Shown here: piece after piece, positions 1 through 64,000 of the stretch
Numbering within the stretch: position 1 is the first letter of the stretch
How the letters are laid out: each line of letters begins with the position of its first letter
Origin: Favolaschia claudopus
Lineage: Eukaryota > Basidiomycota > Agaricomycetes > Agaricales > Mycenaceae
Direction of reading: 5' to 3'
NCBI GenBank assembly: GCA_037176885.1
Contig: JAWWNJ010000012.1
Span: 868,001-932,000 of the forward strand
DNA length: 64,000 nucleotides
Translations under genes and position numbers: made by a program
Notes under the pieces: model-generated
What the model was told of the DNA's origin: nothing
Databases searched by the model: none
What the model saw: only the letters and a program-made list of their open reading frames with translations

Positions 1-212
1 GTGCGTTTTCGTTCTTGCGGTTGATCCGGTATTCTGTAATTTTCACATTTTCACATCTTATCCGAAAGAGGCAAGTAGAGATTCAGATTCCAACTAAGTA
101 CGCGACGGCAACAAACAATATGGAATACGGAAATGCTCTCAAACTACGCGAAACGGACACTGTGGGGGTTATTGTGAGGGTTAGGATACACAGATGGGGC
201 GGGAGACTCACC

Positions 213-882
213 TCAAGGCACAATGGCAACGCTGCCGAGCGTCAAGCAATCATTGAATGCTTGAAGAGCCGCGACTTGAGTTTTGTACTTCCTCATGGCC
301 CCACCCCTCACACCCACGGTGGCCGCGAGGGCGAGAGGGTTGCTGCGAGTGACGCCCACGTACCTACCCGTGGTGATGCCATACCAGTGGGGGATATCGT
401 CGTTGTCGGCGTACTGAGGCTCGGCGACGGCCTGGAGGGGCTGGAGAGGGACGACAATGTAAAAGGCGTCGGCCGTCCAAGGTCCTGAAGTGCGTAGAGC
501 AAGGGGAGCAACGACCGCGGGAACAGTGGCAGTCGGAGCAGCGACAACGGCGGGCGGGGCGGCAGCGGCGGGCGGGACGACAGCGGCGGGCGCGGGAACG
601 GCGGCGGGAGAGTCGTTGTCCTGAGACACCTGCGGGGCAGGTTGAGAGCCTAGATTGCTGTTAGATCCCGAAAACGATGCAAATGAAAAGGACTCACCTC
701 CAGACAAGTGCATCATCGCGTTCAGCATGTTGGTGAGCGTGATGATGGCGTTGGCTGCGTAGTAGAAAGGGTCAGATGAGATATGAGATGAGTAGATGGG
801 GCTTACCTCGACTATCGGCGTCTGAAGTGGCCCCTGGAACAGAGTTCGCTGTGCCAGGAGCGGGGGGATCGAAGGAGGTCAT
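213..882 (-). CDS. A1: RNase H1 N-terminal-like domain protein (189 aa)
   Basis: Three exons (882-807, 754-698, 649-213) join in phase through GT-AG introns to 189 codons. The N-terminal half is Pro/Ala/Val-rich and probably disordered. The C-terminal ~60 residues (WYGITTGRYVGVT...KYKTQVAALQAFN) fit the RNase H1 N-terminal (viroplasmin-like) fold: aromatic-V/I-x-x-G-x-x-x-G-V, then a K-Y/F-K-T helix-start motif. In RNase H1 this module binds RNA-DNA hybrids; no RNase H catalytic domain follows here, so a nucleic-acid-binding role is inference. It is divergent from B1 and is a clear paralogue of A2 (27,730-28,539): both share LRTSGP...YIV(V/I)P followed by the same C-terminal block. I chose the start at 882 because it gives a continuous spliced frame and an ATG. 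Confidence 0.72.
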
Positions 883-1162
883 AGTAGTAGAGAAGAAAGA
901 GTGGTGGGCGATCAGTTGGGGATCAAAGGGTTTTATAGGCTGCAATTGAGACTCCGACTGCCGTAGTGATGAGAGCTATACGCGGAAAGGCACGGCCAAG
1001 TGGTGAGAGGCGGAGAGAATCACTAAATAAACATATACAAAAAATCTTACGCTTTCTCCCACCTCACAAAGAAAAAATTCGGTCAACCTCTCAACGTAGA
1101 AGCAGGTAAGGCCCTTGCCGCGAGTGCTAAAACCCGTTAACTGACCGTGATATTTTGCAGCG
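883..1162. promoter_or_regulatory. Shared divergent promoter region A1/B1
   Basis: This is the 280 bp between the ATG of A1 (-) and the ATG of B1 (+). No convincing TATA box was seen. The same divergent arrangement recurs between A2 and B2, where the gap is 335 bp, so the two genes of each pair are probably co-regulated from one bidirectional promoter. That is inference from layout only. Confidence 0.4.
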
Positions 1163-4012
1163 ATGGCGAAAATACCCAAAATGGCAAAGCGCGCCCGTGC
1201 CAAAGTGGCAAAAGAAAATAAGAAAAACCTGCGATTGTGGGCGGAGGGGGCGCGCGAGCAGGTTCTCAAGCCTCATATCGACGGATACCAGAAAGCTATG
1301 GATAAGGGATGGCGCTACGAGAGGAAATACTGGAAAAAAGTTTGCCGAGAATTTCATGCTAGAATCGGCTGGAGGACACAGGACCACGAAGAGCCGGTTC
1401 TAAGCGAGTGGAACGAGAACAGTGCGATTCAAGAGGAGGAGGTTGCCCCAGAAGTGGAGGTGGAGAGGGCGACAAGAGTCGACGAGCTTAATCGGGTAAG
1501 TCACACTTGTGACTTGTCACTCTTTCTGCGCACTCATGCTCAAGCTCAGCGAATTCGTCGTTGGTTCGTCTACCGGGTTAGAAAACTACGCAAACATCAG
1601 CGCTCTACTGGTCTCGACCCTCTGAAGGATCCGTTCGCCATCCTCCTTGCCAAACTATCTGGGTTGACCGCACCACCGAAAGCAAGACAGGCGTATCAGC
1701 AATTCATGCGAGAAGATTTTGCCGAGAAGATAGCTCCTGCGGTCGCTGAAGAATGGGCGAAAGAGCTGGCTACTAGCGGCGCGAATGGCTTTGTGGGAGA
1801 GGAGGGTGCAGCGAAAGAACCGAAGGCTGGTTTTCGCGCAGCGGTTGCGCGCAGACTCTTCGCGGCGCTGCCTACTGCTGAGCGCGAGGGTTATGCTGCG
1901 CGGGCGAAGGCCGAGGCTGCTGCGGCGAAGCAGAAGTACGTGGAGGCTCTCAAAGATCCGTTTTCGCAGACACCAGCAGCTCGTCAGAGGTCAGTCTTCG
2001 TGCTTTTCGATTCGTTGGCGCATTGCTGATTCCTGAGGGCAGATGTATCAACGGTCTTACTGAATTTGTTGCACCAATCTTGCGCGGCATCAACGCCGCG
2101 ACTGGGCTGCACGCTACATTGATTATGGGGGGACCAATCCCCGAGTTTGGAGGAGACCTTCGCACTATTCAGTACGTGTATTCAGCGGCGCATCGCGGAT
2201 GAGTATGTCTAACGATAATGTCAGCTTATCCTATGGTCAAAATCGTACGGCAGGGGCTGACCACTGGCCCCAGTGGGACAAGAACCGTTTCTCAGAAAGC
2301 GTATCTCAATTCATGGTGGAATATCTGCACACCGCGTTCAGTAAGTATGCTTGATTCTCTACTTCGAAGTAGGGCTGATTACTTTGTCAGCCCCAGATGA
2401 CTGCGCGAAAGCAGCTCTCGGTCAGGAAGCTAGTCTGGCCGACGCCCAGTACACAATTAACCCGGACGATTCCGACTCCGACTCCGACACCGACTCTGGA
2501 GACTCCGACTCCGACTCCAGCGACTCGGATGACGTGGCGTCGGACAATGATCGGCCCCGCAAGAAGGCTAGGACTGGCGGGAAACGGGGCAAAAGAACCG
2601 CTGCCCGACCATCCTCATCAGCGCCGCAGGTCGTCCAGTCGCAGGAGAAGGTATCCCGCCCTCGCCCCGCCGGTAAAGCGAGCAGTGCTTCACCGGCAGC
2701 TGGGGGCTCGGCGACTGCCGAGAAGACGTCCCCCGAATCCCAGTCCCGTATGGTCTCCACGCCGACGTCGCCTACTGCGGAGAAACCCTTATCGCCATCC
2801 CGCACAATCCTTCGTGATGTTGCTCCACCCTCTCAGGCCCCTTCCGGTATCATCGCGTCGTCCCAGCCGCCTGCGAACGGGCTGGATAGTTCTGACGAAT
2901 CGTCCGGATCGGCCCCGCTGCAGGGAAACGGATGGTTTTTGTCCGAGGAGGAACGACTGCGGAACGTGGCCCGCAATCAACAAATGTTTCGTCAGCTGAA
3001 GGAAAATTTCGCACCGCAGGAAACACCATTGAGGGAAGAGCTACGGGTACTCATGGCGAGTGCACGGGGGGGCGGGAGAGGCGGGCGGAGAGGTAGAGCG
3101 GCAGAGACAGGACTGCCGCGCAGATCCTCGCGCCATGCGCGGAGTGCGGGCGGGAACGAAATGGAGGTCGATGCGTCGGCAGGCAACGAGGAGATGGAGG
3201 GCGGCGGTAATGGCTCCGCCGATGATGGGGGTAGCGCGGGCGTAGAGGGTGGCGGAGGTGTCGGGTCGGGAGAGGAAAACGCTGGCGGTGCTGGCTTGGG
3301 CGTAGAGGGTGGCGAAGGTCCCGGGTCGGGAGAGGAAAACGCTGGCGGTGCTGGCTTGGACGATGAAGGCGAGGCTGCCAATGGCTTGGGAGCGCCGCCT
3401 CCTTCTCAGGCTGCTCAGCAGGCGATGGGTCCGGAAAGAGTCATGCCGGCGCCGCCCATCCCCGCTCCCACCGCTTTCATGCCATGCCCGCCCCGGGCTG
3501 CGAAGTGGTTTGCTGATGCGTATGCGCTCATGACTGCGGCGGATCTTGGATGTCACTATCATGCGCTAATCGCGGCGTGGACGCGAATGGAGGCGGCGTC
3601 ACGTTTTGAGAAAGGACCTACCAACCTCCCGCACAGGCTCCGCCCGCAGCAGGTGTCGACATGGATAACCCGCGGGCGCCGCGAGGCGCCACCGGCGGTG
3701 GAAAACGCGGCGGGCTATGCTGTAATATGGAAGGCCTGGTGGGATTCGTTGCAACCGGCATGGAGGGAGAAGGACGGTGATGGTGAATGGTCGGTCGTCA
3801 AGGGATACGGTGCGGGGGGACGAGAGTGGGGCCCGTTGTATCATTGGGGCGTGAATGGGGTGCTGAGTATAGTGGCGTCGCTGTTTTGCTGGGGACAGGC
3901 GGTTCAAGGGGAGGCTGAGTTGCGGGCGTCGTGGGAGATGGCTGTTTGTGATGTTGTGTGGATGCTTGAAGGTATGGCAACTTACTACGAGATGTTCAAG
4001 GGGAAGTTTTAG
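1163..4012 (+). CDS. B1: large nuclear-looking protein of an expanded Agaricomycete family (879 aa)
   Basis: Five exons (1163-1495, 1550-1989, 2043-2171, 2225-2340, 2391-4012) with introns of 50-54 nt give 880 codons including stop. Order of parts: a basic N-terminus (KENKKNLRLWAEGARE); a block with AYQQFMRE and KAGFRAAVARRLF; a conserved segment GLHATLIMGGP.PEFGG; an acidic Asp/Ser run; a nuclear-localisation-like RPRKKARTGGKRGKR; a long Pro/Ser/Gly-rich disordered region containing two 60-bp tandem units; and a C-terminal domain rich in Trp (HALIAAWTRMEAASRF ... WWDSLQP.WR ... GREWGPLYHWGVNG) that I recognise as a very common uncharacterised Agaricomycete module. Intron 1 is 54 nt with no in-frame stop, so its retention would keep the frame. 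It is a paralogue of B2. Function unknown; a chromatin or DNA-associated role is a guess. Confidence 0.8.
3241..3360 (+). repeat. Two tandem 60-bp units inside B1
   Basis: Units 3241-3300 and 3301-3360 both begin cgtagagggtggcg and end gctggcggtgctggcttgg. Each encodes a 20-aa Gly/Glu-rich segment with the core GSGEENAGGAGL. The unit length is a multiple of three, so copy number changes would not break the gene. Paralogue B2 lacks it. Confidence 0.85.
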
Positions 4013-5378
4013 GCAAGGCTGGTTTCGAAGTTCTTTGATGCGTCGTTTTTAGATAATTCTCGTACCGACCGCTTTTTTCCAATATCTCGTTACTGGCATA
4101 GCTCTATTTCGGTGGTACCAACTACATTAATGATCTTCGACATGCAATAGATTTCGTGGGCCATTTTGCGAATCGGGAGCGGGGCGAAAAGGAAAAATGA
4201 GGTACAATATTCTGTGGCTGTGCGATCGCCTGGGTAAGGTCCAAAAAAGAGACAACAAGGCAGGGGATCGAACTAACGACCAACGGTCTTCTCCTCAAGA
4301 ATTGAAACTACAGTAGATACCTCTTGTTTAAGCCAGAATTTAGACTACCTGAAAGTGATTGCTCCAGTATCGGTTCGAGATTTGAGCAGGATTCTTTAGA
4401 CCCTGAATACTGATGGCGGTCCCACCCGCCACCCGCAATTAGTGAAGAAGAAAAAGTGTTTATTACCGGGGGTGAGAAGACTTTATATTCCTCAAAGTAT
4501 TGTCAACATAGGACAAAGATACTGGTTGTTCTGATTCAAGGAAATGGTCATTTGATATAACCCTGGCTATGCCGTGTCAACAATACATGTGCAAAGCTCG
4601 CATTTCCTTCAAAATTGAGCAACGATGGGATACCCGGCTGCGTTCTGAAGCAGTTGTGACAATTTCTAACACCGATTTCTACGAATATCAGACATTTCCG
4701 GGGGAAAAGACCAAAACGGCGAACACCTGGCATCTCGGGCCCCACTCGGCAGACTGTGGCCTCAAAAAGTCACATTCCATAACAATGCAACCATTTGAGC
4801 GTCCTGCTGAAGGAATGCAGCGCTGGAGTGCAGAATATAGTCCAGAGCCTTGCTGTGTTGCATACAGACACATTCGTATCGGGTTGAGCTGGACTAGGGA
4901 ATCGGGGAATGCCGAGGTCAAGACCTAATTCGGAACGGGTGAACGGAACCCAAATGGAAAATCGGAAAAAGCCGAAGTCAGGACCCAAATTCGGAACGGG
5001 TGGGGACGGGATTTATGGTCGGAATGAACGGGAGCCGGATGGAAATAACAATCCCAAAAAGGACCAGGGTTGATTGACGGATTCGCCTTGGTAGATGCAT
5101 ACCACTTGTTGATGAAGAACAGGGTGATGCGATATTGATGATATTGATGTTGGTGATGAGGAGGTTCCAATCAAAAAGAAAATAGAGCTCTGCATCAAAA
5201 GATAAATACACCAGTGATGCCAACGGGCGGTAAATAGTGCCCAAACAGCCTAAATAAGCATAAAATGAGTTCCATGGAACTAGCCAACGGGTTGAACGAG
5301 TTCGTGGTTTTAGCCTTCATTTTTCATGGCTAGGGTCATGCGCTTTAGGCTAAATCTTAGGGCTATGGCTCAGAGTTC
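4013..5378. other. No gene seen; short direct repeat
   Basis: Between B1 and the NLR fragment I see only short open frames without family features. Around 4912-5010 there is a pair of similar ~35-40 bp segments, each containing aattcggaacggg followed by a G-rich stretch and preceded by a gaag/gagtca motif, suggesting a small local duplication. No terminus of a mobile element was recognised that would bound the A1/B1 pair. Confidence 0.4.
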
Positions 5379-6452
5379 TACTTCAACCACATCGCTAGGC
5401 ACAATCTGGTCGTCAGTGTCATTACAGCATTTTGTGACTCCCAGGGCTCACCACCAAGCTTTGAGCCCACTGAGCCACATGTTACACGGTAAATTCCTGC
5501 TCTCTATAAGTAATATCATAGGAATTAATATCGAAAACCTTTACTTAGGAATATCAATTTCAACTTCATCACTACGACGAGGCTGTCGTCGGACATGGCA
5601 AAAAGTCTTGACTGTGTCAACCTTGAATTAATTTTCGGTTGGGGCGTGAGAAGGCACTATGTGGAGATGCGGGAAGTCTTAAATTGGTTGAAGGTATGGA
5701 ATAACATTATTTCTGCGATCGCATATTGAAGTGACGTTGGGCAAGCTTCATGACGCGCCTAGGAAATTAATTCAGCACTGGGAGAACATTGTCTACATGG
5801 ATGAACTCGATTACTGTTTGGCGCAATACTCTCTAGCCGATACTCCACACGAGATGCAATCGGACGAGTTGCAGTATCTCAATGGTGTTTCTCCTCTACT
5901 GCTAGACATCATCCAGGCTTACACCCTCTTCGAATTTGAGGAAGTGGAATACTACCATCTCCGATACATTTGCTGGGTGTTGAATATTTCCTGGCAGGAG
6001 ATGTTGGCTTCTATTGCTACTGCTCGTCGCTACGCCGGGGAAGACCTGAATATTGGCACATTGAAACTCATTGTCAATGCCGACAAACTGTATCGTATTC
6101 GGGACTCACATCGTGATGCAACCCTCGAAGTACTAGCCACTGAGCGCTTTCTACTGATACTTGCCAAGAGTCCATTGGTTCTTCAGTGAGTCTGCCGAAA
6201 GTGATTTTTGCTTCCGTCTGAAGAGGTGCTGATTACCACAATTGCAGGTTCACCAGGTCGTGGGGCTGCGTAGTCAGATCTTGCCCCCACACAGAAAGTC
6301 TTCTGGATGCGCTGCGTTCATTCGTTATGGGTACGGATCTCTGCAAGAGTTTAAATCTACATTTGTATTCTGTCAGTGTTGAGATTTATCTTTGTGTTCC
6401 AGTGCTGAGACTTGAATTTAGCGCCATATCTACCATATCCGTGCTTGGCTGA
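5379..6452 (+). pseudogene. NLR-C: 3' fragment of a NACHT-type NLR gene
   Basis: The segment begins inside codons matching the end of the large NACHT exon of NLR-A and NLR-B (YFNHIARHNLVVSVITAFCD). It continues with the downstream exon (5731-6189: KLHDAPRKLIQHWENI, DELQYLNGVSPLLLDIIQAY) and the last exon (after 6246: RSCPHTESLLDALR), spliced with GTGAGT...CAG, stop at 6450-6452. The P-loop, Walker B and leader exons are absent, so this is a 5'-truncated relic. It lies in inverted orientation relative to NLR-A (41,688-44,448) and NLR-B (53,925-56,674), and homology with the unit A copy runs on past the stop for ~230 bp. Confidence 0.75.
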
Positions 6453-6690
6453 GGGCGAGTTGCTCCGCCGCAGCAATAATGCAATCGCTAACTACACCGT
6501 TTAGAGTCACCCTGGCCCTCCTTTAGATATCCTCGAAACATTAAGCGTAGTCAAAATTGGGACAGTTTGGGAAGAGATCTACGAAGCGGATTGGATAAAA
6601 TGGAGAGAACGAAATGGATTTTTGCAACCAATATAAATAAATAAGTAGTAATGTATGCATGCCGAACTGACGTCTTTTCACGGAGAGAAA
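6453..6690. repeat. Inverted copy of the NLR-A 3' flank
   Basis: The stretch with ctacaccgtttagagtcaccc and then cgaagcggattggataaaatgg is the reverse complement of 41,480-41,700 (gggtgactctaaacggtgtag; ccattttatccaatccgcttcg). It shows that the NLR-C fragment was duplicated as DNA with flanking sequence, not as cDNA. A third related copy lies at 53,690-53,900. Confidence 0.7.
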
Positions 6691-6784
6691 TTGTCTGGTT
6701 CAATTGTATGAAGAAGCAGGTATGGATGTAATTACCACTGGAATCGTGCATTCTTCTTCTCTTCCCACAATTCAATCTCCCCTC

Positions 6785-8140
6785 TCAAGCAAACCTCGGA
6801 ACAACCTCCTTCTGAACGAACTCATCCAACGAATCAAACTTGGCCCCAAGCGCAACGAGGTCGGGGTTGGGGACGGGCGAATCCTTATACGAGCCGAATT
6901 TCGCTTGGAGGAGGAACTGTTTGTTGAAGCGGGGTGAGATGCAGTAAGCAAAGAAACAGTCTAAGAGCGACCTACCATCTCATCGAGCTCCTCCACTCCG
7001 GCAGTGGGCACCGAGAAGAAAGTCACTTCTTTCTTGATGGCTAGAAGAGGTAACGCAACGCCGTCAGCCCCGTTGAAGTATTCCAAAGCAAATAAGGAAA
7101 TTCGGGTGGAGCCAACGCACCCTTCGCAATCTTCTCCGCCAACTCAGGATACGTGAACCGTGCGCTCACGACGGGGAAACTCTTCCCCACTACACCCTTA
7201 CTCGCGTCCTTATAATTCTTCAGCACAGCAAGCGCAGCGATCCCGATGTCCTTCGTGTGTGTGCCGGATTGTTCGTCGGTGGCCTCGAATTTGGGGATGG
7301 GGATGATGTAGCCGGTATCGGTTTTTTGCATGGAGCCGAGTCTGCATTGTGGGGAGGAGGGAAGTGCGTGAGTTCGTTGAAAACGGTGGGAGGAGATGGA
7401 GGATGAGAGAGACGCACTTCCACAGGTTGTCGAGGAACCAGCAAGTGAGGAGGGTGGCGAACGGGACGCCCGATTCTTTGAGATATTCTTCAATCCGGAC
7501 CTTGTCTGTATTCACAACGTATATTTAGATAATTTCAATCAAAGTTCAAATTGTCAACGCACTATCGCAGTGGTAGACACGGGTGTAAAGTCCGTTGGAA
7601 TCCTTGGTTGCATTCGGAAGAGAACTGAGAAGCGATGAGCGACCTATAACCAGGAGAAAGTGGGACGAAACGCACGTCCAGATGAAAAGCTTAACACCGA
7701 CGGCTTTCGCAGCGTCGACGAGATTCTTGCCCTGAGTGATCTCTCCGGCGCCTTTAGGATCGGCGGGGAAGACTTCAGGATCCCAGAAGTTGGTCATCTA
7801 AAGAATTCTGATATCAGAACGCTAACCCATTGAAAATAGATTGACTGAAGACGCACCCCGAAAACGACTTCGCTTCCCTGCATCGCCTTTTTGAGAGACT
7901 CGACGTCCCAGAGGTTCCCGACGACGACCTCGATGCCTTTGGCGATCAAGGCCTTGCTGCCCTCGGACTCGAGGTTGCGGGTGACAGCGCGGGGCGTGTA
8001 TGTGCCGTCAGCGAGTACGGAGTGGAGCACGGCGGATCCTGTAAACGATATCAAATATGAGCGCCGGAAAACGAGAACTTGAGAGAGACTGTCAACTAAC
8101 CCTGCGAACCATTGGCACCGAAGATAGTGATGATAGGCAT
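6785..8140 (-). CDS. NmrA-like NAD(P)-binding protein 1
   Basis: The N-terminus MPIITIFGANGSQG is a Rossmann dinucleotide-binding motif of the NmrA type (GxxGxxG variant), followed by VLADGTYTPRAVTRN, KGIEVVVGNLWDVESLKKAM, NFWDPEVFPADPKG, a CWFLDNLW block and the terminal exon ending FVQKEVVPRFA. NmrA-family proteins bind NAD(P) and act as redox sensors or as reductase-like regulators; no catalytic Tyr-x3-Lys is expected. At least six short introns; each can be placed by comparison with the paralogue at 62,135-63,488. Exon frames appear open throughout, so the gene looks intact. It lies tail-to-tail with the NLR-C fragment. Confidence 0.8.
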
Positions 8141-9130
8141 GTTCGTCTGGAGGGTCTAGTAGTGGTAGCGGGTTAGAGGGTAGGCGGAGGTGGGGCGTCT
8201 TGATCAAATCGATTATCGACTCAGCGTTTATATAGGACGCGCGCGACTGATGTAGACATGTTGCCTGACAGATGGAAGGCCGCCCCGGGACGCCGCGATG
8301 ATTGACAGCGCCGAATTTGCAATGCATTGTCCGGCCGAATCGGTAGGCCTGGAGGGTTTCGATGACGGGTAAGTACTAGTATCACGATCAGGCGGTCTTC
8401 CAGTGTCTTATTCACATCGTGTGCTGAGCAATTGACTGCGCGCCGAATCGTGAGCGGTGTGGGAATTCGCAAGACTCGTCAAATAACATCTTGGCGGGTA
8501 CAGAATCCTTGAAATAGGTCCTTGGTCTCAGTCGGCGGCGGTCCCCCGTCAGGCTGCCGAAGATTGAAGTCTGCTGAGTAAATTTCGAGTAGGGTTTCAG
8601 AGGAAGAAAGCGTGTTTGTCGACGTGACGCCGTCGTGGTTGAGGTCAACGTGGCGGAAGGAAAAACTCGGATGACGCCGAGCCTGCCGTCACTTCCGCGC
8701 CGTGGCGTCCGGGATCTGCGTTGCGTTTGTGATGGCCGCCGTTTCCCACAATTTCCCTCTCCCCCTCGCACCACGACGACCAGGGCTTCGATCATAAATC
8801 AATGCCCCCTTGAGCCATTCAACGTCCCGGAGCCTTTATTTGCGATTTTATCTCGGCTGCCCGTAAGTAATTTAATTTTAATTTTTCATGGCATATTTAA
8901 GTACTGCCGGTCACCGGTGTATATCTCGCGAGGTACAAGTTTATTGGTAGCCAGAGGATATCGAAAGCGAGCTGCCTGAGCTGCATTCGTCCAACACTGA
9001 GCAACGAGAGAAAAAGGAAAGGAGGGTTGAGGGCGAGTTCGCGAGAAAAGCAATACAGACACGTCCATGAGAGTTTCAATTTGTGCAGGCTGCGAAGGTG
9101 AGGCTGGGACGAGGATGTATGACTCAGTAT
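8141..9130. other. No gene seen
   Basis: The upstream region of NmrA-like 1 and the next ~700 bp contain only short open frames with no recognisable family, motif or splice pattern. Confidence 0.4.
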
Positions 9131-10418
9131 GAGACGCGGCGGACACACACATTTGAGATGCGGCACACCGCGTTCAAATGCGGCACATGTTTTAACCGCG
9201 GCACACTTCCTAAATGGGTAGGAGTGCCGATTCTCCGCGCATCAAATCAAACAAACAATGAAAAATATGAGTAACGAGGGATCCAACCATTGATCCCACT
9301 TTCTCTCCCGTACCACAACGTTCCTCGCGACAGCTCTTTCGTTTTCTGCCCCAACGCGCGCCGCAATGCCTCTTCGCTACACTTGAATCCGCGCTGACAC
9401 GCCGCGACGTGTCACACCCGAGAATAGCGCGTCCAATGCCTCCAGAACGTCTCGTTGTGTCAAAACGCATACCGAGGGCAAGCGTCCCCAAGATTTTGTT
9501 CGGTTCCGAGCACGAAGGAGTGGGGTAAAAAATGTAATAACTGCAAACAAACGGTGCGCAATTCAGTTCAATGATTCCGGGATTGTTGCTAAATGCAGTG
9601 ATAAAGATTCTGGCGGCGTTGTGGACATTTCGTCTGACTCAGACGAAGAAGACGCGCAGATCAGGAGGAGGAAAGAACCAAAAAGTATTTGCTTATCTCA
9701 TGATACTCTTACCCTACTCTGATGAGTTGTCCAAGCTACTCATTTCTCATCGCCGCTCTCACCATCTTCGGATGCTCCGTGGTTTTCATCAACTGGTATG
9801 TAAATTTTACTCTGTGGTGTTTTACAACTATAGATCGGGTTTTATGCTCTTTTGAAGACGATCTTGACCCACCTTACACCTTCTCCACGCTCAATCCCGA
9901 GCTCACATCGTCAGTTTGGATCGGCCATCACCATGTTACGCAGCGAGTCACAGTCGAGCGCATCGAGTTTGACCTAACCAACCGCATCTGCAAAGCCCCC
10001 AGGCGTTCGGATGTGGATGCTCTCTAAGGCATTTTTTGTGAGTCGTATCTTCCAGCTGGCCTGTCTCAATACTCACGAGCGAACTTTATGTAACTTCAGT
10101 TATTCTTTTGTGTTGACTTTAAGGCATTATTTATATATACTTCTATTGAATTTCTATGCATTTGTTCCATCGAACCCAAATCCAATTGCTCACAACACGC
10201 GTTCTCGGGCTGAAATGATGTCAATGCTCAAAACTTCTTCAAGTTTGTAGCATTGACATCATCCTGTCACCGGAAATGGCATCGGAACTTGCCGGGAAGT
10301 GCTGCATCTGTTTTGGTTGATGTGCCGCAGCTGATTGTGATGTGCCGCATTTGAGGTTGATGTGCCGCATCTGATTCGAGTGTGCCGAATTTCAAGTGTG
10401 CCGTGTGCGCCGCGTCTG
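9131..10418. mobile_element. Decayed hAT-like non-autonomous element (~1.29 kb)
   Basis: Both ends carry clusters of a ~20-bp subterminal motif in opposite orientation. At the left, atgcggcaca-type copies lie at about 9155, 9175 and 9195. At the right, tgtgccgcat-type copies lie at about 10,320, 10,340, 10,360 and 10,380. The outermost bases are similar inverted repeats: gagacgcggcggacac at the left, and cagacgcggcgcacac as the reverse complement of the right end. Flanking octamers ctcagtat and ttcaatct agree at 5 of 8 positions, weakly compatible with an 8-bp duplication. The interior has a short open stretch with an acidic DISSDSDEED motif like hAT transposase linkers, interrupted by stops. 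hAT assignment is inference from subterminal repeats. Confidence 0.5.
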
Positions 10419-10799
10419 TTCAATCTCGGGCTGGGACACCGCGATCGACTCATTTTCCGCTCGCCTCGGGGTTCAGTATTACGATCAGTTAATCAGTCGA
10501 AATTGTGTTCGACAAATTCAACACGACCTTCCGTGCGCAGCCTTCCGAAGACTAAAGTAATGAGACGGTTTGTCGGTGGATCTCACCGTCGAGAAGAAAT
10601 AATCGTTAGTCTGAAGTCACGCTCCGGGAGGCCGGAAGCAAAAGGCACAGATGACAGCCGTGAAAACGTCTCAGCTGGAAACTTGCTGGCCCAGTCAAGG
10701 CGCCTCTGGGAAATTCCCACCCGGGCCGTTGTAAGTTTTCTTATCACTTCGAAGGACACGACATGTTAATGGACTCGCGGGTATAGTCTAGGGAATGAT

Positions 10800-12020
10800 A
10801 AGCCAAATTATGTCCAAGATGTCGTGTTATAAAAAGGATAGAACCGCAATTACAACTTCCCCCCAACAGCCCACTTTGAGGTGTGCCTCCAAATTCAGAC
10901 ACCGACACATTCGAATCTCTGTCAAAGTGGAATGAGTTGATAATCAGAGTCTTTTCAACATGGAGGCCATCGATACTCACGGCTCGCGTTGAACCAGGGT
11001 TAGCCGCGAGTTTCCCCGTCAGTCGGATAACACCTGAGATATATGTAAACTCGCATCAAAGCCTTCTGGTTTAGTGATCGAAACATGGTCACCGTTCAAC
11101 GAGAGTACATCGGCATTGAGGTTGATCACAGCGATGGGAGCATTGGCGGGGTTGACCCACTGAGGGGTGAGTATCTGGGTTGCTGCATCGTACGACCAGA
11201 TCGCCGACTCGAAGTAGCCGTTCGTATATGAAGGTGGTGTATCAGAAGGGGGCTCGAGAGAGGATAGTGTGACATAACTGTTGAATATGACTTAGATTTA
11301 TATGATCGGGGGCGCAAGGGATTAGAGAGATGCATACTTGTAGAGGGTGGGCCACATCAGTGGGTTTGTAGAGGACGTCGCAACTAGAGAAGAGAAGATT
11401 CAGAAGAAGAAAGAATGGTCAATTCCATACTCAATGCGGTGATTCAGACAAAACCAAAAATAATGACTTACGGCCAGCGAGCACAAGACCATTCGACGTA
11501 TCGTATACCAGCATCCCACTTTGAGACGTTACCCCAAGAGGGATCTTGAACGTACTGACGAGCGCGTTGACGGCTGAGGTCTGTAGCCTTATTGCGTTCC
11601 TCGATGTTGCTGGAGTGAGATAACCCATGAATTGGTTGTTGCTGGTTTGGCGAACGCCGATGAGGCAGGTATATCTGATATCACAAATGAAATGGAGTCA
11701 ATTTTCTCTGGAAACATTTTGGACTGAGGCAAAACTTGCGGGATGAGGGGTACTGGAGATGAGCCAGAACGCGGTGCTACTTGACGCGGAGTCGCAGCTA
11801 TATATCGGGTTATGAGAAACCGATACAAGGAGGGTAGAAGATGATACACACGACGACGTGGAGGGAGAGGAGGAAGTCCGAGGGCAAATCTTTCGGCATT
11901 GGTGAGAGCCACGGCGGGGGATTGGTCGGCACGGATTTTTGGAGGCGCGATAGCGATAGCGTTCGCGCTAAATCCCAGCGCCCCGAAGATTAGTGCGATG
12001 AGGAGCCGTTGGAGGAGCAT
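10800..12020 (-). CDS. S1: secreted protein of unknown function
   Basis: The start at 12,018-12,020 gives a clear signal peptide (MLLQRLLIALIFGALGFSANA) followed by a fungal secreted-protein motif NAERFALGLPPLPPRRR. Downstream coding blocks are visible in several exons: APRSGSSPVPLIPQ; then YTCLIGVRQTSNNQFMGYL with ALVSTFKIPLGVTSQSGMLVYDTSNGLVLAG; then YVTLSSLEPPSD, GYFESAIWSYDAATQILTPQWVNP; and a last block ISGVIRLTGKLAANP. The order and content are the same in S2, so it is a real gene family. I could not make every exon junction agree in phase, so exon limits and the 3' end are approximate. No enzymatic motif was recognised. Confidence 0.6.
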
Positions 12021-12570
12021 AATGGAGGCAGAAGTGAATTTCTGGATATATACGATCATATTCCAGGTACTTGAGTACGTTTCTCTCCCGCCAAGCCAAT
12101 GGGTTGAGGGGCGAATTGAATTGAGGGGAAAGATGAGTGGCACTTCAGGGCAGCCCGTCATTCGAGAACTATGAGAGAGTCCCTCGACGCACTTGACGGC
12201 TGCAGTGACAATTGAGTGGGTCTAGGCTTCAAATACGGGTTGCGGAAATCTCACTCACTAAAGTATCAGAATCGACCTTCAGCGGATGCCGGTATTGGCC
12301 GTGCCTGGCGATTGCAGGGCTAAAGGTCGGCGATCAAGTTCAAGTTGCAAGCATGCTCCGCTGATTGCTGCGAATTTGGTCTCGACTCTTGAGGGATGAT
12401 TGTAGGTCGGCTTCATGATTAGGCGAATTCATGGATTTGAGAGGAAGGCCAAGAGCCTAGACTTTGTTTCTTGAATGCTTTTGTGAGAACGGATAGCTTA
12501 CCGACTAGATAACAATTGATTCAAGTGAAACTGGGCGCCGTTTCGAGGGTTTTGAGAAATAAAATCTTTG
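12021..12570. other. Flank of S1, duplicated sequence without gene
   Basis: Upstream region of S1 inside the segmental duplication. It holds the single copy of the ~120-bp segment noted for unit A and ends in the copia insertion site tttgaattg. No coding frame seen. Confidence 0.45.
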
Positions 12571-12575
12571 AATTG
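12571..12575. repeat. copia target-site duplication, left (AATTG)
   Basis: AATTG directly precedes the LTR terminus TGTAG; the same five bases follow the other LTR at 37,316-37,320. A 5-bp duplication is normal for Ty1/copia integration. Confidence 0.9.
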
Positions 12576-12821
12576 TGTAGTGAAATATGGGGGGAAAAGT
12601 AGATAGATTCATACGAAGTACATGCCCGTATTTATACCCCCAGGAGAACAATAGAACAAATACATATAAACCTATACGACGCGTTGACTCGTTCAACTGC
12701 GCACCTTCCTGACTCCCTTCCTGACTCCCTACCGACTCGATATCTTGACTCGAGTATGACTCGACTCATCTTCCGCAGTCTTGCTGGGCTGACTCGTCTC
12801 GTCCAGTTTCCCATCTCGACA
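12576..12821 (-). repeat. copia 3' LTR
   Basis: 246 bp, TGTAGTGAAATATGG to CATCTCGACA on the plus strand, apparently identical to 37,070-37,315. The polypurine tract GAGGGGGAG (minus strand, 12,822-12,830) lies directly beside it, as needed for plus-strand priming. Confidence 0.92.
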
Positions 12822-12828
12822 CTCCCCC

Positions 12829-13332
12829 TCAGACCGGCAAGACCCCTAGTTCCCTCGTGAATCTTTCGTGCTTGGGCCTCGCAAGTGGCTTGGTGAATAT
12901 GTCGGCGATCTGGTCGTCCGTAGCGCAGTAGATAGGTTCGATTGTGCCGTTTTCGATCTTTTCGCGAATGAAATGATTTTGGACGTCGAAATGTTTCGAG
13001 CGAGCGTGGTATTGAGGGTCTCTTGCTAGCGCCAGCGCCGCTTGATTATCCTCGTGGATTACCGTAGGTCCCTCCTGACCGTATCCCATCTCGTCCAACA
13101 AATAACGGCTCCAAACGGCAAATCTCGTTGCGTGTGCAAGCGCCGTATATTCCGCTTCAGTTGATGAAGTTGCGACTGTCGTCTGCTTCTTCGAACTCCA
13201 CGCGTAAGCGGCCCCTCCTAGCATAAATGAATATCCAGAGATTGATTTGCGGTCGTCTGGATTGGCTGCGTAGTCGGCGTCGCTGTAAGCTGTAGAAACA
13301 ACGGTGCGTTCGTTTATGTCGCCATAGACAAG
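12829..13332 (-). pseudogene. copia polyprotein C-terminal part: RNase H
   Basis: The frame contains the copia RNase H signature SDADYAANPDDRKSISGY, then SSKKQTTVATSSTEAEYTAL, HEDNQAALALARDP, KHFDVQNHFIREK and DIFTKPLARPKHE, with stop at the polypurine tract. It begins at codons LVYGDINERT, exactly where the other polyprotein piece (33,266-36,983) ends in RNYGLV. Joining the two at the AGACAAG duplication leaves one uninterrupted frame, so these are two halves of one gene cut by the nested element, not independent fragments. Confidence 0.92.
13326..13332. repeat. Target-site duplication of the giant element, left (AGACAAG)
   Basis: AGACAAG at 13,326-13,332 is repeated at 33,266-33,272. Deleting one copy plus 13,333-33,265 rejoins the copia coding sequence in frame (N-Y-G-L-V-Y-G-D), which proves these are the true insertion borders. 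The next bases differ on both sides (T versus C before, C versus T after), so the exact duplication is 7 bp. Confidence 0.92.
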
Positions 13333-13676
13333 CACCCCTGGTGCTAGTACTTAGGCTAACGACTTGAACCTAGACAGAGATACCTTTGCCTATAACCACG
13401 ACGCTAGCCAAAGTTGGCTGCGTTCATTCACGAAAGTCTACGCACCTTGGCCAGGACCGCGGACCTCAGTCTATGTGCAGCACAACATTTCCCCCTCCCT
13501 CCAAGGCACGAGCAACCCTTCTGTTTTGCTTTGTTTCCTTGTCCTTGAGCAATCACCTTTCAGTGCAAATCACAATCGCTTTCGGGCAGATCACTCGTAT
13601 TGTATCCTAATGTAGAAATATTGCAATTTTACACCGATTCGACTCGAAACAGATCAATAAGTCTCTGATTTTACAA
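13333..13676. other. Left subterminal region of the giant element
   Basis: 344 bp between the left terminus and the stop codon of the transposase gene. No gene was seen. It should contain the left transposase-binding sites. Confidence 0.5.
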
Positions 13677-16600
13677 CTATTCGACCCCAAACAGATCATC
13701 AAGTCCCACGGACTCTTCCTCTGCCAACAGACGTTGGGCAACGGTCACAGCCGGAACATTCCATTTATTGCGGAAGAACTCGGCCAGCCTATCATGCCAT
13801 CCCGCCTCTTTCAAAGCATATGCCCTCATCCCTGCCAAAGTCTCTAGCGCCAAGTCTTCACGCAGTCCCACACGCCTCCTCCACCATTCAGCTTGCCAGC
13901 CTAGGTATCTCAAAACCCGTCTCATCTCTTCCCTTAATAGCATAACCTCTTCGCTCCAGCGTGTCTTCCTCGCCAGCGACCTTGACCATTCGACGCGGAC
14001 GGCTTTGGAAAAGATCAGTGTTTGATGCCAACAGTCAAAAAAAGTGCATGTGCTTACATTCATGCATCATTTCCTCGTCTAGCGACCCGGGAGCGGTCCA
14101 TATCCAAGACATGACTCGTTTGGACGTTCCCGGCGCATTGCGAGGCGCTCGGGCGCCCCGTCCAGCCCCGAGCATTGCAAGTTTCTTCCTAGCTGCCGAG
14201 TCAGATTCTTCGGCATCGCCGTCGAGTTGCACGTCGTCGGGATTCAGAGGTCGTAAGTGGGGATAAGCGTCGGCTCCTTTGAGAGCTACCAATGCCGTAC
14301 GTCCTTGACGATATCGCTCCGCGTAAGCTTCCACGCGGTCGCCTACTTCCCCGATGAGAGTACGAGCCTTCGTGCTGCGTACTTGACCGATAATATTAGA
14401 ATTGCGAAAGCTTATAAGGTGGCGTTTGGCGTGCAGACGAGCGCGTAGAGAGGCTAGAGAGTTTTCACATTGCGCCAGTCGTAGCTTAGCCTCCATATCA
14501 GTAAGTCCGGGAATACATCCATTGAGCGGATCAGTTGTTTGATGTATCATTGCGCTTGGCATGAACAATTTGACGTTTTCTGCCTTGGGTGGTGGGGCAT
14601 CGAAGTCGCGTTCTGCTTCCACCTGCTCAAGTACAGCGGCGGCTCCTGGCATATATACCTTCTGGAGTGAACGGAATTTCGCTATTTTCACCAAAAGAGC
14701 GTGACGCCACTCTTGGATCTTGTTTTCCTGATCAGCGGCTATCAAGGCAGCAGCACCCTTCAGTTGCGTAAGAATACGTCGTCTGAAGAACGTCAACAGC
14801 TATCAAGAATGAGTTAAGTACGAGCTCTTACTGCGAATCTTCTATTTGAATTCCTGCCACCAAAAATGCGGTTGCGCTGCGTCCATGAAGGGGTGCTGAC
14901 CCGCCCGACAGCGCCTCTTCGTCTTTTCGAACATCTAACCGAACTGCTGCCTCAGTTGGGCAATCTATCGATAATCAAGTGTTAGCTAAGATATCACGCG
15001 CTTTGTAGATAAGATCCGACGAACCGCGGCGGGAGAGAACGTAAGGATTTGGTTTTGTTGAATCAGCCTCCCAGTCCTTGATCATCTTGCGCCAGCTTTC
15101 CTTAACTTCTTTCTCGATAGTCTTAGATACATCTTTGAACGCTGCAACCTGACGGTCGCGTTCCGCGATAGCCACCAAAAGTCTTCGTTCTAAAGTATCT
15201 CCTATCAATAGCGTTAGGTTGTTTTAGTTTATCATCTGGCAAATCAACGCACCCTGCCCTAAATTCTTCAGAAAGTTGTGATCATCGATTTTACTCTCTA
15301 TGGTGTCCGCGCGTACACCCTGTCCCGCATCCTTCGTGGAGAAAGAAGCTCCGTTGAGGCGGGACCAAAACCGCTCGACCCCTTCACCATCTGATCTCCC
15401 CACGCCACGCTTAAAACTCAAGCTATTATCGTTCTGACAGTCTTCATTATGGGAAGCAGCGTGCCAGACAGGCAATCCAAATTGAATCTTGATGTCGTCG
15501 AGAGGTAGACGGATTTCCGCGGGGAGGTCTTTGACGCGTTCGTGGAAATGTTGCTTCCACTGGCAGCCGATGTCATACGATATCGTGAGCCACAATAGCG
15601 AGAAGCCGGCCAAAGCGGCCAAAACAATGAAATCCATGTTGGAATACCTTCGAAATCCAAATCGCATAAGCTATATAGACCGAGTCGCCGCTTATAATGA
15701 CATACCGTTCTCCTTTCTGGAGATCGCCGATACCATTGGGTCGCATGCACTCATGACGAGCGCACACACATCCTCCGACCCCCGAAACTCGCAGACCCGT
15801 GGTCAGACGAGTATCTTTCTGTAGGAGAGCCGCAAAGGCGATACAGGTGCTGACCTACGAAGAGTACTTAGGGTAAATTACAAATGATAAGTATAGAGAA
15901 TGAAGAAATACGAACCTCTTTCTCGTTAACATACTTTTTCAGATGCTCTCGGTAACTGCCCGGTTCAACAAAGTAACCCCAACCGGGCCCCAGGGTAGGA
16001 TCTTCGATTTCGTTCACTCGAATGCGATTGCGCAGCCGAAAATTGGCGTCGACCGCAAGTATGAGCATATATAAGAATCTACAGGTGAACCTAGTCAACA
16101 TCTTTGAGACGACGATCAAGCTTGAAACTCAACTGATATTTGGGATCAACTTCCCGCCAACCATCAGGCAGATTGCGTCCGTCCTGGGGACAGGCCCAAC
16201 ACCTAACCGCACATTCCCCCAGGGCAGTGCCTTCGGGACCCCTCGGATCATGTCCCCGTCCCGCTCGTTTGAGACGTGAGAGAAAGGACCACTGTCGGGA
16301 AACACGCGAAAATTGCTTATATCGATCCTATTACGCAGCCATTTTTTGATTTAGATCACAGGAATTGCAGTCAAAGCTGAACTAACCGGTAACCAGGTCA
16401 TTCCAGAAGTCGCCGTTGTATCCGTCATGCGCTCGACGGAAGTCATAAAATCTCGAACATTTAAATTCCCCACCACACTGTAGAGTCGGTACATCTCTAA
16501 ACTGCGAAATGTTGCGCAAGTTCCGGGATCTGTAACGGTTGCTGGATACCAGCCGTTACGTAGCAGTTGCTCGAGGTTGTCGGCTTGATCTGATTTAGAG

Positions 16601-17398
16601 CATTTGCAGTACCGCACGCGGATTTCATGGATCGTTGGGTCCTCGATAACGGTGAGGGAGTGGACGGTGGTATCGGGGAAGGAACAGTTGAAGCCTCCGT
16701 GGCCGAGCTGGTAAATGAGACCGATCTTTGCCAGGGTACACGGAACCCAATAATCACCATTCCATTCCTTCCAATTTCCCGTCAGATTCACGTAATCAAA
16801 ACTTCAAATCTTCGCACCTTAATAACATGCAGCGGGGTTCGAGCGTGATTCGCGATGCAACAAGCAAGACACTGTAAGAATTGACCACACTCATAACATT
16901 TGAAGAGTCGAACAGGGGGTATCGCTCGAGGATTGAATGGGGACGTGCAGTGTGCACAGCGAGGATTTTCCGTGTCGTCTCCCAGACCTTCATGCCGCAG
17001 CAGCTCAGCAAGAAAGTCTCCCATGAGCGGACGCCACAATGCCATAGGATTTTTCTGCAATCATCATGAGCACCAATCTCAATTCACATTCCGCAAGAAC
17101 CACGCACCGTACTGAGATATGTCTTTCGTTTACCCAGATTGCTATCCGACTGCGGCGCTCGCGCCTCCTCTTCGTCGAAATTGTCGTCAGGCACCGGTAT
17201 CCAGTGGGCAAGCTGATCTTCAAGGCTGGAAGGATCAAGACGGCGCTTCTTGTGGGACACGTTGAGCAGTTCCTCTTTTCGACGCTCGCCGTCATAAGAA
17301 AGATAGATGCCACGATCAGCAATCCGAGTGAACTCAGCACCTCCGTAGTCATCGTCGACATCCACCTTACTTTTCTTGCGCAGAGCCCGTTGAATCAT
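13677..17398 (-). CDS. KDZ transposase with CxC2 cysteine cluster (1056 aa)
   Basis: Eleven exons join in phase: 17398-17108, 17054-16818, 16767-16387, 16327-16134, 16078-15916, 15854-15706, 15647-15253, 15201-15025, 14964-14832, 14782-14058, 14002-13677. Residues ~97-345 form the CxC2-like cluster (CAHC, CYECGQFLQCLACC, YQLGHGG, YCKC, GECAVRCWACPQDGRNLPDGW). The catalytic RNase-H-like core follows: GDLQKGERYSNMDF, YDIGCQ (~D497), FGLPVWHAASHNEDCQ, GVGRSDGEGVERFWSRLN, DHNFLKNLGQG. The C-terminal ~450 residues are the usual KDZ helical region (RDCPTEAAVR, SATAFLVAGIQIEDSQ, SWIWTAPGSL). No frameshift or stop appears. It acts in the nucleus to cut and move the element; the length is normal for the family. 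Confidence 0.95.
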
Positions 17399-17677
17399 AA
17401 GCTTAGAGAACTGGAGAAGCGCGCGGGAATTAGAAAGGGAATGAAGGGGAAGTTTGTTGTCGAGCGAAGAAGATGGCTCAGGTTTTATAGGGTGAGATCA
17501 GGTGTTTCAGGCGTCAAGAGTTTCCTCCATGCAGTGAGGTAGAATTTTTGAATATTCAGACACGAATACAGACATAATTCGTCGAAAAAGTCGGTGAAGG
17601 CAAGAGGAAAGAGTGTGACGGTGACTGATTAGATCAAGTAACAATGACGTATCGCCTAACGCGACTTCTCAGGTACT
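17399..17677. other. Spacer between RING gene and KDZ transposase
   Basis: About 280 bp between the stop of the RING gene and the start of the transposase, both on the minus strand. Presumably the transposase promoter; no motif identified. Confidence 0.4.
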
Positions 17678-18264
17678 CTACTCAACATCTCGCGCGTCGC
17701 CCTCAGAATCATCGGTCTCTTTCTCAGCCTTCTTTAACTCCACTGGAAACTTCAAACCCTTCCAACTATATTCAACGACACTGGAATCCTTCCAATCCGG
17801 ATAACTAGCCGCAAGAGAAGCCTCTTCACCCCAATGTCGGAACGGGGGACGATGCATGGGCGTGACACAGTCGGGGCAAGTCCAGCGACGTTCCAGCCAT
17901 AGGCGAATGCAAACGTAACAATGACTATGTCCGCAAGAGTAACTTCCAACCCAAAATCAGTCGGTATTCACGAAATCATTCAGTATAGCACGTACGACAC
18001 CGGATGAGACTTGACTGAATGACAGATGTTGCATTTGTGGTGTTCCTTACGGGGGACTTGGTCGGTAGGTCCTTTTCCGCCCACCCACAAATCTTCGTGG
18101 ACCAGAGGCTGAACGCCCGATTGCCGCCAGCCGAACACTTCAATTACGGTGGGTCCGCTGTTTACTTCTTGTGTCTCCTCCTGGCGGCGAATTGATTCTC
18201 TACGGCGTCTAATCACATTGTGCTGGACGCTGACACGATAAGCAACAGCGACACGAGTAGCCAC
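17678..18264 (-). CDS. RING-finger protein next to the KDZ transposase (at least 177 aa)
   Basis: Two exons are certain (18264-17996, 17942-17678), joined through a GTACGT...AAG intron. The joined frame has a C3HC4 RING: HHKCNICHSVKSHPVSYSCG, then CGHSHCYVC and WTCPDC, preceded by a basic RRRRESIRR helix. RING fingers of this type usually bind E2 enzymes as ubiquitin ligases. Codons upstream of an acceptor at about 18,268 (KENAPPTLVGESSAHASRRE, minus strand, to ~18,440) look coding and probably form one more 5' exon, so the true start is not fixed. Same strand and next to the transposase, suggesting it belongs to the mobile element core. Confidence 0.78.
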
Positions 18265-18440
18265 GACCGCTATGATGTTGCTGACTCAATCTAAATCACC
18301 AATCACGATTTATAGGACTTACGCCGCCTATTCTCCCGTCTAGAAGCGTGAGCGCTCGACTCTCCAACCAGTGTTGGTGGGGCATTCTCCTTCCCGTACA
18401 AAATTCTGCGCTTATTGAGAGAGGTAGCCAGTGTATCACT

Positions 18441-19512
18441 ATGGGTCAGTTTAGTTTCCCCCATCAGAAGTGGTTGTCTCTCGTCCGTACTAAATATCAG
18501 GTCCGTGAGTCGGTCTCAATTTTTGAAACCCCGCTGAAGCTGAATTCGTAGGTCGATTTTTCTCTCGGCACCTCTACTCTTCACCAGTCACCATGTGCAC
18601 GGAGTCATCTGAAATCTACCCATATTGCTTTGGTTGATTGCAAAACCAGATGGATCTCGCCGGTATCTTCCGTTCTCTACCAAAAAAAATCTGTTCCTGG
18701 CACCATTGACGAACTTTGGAAGGAATATGAGGTCTAGACCTGTGCACATGCGCAGAAATCGGAAGTTCGGTACTATCCCTAGGTACCACATCAATACCAA
18801 CAGCTTTGCGACGCAATGGAACGGGTAAACGAAGCCGCGACCGGCCGCCGCCAAGGTCACTCCGCGCGCGCTGCATGTCTCGACGCTGACGCGTCCGCAG
18901 GTCTCCGACATTTACTCAGTCTGTTTCTAGGGAAGATATTGGGGCTTGTTCTGTGGGTTTGTCGCATTGCTATGCTGGCTGATCGAGGCTCACATGGTAT
19001 CGGCAAGAATCCCGCAGACAATCATTCCGCGAACTTTGGTTTTTACGGCGATCCTATCTGCCGCATCAATTTATAGATCTTTTGGGTTGGTAATCCACCG
19101 CTCACCGAGCTTCCGGAACGACTGACATTATCACAGGTGCTTTTTTGCGGTAGGTTTCCAAGGGATCTTCGTGATTCAAGCTTACCACCCTTCCAAGCGA
19201 GGTTTTTTTTCTTGCTATACCAGAAGGGTTAGTCTATCGACGTGAGATTGTTGGGAAGAGGGTTCCATGCGTCAGGTCCTTTCGGGGATGAACCCAGCCA
19301 AGCCGTTGGCTCGGAGAGGTAAACTTTATTTTGTACTTTTCTTTCTGAAGCGAGACGCTCATTCGTTCAAATACCCAGAGCTCCCCCTTCTACCTCTCTT
19401 CCATTCGCTCAGAAATCTCTGCGGATACTCTTGTCCTCTCAAAAAAACAACTCGCCTCGCCCTCAGCGTTTTTTACTCTTCCCCCAAACCCTCCAAAACA
19501 ATACTCGCACCC
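18441..19512. other. Divergent intergenic region RING / gene E
   Basis: About 1 kb between two divergently transcribed genes. Open frames here are short and show no family features. A pyrimidine-rich stretch (about 19,380-19,510: ctcccccttctacctctcttcc, then cccccaaaccctcc) precedes the ATG of gene E and is typical of fungal promoters. Confidence 0.45.
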
Positions 19513-22500
19513 ATGGAGCATTACCGTCGCACTCGTTCCTCCCTTACATTCACCTTCGTCCGTGAAGCCCTCGCGTTGCCAATTCGCAGCCAAGCCGTCA
19601 CTCTACTGCGTCACCGCCTCGTCAATCGCAACTGGGAGATCATCAACGACGAATTCAAAAATAAGGCGTATCGGGGCGAGGCAAGTTATCATTTCTCTGT
19701 ATATTCTACTTGACATTTCTAATCTATGGTTATGTAGATGACTCCACAGGACTATGCCGCCTATCTCGCCACGATGCCTGACGAAGACGAGCGCGTCGTG
19801 GAGAGCGAAGACCCTCCTTCACCAACTTCAAGGTTGATGTATGAGCTTTTTGATGCTCCGCTCACTCCTGAACCCTCCCCTGAACCCGCCGACCCCGGCT
19901 CGTTGTCCGAGATCTTCCGTGCGTCTGCCACCCCTCACCCCACTGATGCTGGTGATGCCGACGACCGTTCGACCTTCCATCCCCCTGCCGATATCGACAT
20001 GGAACCCGGCTCCCCCGCCTCCATCACTACATCCGAGCTCTTGCTTTCGGATCAAGACTTCGAGATCGATCCCAACTTGCAGAGGCGGCTCGGCTTGTCA
20101 ATGGGACTCCGTCGCAAACTTCCCCGTGTCAAATTGTTTCGCGATGATGATTCTGACATGGATGAAGTGGATGAGATTGAGTCGAGTTCCCCCGGTACGC
20201 CTCCTCAAACCGCTATTTCTGCCCCCCACCCGATCCCTGTCACACCTCTGCGCCTTGCACAAGGTAGTGAGGTCGACGGGCTCGACTCTGAGGCTCCCGC
20301 TCGCCGCCCCTTCGCACGCGTTCGTTCTCAGACCAGCATCGACCTCGAAAATTGCATGTCCAGCCCTCTGGCATCTCCTCCCGGCCCCGATGACAGCTTT
20401 CAGAGCTCGTCCGTGCCCTCCCTTGGATCCCCCTTTGCATTCACGACACCGACTCATTCCTCCGGCAGCGGCGGGCCGGTCACGCCCCCATCACCGACGG
20501 AGGAAATCTTCGATATCAAGGCGCGTGTTTACGTAAACGGCGTCGAAGAGCTGTCGCCGGCTACCCCGGATCCCTTGTTCCAGAACATTCTGAACTTCAC
20601 CGGATTCTCCGAGTTCCGTGCGTTCCGTAGGCCCGTTTTCCACGACTCTCCCATCGCCCCGCCTCGACCTTCCAGCCCCGCCGGCTCCGACTTCGCTTCG
20701 GGGAGCGCCGCGATTCGACCCCCGAGCCCCATGCGCGACTTGGATCAGAGCCCCCCCGCTGCTGTCCGACACTCCAGTCCCACCGTCTCCGATTTCGAAT
20801 GCGGCAACCCAGTACCCCGACGTCGTTACTTCACATACTCTAGGGCGGACCGGCGGCGATGGCTCAAGGAACAGACGGAACGCGACGCTGTGGAGGCGGC
20901 ACTACTCACGGTGGATACTGCCGAGCTGATTGATCAAGATATGGATGATGTCGAGGAAGAAAGCGAGGATGAGTCAATGGAGGATGAGGCGGATTCGGAT
21001 TCGGGTTCGGATATGGCTATTTCGGACTCGGATATGGCAGTCCTGCCCGTCGAGGCGGTTTTTGTACCGTATGATGACCTTCTCAAGTAAGTTATCAGCT
21101 GGTTTCTCTTTACTTGGCGCTCATGAACATCTTTAGTCCGCTCGGTCTTCCCCGACCGCTTGTTGACAGCCAAACCCGTGTCTTGGGGCTCCTTTCTCAT
21201 GGGCCAAGAGGTCTTTTCGAACTGTGGGCAGACACCATCGTCGACGCTGGCAGAGGCTGCAATCGTCTCTCGTACCATGGCGATTTCGGTCATCTGGGTC
21301 ATTTGTCGCCCTATACGCCGTTTGGCATCTGGCACGGAGTTCCCGGCGTCGTACGATAATTTCACATCTTCTTATCAACCGCCTCGTTTACCTTCATTCC
21401 CAGAAACCTTTTGAATTACTGAAACCGAAGAAGCGCGTCAGGGCGATTCAAAACGGCGAGGTAAGTTTCAATTACTAGATTGTCATGTTCTATCACTAAT
21501 GATCTCCGCGTCCAGACCGCCGCCAACGGCGCTTCTAGCTCAGCTCAGCCCGCCCAGACCGACGCTTCCAACGCGCCCGAGGTGAGTTGACTCAGTGTTT
21601 TGTTGGCTCATTACCTAATTCCCATTGTTTGCACACAGTCCGCACAGACCGCCAGTTCCAACTTGACCGAGGTAAGTTATGAGATTATCTCTATGTTCTA
21701 CCGTTCTCAATTCTACGTTTCCTACTTTCACAGCCTGCGGCCAACACCGCAGCTATGCCCACCCAACCCGGCGCTTCCAACGCGGCCGCTGTGAGTATTG
21801 ATATCTCGTGGCTTTGCGTCACATATTTAATTCTTCCATCTAGCCGCCTGTTACGCAGGAGGACAACTCGTCCCCTGATGTGGTAAGCCAGCCTTGATCC
21901 GCACCATTCCTTTCTAATAACACTTGCCGTCAGGGGATTCACCAAATCGCTCTTGGCGGACCCGGCATCGTCGAAGCTCAACAGGTTCTTTCCAGTCCCT
22001 CGTTCAAACTGATGTCCGACTTTCAAAACCGTGAGTTCTTGTTGTTTTTACTGCGCACACGATTTTAACGATACCTCAGATATGTTTCAGCGGTGTGCTC
22101 CAATGGCTTATGCGCACGCCGAGGCGAAAATCAATCAGCTGGTGGCCACCGGCATCGTCTTGCCGGCGTTCCCTGGTTCGGTCTTCACCACAACCCACCT
22201 CGACTTCGCCTGCAAGGACTCCGTCCCCCAGCTGAACCGCGACGCTGCGCTGGGGTCGATGGAGGCGATCACTTTCTTGGGCAAATACACCGGAGGTCGC
22301 GTGAAACTCAACGAGGACGGGACTGAGTTTGAGGCCCCTCCTGGCACCACCATTGTCTTCCTCAGCCGCACCCAATCATTTACCCTCTCTCCCCTCGCCA
22401 AAAACGAACGTCGCTATCTCTTCCGCCAATTTTGCAGCGCGGGAGTTCATCGTTGGGTTGAGAAAGGTGGCCACACAGACGCAGAATTCACCACGGTGGC

Positions 22501-22600
22501 GTCCCTTGAAGAGCACGCGCAATGGCTGAAGAAAACTCTGGACCGCGGCACAGATACTTTGAAATTGATTAGCAAGTTGGACGACCTTTTTGTTGTGTAA
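19513..22600 (+). CDS. E: large protein with a degenerate TET/JBP-like C-terminal domain (866 aa)
   Basis: Ten exons join in phase: 19513-19680, 19738-21086, 21137-21350, 21404-21460, 21516-21581, 21640-21672, 21734-21790, 21844-21882, 21934-22030, 22080-22600. Intron 1 has a GC donor. The N-terminal ~520 residues are Pro/Ser/Asp-rich and probably disordered, ending in an acidic run. A conserved-looking patch follows (SHGPRGLFELWADTIVDAGR), then KPKKRVR and an Ala/Thr/Ser/Gln linker in five tiny exons. The last ~200 residues (LPAFPGSVFTTTH, SMEAITFLGKYTGGRVKL, EAPPGTTIVFLS, ERRYLFRQFCSAGVHRWVEKG) match the pattern of the fungal TET/JBP 2OG-Fe(II) dioxygenase relatives known to travel with KDZ transposons. 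The expected HxD is NRD, and the distal His before the ERRY motif is not visible, so I infer a non-catalytic derivative. Confidence 0.75.
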
Positions 22601-22852
22601 AAATTTATCGTATATCGTATATTGTGTCGCTGTAGTAGCGCTTATTGATGTTGAAATTATGGCGACGAAAAATATACTTGAATTATAAACTCCAAGGCTG
22701 TTTTTTTGTTGAGATTTGACTCATTTCTCCGACCCGACGGAATGCAACCGACACTCGTATCATTCTGATTCTACATTCGACTCATGACTACGGGGCCTGA
22801 TGCCCAATCTCTCTTTCTTTCTACTTCCACCACACCCCGCGCACGAGAAACC
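22601..22852. promoter_or_regulatory. 3' flank of E and promoter of F
   Basis: AT-rich 3' flank (attgtgtcgctg, aatatacttgaatta) followed by a pyrimidine-rich stretch (ctctctttctttctacttcc) just before the ATG of gene F. Confidence 0.35.
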
Positions 22853-23380
22853 ATGCCTCCGAAAAGATCTCGTGCGTTAGTTATGCTACACCAGAGAAGT
22901 GAACACGCTGACCTTTACTAGTGCGCCCGTATAAACGCCCTGTGCGAATCCTTGCTTCCACCCAACGTCGCAGAGTCGCTGCACGAGAGCCGGCGCCTGT
23001 GCCGCCGGAGGCCTGGAACCCAGTTATTGAAGCACGTTGGCAGGAATTCGCAAATGAACTGCGCGAGGTGGTGCAGCAACAGATGGAGACAGCATTGGAG
23101 TAAGTTTCCTAGAAAAAGCTCAAGATATTACCGTTGAAATTTAATGTACAGGAAACCTCCCTTGTCAACGGCTGAAAAGGAGGCATTGGCCAAAACTGAC
23201 GCTGAGTTGAAACGAGACCTAGAACTCTTGGAGGAAGACTTGGCAAAAACGATGGAAGACGCTCCTCTGCAGCAGCGGCATGAATGGCTTGAAAATATTC
23301 GTGAGTCCGAGGAATGGGAGCGGAAAAATGGGCATTGGCCGGCACCGGAGACGGAGTCACAGTCTTCCGCTGATTACTAG
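22853..23380 (+). CDS. F: small basic/acidic coiled-coil protein (141 aa)
   Basis: Three exons (22853-22871, 22922-23099, 23152-23380) join in phase through introns of 50 and 52 nt. The first 30 residues are strongly basic (RPYKRPVRI, TQRRRVAAR) and could bind nucleic acid or direct nuclear import. Residues ~45-125 are charged and helical with heptad-like spacing (ARWQEFANELREVVQQQME, KRDLELLEEDLAKTME). Trp-containing EWERKNGHWPAP near the end. I do not recognise the family. It follows E on the same strand with a 250-bp gap. Confidence 0.65.
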
Positions 23381-23645
23381 TATGATACGGTTTCATGTGC
23401 CATCAGTAAATGTCAGTTAAAATGGTAGATGATTTGCGAACCTGTGATACGCACACCCCAGAAACCTTTCCGAATGCCTGTCCCTATGAGTGAGTAATTT
23501 TCGTCGAGTAGAGTTTCCGCTTACTGTGAAAGATTTTATCAGGCTCAATTATCCTTGAATATTCCTACAGTTGTCCTTCATTGTACTCGTCCACGATGTA
23601 AGATTGTCGCTGCTCTCAACGAATTGTGCGCTCACCTAAGACAGG

Positions 23646-23819
23646 ATGGATACGAGCTTCCGATTGAATTCCCTAGTCAACCAAATCACGCGTACCGAGT
23701 CAACCGACCTCATGGACTCAGAGACATTCGATGACCTTCCAGATTTAGTGGCGGAGAATGATGAGGGACCTTGCTGTTGCATGTGTGCTGTGATGCCGAG
23801 TGTCAAAGCCAAACTGTAG
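23646..23819 (+). CDS. Possible small Cys-containing peptide gene (terminal exon)
   Basis: A 57-codon frame ends in a cysteine cluster (EGPCCCMCAVMPSVKAKL). Acceptor-like sequences stand upstream (cttgaatattcctacag at about 23,556-23,572), and another overlapping frame (CKIVAALNELCAHLRQDGYE) is also open there, so the region probably holds the 3' part of a small spliced gene. I cannot decide the frame. Weak. Confidence 0.25.
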   Translation: MDTSFRLNSLVNQITRTESTDLMDSETFDDLPDLVAENDEGPCCCMCAVMPSVKAKL

Positions 23820-23966
23820 ATTTTCGACACAGTTGCGAGGGTGGAAAGGCATTGAATACAAATCTAGCTACGAAAAAAGGAATTGTGGATACTGGAAAGC
23901 AATGTGATAGCAAGGAATATAGCGAGCGGAAGATGGCGAAAGAGGGGAAAGGGTGGAATTCACGTA

Positions 23967-24778
23967 TCAACTGTCCTCACTACCATCATCATCTTCGCCC
24001 CCGATCAAGTCGTCGTCCATGAGCTCGTCCTCCCCAAGATTGCAGCCGTAGTCCTCGAAATCTTCATGGTCACTCACGTATTCCTCCTTGGCGCGCCTCT
24101 TGGCCTGGGCGTTTCGACGCCGCTCTTGTTTCCCTTTGAGGTAGTCTTGCAGCGCGTCGTGACCGTGAATCGACTCGTATGTACTATATTCGCGCTCGTG
24201 AGGCCAAACCGAAACAGAGAAAATAAACACGCACTTTAATCGTCGATTATAATCCAACAGCCGCAACAATGCACGATTTCTAAGGCCGAAACATTGAGTC
24301 ATGCGGAATGTATGTGGTTGGTGGTGACTCACCTTGATCGATAACGCGCTTGGTACTGGCGCTCCCGTTCAGCAGCAGCGACCACAACATCGGGCTCCCG
24401 TGTCTTGAGAGCGGCGCGTCTCCTGTATGCAGTAAACTAAGAGCGGAAGGCGGTATTTAATTTAGAAATGAAACTTACCTTGCCATGCGTAACCGAGCCT
24501 TCTCATTCCGGTCGAGATGTCTCTGAAGACTGACAGACGAAGTCAGGGGGAGGAGAATTATCAGCTATGATGGAGGGCACACACAGAATATGATACTCGG
24601 TCTCCCAGGCAGCATTGAATCTCGACTTCATGGGCGGGGCAAACGCCGTAGGAGGCAGGATGGTCGAAGACGAGTCATTTGCCGCAGTAAAGGGGGCAGG
24701 CGAAGGCGACATTCTCCTCAGTTGACCCGTCGCCATTGCCATTGCAAGCAGTTTGTGTCTAGTCTTGTCTTTCATCAT
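23967..24778 (-). CDS. H: basic coiled-coil protein of unknown function
   Basis: Start MMKDKTRHKLLAMAMATG at 24,778. Exon 1 ends near 24,590. A short exon RHLDRNEKARLRMAR (about 24,535-24,480) follows, then an exon ending at about 24,335 with RRRAALKTREPDVVV and ERERQYQARYRSR. The last part has NRALLRLLDYNRRLK, YSTYESIHGHDALQDYLKGK, KQERRRNAQAKRRAKEEY and a very acidic tail (EDELMDDDLIGGEDDDGSEDS). The pattern of Arg-rich helices with an acidic end recalls bZIP-like basic segments common in Agaricomycete mobile-element neighbourhoods, but I cannot name a domain. Exact splice sites of the first intron are ambiguous. It is convergent with F. Confidence 0.55.
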
Positions 24779-25817
24779 TAAGAGAGAGTCGCGCGGAGTA
24801 CAGTAGGAGAGAGTTGCGAGAGAGTCGCGAGGAGATGGTGGTAATACAATAGAAAGCGTGACGAAAAGTAACATCAAAATAACACGTACTTGCCCGACAG
24901 CACGGATCAGAGCTTCGTCGGTGATAGCCCTTTGGGCTAGCCGGTTAGCCGGTTAGCCAGGCGATGAAGAGGCCAAAATAGAGGGTTGAAGTTGGCCAGA
25001 TTGAGGACCTCAGAAATAATTTGGAATAGCGCAACGCGAAGCCAATGACATAACGAGGCTATTAAAGCACTTTGAACCAGAAAATTGCGCAAAATGAAAA
25101 ATCGTCGAAACACAAAATAGTCGGAAAGACACTCAAGGTTTCAGTACGATACTTGAAACAACGTTCAAAATCGACTTTCTAGCAAGTTCTCACCCTTGGA
25201 AAATCGAAAAATTCATAAGAAATCAAGAAGGTCCGTTTTGTTGGATATTTTTTGATATTCAAGACGTACAAGGAGCACTCGAACCTGTGTAATATATGTG
25301 CCGTTGACCTGAGGCCAACGTCGAGGTACAGAAATCTTTTCGGTCATCTCGGACTCTAGCAAGCTTTCCATTTCTAGCAAGTTCGCATTGAATGAAATGC
25401 ATTTGATAGGATGGAGGAACGAGGAGGGGGAATGACGGCAAGAATTTTTCCCTGAAGATTGAGAGCATGCAGACCTATTGCAATGAAATCGAATTTGAGC
25501 TGTTAGACACAAAATGGGGCTATACGAAGCAAAACTATGGGAGCCGCATTTCTAGCAAGTTCTCATTTGGCCAAAAATGGCTGCATTTCCCACATCCAGC
25601 ACCGCTGAAAACACTCAACGAAGACATAAGCGCCGGAGTCTGCGCTTCAAAACTACATAAGCGCCCAAAGGGACCGCCCGGCAAATGCTTAAGCGCCGAA
25701 ATAGGCAGAGAGTTCAGAGTCTCGAGTACGAAACGGGATCGCAGGAAAGAAACAAAATCAACATGTCTATATTCAGACTGCTGGTATAGAATTGACTACA
25801 AACGCATCGATCTTTAT
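24779..25817. other. No confident gene
   Basis: AT-richer stretch inside the giant element with two copies of gccggttagcc at about 24,940-24,960 and repeated tctagcaagttc motifs (about 25,178, 25,374 and 25,551). The last motif hints at a degraded local repeat. Open frames lack splice partners or domains. Confidence 0.4.
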
Positions 25818-26784
25818 TTACGGAGTATAAACTGGAGCTAAACTAGAAACAATACCCTTCGCAACTGCTGCTGTATACATCGACAACGCTTCCTCTTTTG
25901 TAGGAAATGATTTGTAGAGAGCGGCGGAGATTCCCAGTGTGTTAAGCTGACACTCCAAACTGAAAGCGAAAGATGAGAAAAATCAAACAAGAGGTAAATT
26001 GAAACTTACAGAGAGCGATACACACCAGGCGCCACACCTCGGTATACGACGAACCAAATATCGAGGTCTTCGGTTCCGTGGAGCGGATTCAATTCGTTGA
26101 CTTCGACGTCGGAAATTGAGGTAATTGGGGTGGGAAGCTGAGGGATAGTGCGCAAGGGGCCGGGTATCACTCGGGTCCAGCCGCGCTGCTGAGCGTAAGA
26201 AAACGCCGCTTCAGCTGCTGCGACTGTCAAGTATCCGCGATATATGTTGTGCTTGATACGATTAACGAGAGAGTGAGTGTGGGGCCTATCCAGAAAGTCT
26301 ACGTCAGCAGTTCAACAGGATGGAAGGCAAAGTTACGTACCACGATGTAAAAACCCCGCATTCCCGACCTGCGAAAACTACGTACGCAGCTTTCTTGTAT
26401 TGCGGCTTCCTAGGGCTCCGCTGAATTGCACAAACACTCGAGTCGTCGACACCTTGCGTCGCCGCCCCTGCCTCCCCCCTGTAAGAAGATGAGTTTTTGC
26501 CGACGAGCAAATGAGAAAAAATGAAATAACCAATCCGGCGTTACCCCGCTCTGAGTGGGAGAGTCGTATCGATAAAGAGCGGGGGAGGTTGGAACGATTG
26601 CGGCAGCCGGCCTTGTCCGAGGAGCGGTATTGGGAGGGTTAAGCTGCACAGGCTGATATGGGGGAGGTGGAGTACGAGGCGGAGACGGAACACGGGCCAC
26701 AGTGTTTACAGAATTGAGATCCAGATTTGCGATGAGTTGGAGAAAAGCCTCATCGTCGTATTCGTCGACTGTGTTGCTCGCCAT
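25818..26784 (-). CDS. C: protein with two RNase H1 N-terminal-like domains (269 aa or longer)
   Basis: Four exons (26784-26531, 26478-26341, 26285-26010, 25959-25818) join in phase. The N-terminus is acidic, then Pro-rich (PSPPRTPPPPYQP). Domain 1 is AAYVVFAGRECGVFTSW, then NIYRGYLTVAAAEAAFSYA. Domain 2 is IWFVVYRGVAPGVYRS, then ALYKSFPTKEEALSMY. Both show the hallmark aromatic-V-V-x-x-G-x-x-x-G-V/I-Y/F and the Y-K/R-G/S-F/Y-x-T helix start of the RNase H1 hybrid-binding module. No RNase H catalytic domain is present. Frames upstream of 26,784 stay open (MDFKALLLSVINVLVCCSFT) and further coding-like blocks reach ~27,220, so there may be extra 5' exons. Confidence 0.72.
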
Positions 26785-27729
26785 TATCTGAGCGAGCAGA
26801 GGAAGAAAGCGAGGGTCCTGGGTAAAGGAACAGCACACAAGGACATTGATCACCGAAAGGAGAAGGGCTTTGAAGTCCATAGATGCGATTGGCCGGAGAG
26901 ATGCCAAGAAGTAATGCGCCACAAAAAACCTGAAAGATTAGCGGAACTGGATCATCTTTGCATGACTCACTAGAGGCCTAGGTTGCGATGTATTCTTCTG
27001 AAAAGGGTATGTGACTCAACGTTGGCAACAGAACGTGTCGACAGGAACCCGCCGGAACCCAGAGGAACTCTAGTAGACATACGAATTGGGATGAATCAAT
27101 CACCTTTCGGATATTGGTGTGGGTTCTGGCAGTAGGAAGAGCCGAACGGAACCGACGATTGACTCGAGTTGAGATTGCATCAGCCAAAGTTCGCAAACCA
27201 AGCACCTGAACAGAATGATAGAATCATGATTTTCGACCCCCTGTGATTCAGAACTGCATGGCTCACATGTATCGAAAGAGGTAACTGGCATGAATGAGTC
27301 ACATTGACTCAACAACGACTTGATACGCCCCATAGAAATCAGGTTCTTCACGGGGAGAATTGGCCGCAGTGTCCAGGAATGACTCACTTGAAAGAAAAAC
27401 GGTACGGGAACGCTGTTGTTGAGTCATGCAGAGAGTCGAGATTGGAAGATCGTTATCAAGCCCATACAAAATTTCCTAAATGAGAAGTGACTTCCAACAT
27501 TCGGCGCCGGCTAATCGATTACACCGGATTAGGATAAGGATAATTTTCGTATTCAATCATTTCCAAGGAACAGAAAGCATGTTGTATTGTTGAAACTCAA
27601 AAAATTACATGGCAGACGACTACGCGACAACAGACTCAACCGACGGAAGATTTACTCGGTGTTTGACCGAACTGAGATGCAAATGAGAAAGGTTACCTAC
27701 AAACGCAACGAGGAAAACTCACTCATTGG
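26785..27729 (-). other. Probable 5' exons of C, then intergenic
   Basis: On the minus strand, TRVNRRFRSALPTARTHTNI (27,100-27,205) ends at a donor-like GTGATT. The block HYFLASLRPIASMDFKALLL at 26,840-26,920 also looks coding and runs into gene C without a stop. I could not phase the junctions. 27,400-27,720 shows no gene. Confidence 0.35.
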
Positions 27730-28539
27730 TTAGACTACGACGGCTACCTGGTGGAAGTCGAGAAACTCGTTGAAGGCGTTAAGAGCGAGAATCTGGGTCT
27801 TGAAAGATTTCATGCGGCCGCCCGAAACTCCGACCGTCGCAGCGAGTGCCAAGCCCTGACTGAGAACAACTCCCACAAACTTGCCCTTTGAGATGCACCA
27901 CCAGAGAGGGGGGTCTTCGCCTTCCGCGACGGGTGGGTCGGGAATGGCGGCGAGGTGCTGAGGCGGAATAACGATATACACCCCTCCGACAACATACGGA
28001 CCGCTAGTACGAAGACCTGCCGCAACGAGGGCAGGCGGAACGACGGGGAGGACCGCGGGGAGAGCCGGGCCAAGACCCGGGGTGGGCGAGACGATGACAG
28101 GAGCCGAAGGCGTCGCAGAAGCCGCAGTGGCAGTTGGCGCAGCAACGGGAGCGGGATCAGTTGACCCAGCGACAAGGGCTGCAGAATAATCAGATGAAGA
28201 TCTGCGTTATGGAGGGGGAAAACGCACTCGGACTGAAGGATGTTATAGCATCGAGAACAGTCTGAAACGCTGACACGGTCTCGGCTGTACCATATCAACA
28301 ACATGTCAATGCAAAGAGCGAGAGAATAACTTACTATCTGCACTGGACAGATCGAAAGACCGCATCGCGTTCAGCACCGTCTGGAATGCAGCGGCAATGC
28401 CAGCTGTGAATGAGAATTCAGTTCAGAGGAAAGCAGAATAAGAATGCAGGCACATACCATCGAACTCAACAGGGGAAGACGGCGCCTCTGAAACAGAAAT
28501 CTCTGTTCCATAGGAGGTCAAGCTGCTGAAGTCGTTCAT
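27730..28539 (-). CDS. A2: RNase H1 N-terminal-like domain protein (218 aa)
   Basis: Four exons (28539-28458, 28403-28335, 28284-28228, 28178-27730) join in phase to 219 codons. Two short exons encode similar amphipathic helices (AFQTVLNAMRSFD and AFQTVLDAITSFS), an apparent exon duplication. A Pro/Ala/Val-rich linker is followed by LRTSGP...VYIVIPPQ and the RNase H1 N-terminal-like block WWCISKGKFVGVVLSQG, then MKSFKTQILALNAFNEFL. It is a paralogue of A1 and stands in the same divergent position relative to its B gene. A nucleic-acid-binding role, perhaps for RNA-DNA hybrids, is inferred from the domain. Confidence 0.78.
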
Positions 28540-28874
28540 GGCGGTTGGAAAGAGAGAGGCGAATGGAGACCAGATATGTTGAGAGACCTTTTAAACCAAG
28601 AATTAGAACTCCGATTTTGGCACTGATGCGAAAGAACGCATGCTGAACGATATACGGGGCAGAGATCCCTGAGATCTGGAGATCTCAGATCTCATGGTCA
28701 GGCTGCGAATCAAAGAAACAAAGAGCCGACCAAACTGGCGGCAACAAAGCAGGCGAACTTACGGAAAACGCCCGCAGTCTTCTTCCCCCCACGTTAAGAG
28801 TTGATACAGCTCGCATAGTATTGGTGAGATACAAGCAGAAAGACCGTCGCAGAGGCTAAACCGAGACTCCAGTT
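28540..28874. promoter_or_regulatory. Shared divergent promoter region A2/B2
   Basis: 335 bp between the two ATGs. It includes a palindromic gagatct/agatctc cluster near 28,668-28,692 (gagatccctgagatctggagatctcagatctc) that could be a regulatory site. Nothing equivalent was noticed in the A1/B1 spacer. Confidence 0.4.
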
Positions 28875-31461
28875 ATGGCAAAGAATAAAAAACGTGTGCG
28901 CCAGCGAGTACCAAAGGAAAATCGAAAGAATTTGCGGCTATGGGCAGAGGGTGCTCGCGAGACAGTCTTAGCTCCCCATCTGGACGCATACCAGATTGCT
29001 CTTGATCAAGGTCGTCGGCAGGAGAGAAAATTATTAAAAAAGATTTGTCGAGAGTTTCATGCGAGAGTTGACTGGAGAACCAAAGACCATGAAGAGCCGA
29101 TGCTGAGTGAGTGGGACCCGGCCGGGATCGCGACCGAAGAAGATCTGTCGGAGGAGGACGAGGCGGCGAAAAGGACACGTATCGAGGAGCTAAACAAGGC
29201 AAGTCACACCGTCACGCGTTCCACTCCCACGCTCATGTCTTCTTACTGTTCAGCGCATTCGTCGATGGTTTATGTATCGTCTCAAGAAATCTCGTAAAAA
29301 CCAACGCTTGGGGAAGGAGTTAGATGCAAGAAAAGACCCTTACGCTGTTTTAATGGCCAATCTCTCCGGCGTGACTGCCCCTCCGAAAGCGCTACAAGCC
29401 TATCAACAGTTTATGCGGGAGTCGTATGAGGAGAAAGTTGCCCCTGTTGTAGCGGAGAGATGGGAGCTTGAGCGGAACGATAACAGCAAGCTATCTGAGC
29501 GCACCAAGGAGCCTAAGGCCGGATTTCGAGCGGTAGTTGCTCGTGAGGTTTTTGCTCAGCTGTCGGACGAGGAACGAACGGCCATTGCGGATCGCGCCAA
29601 GAAGGAGGCTGCGGAGGCAAAGGCTGAGTATTTGAAGGCGCTCAAGAGTCCTCCCTCGAAATCCCCAGAGGCACGTCAACGGTACGTTGTCAGCTTTTGG
29701 TTACCCCTTCAAAAACTAATGTTTTTCAGATGTATTGACAACGTTGCGGATTTCGCAGGGCCCATTCTTCAGGGTCTCTCCGCAAACACAGGTCTCCATG
29801 CGACACTGATAATGGGTGGACCGATGCCTGAGTTCGGAGGTGAGATCCGTACGCTTCAGTAAGTTGACACGACACTTTTTCTTCCGTTACGAATCATTCA
29901 TGTTATACCAGTGTTTCCTATGGACGAAATCACACTGTGCTAGGGCCGCACTGGCCGCAGTGGGATAAGCCTCGATTTTCGGAAGTCACAAAATTCATGA
30001 CGGAGTATCTCCATACCGCCTACAGTGAGTGTCGTTTCGGATGCCTTCACAATGCCCTAACCTCTACAAGCCCCCCAAGAATGCGCACAAGCTGCTCTAA
30101 ATCAGGCTCCTGACCTGTCTGGAGCCAACTACACAATCGATAGGGAGCAGTCGGAGTCATCCGACTCTGACTCGTCCGATTCTGATTCTTCGGACACGGA
30201 CTCCGACTCTGATTCCGAGGCCGAGGAAGACGCTGAGGAACAGAGACGCGTTCGGAAGAAGAGGAAGACGAAAAAAGACAGCGGAAACTCTGAGAATAAA
30301 GCTCCAGGTGAGTCGATACAAATTTACATAGTAATTTTCAACTGAGCCAACGGCGCTACAGCCTACCCGTTTATAACTGAGGAAGAGCGCCAGCAGAACA
30401 TTCGCCGCAATGAAGCTCTGCTGCAACAACTCAAAGCAGATGTTGCGCCGGATCTCAACGCGATGAAGGCCAGCATGCAAAATAAGTCATCCGCCAAGTC
30501 CGTCAAACGCACCACCAAGCCGCTCACCCAAACGACTCGTGAAACACGATCATCAGCGGCAAACAAAGTTCCCCCCGTCCTGCAGGAAGAGTCTTTGCCC
30601 CCCGCTACCTCCACCGCGCACACCGCTACTCAGAACTCTGTGTTGGTACCGCCATCAGCCTTGACCGACGAAGTCCGCGTCGTCCCTGACAACCATCCCG
30701 TAAATGCGCAGACTGTCATCGAGACTGCGTCGGCGTCGGTACCGCCATCACTCCCGCCCAACAGCTCCCCTGACAACCAATCCAATGCCGGATCCGTTGA
30801 GCCCGTTGCTCATGACTCACCTTCTGACTCACCCGCTGTCCCACCTCTGTCGCAAGCAGCTCATTCCGCTCTCACAACTATCACAACTCCGTCTCAGCCG
30901 ACGGTTCTTCCCAGTGCCTCTTCCGCATATCCTGTCTGCCCTCCTCAAGCTGCAAAATGGTTTGCGGAGGCGCATGCCTCGATGACGAAAGTCGACCTCG
31001 GCTGCCACTACCATGCACTAATCGCCGCATGGACAAGGCTAGAAGTGGCGTCACGGTTTGAAAACAGCCCGACGAATCTCACCGCCAAACTTCGGCCGAA
31101 ACCGGTGACACTCTGGATTTCACGCAACCGCCGGACAGAGCCGATTGTGGAGGATCCCGCTGAATATGCCCGTCAATGGCAATCATGGTGGGATTCTCTG
31201 CAACCGTCTTGGCGGACGAAGGGTGCCGACGACCGATGGATTGCTGGGAATACCTACGGTGGCGGCGGAAGGGAATGGGGCGCTCTGTATCACTGGGGTG
31301 TCAACGGTATGCTGAGTGTTGTTGCTTCATTGTATTTTTGGGGTCGTGCAATCGATTCAAAACAGGAATTTATTATTACATGGGAAACCGCGGTACAGGA
31401 TGTTGTTTGGATGTTCGAGGGGATGGCCATGTACTATGAAATGTTCAAAGGAAAATTCTAG
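28875..31461 (+). CDS. B2: large nuclear-looking protein, paralogue of B1 (776 aa)
   Basis: Six exons (28875-29198, 29254-29681, 29730-29858, 29912-30024, 30071-30307, 30362-31461) join in phase to 777 codons. Intron 1 starts with GC (GCAAGT...CAG). The same blocks as B1 appear in order: KENRKNLRLWAEGARE, YQQFMRESYEEKVAP, KEPKAGFRAVVAREVFAQL, GLHATLIMGGPMPEFGG, an acidic Ser/Asp run, RRVRKKRKTKK (nuclear signal), a Ser/Thr/Pro-rich disordered part, and the Trp-rich C-terminal module (HALIAAWTRLEVASRF, REWGALYHWGVNG, YYEMFKGKF). Exon 3 has exactly the same length (129 nt) as in B1, and introns 1-4 occupy the same positions. B1 has no intron matching intron 5. Confidence 0.85.
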
Positions 31462-31868
31462 CCATCTTGACTTGTATTTATTATATTTACAAATGCACCG
31501 CAAATCTGTTTACAAAAATTTTTGAGCCTAATATCTTGAATCTATCGAGACCTTGTACGAGACCGTCGGTTGATATTGAGCAATGAGTTCAATGAAAATG
31601 ACTTGAAGTCAATGTAAAGGTGGGATCCGACATTGTTGAAGTGGTCGGTAGCAAATCACAGAAGGCATTGTTAGTACTGTATCCTAAAGCATGATTCAGT
31701 GAGTCAGCGAAAGTGAGATAGGCAGAGTTAGAGTAAAAATGACTCACACAAATTGCTGTAAGGCTGGTCGCACTTTCTCATCTAGCAGCGGATAGGTTTT
31801 GAAAACCCAAACAAATCTGTATTTGGCGTGGAAGGCGGGAAATCCAACTTCTTCTGATACGTGAAGCA
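31462..31868. other. 3' flank of B2
   Basis: AT-rich spacer without a recognisable gene between B2 and the 72-bp repeat. Confidence 0.4.
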
Positions 31869-32180
31869 ATGGGGCAGGGCGATGGTGGGGAGGAGTTGAG
31901 AATCAAGCGTAAACACGCTGCTGCTGATGAGGGAGCAGAGCCGACGCGGCGCGGTGGGGCAGACGAGTTGAGAATCATGCGTAAACGCGCTGCTGCTGAT
32001 GAGGGAGAAGATCCGACGCGGCGCGGTGGGGCAGACGAGTTGAGAATCATGCGTAAACGCGCTGCTGCTGATGAGGGAGAAGATCCGACGGAGGAATGTC
32101 GTTTCAAAAGCCCACGAAGCAGGAGGGCGGCGCCGCTTCGGCGTACAGAACGATCAGATGAGGGTGACGCCGTGATTTGA
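31869..32180 (+). CDS. Possible 103-aa repeat peptide over the 72-bp array
   Basis: An ATG at 31,869 opens a frame that runs through the whole 72-bp array and stops after it. The array encodes a 24-residue unit (ELRI-K/M-RK-H/R-AAADEG-A/E-E/D-PTRRGGAD) two and a half times, then a basic tail (RFKSPRSRRAAPLRR). Mixed charge, no known domain. It could equally be a non-coding minisatellite that happens to be open because the unit is a multiple of three. Confidence 0.3.
   Translation: MGQGDGGEELRIKRKHAAADEGAEPTRRGGADELRIMRKRAAADEGEDPTRRGGADELRIMRKRAAADEGEDPTEECRFKSPRSRRAAPLRRTERSDEGDAVI
31893..32090 (+). repeat. 72-bp tandem repeat (about 2.7 copies)
   Basis: Units begin at 31,893, 31,965 and 32,037, each gagttgagaatca followed by gcgtaaacrcgctgctgctg and gatgagggag. 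Copies 2 and 3 are nearly identical, so the array is young. It lies ~1.2 kb from the right end of the giant element. Confidence 0.88.
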
Positions 32181-32318
32181 TGGGGGCTGTGTCCTGGTGG
32201 GCAACTGATGGATAACTCAACCATTTCAGGTTACGTCTCGAAAATGCGAAAAATCTTTGAATCTAGACAAGCGCTGTTGCAGATCTGGACGGCGCTGTGG
32301 CGGGCAAGAGTCAAAAAA

Positions 32319-32790
32319 CGCGCTGATTCGCTTTTGCCGAGGGAGGAGGGTGGGATAGTGGCCGGGGAATGCCGATTCGGAAGCCCGAAGTGTGAGGGCG
32401 GGGCTGGGTGGGGGGAAGGAACCAAAAATCACGCGGCGATTCGCTTTTGTCGAGGGAGGAGGGTGGGATAGTGGCCGGGGAATGCCGATTCGGAAGCCCG
32501 AAGGGTGAGGGCGGGGTGGCGGGGAAAACCCGAAAAATCACGCGCTGATGCGCTTTTACCGAGGAGGGTGAGATACTGGCCGGGGAATGCCGATTCGGAA
32601 GCCCGAACGGTGAGGGCGGGGTGGCGGGGAAGGAACCAAAAATCACGCGGCGATTCGCTTTTACCAAGGGAGGAGGGTGGGATAGTGGCCGGGGAATGCC
32701 GATTCGGAAGCCCGAAGGGTGAGGGCGGGGTGGCGGGGAAAACCCGAAAAATCACGCGCCGATGCGCTTTTACCGAGAACGGGAAGAAAC
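32319..32790 (+). repeat. ~109-bp minisatellite (about 4.4 copies)
   Basis: Units start at about 32,319, 32,432, 32,541, 32,646 and 32,755, with the core ggccggggaatgccgattcg followed by gaagcccgaa and an alternating cgcggcgattcg or cgcgctgatgcg segment. Adjacent units differ mostly in two alternating forms, suggesting higher-order duplication. It sits 0.5-0.95 kb from the right terminus of the giant element. Confidence 0.88.
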
Positions 32791-33265
32791 GGAAGCAAAA
32801 TGCGGGTTTACTAGGGTGGATGATGGGGAATTAAGGGGTGGGATGTTTGGTGGAGAATGCCGTTGCCAAGGCGCGAGGGCGGTCGATGCCAAGCCGGTGG
32901 TTCCAAAGAGCGGGCGGATGTGGGCGAAACGGAATGGGTATCGATGTCGGGGGTCGTGAGATAAAACTCGGTGACTGCCGTGAAGAAATCAAAAAGAATC
33001 GTATACGCATTTGGTTCGATGAGTACCAGTAACCGATCCATCAATATCCGGTACCATCAGTATTGACCAAACGCAAATGCTGGCAAATTTTGGTGGCGAA
33101 AGATTTTGCACCGGAGATCACAGGGCAAACAGACACAAAGGTACGCATTTGGGTCCCCAGGGAGTACATGAGGCTACCCAATGACTTGGCTGGGTGCGTG
33201 GTTTTTGAAACTGTATCCTACGGCTACGTCCGTGTATTTTAGTTTATATATTAGAGCTAGGGCTC
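32791..33265. other. Right subterminal region of the giant element
   Basis: No gene. It ends in tttatatattagagctagggctc directly before the right AGACAAG. It should contain the right transposase-binding sites. Confidence 0.5.
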
Positions 33266-33272
33266 AGACAAG
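33266..33272. repeat. Target-site duplication of the giant element, right (AGACAAG)
   Basis: Second copy of the 7-bp duplication; see 13,326-13,332. Just inside the element the base triplet tca supplies the stop codon that now ends the truncated copia frame. Confidence 0.92.
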
Positions 33273-36200
33273 TCCATAATTTCTCGTCCCAGATAGATAG
33301 CGCAAGACGCGTTTACACGCCGTAAAGTGTTCGGGCCCAGGATTGGCCGAGTATTGGCTGAGGGCGGTAACGGCGTACGCGATATCCGGACGCGTGCAGA
33401 TGGCGGCGTACATGAGTCCACCAATCATGGATTGGTATTGGCCGCGCAGATCAGCTGGAGCCGGTGATGCGTCCGCTGGTGTCTTGCGTAGCGTGATGTG
33501 GGGATCCATTGGGGTTGAGAGCGAGTTGGCATGAGTGAGTCCGTATTTCGCGAGCAATGTCTCGATGTAGACGCGTTGAGAAAGATTTATGATACCGGCA
33601 TTCCGGTCCCGGCTAATCTCAATCCCGATGATCCGACGTGGCTCTCCCAAATCCTTCGTCTCAAATAATCCCTCGATCTCCTTCTTGGTTCTCTCTGCTT
33701 CCTCTCTCGACGTTGACATGATTAACAAGTCGTCCACCCACACTGTTATCCAAGTCCTTTCGCCGTCCCGTTCTCGGTAGTAGACGCAGTGGTCAACGGC
33801 GGTTTTGACAAGCTGGATAGTGGTGAGTTGGCGGTCGAATTCGCGATTCCATTCGCGTCCCGCTTGTTTTAACCCATATATTGTCTTTAGAAGTCTCAAC
33901 ACTCTCCCTGTTCCATCTTCAAAACCCGGTGGCTGCCTCATATAAATTTCTTCCTTCAATTCACCGTTAAGGTAAGCGCCTCGAATATCCATCTGAATTA
34001 TCTCAAGGTCTTCCAAGGCGGCGATAGCGAGTGCGGCGCGCATGGATTCAAGACGAACAACTGGAGCAAACGTCTCGGTGAAATCAATTCCAGGGATCTG
34101 CGAGCAACCGAGGGCGACAAGTCTGGCCTTGTATCTCGACACTTGGCCATGCTCGTCTACCTTCTTGACGAAAGTCCATTTACTTCCAATTGCTTCACGA
34201 CCCTCTGGTAAATCCACCAGCTCGTAAGTTCCTTTCTCTTTCAGCATTTCTAGCTCCTCTTTCATCGCATTTTTCCATTCAAAACTTTCGGCTGACTCGG
34301 TTGCTTCCTTGTAGGTTCGCGGTACACCGGTCGCGTCGGGAATCCCTCCCGCCATATAGGCAAACTCTGCTCGCTCCCCCTCGTCCTCCTGAATCCGTGA
34401 AGTTGTCGACGGTCTCGCAGCTGGGTTATTGAGCTTGCGATAGTCATGGTGGATGGTGGAACGGGATGAACGGCGAGATGGTATAGAAGGTGTGTTTCCT
34501 GTTTCGTTTTGGTGGTACGGCGATGTAGAAGTTGTCGTTGGAGGCGTGGTCGATGGCTGCGGTGGAGTCTGCGCATGCTGCTGCGACGCTATCGGCGCGT
34601 TCTGGCTCGGTGCTGTCTGCGCGTTACGCTGCGACTCTATCGGCGCCTGTGACTGCTCTCCATTCGACGTTGTCGGCGGGTGGTGTTTCTCCACGAGTGC
34701 GGGTTGTGCAGGGAGTTCTGCGGGCGATTGCTTGCTCGGCTTCCCCAGCTCCCCCTCGAGCTGCACATCGGCCGGGGGCTGAGGGCTCGGCATGACCCAT
34801 ACGACGTTTCGTGCTTCGCGAATCGCGCGATTCTTGGGATCAAAGTACTTCACGATATCTGTATGGTCTCCGAAGCCCACGAACATAAATTTCTCCGCCT
34901 TCTCGTGGTCCCCTCCCAACTTCGATAATTTCTGTGCCGGCTCACGTTTAACCCATAACTCACACCCAAACTCCTTCAGATGCGATACATCGGGCTTTTT
35001 ACGTGTCCAAGCCTCTCCAGGCGTCTTCCCCTTGAGTGCGCGCGTCGGTGCACGGTTTCGGATGTACGCTGCGTACTCGACGGCTGCCTCCCAGAGGAAT
35101 GCTGGTAAATTCCTTGCAATCAACATCGCACGCGCTAACTCTATTATAGTCCGATTGAAGCGCTCTGCTACTCCATTCGACGAGTGCGCGTACGGCGCGG
35201 GGTTCTGCAGTGTGATCCCGCGGGCCTTAAACCACGCTTTCACTGCCCCGCTCGTGAGTTCCTTCGCATTGTCCACTCGGAGGACCTTTGGCGTGTACCC
35301 ATACTGACGCTCCACCCAGACAATATAACCTTTAATCTTCTCAAACGCCTCGTCACGACGCTTCAAGAAGTCGGGTTTGCAATTGCGGGTTGCGTCGTCG
35401 GTGAAAAGGATGGCATATCGAGATTTATTAAGTGACTCGATCCGCGCGGGCCCCCAGATGTCGCTATGCGTCAATTCTCCGGGTTTCTCGCAACGGTCCT
35501 TCGCTTCCTTCGGGTACGGCTTTGTCGTCATTTTAGCTTTGACGCAAGCCTCGCATTGGCTGAACGGTGGTGAGTCTTCATCGACATTGAGTCCCTCAAC
35601 GAGCTCTTCTCGTTTCAGCCTCTCTAACCCACTGATCGCCAGGTGTCCCATCCGGCGGTGCCAAGCATCCCACGTCTGTGTGCTCGCCTCCACGGCGGCG
35701 TTTGCTCTCTCCATCTCCCCCTGCTGTTTTTGCTTGCGGGCTCGCGCTGCAATGGGGTACAGACGTCCGGTCTTGCTCCCCACAGCTAACACTCGACTAT
35801 CAGCGCGTCGCACAAATTCCACCTTGCCGTGATTGAATCGGGCTTCTAAACCCGCTTCGTCGAGTCGGCTAATTGAAAGTAGGTTGTGCGCGCAGCTCGG
35901 TGCGTACAGCACGTCAAGTAATCGGTGTGTTATAATCTTCCCATCGACGTCACAGTCTAATAGGATCGTTCCGCGTCCCACAGCGTGCAGCGGGGTCTCC
36001 CCAACGCCCGCGACTGGTATCTCCACCGTCCTCAACTCGATAAATGCTGATTTGTCGTTACAGATGTGCGAGGTGGTTCCGGAATCGGCAAGCCAGGAAT
36101 AAAGCGAAACAATATTGGATTGGGCGGCGTACGCGGCTTCGACAAAATCGGTACCTACGTCGGCGGCCTTATTCGCGCTCTCCTTGCGTCCTTTGCGTCC

Positions 36201-36983
36201 CGGACCCTTTCCCTCTTTTCCTCCACCTTTCGACCAGCAATCGGCGGCGATGTGACCCGTCTTGTGGCAATTGAAGCACTCTATCTTCCTCTTTCCGTCT
36301 CCCCTCGTCTGCCCAGCTCGCCCGTACATCGCGGAATTCCCATCACCGTTCTTCTCAAGACGTCGGCGATACTCTTCAAGTACCAACGAGATAAATGTGT
36401 GCGATGAGATGGTGGGGGTGTTGCTCGATGCGCCCAGGTATGCGGATGTGAAGTTGTCCCAAGATTCGGGGAGAGAACTGATGATGAGCAACAGGAAATC
36501 TTCGTCTGAGATAACGCTGCCCAAGATCGCCAACTCCTCCTGGATCCGTCTCAACTCCGTAACGTGTGCCGCAATATCCGTCGCGTCATCGGCAATCGTG
36601 CGGTACATTCGGCGGCGAAGCGACAATATTCCTAATTTCCCGCTCTTCTCCTTCACTTGCTTCAGCTGCGACCACATCTCGGCTGCAGTCTTGGCGCCCG
36701 CGATGTGGACCATCTGCGAGTCGCTCAAGGTGAGCTCGATCTGCGTCTGCGCCTTCCCGTCTAATTCCTCCCAGCGCTCTAACTGTTTCCGCTCATCGTT
36801 CGTAGGGTTATCGACGTCAACAGGAACTGGTTTGGGAGTAGTGCCCTCGATGATCTTCAAGAGGCTGCGCTCGCGCATAATGGCGTTGACACGGCGCTTC
36901 CATGGTATCCAGTTGTTGTCGTTGAGCTGCTCGATGCGGAACAGCGACGATGGCGTCGTGTCGGCGGCGGCGGTAATCGACAT
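33266..36983 (-). pseudogene. copia gag-pol, N-terminal 1238 codons (interrupted)
   Basis: Domain order on the minus strand: Gag-like region (LNDNNWIPWKRRVNAIM); CCHC zinc knuckle CFNCHKTGHIAADC; aspartic protease motif WLADSGTTSHIC; integrase zinc finger (WHRRMGHL ... CEACVKAK) and core (SDIWGP, FTDDATR, NGVAERFNRT); then reverse transcriptase (SKWTFVKKVDEHGQVSRYKA, MDIRGAYLNGELKEEIYM, and WVDDLLIMS at the YxDD position). The frame ends at RNYGLV, where the giant element is inserted; the missing RNase H lies at 12,829-13,332. No other stop or frameshift was found, so the element was probably competent before being split. Confidence 0.93.
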
Positions 36984-37057
36984 GTTTGTAGTGATAGAAG
37001 TTGTTGTTTAGATAGCGAGAATGATAACGAGTTTGTTGATTTAGATGGCAAGGGCGG

Positions 37058-37069
37058 GGGCCCAAAACC
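37058..37069 (-). promoter_or_regulatory. copia primer-binding-site candidate
   Basis: Directly after the 5' LTR the minus strand reads GGTTTTGGGCCC. This resembles the PBS of copia elements that prime from the anticodon-side half of initiator methionine tRNA (GGTTATGGGC-type). The match is by memory of that class and not checked against this fungus's tRNA. Confidence 0.4.
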
Positions 37070-37315
37070 TGTAGTGAAATATGGGGGGAAAAGTAGATAG
37101 ATTCATACGAAGTACATGCCCGTATTTATACCCCCAGGAGAACAATAGAACAAATACATATAAACCTATACGACGCGTTGACTCGTTCAACTGCGCACCT
37201 TCCTGACTCCCTTCCTGACTCCCTACCGACTCGATATCTTGACTCGAGTATGACTCGACTCATCTTCCGCAGTCTTGCTGGGCTGACTCGTCTCGTCCAG
37301 TTTCCCATCTCGACA
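37070..37315 (-). repeat. copia 5' LTR
   Basis: 246 bp, apparently identical to 12,576-12,821, followed by the AATTG target duplication at 37,316-37,320. Confidence 0.92.
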
Positions 37316-37629
37316 AATTGGCGAAGAGAATATTCATTATTTTATGCGTGCGCCGAGCGCCGAGTACACCAGAGTCAAATTGAACGACTTAAATTGATAT
37401 CGACAGGCCAGAAGTCACAGTCCGTACTGTGTTCGAGGAGGAGGCTGAGTTCAAGAATGAGTCACGACTTGGTCACGACACGGTAAACTTTGGGTTCTCG
37501 GAAGACGTGTTGTACGAGTATCTGAGACAGGCAGTACTAGTACTGCGGCTTTAGGGCCTATGTTCAAAGGATTTCCCAGTTCGTTGATGAGGTTGGAGAG
37601 AAAACGAAGAAGAAACGGCGTATTTGCCT

Positions 37630-38760
37630 CTGCTTTCCTTGCGATGCTTTGAGCAACAAGTCCAAATATTCTCCTCCTCCCGCCCTACGTCGGCGTCTCT
37701 CCTCCTGCAGCCCTTCCGATGCGTCTGGATTCACCGGGATGGTGCTGAAAATGCTCGGGGCTGCGGCCGACCGCTTTCCTCGGGAATACACAGCCCACAT
37801 TGTCACCGCCCTCCTCGCCCTCGTCGCCACCCGCCGCATCTCCCAAGGCCGCCAAACGACGCGCGAAAGAGACATGCACGGACGCGTAGTGGTTCTCACC
37901 GTGCGTCCTCTCCTCTCTCCCCTATTCCCTATTCCTTCCATTCTATCTCATCAGAATAACTAACCTCACTCGACGACGCAGGGCGCATTCACCCCCGTCG
38001 GCCTCACCCTCCTCGAGCACCTCGCGCAACGCGGCGCCCACGTCATCGCCCTCACGCCCCACCCCGTCGACTCCGAGCACATCGCAACCTACATCGAGTT
38101 ACTACAGTCGACGACCTCCAACGAGAACATTACCTCGCCTCTCCTTCCTCCATCCACGCATTTGCCTCCCGTTTCGCCTCGGGCGGCAACGCGGGCCGAA
38201 AGCCGTCTCCCCACCGCGCCTGACCTGCGTACCGACGCGCTCGTGTGTGCATGAGTACCCTACTGTCGGCGCGTTGTCCGTTTCTCCTCGCGAAATGCCA
38301 AGAGAATAGCCGCAGAGCAGCGGGAACGCCTTAGCGACGTTCTTCCTGATCACGCTCTTCCTCCCGATGATGCTCGTCGCCCCCATCGAGCGCGACCTCC
38401 GCATCGTCGATGTCGTTAACCGGTAACGAGAATGCGTAGGCATTCGAATCCGTTTCTTCTGCGTCTGCGTCTTCGCCTCCGACGACGACGCCTACACCGC
38501 ACCTCCTCCCCGAATCAACCCGCCCCCTGCGGCCCGTCCTCGTCACGCGCAACGTCCAACGTATCCTTGACGCTCTCCCCTCCGCGCGCTCCCCATTCTC
38601 TCTTCCACCCTCTCCTCATCCTCCTCCTCCACCACCTTCCCTCACTCACCGCCCACGCACCCCCCACAAATCCAACATTATCGCAGTATCAGTAACCCCC
38701 CGGCCTCAGCCGCTCCGAGATAATCGCCCCGCTGCTTGGTGGGGGTTTGTTTGGTAGAAT
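37630..38760 (+). pseudogene. Short-chain dehydrogenase-like gene, frameshifted (unit A)
   Basis: Two exon-like blocks are good. The first contains SNKSKYSPPPALRRRLSSC and ends RDMHGRVVVLT. After a GTGCGT...GCAG intron the second gives GAFTPVGLTLLEHLAQRGAH, an NAD(P)-binding start, then IATYIELLQSTTSNENIT. Further on, family motifs appear but in changing frames: TFFLITLFLPMMLVAPIERD, LRPVLVTRNVQRILDALPSA, and, after a run of six C at about 38,695-38,700, SRSEIIAPLLGGGLFG. The frame changes without suitable introns, so I call it a pseudogene. The best fit is the Agaricomycete SDR family with a DUF1776-type arrangement (recognised from memory). Confidence 0.65.
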
Positions 38761-38949
38761 TATGTGCGTGCTTTCTGCTTTTTATTTTACGTCTTCTATC
38801 TTCGTTTACCCGGTCTTTGTTTTGAGCCTCCTTTCCTTCTTCCTTCTCTTCTATCTTCGTCTTGTTCATCCTTTAATCTTCGCTTGTATTCATTCGATCT
38901 TCGTCCTCTTCAATTCTCATCTGTTCTATCTTCGTTCTTGCTTTCACTT

Positions 38950-41240
38950 GTCTGATCACTGACTACAATGGCACAGATACCTCCTCCTCACGAAGAGCGC
39001 GTCCGCGAGCGCGCAGAGCATGCTGTATGTGTTGTTTTTTTACCGACGCCGTTTGAGGTGGGTTTACTTAGTCTTTTCTTTTCGTCGCCGTCTGAGTCTT
39101 CGCGTTGTACTACTGTAGTCTTTGCTTCCGATCGTCGCTTCACGCCCACATGTCCCAGCACTTGTGCAGAGATCCGGTGGAGATCAGACTCGGCGGCTCG
39201 GCGGTGGTCGCCCGCGTTAGCCTTGGCGTTTGCCTGGTGCGAGCGCATCCGACTTGCGTATGTGGGGAATCGGAGTGCGTAGACGTACAGCGGTCGAGGA
39301 GGAGGGTGTGCAGGGCAGCGTCTTCGCTGGCTTCGTCTTCGTCTTGTCCTCGCTGTTGATGGTGGCGGTGGTCCATTGCGTTGTGGAGAGATACGGCTGA
39401 GGTCGTATCTGCGTCTCCGCCTCCTCCATCGTTCTCGTCTGGCGAGCGGGATATGTGTCACCCTCACCTGTAACAAGAGTCTTATTTAGACCACGCGGTG
39501 ATCGCGCTCGTTAGTGGCCGCTCGGAGAAAGGATGGTGCCGCCACCCTCGCGACCGACCTGCGCATTGGGGATTGGAGTGTTCGGAGGAGTGAGGTGATC
39601 GGGAGGAGCGAGGCGTCACCGCTGGCGCCGTTCTCGTCAAGAGACTGCGACATTGTTGGTGGTGGTGATTCGTTGCGGAGAGATGGGCATGGGGCGGGGC
39701 TGAGGTGTGCGGCCATGTTTCCAGCGCTTTGGGCAGAGATAGCGGTGGCCCTTGTTAACGTTTGCTTGGTGCGGGTGGAGGCTGCCGCCTACATTTTTGA
39801 GTGTCTCGTGGGGGTACGAGTGCGGTGGAGGAGAGACGCTGACGAGGCGGGGGAGCGGTAATACGCTGGCTCCATCTTCGGCTCTGTCGTTGATGGCGGT
39901 GGTGGATGGGGTGGGGTTGCGGAGATGTATGCCCCTTCGCCTCCTCGTCCGCGACGGCTCTCGCGAGCGGGAGTAACAACAGTCTGAGATCGAGGATGGT
40001 GCGTGTGAAGCACGTAGCAGTGTCCTCAGGCGACCGGCCTGCGCGTGGTGGATGGGATGGGGAGAAATGAGGTGGAGGTGGAGGTCGTTCGGAGGAGCGC
40101 GGGAGGCATGGGGAGCGGCAGTACGCTGTCACCGCTCACTCCGTCTTCGATCTGGGTACGCGTGTCTGTCGTGGTCTCGTCCTCGTCTGGTGGTCGGGAC
40201 GTATGTCACTCACCTGCAACAACAGTATCATTAAGACTCTACGACGCTTTTGCCCAGTGTCTCTGCGACTGTGTTTCATCCATCCATCCACTTTCTCCCT
40301 CTCTCTTTTTTTCTTTTCTCCTTCACTTTCGTTGCTGTCTACTCTGCCTGCCCTCCTCGTTCGTGAGCTCACGCGCACTTCCCCTGCTAGTGCGCATGCG
40401 GGATTGGAGTGAGGTGGCTGGAAGGAGGAGTGGGGCGTGCAGGCCAGCGTCATCGCTGGCTCCGTCTTCGTCGTTAATGCATTGATGGTAGTGGTAGCCC
40501 GTTGCGGAGAGCTGTGGTGGGGCTGAGAAGATGTTTACTTCTAATTGGCAGAGATGCGAGGCGCTCGGCGGTGGTCACCGTTGTTAGCGTTAGTGAGGAT
40601 AGTGTGGGTGGAGGCCGCCGCCTATCCCTTGCGACCACGCCGTCCTCGTCGTTGATGCTTGGCCCGTTGCGGAGAGATGGGCGGGGCTGAGGAGGAGATG
40701 TACGCGATGACGTTCTCGTCTTTGACGGCTCTGGCGGGCGAGCGGAAACTACTCACCTGTAACAACAGCCTGAGAATCAGGATAGTGCGGGTACCCGCAT
40801 CTAGCGTCCCCTGCGCATGTGGGGAGCCGAGTGCGCTACATAGGACGCTAGGATGCTCCTTGAAGAGGGCTGGCTTACGTACCGTGTGATCGTGCTTTGA
40901 GCGATGGGTAGAGCTTACTTGACCTCGAGGAAGGGGCAAGTAACTCATTCATTCATTCATTCACTCGTTCGTTGGGCGGCGTTCCCGGCCAGCTTTTTGT
41001 ATGTATTTCGCCTCTGTGTTTCTGTATTTCTGTACATGAATCCAATATGCCCCAAGAACAATTTCGCCAACGCTTCGAATATGGGTTCAATCATTGATAT
41101 CCTTCAAGTCATTCCACCTCTCGAGCACCGATGTGGATGTCCGTTGCGTCTGCTCCCATTCGGAGGGGCCAGTTTAAGCTCGCCACCTTCACCGCCCTTT
41201 TATGAGATGCAGCAAAGGTAAGGAACGCGTGAATACCTCG
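38950..41240. repeat. Degenerate GC-rich repeat field (unit A)
   Basis: A field of diverged, imperfectly tandem segments of roughly 250-350 bp. Recurrent motifs include ccgttgcggagagatgggcggggctgaggagg, tcacctgtaacaacag, and gcgtcccctgcgcatgtggggagccgagtgcg. It begins with gaagagcgcgtccgcgagcg, which is also the start of the parallel field in unit B (49,478). No protein frame persists across units. On the minus strand gttacaggtgag looks like a repeated splice donor, so the field may descend from duplicated exon-intron pieces. Confidence 0.6.
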
Positions 41241-41260
41241 TTCATCTTCCTCGTCAGGGT
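41030..41260 (-). pseudogene. Relic of the coiled-coil/TM gene T (unit A)
   Basis: The sequence tacctcgttcatctt at 41,234-41,248 and gccaacgcttcgaatatgggttc at 41,069-41,091 match the start and the transmembrane exon of gene T in unit B (53,009-53,408), but the coding frame between them is lost. Confidence 0.5.
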
Positions 41261-41687
41261 GCTAGGAATGGCTGAGCGTGCCTGTCGGTCTTCGGAGCGA
41301 GGTAGTACTGGCAAGAGTTTTTCATGCTACTTAGTACGACTCACCAACAGCCGCGAACACAATCGTCATTTGGCAGGCAGCGGTCGAGCCGGTCAAATTT
41401 TATTCAACTTCAAACGTCGGAAGGATCGCATCGAAAACTACAAGAGACGGTAAATTTCTCTTCAGATCGGCTTCAGATCGGCACGTATACATTACTTATT
41501 TATCTATATTGGTTGCAAAAATCCATTTCGTTGTCTCCATTTTATCCAATCCGCTTCGTACTCCTCTTCGTCAGCTGTCTTAATTTTAACCGCGCTTAAT
41601 TTTTCGAGGATATCTAAATGAGGGCTAGGGTGACTCTAAACGGTGTAGTGAGCGATTGAATTATTGCCTCAGCGGAGCAACTCGCCC

Positions 41688-44448
41688 TCAGCCAAATACG
41701 AATATGGTAGATATGGCGCTAAATTCAAGTCTTAGCACTGGAAGACAAGAATGAATCTCAACACTGACATTAGTTCTACATATATTGTAGACATCTACAC
41801 CCATAACGAGCTGACGTAGCGCCTCTAGAAGATTTTCTGTGTGGGGGCAAGATCTGAGTATGTAGCTCCACGACCTACTCAACCTGCAATTGTGGTAATT
41901 ATCACCTGTTCAGACGGAAACAAACATCACTTTCGTCAGACTCACTGGAGGACCCATGGACTCTCGGCGAATACCAGTAGACAGCGCTTTGCTATTACTT
42001 CGAGGGTTGCCTCAGAATGTGAGTTCCGAATACGATATAGTTTGACGGCATTGACGATGAGTTTGATTGTGTTCTGCTTCAGGTCTCCAGAGTAGCGAGG
42101 AGCAATAGCAATAGAAGCCAACATCTCTTGCCAGGAAATATTCAACACCATACGAATGTATCCGATATTGTATTCTGGCCCATCAAATGATTCAAATCGG
42201 AAAAGGATGTAAGCCTGGATGATGTCAAGCAGTCGAGGAGAAACACCGTTGATATACTGCAACTCGTCCGATTTCATTTCGCGTGGAGCATCGGTTAGAG
42301 AGTATGGTACCCTGAACCAGAAATCAACTTGAACCATGTCGACCATGTTCTCCCAATGCTGAATTAATTTCCTTGGCGCGTCATGAAACTTGCCCAACGT
42401 CTCAATATGTGATCGCAGGCACAACATTACTCCATACCTTCAACCAGTCTCGCACTTCCCATATCTGCGCCCGGGACCTGGGTGAAACCCAACCGAAAAT
42501 ACAATCAAGGTTGACACAGTCAAGACTTTCTGCCATGTCTGACGATAGCTTCGTCGTAGTGATGAAGTTTAAATCGAGGTTCCTAAGTAAGAGTTTCGAA
42601 TATTAATTACTATGGCCTATAGAGAGCAGGAATTTACCGCGTAACATGCCATGACGTTGGGGGCTCCGCGCAATTTTGGGGGAAACTTGGTAGTGAGCCC
42701 TGGGGGTCACAAAATGCTTGAATGACACTGACAGCCAGACTGCTCCTGGCGTCGTCGTCGAAGTAGAAGTCTCCTGCACGTTCCTGGTTGTCCAGAAAAT
42801 CCAGAAACGAGGCGTGATGCCAGCTGAAAAGAACCTCTTCACTATCTGTTTCCGGAAGCCAGAGCACGGAACGTAACCTGCGAAGAGTTAGCCGGACATT
42901 CGTGGGTGTTATTTGGAGAATTTGTGCAATGTGGTGAATGGAGAAATGGTCGAAGTCGAAGTCCGATATCTCGTCTTGTGCAGAAGCAACTGACAAGATT
43001 CGCCGTAATTGGGATTGACTCGGGACGGCCTTGAGGATTTGGATGTACAATTGATCGAGCGCAGCGAAGGGGGAATTGGAATCAGCATCCGGTGCCTCGC
43101 CTCTCATAATGATCTTCAGACGGTCGTGAGGATCCCAGTCTCTGTCTCCAATGAATCTGATCACTGTGGCGGCATAAATAAAATGGCCGGATGATTTTTC
43201 AACCAGTGTGTTGATAACTTTGTAATCCGGCCAAGGGCGGATGACTTTGCACATTGCTTCGTGAGTAGTGTGGATGCGTTGGAATTCATCGACGAGATAC
43301 CGCCGAACCTCCGGGAATGACGCTTGAACAACGAGTTGGTTGAAAGATGTTGGAGGCACCGCGGTCTGGATGTGAGATTCCTGTCTACTGACAACCAGAA
43401 AGCGAAGGCCAAACGAGTGCGCGTCCATAGCACAGCGCATAATCTGCTGCTGCAGGTCTTCGGCGTCGCATTCATCAAGACCATCTATCACCATGACAAA
43501 GGGGTGATTGGAGCCAGCATCGTAATACGGCTCCAGGATGAGTGTTTGCAGCTGAACTGACAGCGATTTGTCAGCCACGGCAGGATTTTTTGTGACACGG
43601 GGAGCGAGGGCGGCCTTGAACTGTGGAAAGACAGTAGCTAGCTGATATGCCAAAGTGGGGAATAGTTTCAGACCATTGCTGCGAGACGGATGGCCTCGTT
43701 TGAAAAAGAATCCGCCGCCGAGACAGCCACGAGCATATAGTTGCTCGCAGAAGGATTGGGCAATCGCTGACTTGCCCGTACCTGCAGGTCCGTGCATCCA
43801 CAGAGGCTTGGAGTCTTCGGTAGCGCACGACTCGGACCATGTGTGAAGACGATATAAATATTGCTTTCGCGTGTCTCGATGACACGGTGGTCGGCCGTAG
43901 CTTTCTCCCGAGTCATGAGAAGCTTCGTTGGCAGTAGCTCCATACAGAATTCGCATCGCTACGTCGGTGATGAGAGGCATGAAGATCGGGGAATACCACA
44001 CGAACCAGCTTCAATCTATATGAATCATAATAGATGAGCAACCAGCGAGTCAGTACGGTGAAGCAACCTACCTGCAGCTCTAAAGTGCTCATGTTGTAAT
44101 GGTTATTGAATACTGGGCCATGTCCGACACCCCCCTGACCGCCCTGAGCATTTCCGCTCCCTCCGCTGCCACCGGTGCCACCTACTCGGAATGTTATTGT
44201 CCAATGTAGTAAAGACTTTATATTTACGGCGCACCGGAAATATGGATGTTGTAGACATTTGAATCAAGTCGTGCAGATAACGAACTCAAATGAGACGGAC
44301 CAGAATACGGGGTAATGGACGACAACGGGTCGTGTTGCCCCGAAGCATGGTGATTTGAGATGTCAGGAATCTGCTGAGGCACGGCTGGCAAAGAGTGATA
44401 CTGCTGTGATTGGCCCTGAGCATTTGATTCGATTCGGTCAGAGCCCAT
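41688..44448 (-). pseudogene. NLR-A: NACHT-domain NLR with a 4-nt frame disruption
   Basis: Exon 1 starts at 44,448 (MGSDRIESNAQGQSQQYHSL). Exon 2 is glycine-rich (GGTGGSGGSGNAQGGQGG, then PVFNNHYNMSTLELQ). The large exon (to ~42,640) has P-loop GPAGTGKSAIAQ, Walker B VMVIDGLDEC, and the winged-helix-like LQLTPTN/LRRLRSVLWLPETD region. Later exons give HDAPRKLIQHWENM, DELQYINGVSPRLLDIIQAY and RSCPHTENLLEALR. Comparison with NLR-B shows the first ~62 nt of the large exon are 4 nt shorter here, so the leader is out of frame with NACHT. A downstream ATG (43,980) could still give a leaderless protein. These proteins are presumed STAND-type innate immunity or incompatibility sensors. Confidence 0.75.
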
Positions 44449-45119
44449 GTAAGAAGTATCTGGTGGTAGAGTTCATGAAGATTCACTAATAATGAGCATA
44501 TCGCCATGGATGCGTACCCGCCAGTACTGCAGTTTCCCTCGATCTGCTATCGCGCCATGGCTGAGAAGTCATTGGAAAATGAGGGCGACTTGAGGTAGGA
44601 AGGAGGGGAGGGTACCTCGTACACGAGGCAAGTTCAATTTATAGTCCAAGGTGCCGAACGTCAATGAACAGCAGTCGAATCAGGAATTTTGCCGCCTGCG
44701 GATAGCGATGAGTGCGGACCTTAGTGGATCGAAAGATTGCAATTGAATGTCGCGAATACCCGCGAAATAAGTAAAATTACTATCCTTACCGATCAGCCCA
44801 CAAACTCTCGCGACTCAAATGTCTGATGGGAATTTAGCTGGGGTCAATGATCTGCTTGGGTCGCGCCAATGCAAATACAGTGTTATGAGACAGCAACCAT
44901 TCCTGCCATTCTTACCTTTGTTGGGAATAAGGGCCAATCATGTCTACGCTGAGTGAGACTGAGAACGATGGAGCCAGGAGATCATGGTGGTCGGAAGCAA
45001 ACGACACACGAGGTCTCGGCTAGAACTTGCCGGTGTCCTGGTCAAGGCCCGGGAATTCCCACTGTTGAAATTTGTTGTCGAAGAAAACGACACGGTGTTA
45101 ATGGATTAGGGTGGGTATA
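44449..45119. other. Intergenic boundary between unit A and unit B
   Basis: No gene. From about 44,900 the sequence resembles 10,560-10,790 (for example acttgc..g..cc..gtcaaggc and ggtataatctatggaatagtgagcca versus ggtatagtctagggaatgataagcca), marking the start of unit B. Confidence 0.5.
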
Positions 45120-46296
45120 ATCTATGGAATAGTGAGCCATATTGAGTCCGAACTATTAATGCCGCGTCAGAAAAAGTATAGAACCACAGATACAATCCCC
45201 CCCACAGCCCACTTCGAGTTGTCCCTCCAAGTCGAAGTTCAGGGATCGGCACATTCGAATCTCTGTCGAAGCAGAATGAGTATCAGCTTTTTGTCAATAG
45301 GAAGACCATTGATACTCACGACTCGCTTAAGACTAGGTGTGGCCACTAAGCTCCCCGTCAGGCGGATGAAGCCTGAGATAAACTCGCATCAACGCCTTGC
45401 TATTTATCCAAACATGATCTCCTACCGCCACTGAACACATCGGCATAAACGTTGATCACAGCACCGTCGGGGTTGACCCACTGAGGGGTGAGTATCTTGG
45501 ATCCTACATCGTACGACCAGATAGCCGACTCGAAGTGTGTCTCGTACGTTGTTAAGTCGAGAGAGGATAGAATAACATAACTGTTTGACACGACTCGCAT
45601 TGGGATTAGGGACACATGAAATCAGAGGAATACGAACTTGTACGACGAGGTGCCCAAGATTTGCTGAGTTACAGGGATAGACGAACCTGGGGAAAAAAAG
45701 ATAATCGCTTCATACCCAATACAGAGACAAAAGTACAAGGAATCACTCACGGCCAGCCAACACAAGCCCGGTAGAAGTATCGTATACCAGCAACCCACTT
45801 TGAGACGTTACCCCAATAGGGATCTTGAAAGTACCGACGAGGGCGTTGGCTGTGAAAACCTGATGGTTTAATTGGAACCCCGATGTTGTCACTGGACGGA
45901 TATATCCAAGGATTTGATTGTTGCTGATTTGCCGGAGGGCGATGAGGCAGGTATATCTGAAATCACAAATGAAATGGAGTCAGGTTTTTCTGGAAACGGT
46001 TTGGACTGAGGCAAAACTTGCGTGATGAGGGGTACTGGAGATGAGCCAGAACGCGGCGCTACTTGACGCGGAGTCGCAGCTATATTGGGTTATGAGAAAC
46101 TGATTATACGAGGAGGGTGAGAAATGATACACACGACGACGCGGAGGGAGAGGAGGAAGTCCGAGGGCAAATCTTTCAGCATTGGTCAGAGCCACAGCGG
46201 GGGATTGATCAGCGCGTATTTTGGGAGGCGCTATAGCGTTCGCGCTAAATCCCAGCGCCCCGAAGAGTAGTGCGATGATGAGCCGTTGGAGGAGCA
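45120..46296 (-). CDS. S2: secreted protein of unknown function, paralogue of S1
   Basis: Start at 46,294-46,296. Signal peptide MLLQRLIIALLFGALGFSAN, then NAERFALGLPPLPPRRR. Later blocks: APRSGSSPVPLI; YTCLIALRQISNNQILGYI with ALVGTFKIPIGVTSQSGLLV; HFESAIWSYDVGSKILTPQW; and ISGFIRLTGSLVATPS. All parallel S1. As with S1 the middle junctions do not resolve cleanly, so I give the span with approximate 3' limit. The last blocks (FESAIWSYD onward) are shorter than in S1 because about 15 residues are missing. Confidence 0.58.
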
Positions 46297-46440
46297 TAAT
46301 GGAGGCAGGCATGAATTTCTGTGTCTCTTCGATAGATATGATCATATTCAAGGTACCTGAGTACGTTTCTCTCCCACCAAGCCAAAAGGTTGAGGGGCGA
46401 ATTGAATTCACAGTGAATTGAGGGGAAAGATGAGTGACAT

Positions 46441-46690
46441 TTCAGGGCAGCCTATCATTTGAGTACTCCGAGCGACTATCACTCGACGCGCCTGACAGCT
46501 GCAGTGACACAAATGAGTGGGTCTAGGCTTCAAATGAGGGTTGCAGAAATCTCACTCCGACGCGGCATTTCAGGGCAGCCCCGTCATTCCAGCGCTACAA
46601 GAGACTATCATTCGAGGTTCTTGACGGCTGCAGTGACAAGTCAGTGGGTCTAGGCTTCAAACGAGGGTTGCGAAAATCTCACTCACTAAG
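46441..46690. repeat. Tandem ~120-bp duplication specific to unit B
   Basis: Two copies of a segment running from catttcagggcagcc to gttgc(a/g)(g/a)aaatctcactc (about 46,438-46,560 and 46,567-46,690). Unit A has one copy (about 12,141-12,258). Confidence 0.75.
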
Positions 46691-47129
46691 GTATCAGAAT
46701 CAACTTCCAGTGCCGACGAATGCCGCTGTTTGCCATCCCTGGCGATCGGAAGAGCAGAGATCGGTGATCAGGTTGCCGCAGTCCGGTCCCTCCGGCGGAG
46801 AGTTGTATCATATTCCGCTGATTGCTCCGAATTTGGAAGACGCTCGACTCTCGAGGGATGGTTGTGGGTCAGCTTCATTGGGAGAATTCATAGAAGGTTA
46901 GGAATGAGGACTTGTCACTTGCCTGGATTTTGTTGCGAGAACGGATGGCTTACATGCAGGGAAATTGGCCGCCCTTTCGATAAATACTAGTAGAACTTTC
47001 GAACTGGGGCGAACTTCATTTGATTGGGAGAGTTTATAGAAGGCGAAGAGTCAGGAGTCCAGGAATTTTTTTGTGAGAACGGATGGCTTACCGCTGTCAA
47101 TGGACATCAATTGATTCAAATGAAATTGG

Positions 47130-47200
47130 CCACTTTCGAAAAATGAAATCTTTGAATTCGGGCGAAGAGAATATTCATATTTCTGTGCGTGCACCGAGTG
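47130..47200. other. Empty copia integration site in unit B
   Basis: The sequence aaatgaaatctttgaattcgg-gcgaagagaatattcat continues without interruption. In unit A the same sequence is cut after tttgaattg by the copia element and resumes as aattggcgaagagaatattcat. This shows the pre-insertion state and confirms the 5-bp duplication. Confidence 0.85.
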
Positions 47201-48929
47201 AGATTCAAGGAGACTCCGAGTCTAGCAGAGTGAAACTGACCGACCCGGATTAATCTTGGGAGGCTAGAAGTCACAGCCTGCCTCTATATATTATAATGTG
47301 TTTGAGCGCGTCTAAGAAACGGTAGAACATCAAGAACACCCAAGTACTCTCGTGCTGTTTTCGGAACAGGTACTCTTGCGACTCTGGCATCTGCTCCTCG
47401 ACAGTACAAAGTCGCTTCTGTGTGGTAAGTATCTTCGAGCTCTTAACGAGCGGAGGGACAAGTCGAATTCGGCGATCGATGAGTTTGAGGATGAAGTGCT
47501 GGATAGCATATGCATGGTTAGGGAATATTGACATGCCAATGATAAGTAAGCTGACAACGCACAAAACCGTACCTCATTGTACACCGCCTGCGTCATGTTT
47601 CCTTCGTCAACGATTCAGAAGGAGAGCTAAGGCAAAGGGAAGTGGAGGAGACTCAACGTCGCGGGAGCCAACGGCGGTTTATTTATCAGCTCTGATTTGC
47701 ATTTGTTCAGCGGCTGCCCGTGCTCGGTGTGAGCATTCAACAATGGATGGAGTTTTGCGAAGATACTCACCAGCGGGCCGTGGCTAGAACGCAAGGTCCG
47801 ACGCCGGATCAAATATGGTTGAACTGCCAGTGTTCAAGCTCTGTTCATATATATTGGAAGGAATCTGTTACCGCCGTGTCAGCTAGCAAAAAGTTTAAAC
47901 AAGATACACGGCGTGAGTTTGTTCAGTGTTCAGAATCACCCTGGGCATTGCGTTCGCGGAGTACGTCTTAAGTTTGTTCGTTGTACGACGTGGAGTGTAT
48001 GAAACAGGCGCCCAGTGCGGGATGTAATGAGCTCGAATTGACTATAGAGTAGTAGAGTAGAGATGTTTTGGGAAGACTTACCCGCACATAGTTGATTAAG
48101 TACGATTCATTGCCGACCACTAGGTCGCTCGAAGACGACCGAATCAATATTCGACAAGTGAGCCAGCGAACCTGAGACTCTGATCAGTGACTAGAAGCTT
48201 GACGGTAAAGACAAGGAGAAAATCGAGCAGACCGACCGAAGTGAGCATCTCGCAGGAACGGTAAACCAGCCTATCGGGGAGAGGTACATTTGTCCGAATG
48301 CATGCAATGAATCCCTGAAGTGTATGTATTCAGCTCTGGACTGAGATTGATACTCAGATGTCACGATGTGCTTCAACTTACCAGAAATGCAAAGACTCGG
48401 GTGAATACGAGGGAAACCACAGCGAAAGCTCTATACTTACTGCAATTAGCGGTTGTCGAGAAGACATGTAGGTTTGGTTGTTACATCGAGTTTCTGAATT
48501 CGCAGAGTCAAAAGATCCGATAGTGCCTACAATACCCAGTAAGTATTCGAGAGGTCATTGGTCAAAGCTGCCACTGGCAGTGATTGCAAATTGGAATTGA
48601 AGCGATGTTGGAATGAGTTGCGGTCGTTCCAGCCAGAAAAGACAGACTACATGTGCTTCACCGTTGTTCCGTCATGCTTGCAATTTGGTTTTTAAAAATT
48701 GAAGTGCGAACGGTGTCGACCCGTCTTCTTCAAGATTCCAAAGTGAAAAGTTTGCGGTGTATAAAGCGTTCTTGGAGCAAATATGTGGTGTTGTACGAGT
48801 ATCCGAGACACGAGCTGCGTATTTTCGCACTGTTCTCGAAAAGATCTTCAGATTCGTTGGCGAGGTTGAGCAGAGAATATTCGAATGGAGTTTTACGGAG
48901 GAAGATCAAAGGAAACCAAGTGTTTGCCT
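47201..48929. other. No confident gene
   Basis: Mostly unit B-specific sequence. Several open frames of 60-120 codons are present, but none has a family motif or consistent splice pattern. From ~48,790 (gttgtacgagtatccgagac) it realigns with unit A (37,520). Confidence 0.4.
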
Positions 48930-49420
48930 GTGTTTCTGCTTGCGGTGTTTCGGACAACAAGTCCAAACACTCTCCTCCTCCTTAGCGTCTTCCGCTTTCC
49001 TCCTGCAGCCCTGCCGAGGCGTCTGGGTTAACGGGGATGGTGCTCAACATGCTTGCGGAAGCTGCCGGCCGCTTTCCGGGGGAATCCGGCGCCCACTTCA
49101 TCACCGCCCTCGTCGCCACTTGGTCGCCACCCACCAACCACCCGCCGTAGTTTGATTCTTGAACGACGATCGTCAAACGTATATAAAGTCCTGCTCACTA
49201 GAGCCCAGGCGCCGTGTCTCCTAGGCCGCTAAACGACACGGGAAAGAGATATACACGCATAGTGGTCTTTACCGTGCGTTTTCTCTCAGCCATATTCATT
49301 CCATCTCATCAGAAGAACTAACCGAATTTGACGCAGGGCGCACTCACCGCCCGTCGAACTCACACTCCTCGAAAATCTCGCATCTCTGTCTACGTCGACC
49401 TGCTGCGGTCAACGAGAACT
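48930..49420 (+). pseudogene. Short-chain dehydrogenase-like relic (unit B)
   Basis: Matches the start of the unit A copy: SDNKSKHSPPP, then in shifted frames GMVLNMLAEAAGRFPGE and, after ~49,335, gggcgcactcaccgcccgtcgaactcacactcctcgaaaa (compare GAFTPVGLTLLE in unit A). Stops and deletions are frequent and the 3' two thirds are missing, so it is more decayed than the unit A copy. Confidence 0.6.
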
Positions 49421-49439
49421 GACTGACTGAACGTCAATT

Positions 49440-52100
49440 TTGGCACCGATACCTCCTCTACACCCTCCTGCTGCTCGTCACGAAGAGCGCGTCCGCGAGC
49501 ATGCAGATTATATTCCATGTGTTATTTCTCGCTGACGCCGTTGAAGGTCGGTGGGCATCTTTGTTTCCTCTGTCCTTCTTTCCTCGCGTGTATGGGGAAC
49601 CGGGGTGCGGAGGAGGTACAGCGGTAGAGGAGTGGGAGCGATAATACATTGGCGCCGTCTTCGTCGTGACACGTCGATGGTGGTGGTGGTGCCAGTGGGC
49701 CGCTGTGAAAGATGAGGTTTACGGGATGTGTCGAGCGCTTCGGCAGCAATCCGGCGGCGATGCAAAGTTAGGCAGTGGTATCGAGCTCGTTAGTGGCTGC
49801 ACGGAGAGATGGTGCGGGTGGAAGCCGCCGCCTGCCCTCGCGACCGAGCTGCGAATTTGGGAGGAGTGAGATGCGTTGCCGCTGACGAGGGAGGAGCGGG
49901 GCATTGCTGCTGCCTTTGTCTACATCGTGACACATTGACGGTGGTTCGTTGGGGAGAGCGCCTCCTCGTCTTCGAGGGCTCTGGAGAGACCTGCACCGCA
50001 ACAATAGCTCTACGACGCCTTTACGATGCCCGCGAACTACGTCTCATCCATACGTCCCGTCTCTTCCCCCGATCTCTCTCTCGTTTCTTCTTTCCTCCTT
50101 TCCTTTCTTTGTTCTTTGCTCTTTACTCTACCCTCCTCGCTCTTGAGCTCATGCGTATGTACTCTGTGCGTGTGGGATCGGGATCGAGTGAGGTGGCTGG
50201 AAGGAGGAGTGGGGTGTGCGTGGGAGCGGCAGTGCGCTGCCTTCGTCTTCGCCGTCGTGCGTTGATGATGGTGGTAGTCCGTGGTCGTGCTCGTTAGTGT
50301 TTGTGTCCGCTCGGAGAACGAGGGAAGCGCGGGTGCATCTAGCGTCCCCTCGCGGGCGACCTGCGCATGTGGGGATTGGAGTGCGGCGGAGGTGGAGTGG
50401 GACGTCGCCGGCAGGGCATCGCCGCTGCCATTGTCTTCGGCGTGACACGTTGATGGTAATGGTGATTCGTGGTAGAGACGAGATGGCGCTGAGGAGGCAG
50501 GGGGCGATAGTACCCTGTCACCACTGGCGCCATCTTCATCGTTGATGGTGGGCCCGTTGCGGAAAGATGGGCGGGGCTGAGGAGGAGATGATTGCGCGAT
50601 GTCTGCGGCGGGCGGGCGAGCGGAAAATACTCACCTGTAACTACTAATAACAGTCTGAGAACGAGGTCGGTGCGGGTATCCGTATCCAGCGTCCCCTGCG
50701 CATGTGGGGATCCGAGTGCGGTGGAGGAGTGAGAAGAGGCAGGGGAGCGGTCGGCATTACGCTGTGACCGCTCGCGCCATCTTCGTAATGACGCGTAGGG
50801 TTTGGTCCGTCGTGGAGAGATCGGCTTTGGCTGAGGAGCGGAGATGTCTGCCTCCTCCATCGAGATGTTAGGCTAGCGGTGGTATCGCCCTCGTTAGTGT
50901 CCGCCGGCGAACGAGGATGGTGCGGTCGCCTGTATCTAGGCTGGCGGGTATCTGGCGGTGGTGGTCGCGCTCGTCAGTGTTAGTGTCCGCTTGATGCGGG
51001 TGTAGCCAGCATCCATTCGCGGTGGGGAATCAGCGGTGGAGGTGGAGGTCATTGGGAGGAGTGGGCGTGCAGGTAAGGCGCTGGCTTCGTCTTCGTCAGA
51101 ATCCGTCTTCGTCGTGACACGTCGATGGTGGTTGTGGTCGTGGTCTCTTGTGGAAAGGAGAGATGGTGTGTGGCTGAAGTCTGCGGCGACCGCGTTGGGT
51201 AGAGATTAGATACGGCGGTGATCGCCCTTGTGAGTGTCCAGTCGAAGGACGAGGACGGTGCGGATGCATATAGCGTCCCCTCGCGAGCTGCGTATGTGGG
51301 GAGTCAGCGGCGGAGGTGGTTGGAGGAGTGAGGGAGCAGTGAGACGTCGTTGCTGTCGCTGACGAGTACGCTGTCGCTGCTGGCTTCATCTTCGTCGCGA
51401 CATGTTGATGGTGGTCGTGGTGGTGGTAGTACGTTGCGGAGAGATGAGATAGGATGGAGCTGAGGTCTGCGGGGTGTCTCTCCGCCTCCTCGTCTTGGAA
51501 GGCCCTGCGAGCGGGATATACTTGCCCCACCTCTCATGAATCTATACAACATCCACACCCATCGTGTCTATTCATACCCCCCGATCTCTCTCTCTCTCTG
51601 TCGTTTCGTCGTTTCTTACCTCTTCTTTGCTCTACCCCCTCGCGCTTCCGCTCACGCTCATACTCATCATAAGTACTCATCTTCTCTTCAGATATCGCAG
51701 TCCCAATCCAAATTCAATTCCTCCGCCCCCGCCCCCTCCTCCGGCTCTTCGCCCGAAACGAAGTGACACCCCCAGCCGCCACCCCGAGACGCCACCGTTG
51801 CCGAGCCAGAAGAAGCGCTGAAGCCCGGCGCGTTGTCCGCGAAGTGTGCGGTCGTCAAGCTCGATATCGCTCGAGGGTATTTTGGGGAGTTGGACGATGC
51901 GTCGAAGGTGGACGAGAAGGAGAAGGGAAAAGAACAAGAGATGAAAGAGGAAGAACCCCTCGACGGCGACGCGCTGAGCGCGGAGCGTGCGGGCAAGCTG
52001 TGTAAGAAACGTATGAGGTTGGGGTAAGGGGCTGGGGGGGAGGTGGAAGGAGCGGCAGAAGGAGGACGGGGAGGGGGAAGAGGGGGAGAAGGATGAGTAG
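49440..52100. repeat. Degenerate GC-rich repeat field (unit B)
   Basis: Counterpart of 38,950-41,240. Motifs gcccgttgcggaaagatgggcggggctgaggagg (about 50,550), actcacctgtaac (about 50,630), gcgtcccctgcgcatgtggggatccgagtgcgg (about 50,690), and gtggtggtggt runs recur at irregular distances. At 51,833-52,027 a frame of 64 codons (KCAVVKLDIARGYFGELDD...) looks more protein-like than its surroundings but has no recognised family. Confidence 0.6.
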
Positions 52101-53008
52101 GAGTCTAGATTCGAGGTTGTGATATCGACACCATGGTCGGTTCGAGGTACCGCGCTATCGTTTCCGTTGGCAATACCGGACGCTACACGTGACGCTGGGA
52201 TGCTCCTTCAAGAGTGTTGGCCTGCGTACCGTCAGGGTGATGATACGCGCTTTGACCTCAATGACATTGGCATGCGGTGGCTAGAGATTACTCGACCTCG
52301 AAGAAAGAGTACATCATTCAATCGAGATTCGCGAGATTCGCGATTGTATTGTGAGCCAGTATAATGGTATAGCTGCACATCCCGGGATCTCATTCATCTC
52401 TCTCTCTCTGGGGACAATGAGACCGCTCGTCTGAGCGTTGTGCACGCTTTTTGCACGGTATCATGAATGATATTCTGTCATACCCTCGACAGCGAGTCTG
52501 ACCAATTTGAATCAAGAAAGCCTATCTTGGTCTCTAAATTCAAATCGTGGTCAGTTGCCACATTCTGTAAACTCGCTCTGCGTTCTGCTGGTCATTAGAA
52601 TTTCTTACTGGAATTTACCGTGGAGGAGATAGAGGGCATAGGCCAGGTGTTCAACCAAGGTCAGCAATATCAATTCTTGCTCAAGCTTTTTTAGTGTGCG
52701 ACGACTCGGATCATTTAGACGAGCTGGATTTTTCGTTCCTACCCATACAACCCGAATCTCTGGGAATGCGCGATGATGATTCCAATAATCAAGATCCAGC
52801 TCACAAGATTTGTCGTTGAACATAATGGCCAACTCTCCCAGCCTACTGTTACACCCAGATTCGGGAGCGAAGCGCGAAGATTATTTTGTTGATTTTATGA
52901 GTCTAACCGAACACAACGTGCGTCAGATACAATACAGTCCCGTGCTTGGTGGGCACATATCAGCATATTTTGACCACCAGAGTGAGAACAAATTCAATGA
53001 ACACTCAC
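52101..53008. other. No confident gene
   Basis: Contains cagagagagagagat-type microsatellite sequence (about 52,398-52,410, plus strand tctctctctctctg) and short frames only. A possible terminal exon of gene T (THKINKIIFALRSRIWV, stop at ~52,849) lies here after an acceptor at about 52,899. Confidence 0.35.
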
Positions 53009-53408
53009 AACGAGTCCAAGAATCGCGATAATGAAGAACATGCCCAGAAATATTTTTGCCAGGGCCTCGAGTATGGGTTCGCTATCTTTATTCCACGCCT
53101 TGAGTGCTGATCTCTCCGGTGCGGAGCTGCGCCTGGGCCAGTTCAAGCTCCCCGCTTCCACATCCCTTCTATGCGGCTCCTCCAGATGCGCCCTCTGCAT
53201 CCACCCAAACCCCTCCCCCCGCTCGGCGGCAGCGTAGGAACAGCGTCTCGTTTGGTTTTCGAGGACTTGGAGGCGGATTTGGGTCTCGGCGAGTTTGGCG
53301 TGGAGGGTGGCGAGATTGTTTAGGTCGGTTGAGTTTGACTGGGTATAATTGTGGAGTCAGAGGAGGAAGAGCACGGGAAAATAAAGGATCGATGGATACC
53401 TCGTTCAT
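53009..53408 (-). CDS. T: small coiled-coil membrane protein
   Basis: A 9-nt first exon (53408-53400, M-N-E) is joined through GTATCC...CCAG to a 330-nt exon (53338-53009). The product starts NESNSTDLNNLATLHAKLAE (coiled coil), continues LQVLENQTRRCSYAA, and ends with a transmembrane helix ILEALAKIFLGMFFIIAILG. A donor GTGAGT follows; a short last exon is likely near 52,850-52,898. The arrangement suggests a membrane-anchored helical protein; I do not recognise the family. Unit A has only a relic at the same place. Confidence 0.55.
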
Positions 53409-53924
53409 CTTCGTTCGTCAGTGTGCAAGGAGGGTGGCTGCTGGGGACGGGAAGGTAGTACTGGCGAAGAGTTTTAGTACGACTGTCACTCGCCGACAGC
53501 CGCAATCGTTCTTGACTTGGCAGGCCGTGGTCAAGCAGCAACAACAACCGATCAAATTTTATTCACTGACTTCAACCGTGGGAAGGATCGCATCAACAAA
53601 AAAAAAAGTTACAAGAGGTGGCAGGTTTCTTGATGTTTCTCCCCAGTCCATTCGTGACAGGTCGTAGGCTAGCGCATATCTACATTACTTATTCGTTTAT
53701 ACTTCTTGTAAAAACCCAGTTCGACGCGTTCCAGCGTATCCAATACGCTTCGTACTGCTGTAACAAGTTCTGTTCCCAAGCCGAAGCGATTTCAACTGCG
53801 CTTAATTTTTCGAGCATATCCAAAGGAGGGCTTCGGCAACTCTGGACGGTGTAGTTAGCGATTGAATTACTGCTTTAATGGAGCAACACACCGTCAACCA
53901 AGCACGGATATGGTAGACATGGTG

Positions 53925-56674
53925 CTAACTCGAATTCTGAGCACTGTCAGAACAGAAACATAACCCCACACTGACATTAATTCCACGCAAATTGCAGAAA
54001 TCTGTGCCCATAACGAGTAGGCGTAGAGCATCCAAAAGATTTTCTGTGTGGGGGCAAGATCTTAGTATATAGCTCCACGAATTGCTAACACTGCGATTGC
54101 GGCAATCACTACCTCTCTAGATGAAACGAACATCACTTTCGGCAGACTCACCGTGAAAGCAATAGATTGTCGGCGAGCGTCAGTAGAATGCGCTCGGCGA
54201 GTACGTCGAGGGTTGCCTCAGGATGCAAGTCCCGAATACAAGATGACTTGAAGGCACTGACAATCAGTTTCATTGTGGTTTCCTTCAGGTGCTCTAGACT
54301 CGGAGCTTCCCCGGCGGAGCGAAGAGCAGTAGCAATCAGAGTCATCATCTCCTGCCAGGAAGCATCCAACACCAAACCAACGTAGGGAAGGCAGAAGTCT
54401 GCATATTGGTGATCAAATTCAAGGAAGACGTAAGCCTGAATGATCCTGAGCAGTCGAGGAGCAACACCACCGAGTCCGATATACTGCAGCTCGTCCGGTT
54501 TCATCAGAATATCCGTTCGAGGCAATTTCATCATGTGGAACTCGAATTTCGCCATGTATACGATGTCCTCCCATTGCCGGATCAATTTCCTAGGTGCGTC
54601 ATGGCACTTGACCAACATCACAATATGTGATTGCAGGAACAATGTTATTGCATACCTTCAACCAGGTTAGAACTTCCTTTGTTCCCTTACGGTGCCGGGG
54701 CCCACAGTAGGAATTGAAAATGAGATTGAGGTTGAGGTTGATACAATCAAGACTTTTTGCCATTTCTGACGATAGCTTCATCGTAGTGATGAAGTTTAAC
54801 TTGAGCTGCCTGAGTTCAGGATTTTTAATATTAATTCCTTTGGCCCACGGGAAGCAAAATTACTCCGTAGCGTGTCGCGTGGGCTCGAAACTTGGATATG
54901 AGCGCTGCGAGTCACAAAATGCTTTAATGACATTGACAGCCAGGCAACTCCTAGCAGTGTTGTTGAGGTAGAATTCTCCTGAACGGTCCGGGTTGATCAA
55001 AAAATTAGGAAACGAAGCATGATGCCACATGAAGAGTTCCTTTTTGCCATCTGTTTCTGGCAGCCAGATCACGGAACGCAACCTGCGGAGAGTCAGACGG
55101 ATGTTCGTGGGTTCTATTTGTAGAATTTGTGCAATATTGCTAACGGAGAAAGAGTTTGATGTCCACATTTCGTTTTGCGCAGAATTAACTGCCAAGATTC
55201 GCCGCAGTCGGGATTGACTCGGGACAGCCTTGAGGATCTGGATGTATAGTTGATCGAGCTCAGCGAAGGGCGAATTGGACTCAGGATCCAGTTCCCCGAC
55301 TCCCATCACGATATCCAGACGATCGACAGGATTCCAGTCTTGGTCTTCAATAAATCTGATAACCGTGACGGCATAGATGAAATGACCAGATGACTTTGCA
55401 ACGAGCGTGTTGATAACATTGTAATCCGGCCAAGGTTGGATGATTTCAAGCATTGCTTCGTGTGTGGTGCGAATGCGTTCGAATTCATCGATGAGATACA
55501 GTTGAATGTCTTGGAACGAGCCTCTGATAACGAGTTGGTCAAAAGACGTTGGAGGCGCCGCGGCGTGAATGTGATATTCCGGTCTACTGACAACCAGGAA
55601 GCGAAGGTCAGACGAGTGTGCATCTATAGCGCAACACATGATCTGCTGCTGCAGGCGCTCGCCGTCGCATTCATCAAGACCGTCTATCACCATAACAAAG
55701 GGGTGATCAGAGCCGGCATCGTGGTACGGCTCCAGAATGAGTGTTTGCAGCTGACTTGACAGCGATTTTCCGACCAAGGCAGGATTTTTTGCTACACGCG
55801 GGGCGAGGGCGGCCATGAATTCTGGGCATACAGTAGCTAACTGATATGCCAGAGTGGGGAATAGTTTCTGAGGATTTCCGCGAGACTGATGGCCTCTTTT
55901 AAAGAAGAACCCGCCGCCGAGAGAACCGCGAGCATGTAGTTGTTGGCAAAAGGACTGGGCAATCGACGACTTGCCCGTACCTGCAGGTCCGTGCGTCCAA
56001 AGAGGCTTTGAGTCTTCGGTGGCGCATGACCATGCGTCAAGATGAGCTAGATATTCCTTTCGCGTGTCTCGATGGCACGGTGGGCGGCCGTAACTTTCTC
56101 CCGAGTCATGAGAAGCCTCGTTGGCAGCAGCTTCATGTAGGATTCGCATGGCTACGTCGGTGAATAAGTGAGGAACGAAGATCAGAAGAATGCGAGACGG
56201 ACCAGCTTCAATCTATACGAATCACAATAGATGAGAGACAAAGCAGTGAGTACGTTGGAGCAACCTACCTGCAGCTCCAAAGTGCTCATGTTGTAATGAT
56301 TGTTATTGAACACAGGGCCCTGTCCGAAACCTCCCTGACCACCCAGACCATTTCCACTACCGCCGCTGCCACCAGTGCCACCTGCTCGGAATATTGTTGT
56401 CCAACATAGTGAAGACTTCATATATTCATGGCGCACCAGAAATATTGATGTTGTAGACGTTTGAATCGACAACAAGTCGTGTAGATAATGGACTCGAATG
56501 CGGATGACAAAAATGCGGGACAATGATGGACGACAAAGGGTTCTGTTGCCCCAGTAGTGATGAAGCAACTTGAGGTGAGTCGTTAGGAAAGTGATGAGGC
56601 GCGCCTGGCACGGAGGAACGTTGTTGCGATTGTCCCTGCGCACCTGTTTCGATGTGGTCTGACTCGGAGCCCAT
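53925..56674 (-). CDS. NLR-B: NACHT-domain NLR, apparently intact
   Basis: Exon 1 starts at 56,674 (MGSESDHIETGAQGQSQQRS). Exon 2 is the glycine-rich leader (GGTGGSGGSGNGLGGQGGFG, then PVFNNNHYNMSTLELQ). Exon 3 joins in frame (IEAGPSRILL) and carries P-loop GPAGTGKSSIAQ, Walker B VMVIDGLDECDGE, the arginine-bearing FLVVSRPEYHI sensor, and the downstream helical region ending about 54,870. C-terminal exons give KLNFITTMKLSSEMAKSLDC, VKCHDAPRKLIRQWEDIV and RSCPHTENLLDALR, stop TAG at 53,925-53,927. No C-terminal WD40, ankyrin or TPR repeats are visible, so the ligand-sensing part is short. Presumed cytosolic STAND NTPase of fungal innate immunity or heterokaryon incompatibility. Confidence 0.8.
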
Positions 56675-57485
56675 GCCAGGGTGTGTGCTGGTGTGTGCTG
56701 CAGAAAAGCGCCACGACGTGACATGTCACGTACGTGAGCTGCGCTTGGACCTTCGGAGTCCGAGGTCGACAGGTTTTTCCATCATCAAATCAACGGAACA
56801 GAACGGAATCAAAACGGAACCATGCTGGCGCATGGCTGTGCTCCCGGCCCTGTGGCGCCTTGCGCATGCCAGTGTTGTCGATTTTGCCAGTGTTGTCGAT
56901 TTTCAAGTTTCTCGTGTGACTACATGGTCCCCCGCTGGGCACACCCTTTGTGGAACTGGAAGGTTAGTTCCGCAAAATCTGACACAGATGGCTAACGAAG
57001 ACCGAGTCTCTGACCCCGGTCGAGGACGATGCCACCTGGGTATAATCTATTGAACGAATTGACAGGCCTACTTACCTAGGCTCGGCGCTCGCTCAGGCTC
57101 GCTCCGAGTCACTCGAAGATTACAGACAAGAATATCGCTCTGTTTTTATAGTTGACCGGAGTATTGAATTCTACGATTTAAGTATAGCTTCAGTCTCGTC
57201 TGATTCTCCACCAGGTCAGTGAGACGTTCTAGCTTGAATGATCCTTGAATGATCCTCACTGTAGACATCGGAGGCTAGGTTTCCTATTCTCTCGTTCACA
57301 GTGTCAAATCTCGGAATCCCTCCGTCGACTTGCAAAATCTCTTACGGCCTTGTTCTTGGTCCATCGGCGACCCTCTCGTCGCCGTCGGAAGCATCGTAGC
57401 TTCCCTCGGATGCCCAGCCCGTAAAAACCTGATGACGGCACGATGGCCCCAGGACCTTCGGTTCAACGGCTGAACGGCTGAGAGC
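56675..57485. other. Intergenic region
   Basis: No gene recognised. It includes a near-perfect duplication gtgtgtgctg/gtgtgtgctg at about 56,681-56,701, and ccagtgttgtcgattt twice at 56,869-56,901. Confidence 0.4.
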
Positions 57486-57493
57486 TATAAATA
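57486..57493 (+). promoter_or_regulatory. TATA box of the FAD oxidoreductase gene
   Basis: TATAAATA lies 36 bp before the ATG at 57,529, preceded by a GC-rich inverted-looking stretch (ggttcaacggctgaacggctgag). With a normal TATA-to-start distance the 5' untranslated region would be only about 5-15 nt. Confidence 0.55.
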
Positions 57494-57528
57494 CTGGGTA
57501 GCTTCTTTCATCCATTCAAACCCCATAG

Positions 57529-59647
57529 ATGTTCACTTCACCAACACCTCTCACGTTCTTGCTTTTTCTGGTAGGCCAAGTACATGCAAAGTGTCGCAGC
57601 TTGCCTGGGAGCGCCGGCTGGCCCGCCGAGGCTTCGTGGCGCACCCTTAACACAACGGTCGGCGGGAGGCTGAGTTCTGTCGTGCCGCTTCCAAAGTATT
57701 GCGAAGGTCTTCCTGGTGGAGGGTGTACCGACGAACAATGGCAGAGCGCGTTGTTCAGAAGCCAAATCCCCGGCGCTATGAATCAGGTATGTATGCTCAG
57801 GTATATCTTGTGCTTGCCTAGCTAAAAACCATTTCTACTATACAGGACAATTGGGGGCAAGGCTACGATCTCACCCCACCTTCCCTCTGCTTCCGAAACT
57901 CGAGCTCACTTGCATGCGGACAAGGTGATGTTCCACTTTATGCCGTGGAGGCAGAGACCGTCGCGGACGTTCAGGTATGAATCTCGCTCTCTCACTCAAT
58001 TCCACGTCAGATCATATGAATCGCATTATCCTTCCTTAGGCCGCAGTCAAATTTGCCAACTCCCACAATCTCCGCCTTACAATCCAATCTTCCGGGCACG
58101 ACTACCTCGGCCGGTCCACGGCCCCGAATTCCCTCCTCATTCACATGGCGAAATTCACCAACCTTGTCTTCTCCGATGCCTTTGTCGTCGACGGCAAAAA
58201 CGTGGGCTCCGCTGTGACCGTTGGCCCGGGCGTTCATCTGCAAGACATCTACGCCCAATCAAAAGCTCACGGGAAAATCGTCGTTGGAGGGACAGCCGCG
58301 ACTGTGTGTGCGGCGGGTGGATATCTACAGGGCGCGGGTCATTCGGCACTTTCGCCGCTTCTTGGGTTGTCTGCGGACAACACACTCGGTACTTTGCTCG
58401 AATTCCGATGCATGCGTGATACTCACTCAAATGGTGCAGAATTCCAGATCGTTGTAGCTGACGGGACGCTCCTCAGAGTCAATGATGCAGAGAATTCGGA
58501 CCGTGAGTCTTCCCCTGCCCTAGTCTAAGCTCTGATAATCCAATTCAAATCGGAATTCTAGTATTTTACGCCTTGCGCGGCGGCGGCGCTGGAAGCTGGG
58601 GCGTAATCGTCTCAGCCACCCTCCGCACCTTCCCGACCTTCAACGCAACCGTCAGCCTGATTCAAATCCAGACCTCGACAAACGCAGCAGCAGCCGCTGT
58701 CGCCCGCGTCAACGCAGAGCACATATTTGATCTGGACGCCGTCCCGGGTGGCCAGTACTTCTATCTTAATCGACAGTTACAAGGCAACTCATCTCTCATC
58801 GATATCTTCTTCCAAACCATCTTGCCCAAGACGGAGGTAGACGACGCAACATCCATTCTTGCACCGTTTTTGCAAGACCTTTCGACTATTCCCGATGCCG
58901 AAATTGTTTCGCAGATCGTTGAAGAGAGGGTTGTTAATGATATATTGTACAATGCAGATGATGATGCTGGCGGTAATATCGTATTGGGGTCGCGGTTGAT
59001 TCCGACTACAGCGTATCAGGCGATCGACGCGTCGGAGACTGTTGAGAAGGTATATCGAGAACTGTTGGATGCCGGGGCGCCTGGGTAAGTGTATCGTTCC
59101 ATCTTCTGAGAGCATCTTGATTCACACGACGTCCGTTAAGAATCCTAGGACATCTCGTAGCTGGAGGTTTGTCTCGATTATGGTTGCTACTTTGTTAGAA
59201 ATAATGCCTGGTCTTTCCATAGGACAAGTCTCAGCGAACGCTAACATTTCTTCCGCGATAACTCCCGCCTGGCGCACGGCCAAGACTCATGTACGTTGTC
59301 AAACACACTCTCGTATCGCGAGTACTTACTTGAAGCAACCTTGTTTTCTGCAGATCGTCATCCCCAACGGCTGGGCCGACTCCGCCTCCATCGACTCAAT
59401 CAACACCGTCCGCGGCCAATTTCAAAACACCTTCCTCCCCATCCTCGAACAGCTCTCAGGCCCCGATGCAGGCGCGTATTCAAACGAAGCCGATACATTG
59501 GAGCCCAACTTCCAGACGACATTCTTCGGTCCGAACTATGCGAAGCTAAACGCTATCAAGGCGAAATATGACCCGGAGGATCTCTTCATCGTTGCTACGG
59601 GGGTTGGGAGTGAGAGGTGGGATCAGTGGGGGATGTGCACTATTTAA
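57529..59647 (+). CDS. Secreted FAD-dependent oxidoreductase, berberine bridge enzyme type
   Basis: Exons 57529-57786, 57846-57974, 58040-58388, 58440-58502 and 58562-59084 join in phase; then a stretch to 59,290 and a last exon 59354-59647. Signal peptide (PLTFLLFLVGQVHA) is followed by the PCMH FAD domain: YAVEAETVADVQAAVKFA, IQSSGHDYLGRS (His ~149, expected 8-alpha-FAD link), VGPGVHLQDIYA, GGTAATVCAAGGYLQGAGHS (Cys ~219, expected second FAD link). C-terminal BBE-type end FFGPNYAKLNAIKAKYDPED...FIVATGVGSERWD. It oxidises a small substrate using oxygen outside the cell; substrate unknown. At 59,085-59,225 one splice junction is a base out of phase: either a 54-nt intron-like piece is retained or there is a 1-nt change. 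Confidence 0.85.
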
Positions 59648-60084
59648 TGTGACGCGCCCCGCCAACCTAAGATGCTGTCCCTCGCTCTGACGTTCCTCGT
59701 TGCTTGCCTATAGTACAAGTAATTGAACTGATATTAATTCATGCTCGGTGGCCAAGCAATTGAGTCTATGCTCTTTCGTCCCACCAACCGGTCCTTCCAG
59801 CGCAAGTTCAGTCCGATTACTGTAATCTCGAAGGAGAATTGAATCGTGTACTTGGGGGTTGCATTCTTAGGCAAACGCCGGAGGAGTACAGACTGCTGCC
59901 ATACAAGCTGATCATAAGGTAATCGAAGTATCCTAGCAGACGTTCGAGATACTGGCTCGATCGCCGCCTCTACTCTTCAAATCAGTACAAGCATTCAACC
60001 TCCGCTTGATTATTCCAGCGCTCCTGGAAATCTAGATAACTAGACTCACAATAGCACCGGAATCTTAGTGGTCGAGATAGTAAT
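59648..60084. other. Convergent 3' flanks
   Basis: No gene; contains the 3' ends of the FAD oxidoreductase (+) and F-box-like 1 (-) genes. An alternative last exon of F-box-like 1 (NFFLNLTHRYAYKLLSRPLR, stop at 59,982) is open here. Confidence 0.4.
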
Positions 60085-61040
60085 TTATACGCGTATCTGT
60101 GGGTCAGATTCAGGAAGAAGTTTGACACTGAGGGTGAACAGAAACATACCCTGAGTTTTTGCATTACGTTTTCGGGCAACGAATGCCTCCGCGCGGGCCC
60201 AAAAGTCCTCCTCACCCCAAAATCCGCTTTCCAAATCCTCATATATCTGGCTGACCACCAGTACCACGACACGTGGATCAGTTACGGCGAGAGCGTGGAG
60301 AGTAGTTTCAAAGGCACGGGCACTCCCAACGTTCGAGAACAGAGTTATCAAGACACAAAGTGTCGAACAGTGCTCCAAAGTAGGTCGGAGAAGTCGGGTG
60401 CTCAGCGCCTCTGAGAAGCAGAGATGCGTGAGCGCGGGAAGTGACGCAAGATTAGACCACTCGTTCCAATCCCATAGTGCGGTGTTTAGCCCGGAGGCTC
60501 GATCGAAGTATAGTTCCAGATGGGTCACGGAGAGGAGCATTGGCCGCGTCAGCATATTGCCTGCCCACGACGCCGGAGCAAATGTGTTGTCGACCCACAA
60601 ACACAGTCTTTGTAGGCGCATGTTATCGAGAACTATAAGCAGATCGGCGGGTAAATTGCCGTCAAAGTAGAGGGATCGGAGATTGGAGCAGTGGGACAGA
60701 AGCGTCTTCAAGGGTTCCATCGGGGTAGTAGTAGTGTACGCCACGCAGAGATGGCGTACGTTCTGCTGCAAGAAAGCTGCTGGCCTGGCCTGAACGGCGA
60801 GAAGGCGAGAGTCATCGTGAGCTACGATTGTGATGCTGCGGTACAACAAGGGTTCAATCCTGCATATCAGTCAGCCCCGAGCCAACTCGAGTGGATCTAC
60901 CACTGCTGGCAGAGTCAATGAACATACCACTGATGAACCCGACTACAAACGAGAAGGAGAGTCGGAATATCGGATCTATCAAGATATGCCGCCGTCTCGA
61001 ATATCTCCCGCTCAAGCTCTGGCGGAAGGACTGGCTCCAT
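60085..61040 (-). CDS. F-box-like/LRR protein 1
   Basis: Exon 1 starts at 61,040 (MEPVLPPELEREIFETAAY, then LLLVCSRVHQW) and ends at 60,928. Exon 2 from 60,859 continues IEPLLYRSITIVAH, then leucine-rich repeats (LSHCSNLRSLYFDGNLPADL, LLSVTHLELYFDRASG, LPALTHLCFSEAL). The N-terminal block is the Agaricomycete F-box-like motif (LPPELE-x4-ETAA...LL-VC-RVH-W-EP-LYR). Such proteins may be Skp1-Cullin-F-box substrate receptors, unproved. Two 3' ends are possible: intron retention with stop at 60,085, or splicing at 60,150 to a further exon. Confidence 0.75.
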
Positions 61041-61174
61041 GCAAATCGACTGTGAGGTTTGAGCACAAGAGAGTGTGGGAGAAGCGCTGTCAATCAAGCC
61101 GCCATCATGTTTGGCTCAATTTGCACCCCATCACTGATGCTCCCAAATTCCTTCTTGACTCCAACCACCCACCG
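61041..61174. promoter_or_regulatory. Divergent spacer of the F-box-like pair
   Basis: 134 bp between the two ATGs, probably a shared promoter. Confidence 0.35.
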
Positions 61175-62137
61175 ATGGAAACGTCTACGGATCCTATATT
61201 GCCGCCCGAACTCGAACGGGAGATATTCGAGACCGCAGCTTTACAAAATCGCCGCAATATCCACCCTCTTCTCTTCGTTTGCCGCAGGGTTCATCGATGG
61301 TGCGTCGCGCCCGGGCCCCCAAGCTAAAACCGTCATCGAGTTGGCATTGAACGACCACAAGTCGAACTAACGAATCGCCTATACATACTGCAGGATAGAG
61401 CCCTTCCTGTACCGCGTCCTTCAGGTCCTCAGCCCCAGAGGTCCTCGCTTCCTTGCGTTCTACTCTAAGCCCGCGACTTTCAAGCAGGAGAGTTTGCGCC
61501 ATGTCTGGGTGGACGACCGCGTGTCAACGTCTGCTATGATAGCTCTCCTTTCCGAATGCCCGAGACTCCAATCCTTTCATTTTGACGGGCGCCTTCCCCA
61601 GGAAATTCTCCCCCTCCTCGACGACATGCGAATCCAGAATCTCAGCATCTAGTCGATCACGATTTTAACTCACACGCGATGCTTCCTCGCTCTATGTTTC
61701 TCTCCGTCACTCACTTGGAACTAGTGGGCATGACGGATGGGTGGGCAAAACTAGCATTACTCCCGGTGCTTACACACCTCTCGTTGTCGGAGTCTTACAG
61801 TGGTCGTCCACCGACTTTGGATTACTGCCTACATCTTGAAGTTTTGGTCATCAATTTTCACGACTGGGAAGTGGCTAGATGCTTCGAAGAGCGTCTTCGC
61901 CTTCAACCTGATCCACGCATAGTTGTGAGCACGGTGCGAGAGGTGAACAAGTTTGCAGAATGGGAAAAGTGGGCATGGGGCGAGGACAATTATTGGAGTC
62001 GCGTAGACGCCTTCCTGGCTAAAAAACGCAGGGGTGAGATCGAAGGTACGCTAATTGTCATTCGGTTCAGCCAGAAGCACTTCTATAGTAACCGGATGCT
62101 GACAGGGTCATGTTACTTGCTCCGATCTTCCTCCTAA
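61175..62137 (+). pseudogene. F-box-like/LRR protein 2, frameshifted
   Basis: Exon 1 (61175-61300) starts METSTDPILPPELEREIFET and ends VCRRVHRW. After a GTGCGT...GCAG intron, exon 2 (from 61,394) gives IEPFLYRVLQVLSPRG and LSECPRLQSFHFDGRLPQE up to a stop at about 61,650. From there the paralogous sequence continues in another frame (VDHDFNSHAMLPRSMFLSVT, then LALLPVLTHLSLSES), as in F-box-like 1. No intron signals explain the switch; a one-base deletion near 61,648 does. Hence a likely young pseudogene or a sequencing error. Confidence 0.7.
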
Positions 62138-63488
62138 GCAAATCGAGGAACAACCTGCTTCTGGATGAATCCCTCGAGTGAGTCGAACTTGACTCCAAGC
62201 GCAACAAGCTTAGGGTTGGGGAAGGGAGTGTCCTTGTACGCCCGAACTTTAGCTTGATACGTGAACTATACCGAACGAAATATCGATCACAACGATTCAA
62301 ATTATTTCAAACGGAAGAACGCACCATCTCATCGAACTCGGCCATTCCTCCAGTGGGAAGGGAGGTGAAAGTCACTTCTTTCTTGAGGGCTTGTATCAAG
62401 CAAGTCAAATCAGCATCAAGGCCTAGAAGAAAGCAACACGCGAAATGGAACACACCCTTCCCGATAGCAGCCGCAAGTTCCGGATACGTGAACTGTGCGC
62501 TGACGACGGGGAACGCCCCGCCAACAACGCCCTTGCTGGCGTCTTTGTAATGTGTGAGGAGGCCGACGGCGGCATGCCCGATATCTTTGGTGAAAGTTGC
62601 GTCTTGCACGTCCGTGTTCTCGAATTTGGGGATTGCGATGTTGTAGCCGGTGTCTGTCTTGGTGAGAGAGCCGAATCTGTGTTTTGCAAAGAAAGTAGTT
62701 AGTTGCAGCTCTGGGTGAATTCGATGGGAGTAAGAATAGAACGCACTTCCAGAGATTGTCGAGGAACCAGCAGGTCAGGAGGGAGGCGTAGGGGAGACCG
62801 GATTGCTTCAGGTACTCTTCGATGACTGCTTTGTCTGCGTACACGAAACGATTAGTGCATGGCTACGAAGAAGAAAATTGAGCAACGTACTATCGTAGTG
62901 ATAAACGTGTGTGAATTTTCCATTGGTTTCTTTCGTGATATTGGGGAGGGAACTGTCGATTGAGAATTTGAGTCGCGATGGCTTTCGGCACAAAGGTAGA
63001 AAAATTGAACGCACGAAAAGATGAAAAACTTGACGCCGACGGCTTTCGATGCGTCGACGAGGTTTTTGCCTTGAGTGATCTCGAGTTTGCCCTTCGGGTC
63101 GGCGGGGAAGACTTCTGGGTCCCAGAAGTTGGTTACCTGTGGTGCCCGACGCGAGTGTCAAGACTGCTTCAAGTTCGCAAAATGAGAAGAGGAGAATCAC
63201 GCACCCCAAAAACCGCTTCGCTTCCCTGGATGGCTTTCTTGAGAGACTCGACGTCGGAGAGGTTACCCGAGACGACTTCGATGCCTTTGGCGATCAAGGC
63301 TTTGCTGGCAGCGGAGTCGACATTGCGCGAGACGGCGCGAGGGGTGTATTTGCCGTCGGCGAGGACGGCTTCGAGAACGGCTCCCCCTTGTTGATCGAGA
63401 GCGTGAGCAACGACGATTGAGGATGAGGAGAAAGTCCGATAGACTGACCTTGAGCTCCAGTAGCACCGAAGATAGTGATGATAGGCAT
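62135..63488 (-). CDS. NmrA-like NAD(P)-binding protein 2
   Basis: Start at 63,486-63,488 with the Rossmann motif MPIITIFGATGAQG, then VLADGKYTPRAVSRN, KGIEVVSGNLSDVESLKKAI, NFWDPEVFPADPKGKLEITQ, NITKETNGKFTHVYHYD, EYLKQSGLPYASLLTCWFLD, GYNIAIPKFENTDVQDATFT, KEVTFTSLPTGGMAEFDEM and a last exon ending FIQKQVVPRFA (stop 62,135-62,137). At least six short introns. Each block aligns with NmrA-like 1 (6,785-8,140), so the gene pair arose by duplication. Its 3' end meets that of the F-box-like 2 pseudogene. Confidence 0.82.
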
Positions 63489-64000
63489 GTTGTTGTTGGT
63501 GGTTGAAGGTTAGCTTGAAGGATGGAAGGACTGGGATGTGAGCTGGATCACCTCGCCAACTCGTAGGGTTTTTATGGCGCTGGTATATCAGAACGGTGAC
63601 CATGGTCATGCATTACTTCGACAAAAACTCCCTCCGGGACACCGCGCTGCCAATTTCAAAATCGAAGGTCGCATGGCGTAGACCGCCGGCGATAACCTTT
63701 CTGCGAAAGTTGAGCGGTGAGCGCTGACCAAGCCCCAGTACGGCCAAGCGGTCTGCCGCGGGCGTTCGGTCCTACTCCCTCCATTACTAAGGCAAACTCA
63801 TATGGGATGAGTAGCGATACGCACCAAAATAGGGTAGAGAAGGGCAGACACAACGGTAAGAGGTCCATTAGTGAGACAATTTCATGACATATCCCGCTTG
63901 ACGACAATGGCATTCGTGGCTTATACAAGACAGAAAAGCTCTTGAAACCGATTAGAAGCAACCTCCAAATTCAGGAAAGAGATACTCACGAGTTGAAAGC
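63489..64000. other. No gene seen
   Basis: Upstream region of NmrA-like 2. Open frames lack family features; the window ends here. Confidence 0.35.

Follow-up and report, generated by a model that had tools for sequence, protein, structure and literature searches.

The founding paper on the KDZ superfamily of transposons is reportedly that of Iyer et al. 2014. Among described systems, the closest to the giant element of Favolaschia claudopus reported here are the TET-bearing Kyakuja of Agaricomycetes (Kojima 2025, PMC12730594), which, as described in that source, share with it the KDZ transposase, the 7-bp target duplication, the 5' CA end, a linked TET/JBP-type gene and an Agaricomycetes host. 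However, the two Laccaria Kyakuja families of the same source end in CA..TG with no terminal inverted repeat (TIR) reported, whereas the Favolaschia element ends in CA..TC and has an imperfect 17-bp inverted repeat. It also carries the further core genes described below, and its TET-like protein lacks a conserved iron-ligand histidine. Giant KDZ elements have already been published in algae: those reported from Ectocarpus and Chlamydomonas (PMC12477816) reach up to 30.3 kb, with nested insertions and additional genes, and a 31.7-kb element was observed moving in Chlamydomonas. Their hosts are algae, and the likeness to the Favolaschia family is one of size, nested insertions and the presence of additional genes. 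KDZ1 of the basidiomycete Cryptococcus neoformans (PMC12810828) is proven mobile and also has a KDZ transposase with a CxC-type domain but, according to the source, it measures about 11 kb and has 241-bp TIRs, an 8-bp duplication and CxC1 instead of CxC2. Finally, the Starships of Pezizomycotina (PMC12134995) are likewise giant fungal transposons moving many genes, although they are described as using a tyrosine recombinase, carrying genuine cargo and reaching about 700 kb.

In the window (the whole 64,000-nucleotide stretch of F. claudopus DNA analysed), positions 13333-33265 (19,933 bp) are a single DNA-transposon insertion in a copia element. This block is very probably a full-length, recently moved giant KDZ-superfamily (Kyakuja-like) transposon of ~20 kb, probably autonomous, whose remaining genes form a conserved set belonging to the element itself. 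Its borders and host are the following:

12576..12821, minus strand: LTR of the host copia, identical to 37070-37315.
12829..13325, minus strand: 3' part of the host copia (open frames; no Pfam match at E ≤ 0.01), presumably the RNase H end from a motif that we take to be characteristic.
13326..13332, no strand: left copy of the target site duplication AGACAAG, read from the sequence.
13333..33265, minus strand (taken from the transposase gene): the giant KDZ element in full, 19,933 bp, sharply bordered when compared with 12 copia copies lacking the insertion, its ends common to 16 further spans.
13333..13349, plus strand: left terminus CACCCCTGGTGCTAGTA, an imperfect inverted repeat of the right end (11/17 positions).
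33249..33265, minus strand: right terminus ...CTAGGGCTC, from the comparison of copies.
33266..33272, no strand: right copy of the target site duplication AGACAAG, read from the sequence.
33273..37007, minus strand: 5' part of the host copia, from gag to reverse transcriptase (open frames, Pfam).
37070..37315, minus strand: other LTR of the host copia, identical to 12576-12821.

Because the host copia is complete at both ends, with 100% identical 246-bp LTRs and AATTG on both sides (12571-12575 and 37316-37320), the 19,933-bp element was inserted after a young copia had landed. The copia half of a left-junction probe matched 14 sequences besides the window; 12 of these matches extended to query base 333 and the other two, on contigs C113 and C99, ended at bases 302 and 125, respectively. 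The same 12 copia copies matched the right-junction probe from base 567, and the left and right matches overlapped by exactly 7 bp in every one (12/12), revealing the empty site. The original prediction of a single clean insertion with exact borders thus holds to the base, with AGACAAG at both edges and 12 empty copia copies; the copia reading phase also carries on across the block when one AGACAAG is kept, so that the predicted restoration of the frame is borne out by phase arithmetic.

The original prediction had proposed looking in this genome for more full-length copies sharing these ends, and such a search recovered 16 further spans. The resulting 17 spans, window copy included, measure 19-50 kb (31-50 kb in five of them), and 16 are flanked by a perfect 7-bp target duplication; the family inserts without obvious site preference. 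Seven spans (C42, C28b, C178, C10, C6, C132, and C126) were covered at their ends, C132 also in a 2.9-kb piece left out of the analysis, and their KDZ gene is known from search matches alone. Conservation between copies extends over about 80-98 bp at the left end and about 44-94 bp at the right end, and the imperfect 17-bp inverted repeat shows 11-12 matches in each of the 10 elements compared. Since aligned blocks of certain copies from separate sites share 99-100% identity, the whole block moves as one unit and has done so recently, as had been anticipated. Identity between certain members is patchy (the window copy, W, against C28a, and C83 against C11b), which suggests exchange between copies. 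A second family member lies at the edge of the window:

1..5371, plus strand: right-hand portion of this member, the whole copy being C12:853536-873371 (19,836 bp).

This copy sits in a NACHT-type gene copy, has the duplication AGAGTTC and ends at window position 5,371; its left part was covered in 76 bases and its KDZ gene is a search match.

The genes and conserved frames within the element are:

13677..17398, minus strand: transposase gene, 11 exons, 1,033 aa, with CxC2 (PF18803) and KDZ (PF18758) domains (gene model, Pfam, dN/dS).
17681..18285, minus strand: conserved RING-finger-like open frames (comparison of copies, Pfam, dN/dS).
19513..22600, plus strand: TET/JBP-like protein P0084, 872 aa (open frame, start counted by hand; weak Pfam match).
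25818..26784, minus strand: protein with RNase H1 N-terminal (Cauli_VI, PF01693) domains (gene model, Pfam), with homologues in many Mycena species.
27730..28460, minus strand: second small conserved protein (comparison of copies, gene model; no Pfam match).
28860..31461, plus strand: P0001, 772 aa, start approximate, with a predicted HMG box, an acidic stretch and a conserved C-terminal helical domain.
29374..29652, plus strand: predicted HMG-box region of P0001 (structure prediction).

In line with the predicted intact KDZ transposase, the gene model of the window copy is open over its 11 exons. PF18758 is covered over the whole profile (1-217, E 1.1e-43), CxC2 lies ahead of it (E 5.5e-30), as defines the superfamily, and dN/dS between copies is 0.09-0.12. 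The model contains LAVDANF, YDIGCQW, and GEGVERFW, motifs that may hold the catalytic D-D-E residues. The RING-finger-like frames either form a small gene of their own or belong to the transposase gene as exons further upstream. The second small protein resembles the RNase H1 N-terminal protein family by eye. For P0001, the whole-protein model was poor (pTM 0.33), and Foldseek searches against PDB with this model or its HMG part gave no match at E ≤ 0.001. The 7-bp duplication is that of Kyakuja; we file the element as KDZ and Kyakuja-like, close to the published TET-bearing Kyakuja, because its termini are CA..TC with an imperfect inverted repeat and not 5'-CA..TG-3' without TIR.

The original prediction saw in this locus the counterpart of a cargo-carrying giant transposon with about eight other genes. 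It is indeed a large fungal transposon with further genes beside the transposase, but comparison of copies brings the conserved ones nearer to five, and a six-frame Pfam scan over the element (E ≤ 0.01, introns ignored) detected no tyrosine recombinase among its matches, leading us to reject a Starship-type recombinase; the enzyme is the KDZ transposase. The inner genes might still be passengers varying by copy, as in Starships, given the large size of the element, the several genes without known transposition role and the five spans of 31-50 kb. Yet the same colinear genes recur in eight further copies belonging to five sequence groups, with dN/dS well below 1 between diverged copies, for which reason the inner genes, judged from their sequences, are the element's own core set; we reject random cargo and consider passenger genes very improbable. 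The surplus DNA tells against them as well: in C47 (43 kb), the single-element span above 30 kb covered in full, it consists of nested transposons, which we take to be Harbinger-like and Gypsy-like LTR elements, and not of host cargo. An assembly artefact, with copia halves wrongly joined around an unrelated 20-kb segment, was the objection raised by the original prediction itself. The assembly is a draft of 460 contigs, but both target duplications are intact (5 bp for copia, 7 bp for the element), the same element ends occur in 16 other spans, and the genome was reportedly built with Falcon and Arrow (PMC10905254), taken to mean PacBio reads. With the copia complete, its LTRs identical, AATTG on both sides and 12/12 empty sites, a misjoin is therefore very unlikely; we rule out this origin of the block, whose residual probability is negligible.

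Two further alternatives concern what the element does. Its TET/JBP-like protein could be an active 5mC dioxygenase that relieves the element of silencing, a role suggested for the TET-bearing Kyakuja, with which AG-type TET genes are associated (PMC12730594), and it is kept between copies with dN/dS about 0.2. Nevertheless, its Pfam score is below the cut-off, and an alignment of the C-terminal domain of six distinct copies contained no invariant His for HxD...H iron ligands and had an invariant Asn at what we presume to be the HxD place. PDB sequence searches gave no match with P0084 and, with the TET-like exon alignment, a single one (E 0.88) to an exonuclease. We consider an active dioxygenase improbable; the protein probably cannot act by oxidation. 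The second alternative bears on the 45.6-kb C11 span, where two tandem elements flank an aldo/keto reductase gene, the one instance of captured host DNA among the 17 spans (seven covered at ends only). It has one outer 7-bp duplication for the whole and none for the individual elements, and its empty site was found. The span could also stem from a single resident element that recombined, or underwent gene conversion, with an element pair elsewhere, though this is rather doubtful: the patchy identity noted above is in favour of such an exchange, but it requires a pre-existing element-gene-element array plus two crossovers, whereas one composite transposition accounts for the outer duplication, the missing individual ones and the empty site. 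The span is best read as composite transposition.

In the mechanism that we propose, the CxC2-KDZ transposase would act at the CACCCC...GGGCTC ends and insert with a 7-bp target duplication, presumably by cut-and-paste chemistry; the HMG-box protein may bend DNA and bring the distant ends together, and the small proteins and the TET-like protein may deal with host silencing. The enzyme seems to require no more than a single left end and a single right end, so that two neighbouring copies could mobilise the DNA between them, as apparently happened once, on C11. We tentatively suggest, with slightly less than even confidence, that giant mushroom KDZ elements resemble bacterial composite transposons: the transposase, with the help of the element's HMG-box protein, would accept every pairing of a left with a right end over distances up to at least 45 kb, neighbouring copies would mobilise host genes (here the aldo/keto reductase), and a catalytically dead TET-like protein would be kept as a non-enzymatic factor.

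To our knowledge, host-gene movement in fungi is known mainly from Starships in Ascomycota. With the present element, what had been "TET genes near KDZ transposases" becomes a well-delimited mobile unit of 20 kb in a basidiomycete, with exact ends, empty sites and conserved accessory genes. That the accessory proteins with an HMG box or an RNase H1 N-terminal domain may be part of a transposition or anti-silencing machinery, and that the TET-like protein is probably unable to oxidise, are testable ideas, and composite transposition may offer a testable route by which basidiomycete genomes move host genes.

The window occupies positions 868,001-932,000 of contig C12. The element lies within a copia gene between two copies of the target duplication AGACAAG (13326-13332 and 33266-33272). 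We searched the genome (264.6 Mb, 460 contigs; the published size for Favolaschia claudopus is 265 Mb, PMC10905254) with one 901-base probe for each border. Besides the window, 14 rows matched the left probe in its copia half; 12 of them reached base 333, and the same 12 copia copies matched the right probe starting at base 567. In all 12 the two matches overlapped by exactly 7 bp, the configuration of an empty site, which bears out the exact borders claimed in the original prediction. The interrupted copia has identical LTRs of 246 bp and AATTG on both sides; the KDZ insertion is younger than this host element, which is itself young.

A genome-wide search for other full-length copies with the same ends, which we paired by eye, adding a second element of the window, gave 17 spans of 19.1-50.0 kb, the window copy included; 12 of them measure 19.1-22.2 kb. 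All 17 have a KDZ match just inside the left end (39 rows in all in the genome search), and 16 carry a perfect 7-bp duplication, each of a different sequence and with no obvious preference. In the remaining span, C178:153810-186434 (elements are named here by contig), the ends lie 32.6 kb apart and were checked for a matching 7-bp duplication, none being found; this pair may represent two partial elements or one rearranged element. Besides the two inner ends of the tandem pair on C11, 14 left and 5 right ends stayed unpaired, these end counts being lower bounds. The left ends C104:30108 and C26:1639158 have 15 identical flanking bases; the segment may be duplicated, or the assembly may contain two haplotypes. 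TCTGCAG follows the right ends C103:434011 and C74:614654, whose flanks are otherwise different, by chance, target preference or duplication.

The second window element was recognized from a family right end with one mismatch at 5357-5371; allowing 3 mismatches, 3.9 chance matches of this pattern are expected, so the match alone proves nothing. Homology to a NACHT-type gene restarts exactly at 5372, and the lost part of that gene lies at C12:852,909-853,538, where AGAGTTC and then CACCCCTAG stand; AGAGTTC also directly follows 5371. The second element, C12:853,536-873,371 (19,836 bp), has a KDZ match within its left end. It is a diverged family member inserted in a NACHT-type gene copy, and window positions 1-5371 hold its right part only. 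Three related NACHT/NPHP3-type NTPase gene copies, one of them Pfam-checked, occur at 5372-6670, 41473-44010 and 53686-56212, with many further ones on C12, C4 and C22; this is a gene family that has been struck by a giant transposon.

Near-identical copies at different sites, with different duplications, support the proposal that the whole block transposes as a unit and was recently mobile. Between C12b and C47, which differ in site and duplication, identity is 99.2-99.7% in the three blocks longer than 400 bp. The surplus of C47 over C12b consists of nested insertions: a 3.0-kb piece with presumably Harbinger-like features and a 20.4-kb element, which we take to be Gypsy-like, whose 1.8-kb LTRs are 98.3% identical. 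C83 and C26 share 99.8-99.9% identity, and C11a matches both at 99.0-100% in the blocks compared, which leave aside 4.8 kb of C11a. In a comparison that left out 12.7 kb of C28a, the window copy was 98.7% identical to it over 5.7 kb on the left, including the first 98 bases without a difference, and 83.5% identical over 1.6 kb in the main right-hand block, which contains tandem repeats. The element is genuine, has moved recently and moves as one block. Near its right end (31874-32790) lie two tandem-repeat arrays with units of 72 bp and about 105-113 bp, to which the part of C28a read aligns in several shifted pieces.

A splice-aware search with coding segments conserved between copies yielded a window-copy transposase model of 11 exons and 1,033 amino acids, open and with CxC2 and full-length KDZ domains, in agreement with the intact transposase originally predicted. 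In a crude, unrefined liftover of this model, GT-AG held in every one of the eight copies at 8 of the 10 introns; it was broken for intron 4 in four copies and for intron 6 in seven, owing either to the model or to the alignment. By the same crude liftover, length changes break the frame in C28a, C174, C83, C26, C58 and C11b, and C12b and C47 keep it with two stops. We claim an open transposase frame for the window copy only.

Coding segments of the window copy recur in the same order and orientation in eight elements forming five sequence groups (C12b/C47, C174, C58, C83/C26/C11a and C11b). Besides the transposase, they comprise:

RING-like piece, a conserved coding segment
P0084, 872 aa, whose TET/JBP match is weak
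Protein with RNase H1 N-terminal domains; at least 30 homologues, those listed being from Favolaschia or Mycena by name
Second small protein, no Pfam match
P0001, 772 aa, with a predicted HMG box; 83 homologues among the matches listed, from Favolaschia or Mycena by name

Scoring in the P0001 search was confined to the 7,997 candidates with the most words in common, and the spread of this protein may be wider. Mycena metata twice has near-adjacent locus tags for P0001-type and RNase H1-type homologues (1446458/1446456 and 1483971/1483973, on contigs of the same length), which suggests that their linkage predates Favolaschia. Nei-Gojobori dN/dS, counted on alignable parts only, which biases values downward, and given without significance test, was 0.09-0.12 for the transposase, 0.18-0.21 for the TET-like protein, 0.09-0.33 for the RNase H1-type protein, 0.13-0.50 for the second small protein (0.50 resting on a dS of 0.03), 0.08-0.24 for the HMG protein and 0.06-0.29 for the RING-like piece in the pairs C12b-C174, C83-C11b and C58-C11b. 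Three further pairs were mostly saturated, with obtainable values of 0.07-0.35. Judged from these sequence comparisons, the inner genes look as if they are kept by selection, which makes "cargo", the term first applied to them, the wrong word: a colinear set with low dN/dS in diverged copies is the element's own.

The TET/JBP fold assignment of P0084 is tentative, with a weak Pfam match of 3e-5 for the exon (below the cut-off) and 0.16 for the whole protein. Alignment of the last exon from six distinct copies gave 36 invariant positions, none of them a histidine. In TET/JBP proteins the HxD motif would be expected about 18-20 residues ahead of the GG pair; an invariant Asn occupies that place.

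At C11:2490219-2535823, two elements, C11a and C11b, lie head to tail in 45.6 kb:

First element, left end 2535823, right end 2512673
Spacer between the elements, 2,968 bp
Second element, left end 2509704, right end 2490219

A duplication of its own was sought at the flanks of each element and neither has one; ATGCCGA is instead common to the outermost flanks. These flanks, joined with one ATGCCGA into an 800-base empty-site query, matched 19 further rows in addition to the two from the span itself. Twelve cross the joint, seven with at least 745 of the 800 bases and two at 98%, and therefore the whole span sits in one target. The spacer codes for an aldo/keto reductase (PF00248, E 1.9e-47), and 2,673 of its 2,968 bp, used as query, matched three other loci, each in two segments, at 86-94%. 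This span is read most simply as the product of composite transposition; recombination with a pre-existing array is possible. Large segmental copies or haplotypes are suggested by the arrangement of this contig region, which recurs at C119:161-213 kb and C67:437-492 kb.

Kyakuja elements with TET genes are reported to make 7-bp duplications, and two Laccaria Kyakuja families to have CA..TG ends without TIR (Kojima 2025, PMC12730594). Giant KDZ elements are described from Ectocarpus and Chlamydomonas, the latter with a moving element of 31.7 kb (PMC12477816), mobile ones with 8-bp duplications from Cryptococcus (PMC12810828), and CxC2 ahead of intact KDZ genes from Pleurotus (PMC7641404). Neither an HMG-box gene in KDZ elements nor composite KDZ transposition had a recognisable description among the papers listed in searches of a collection mostly of non-subscription papers. 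The window copy belongs to the large KDZ elements and brings a gene set of its own; surprising in this family are that its accessory genes are conserved, that its TET-like protein has no conserved iron ligands and that a composite holds a host gene.
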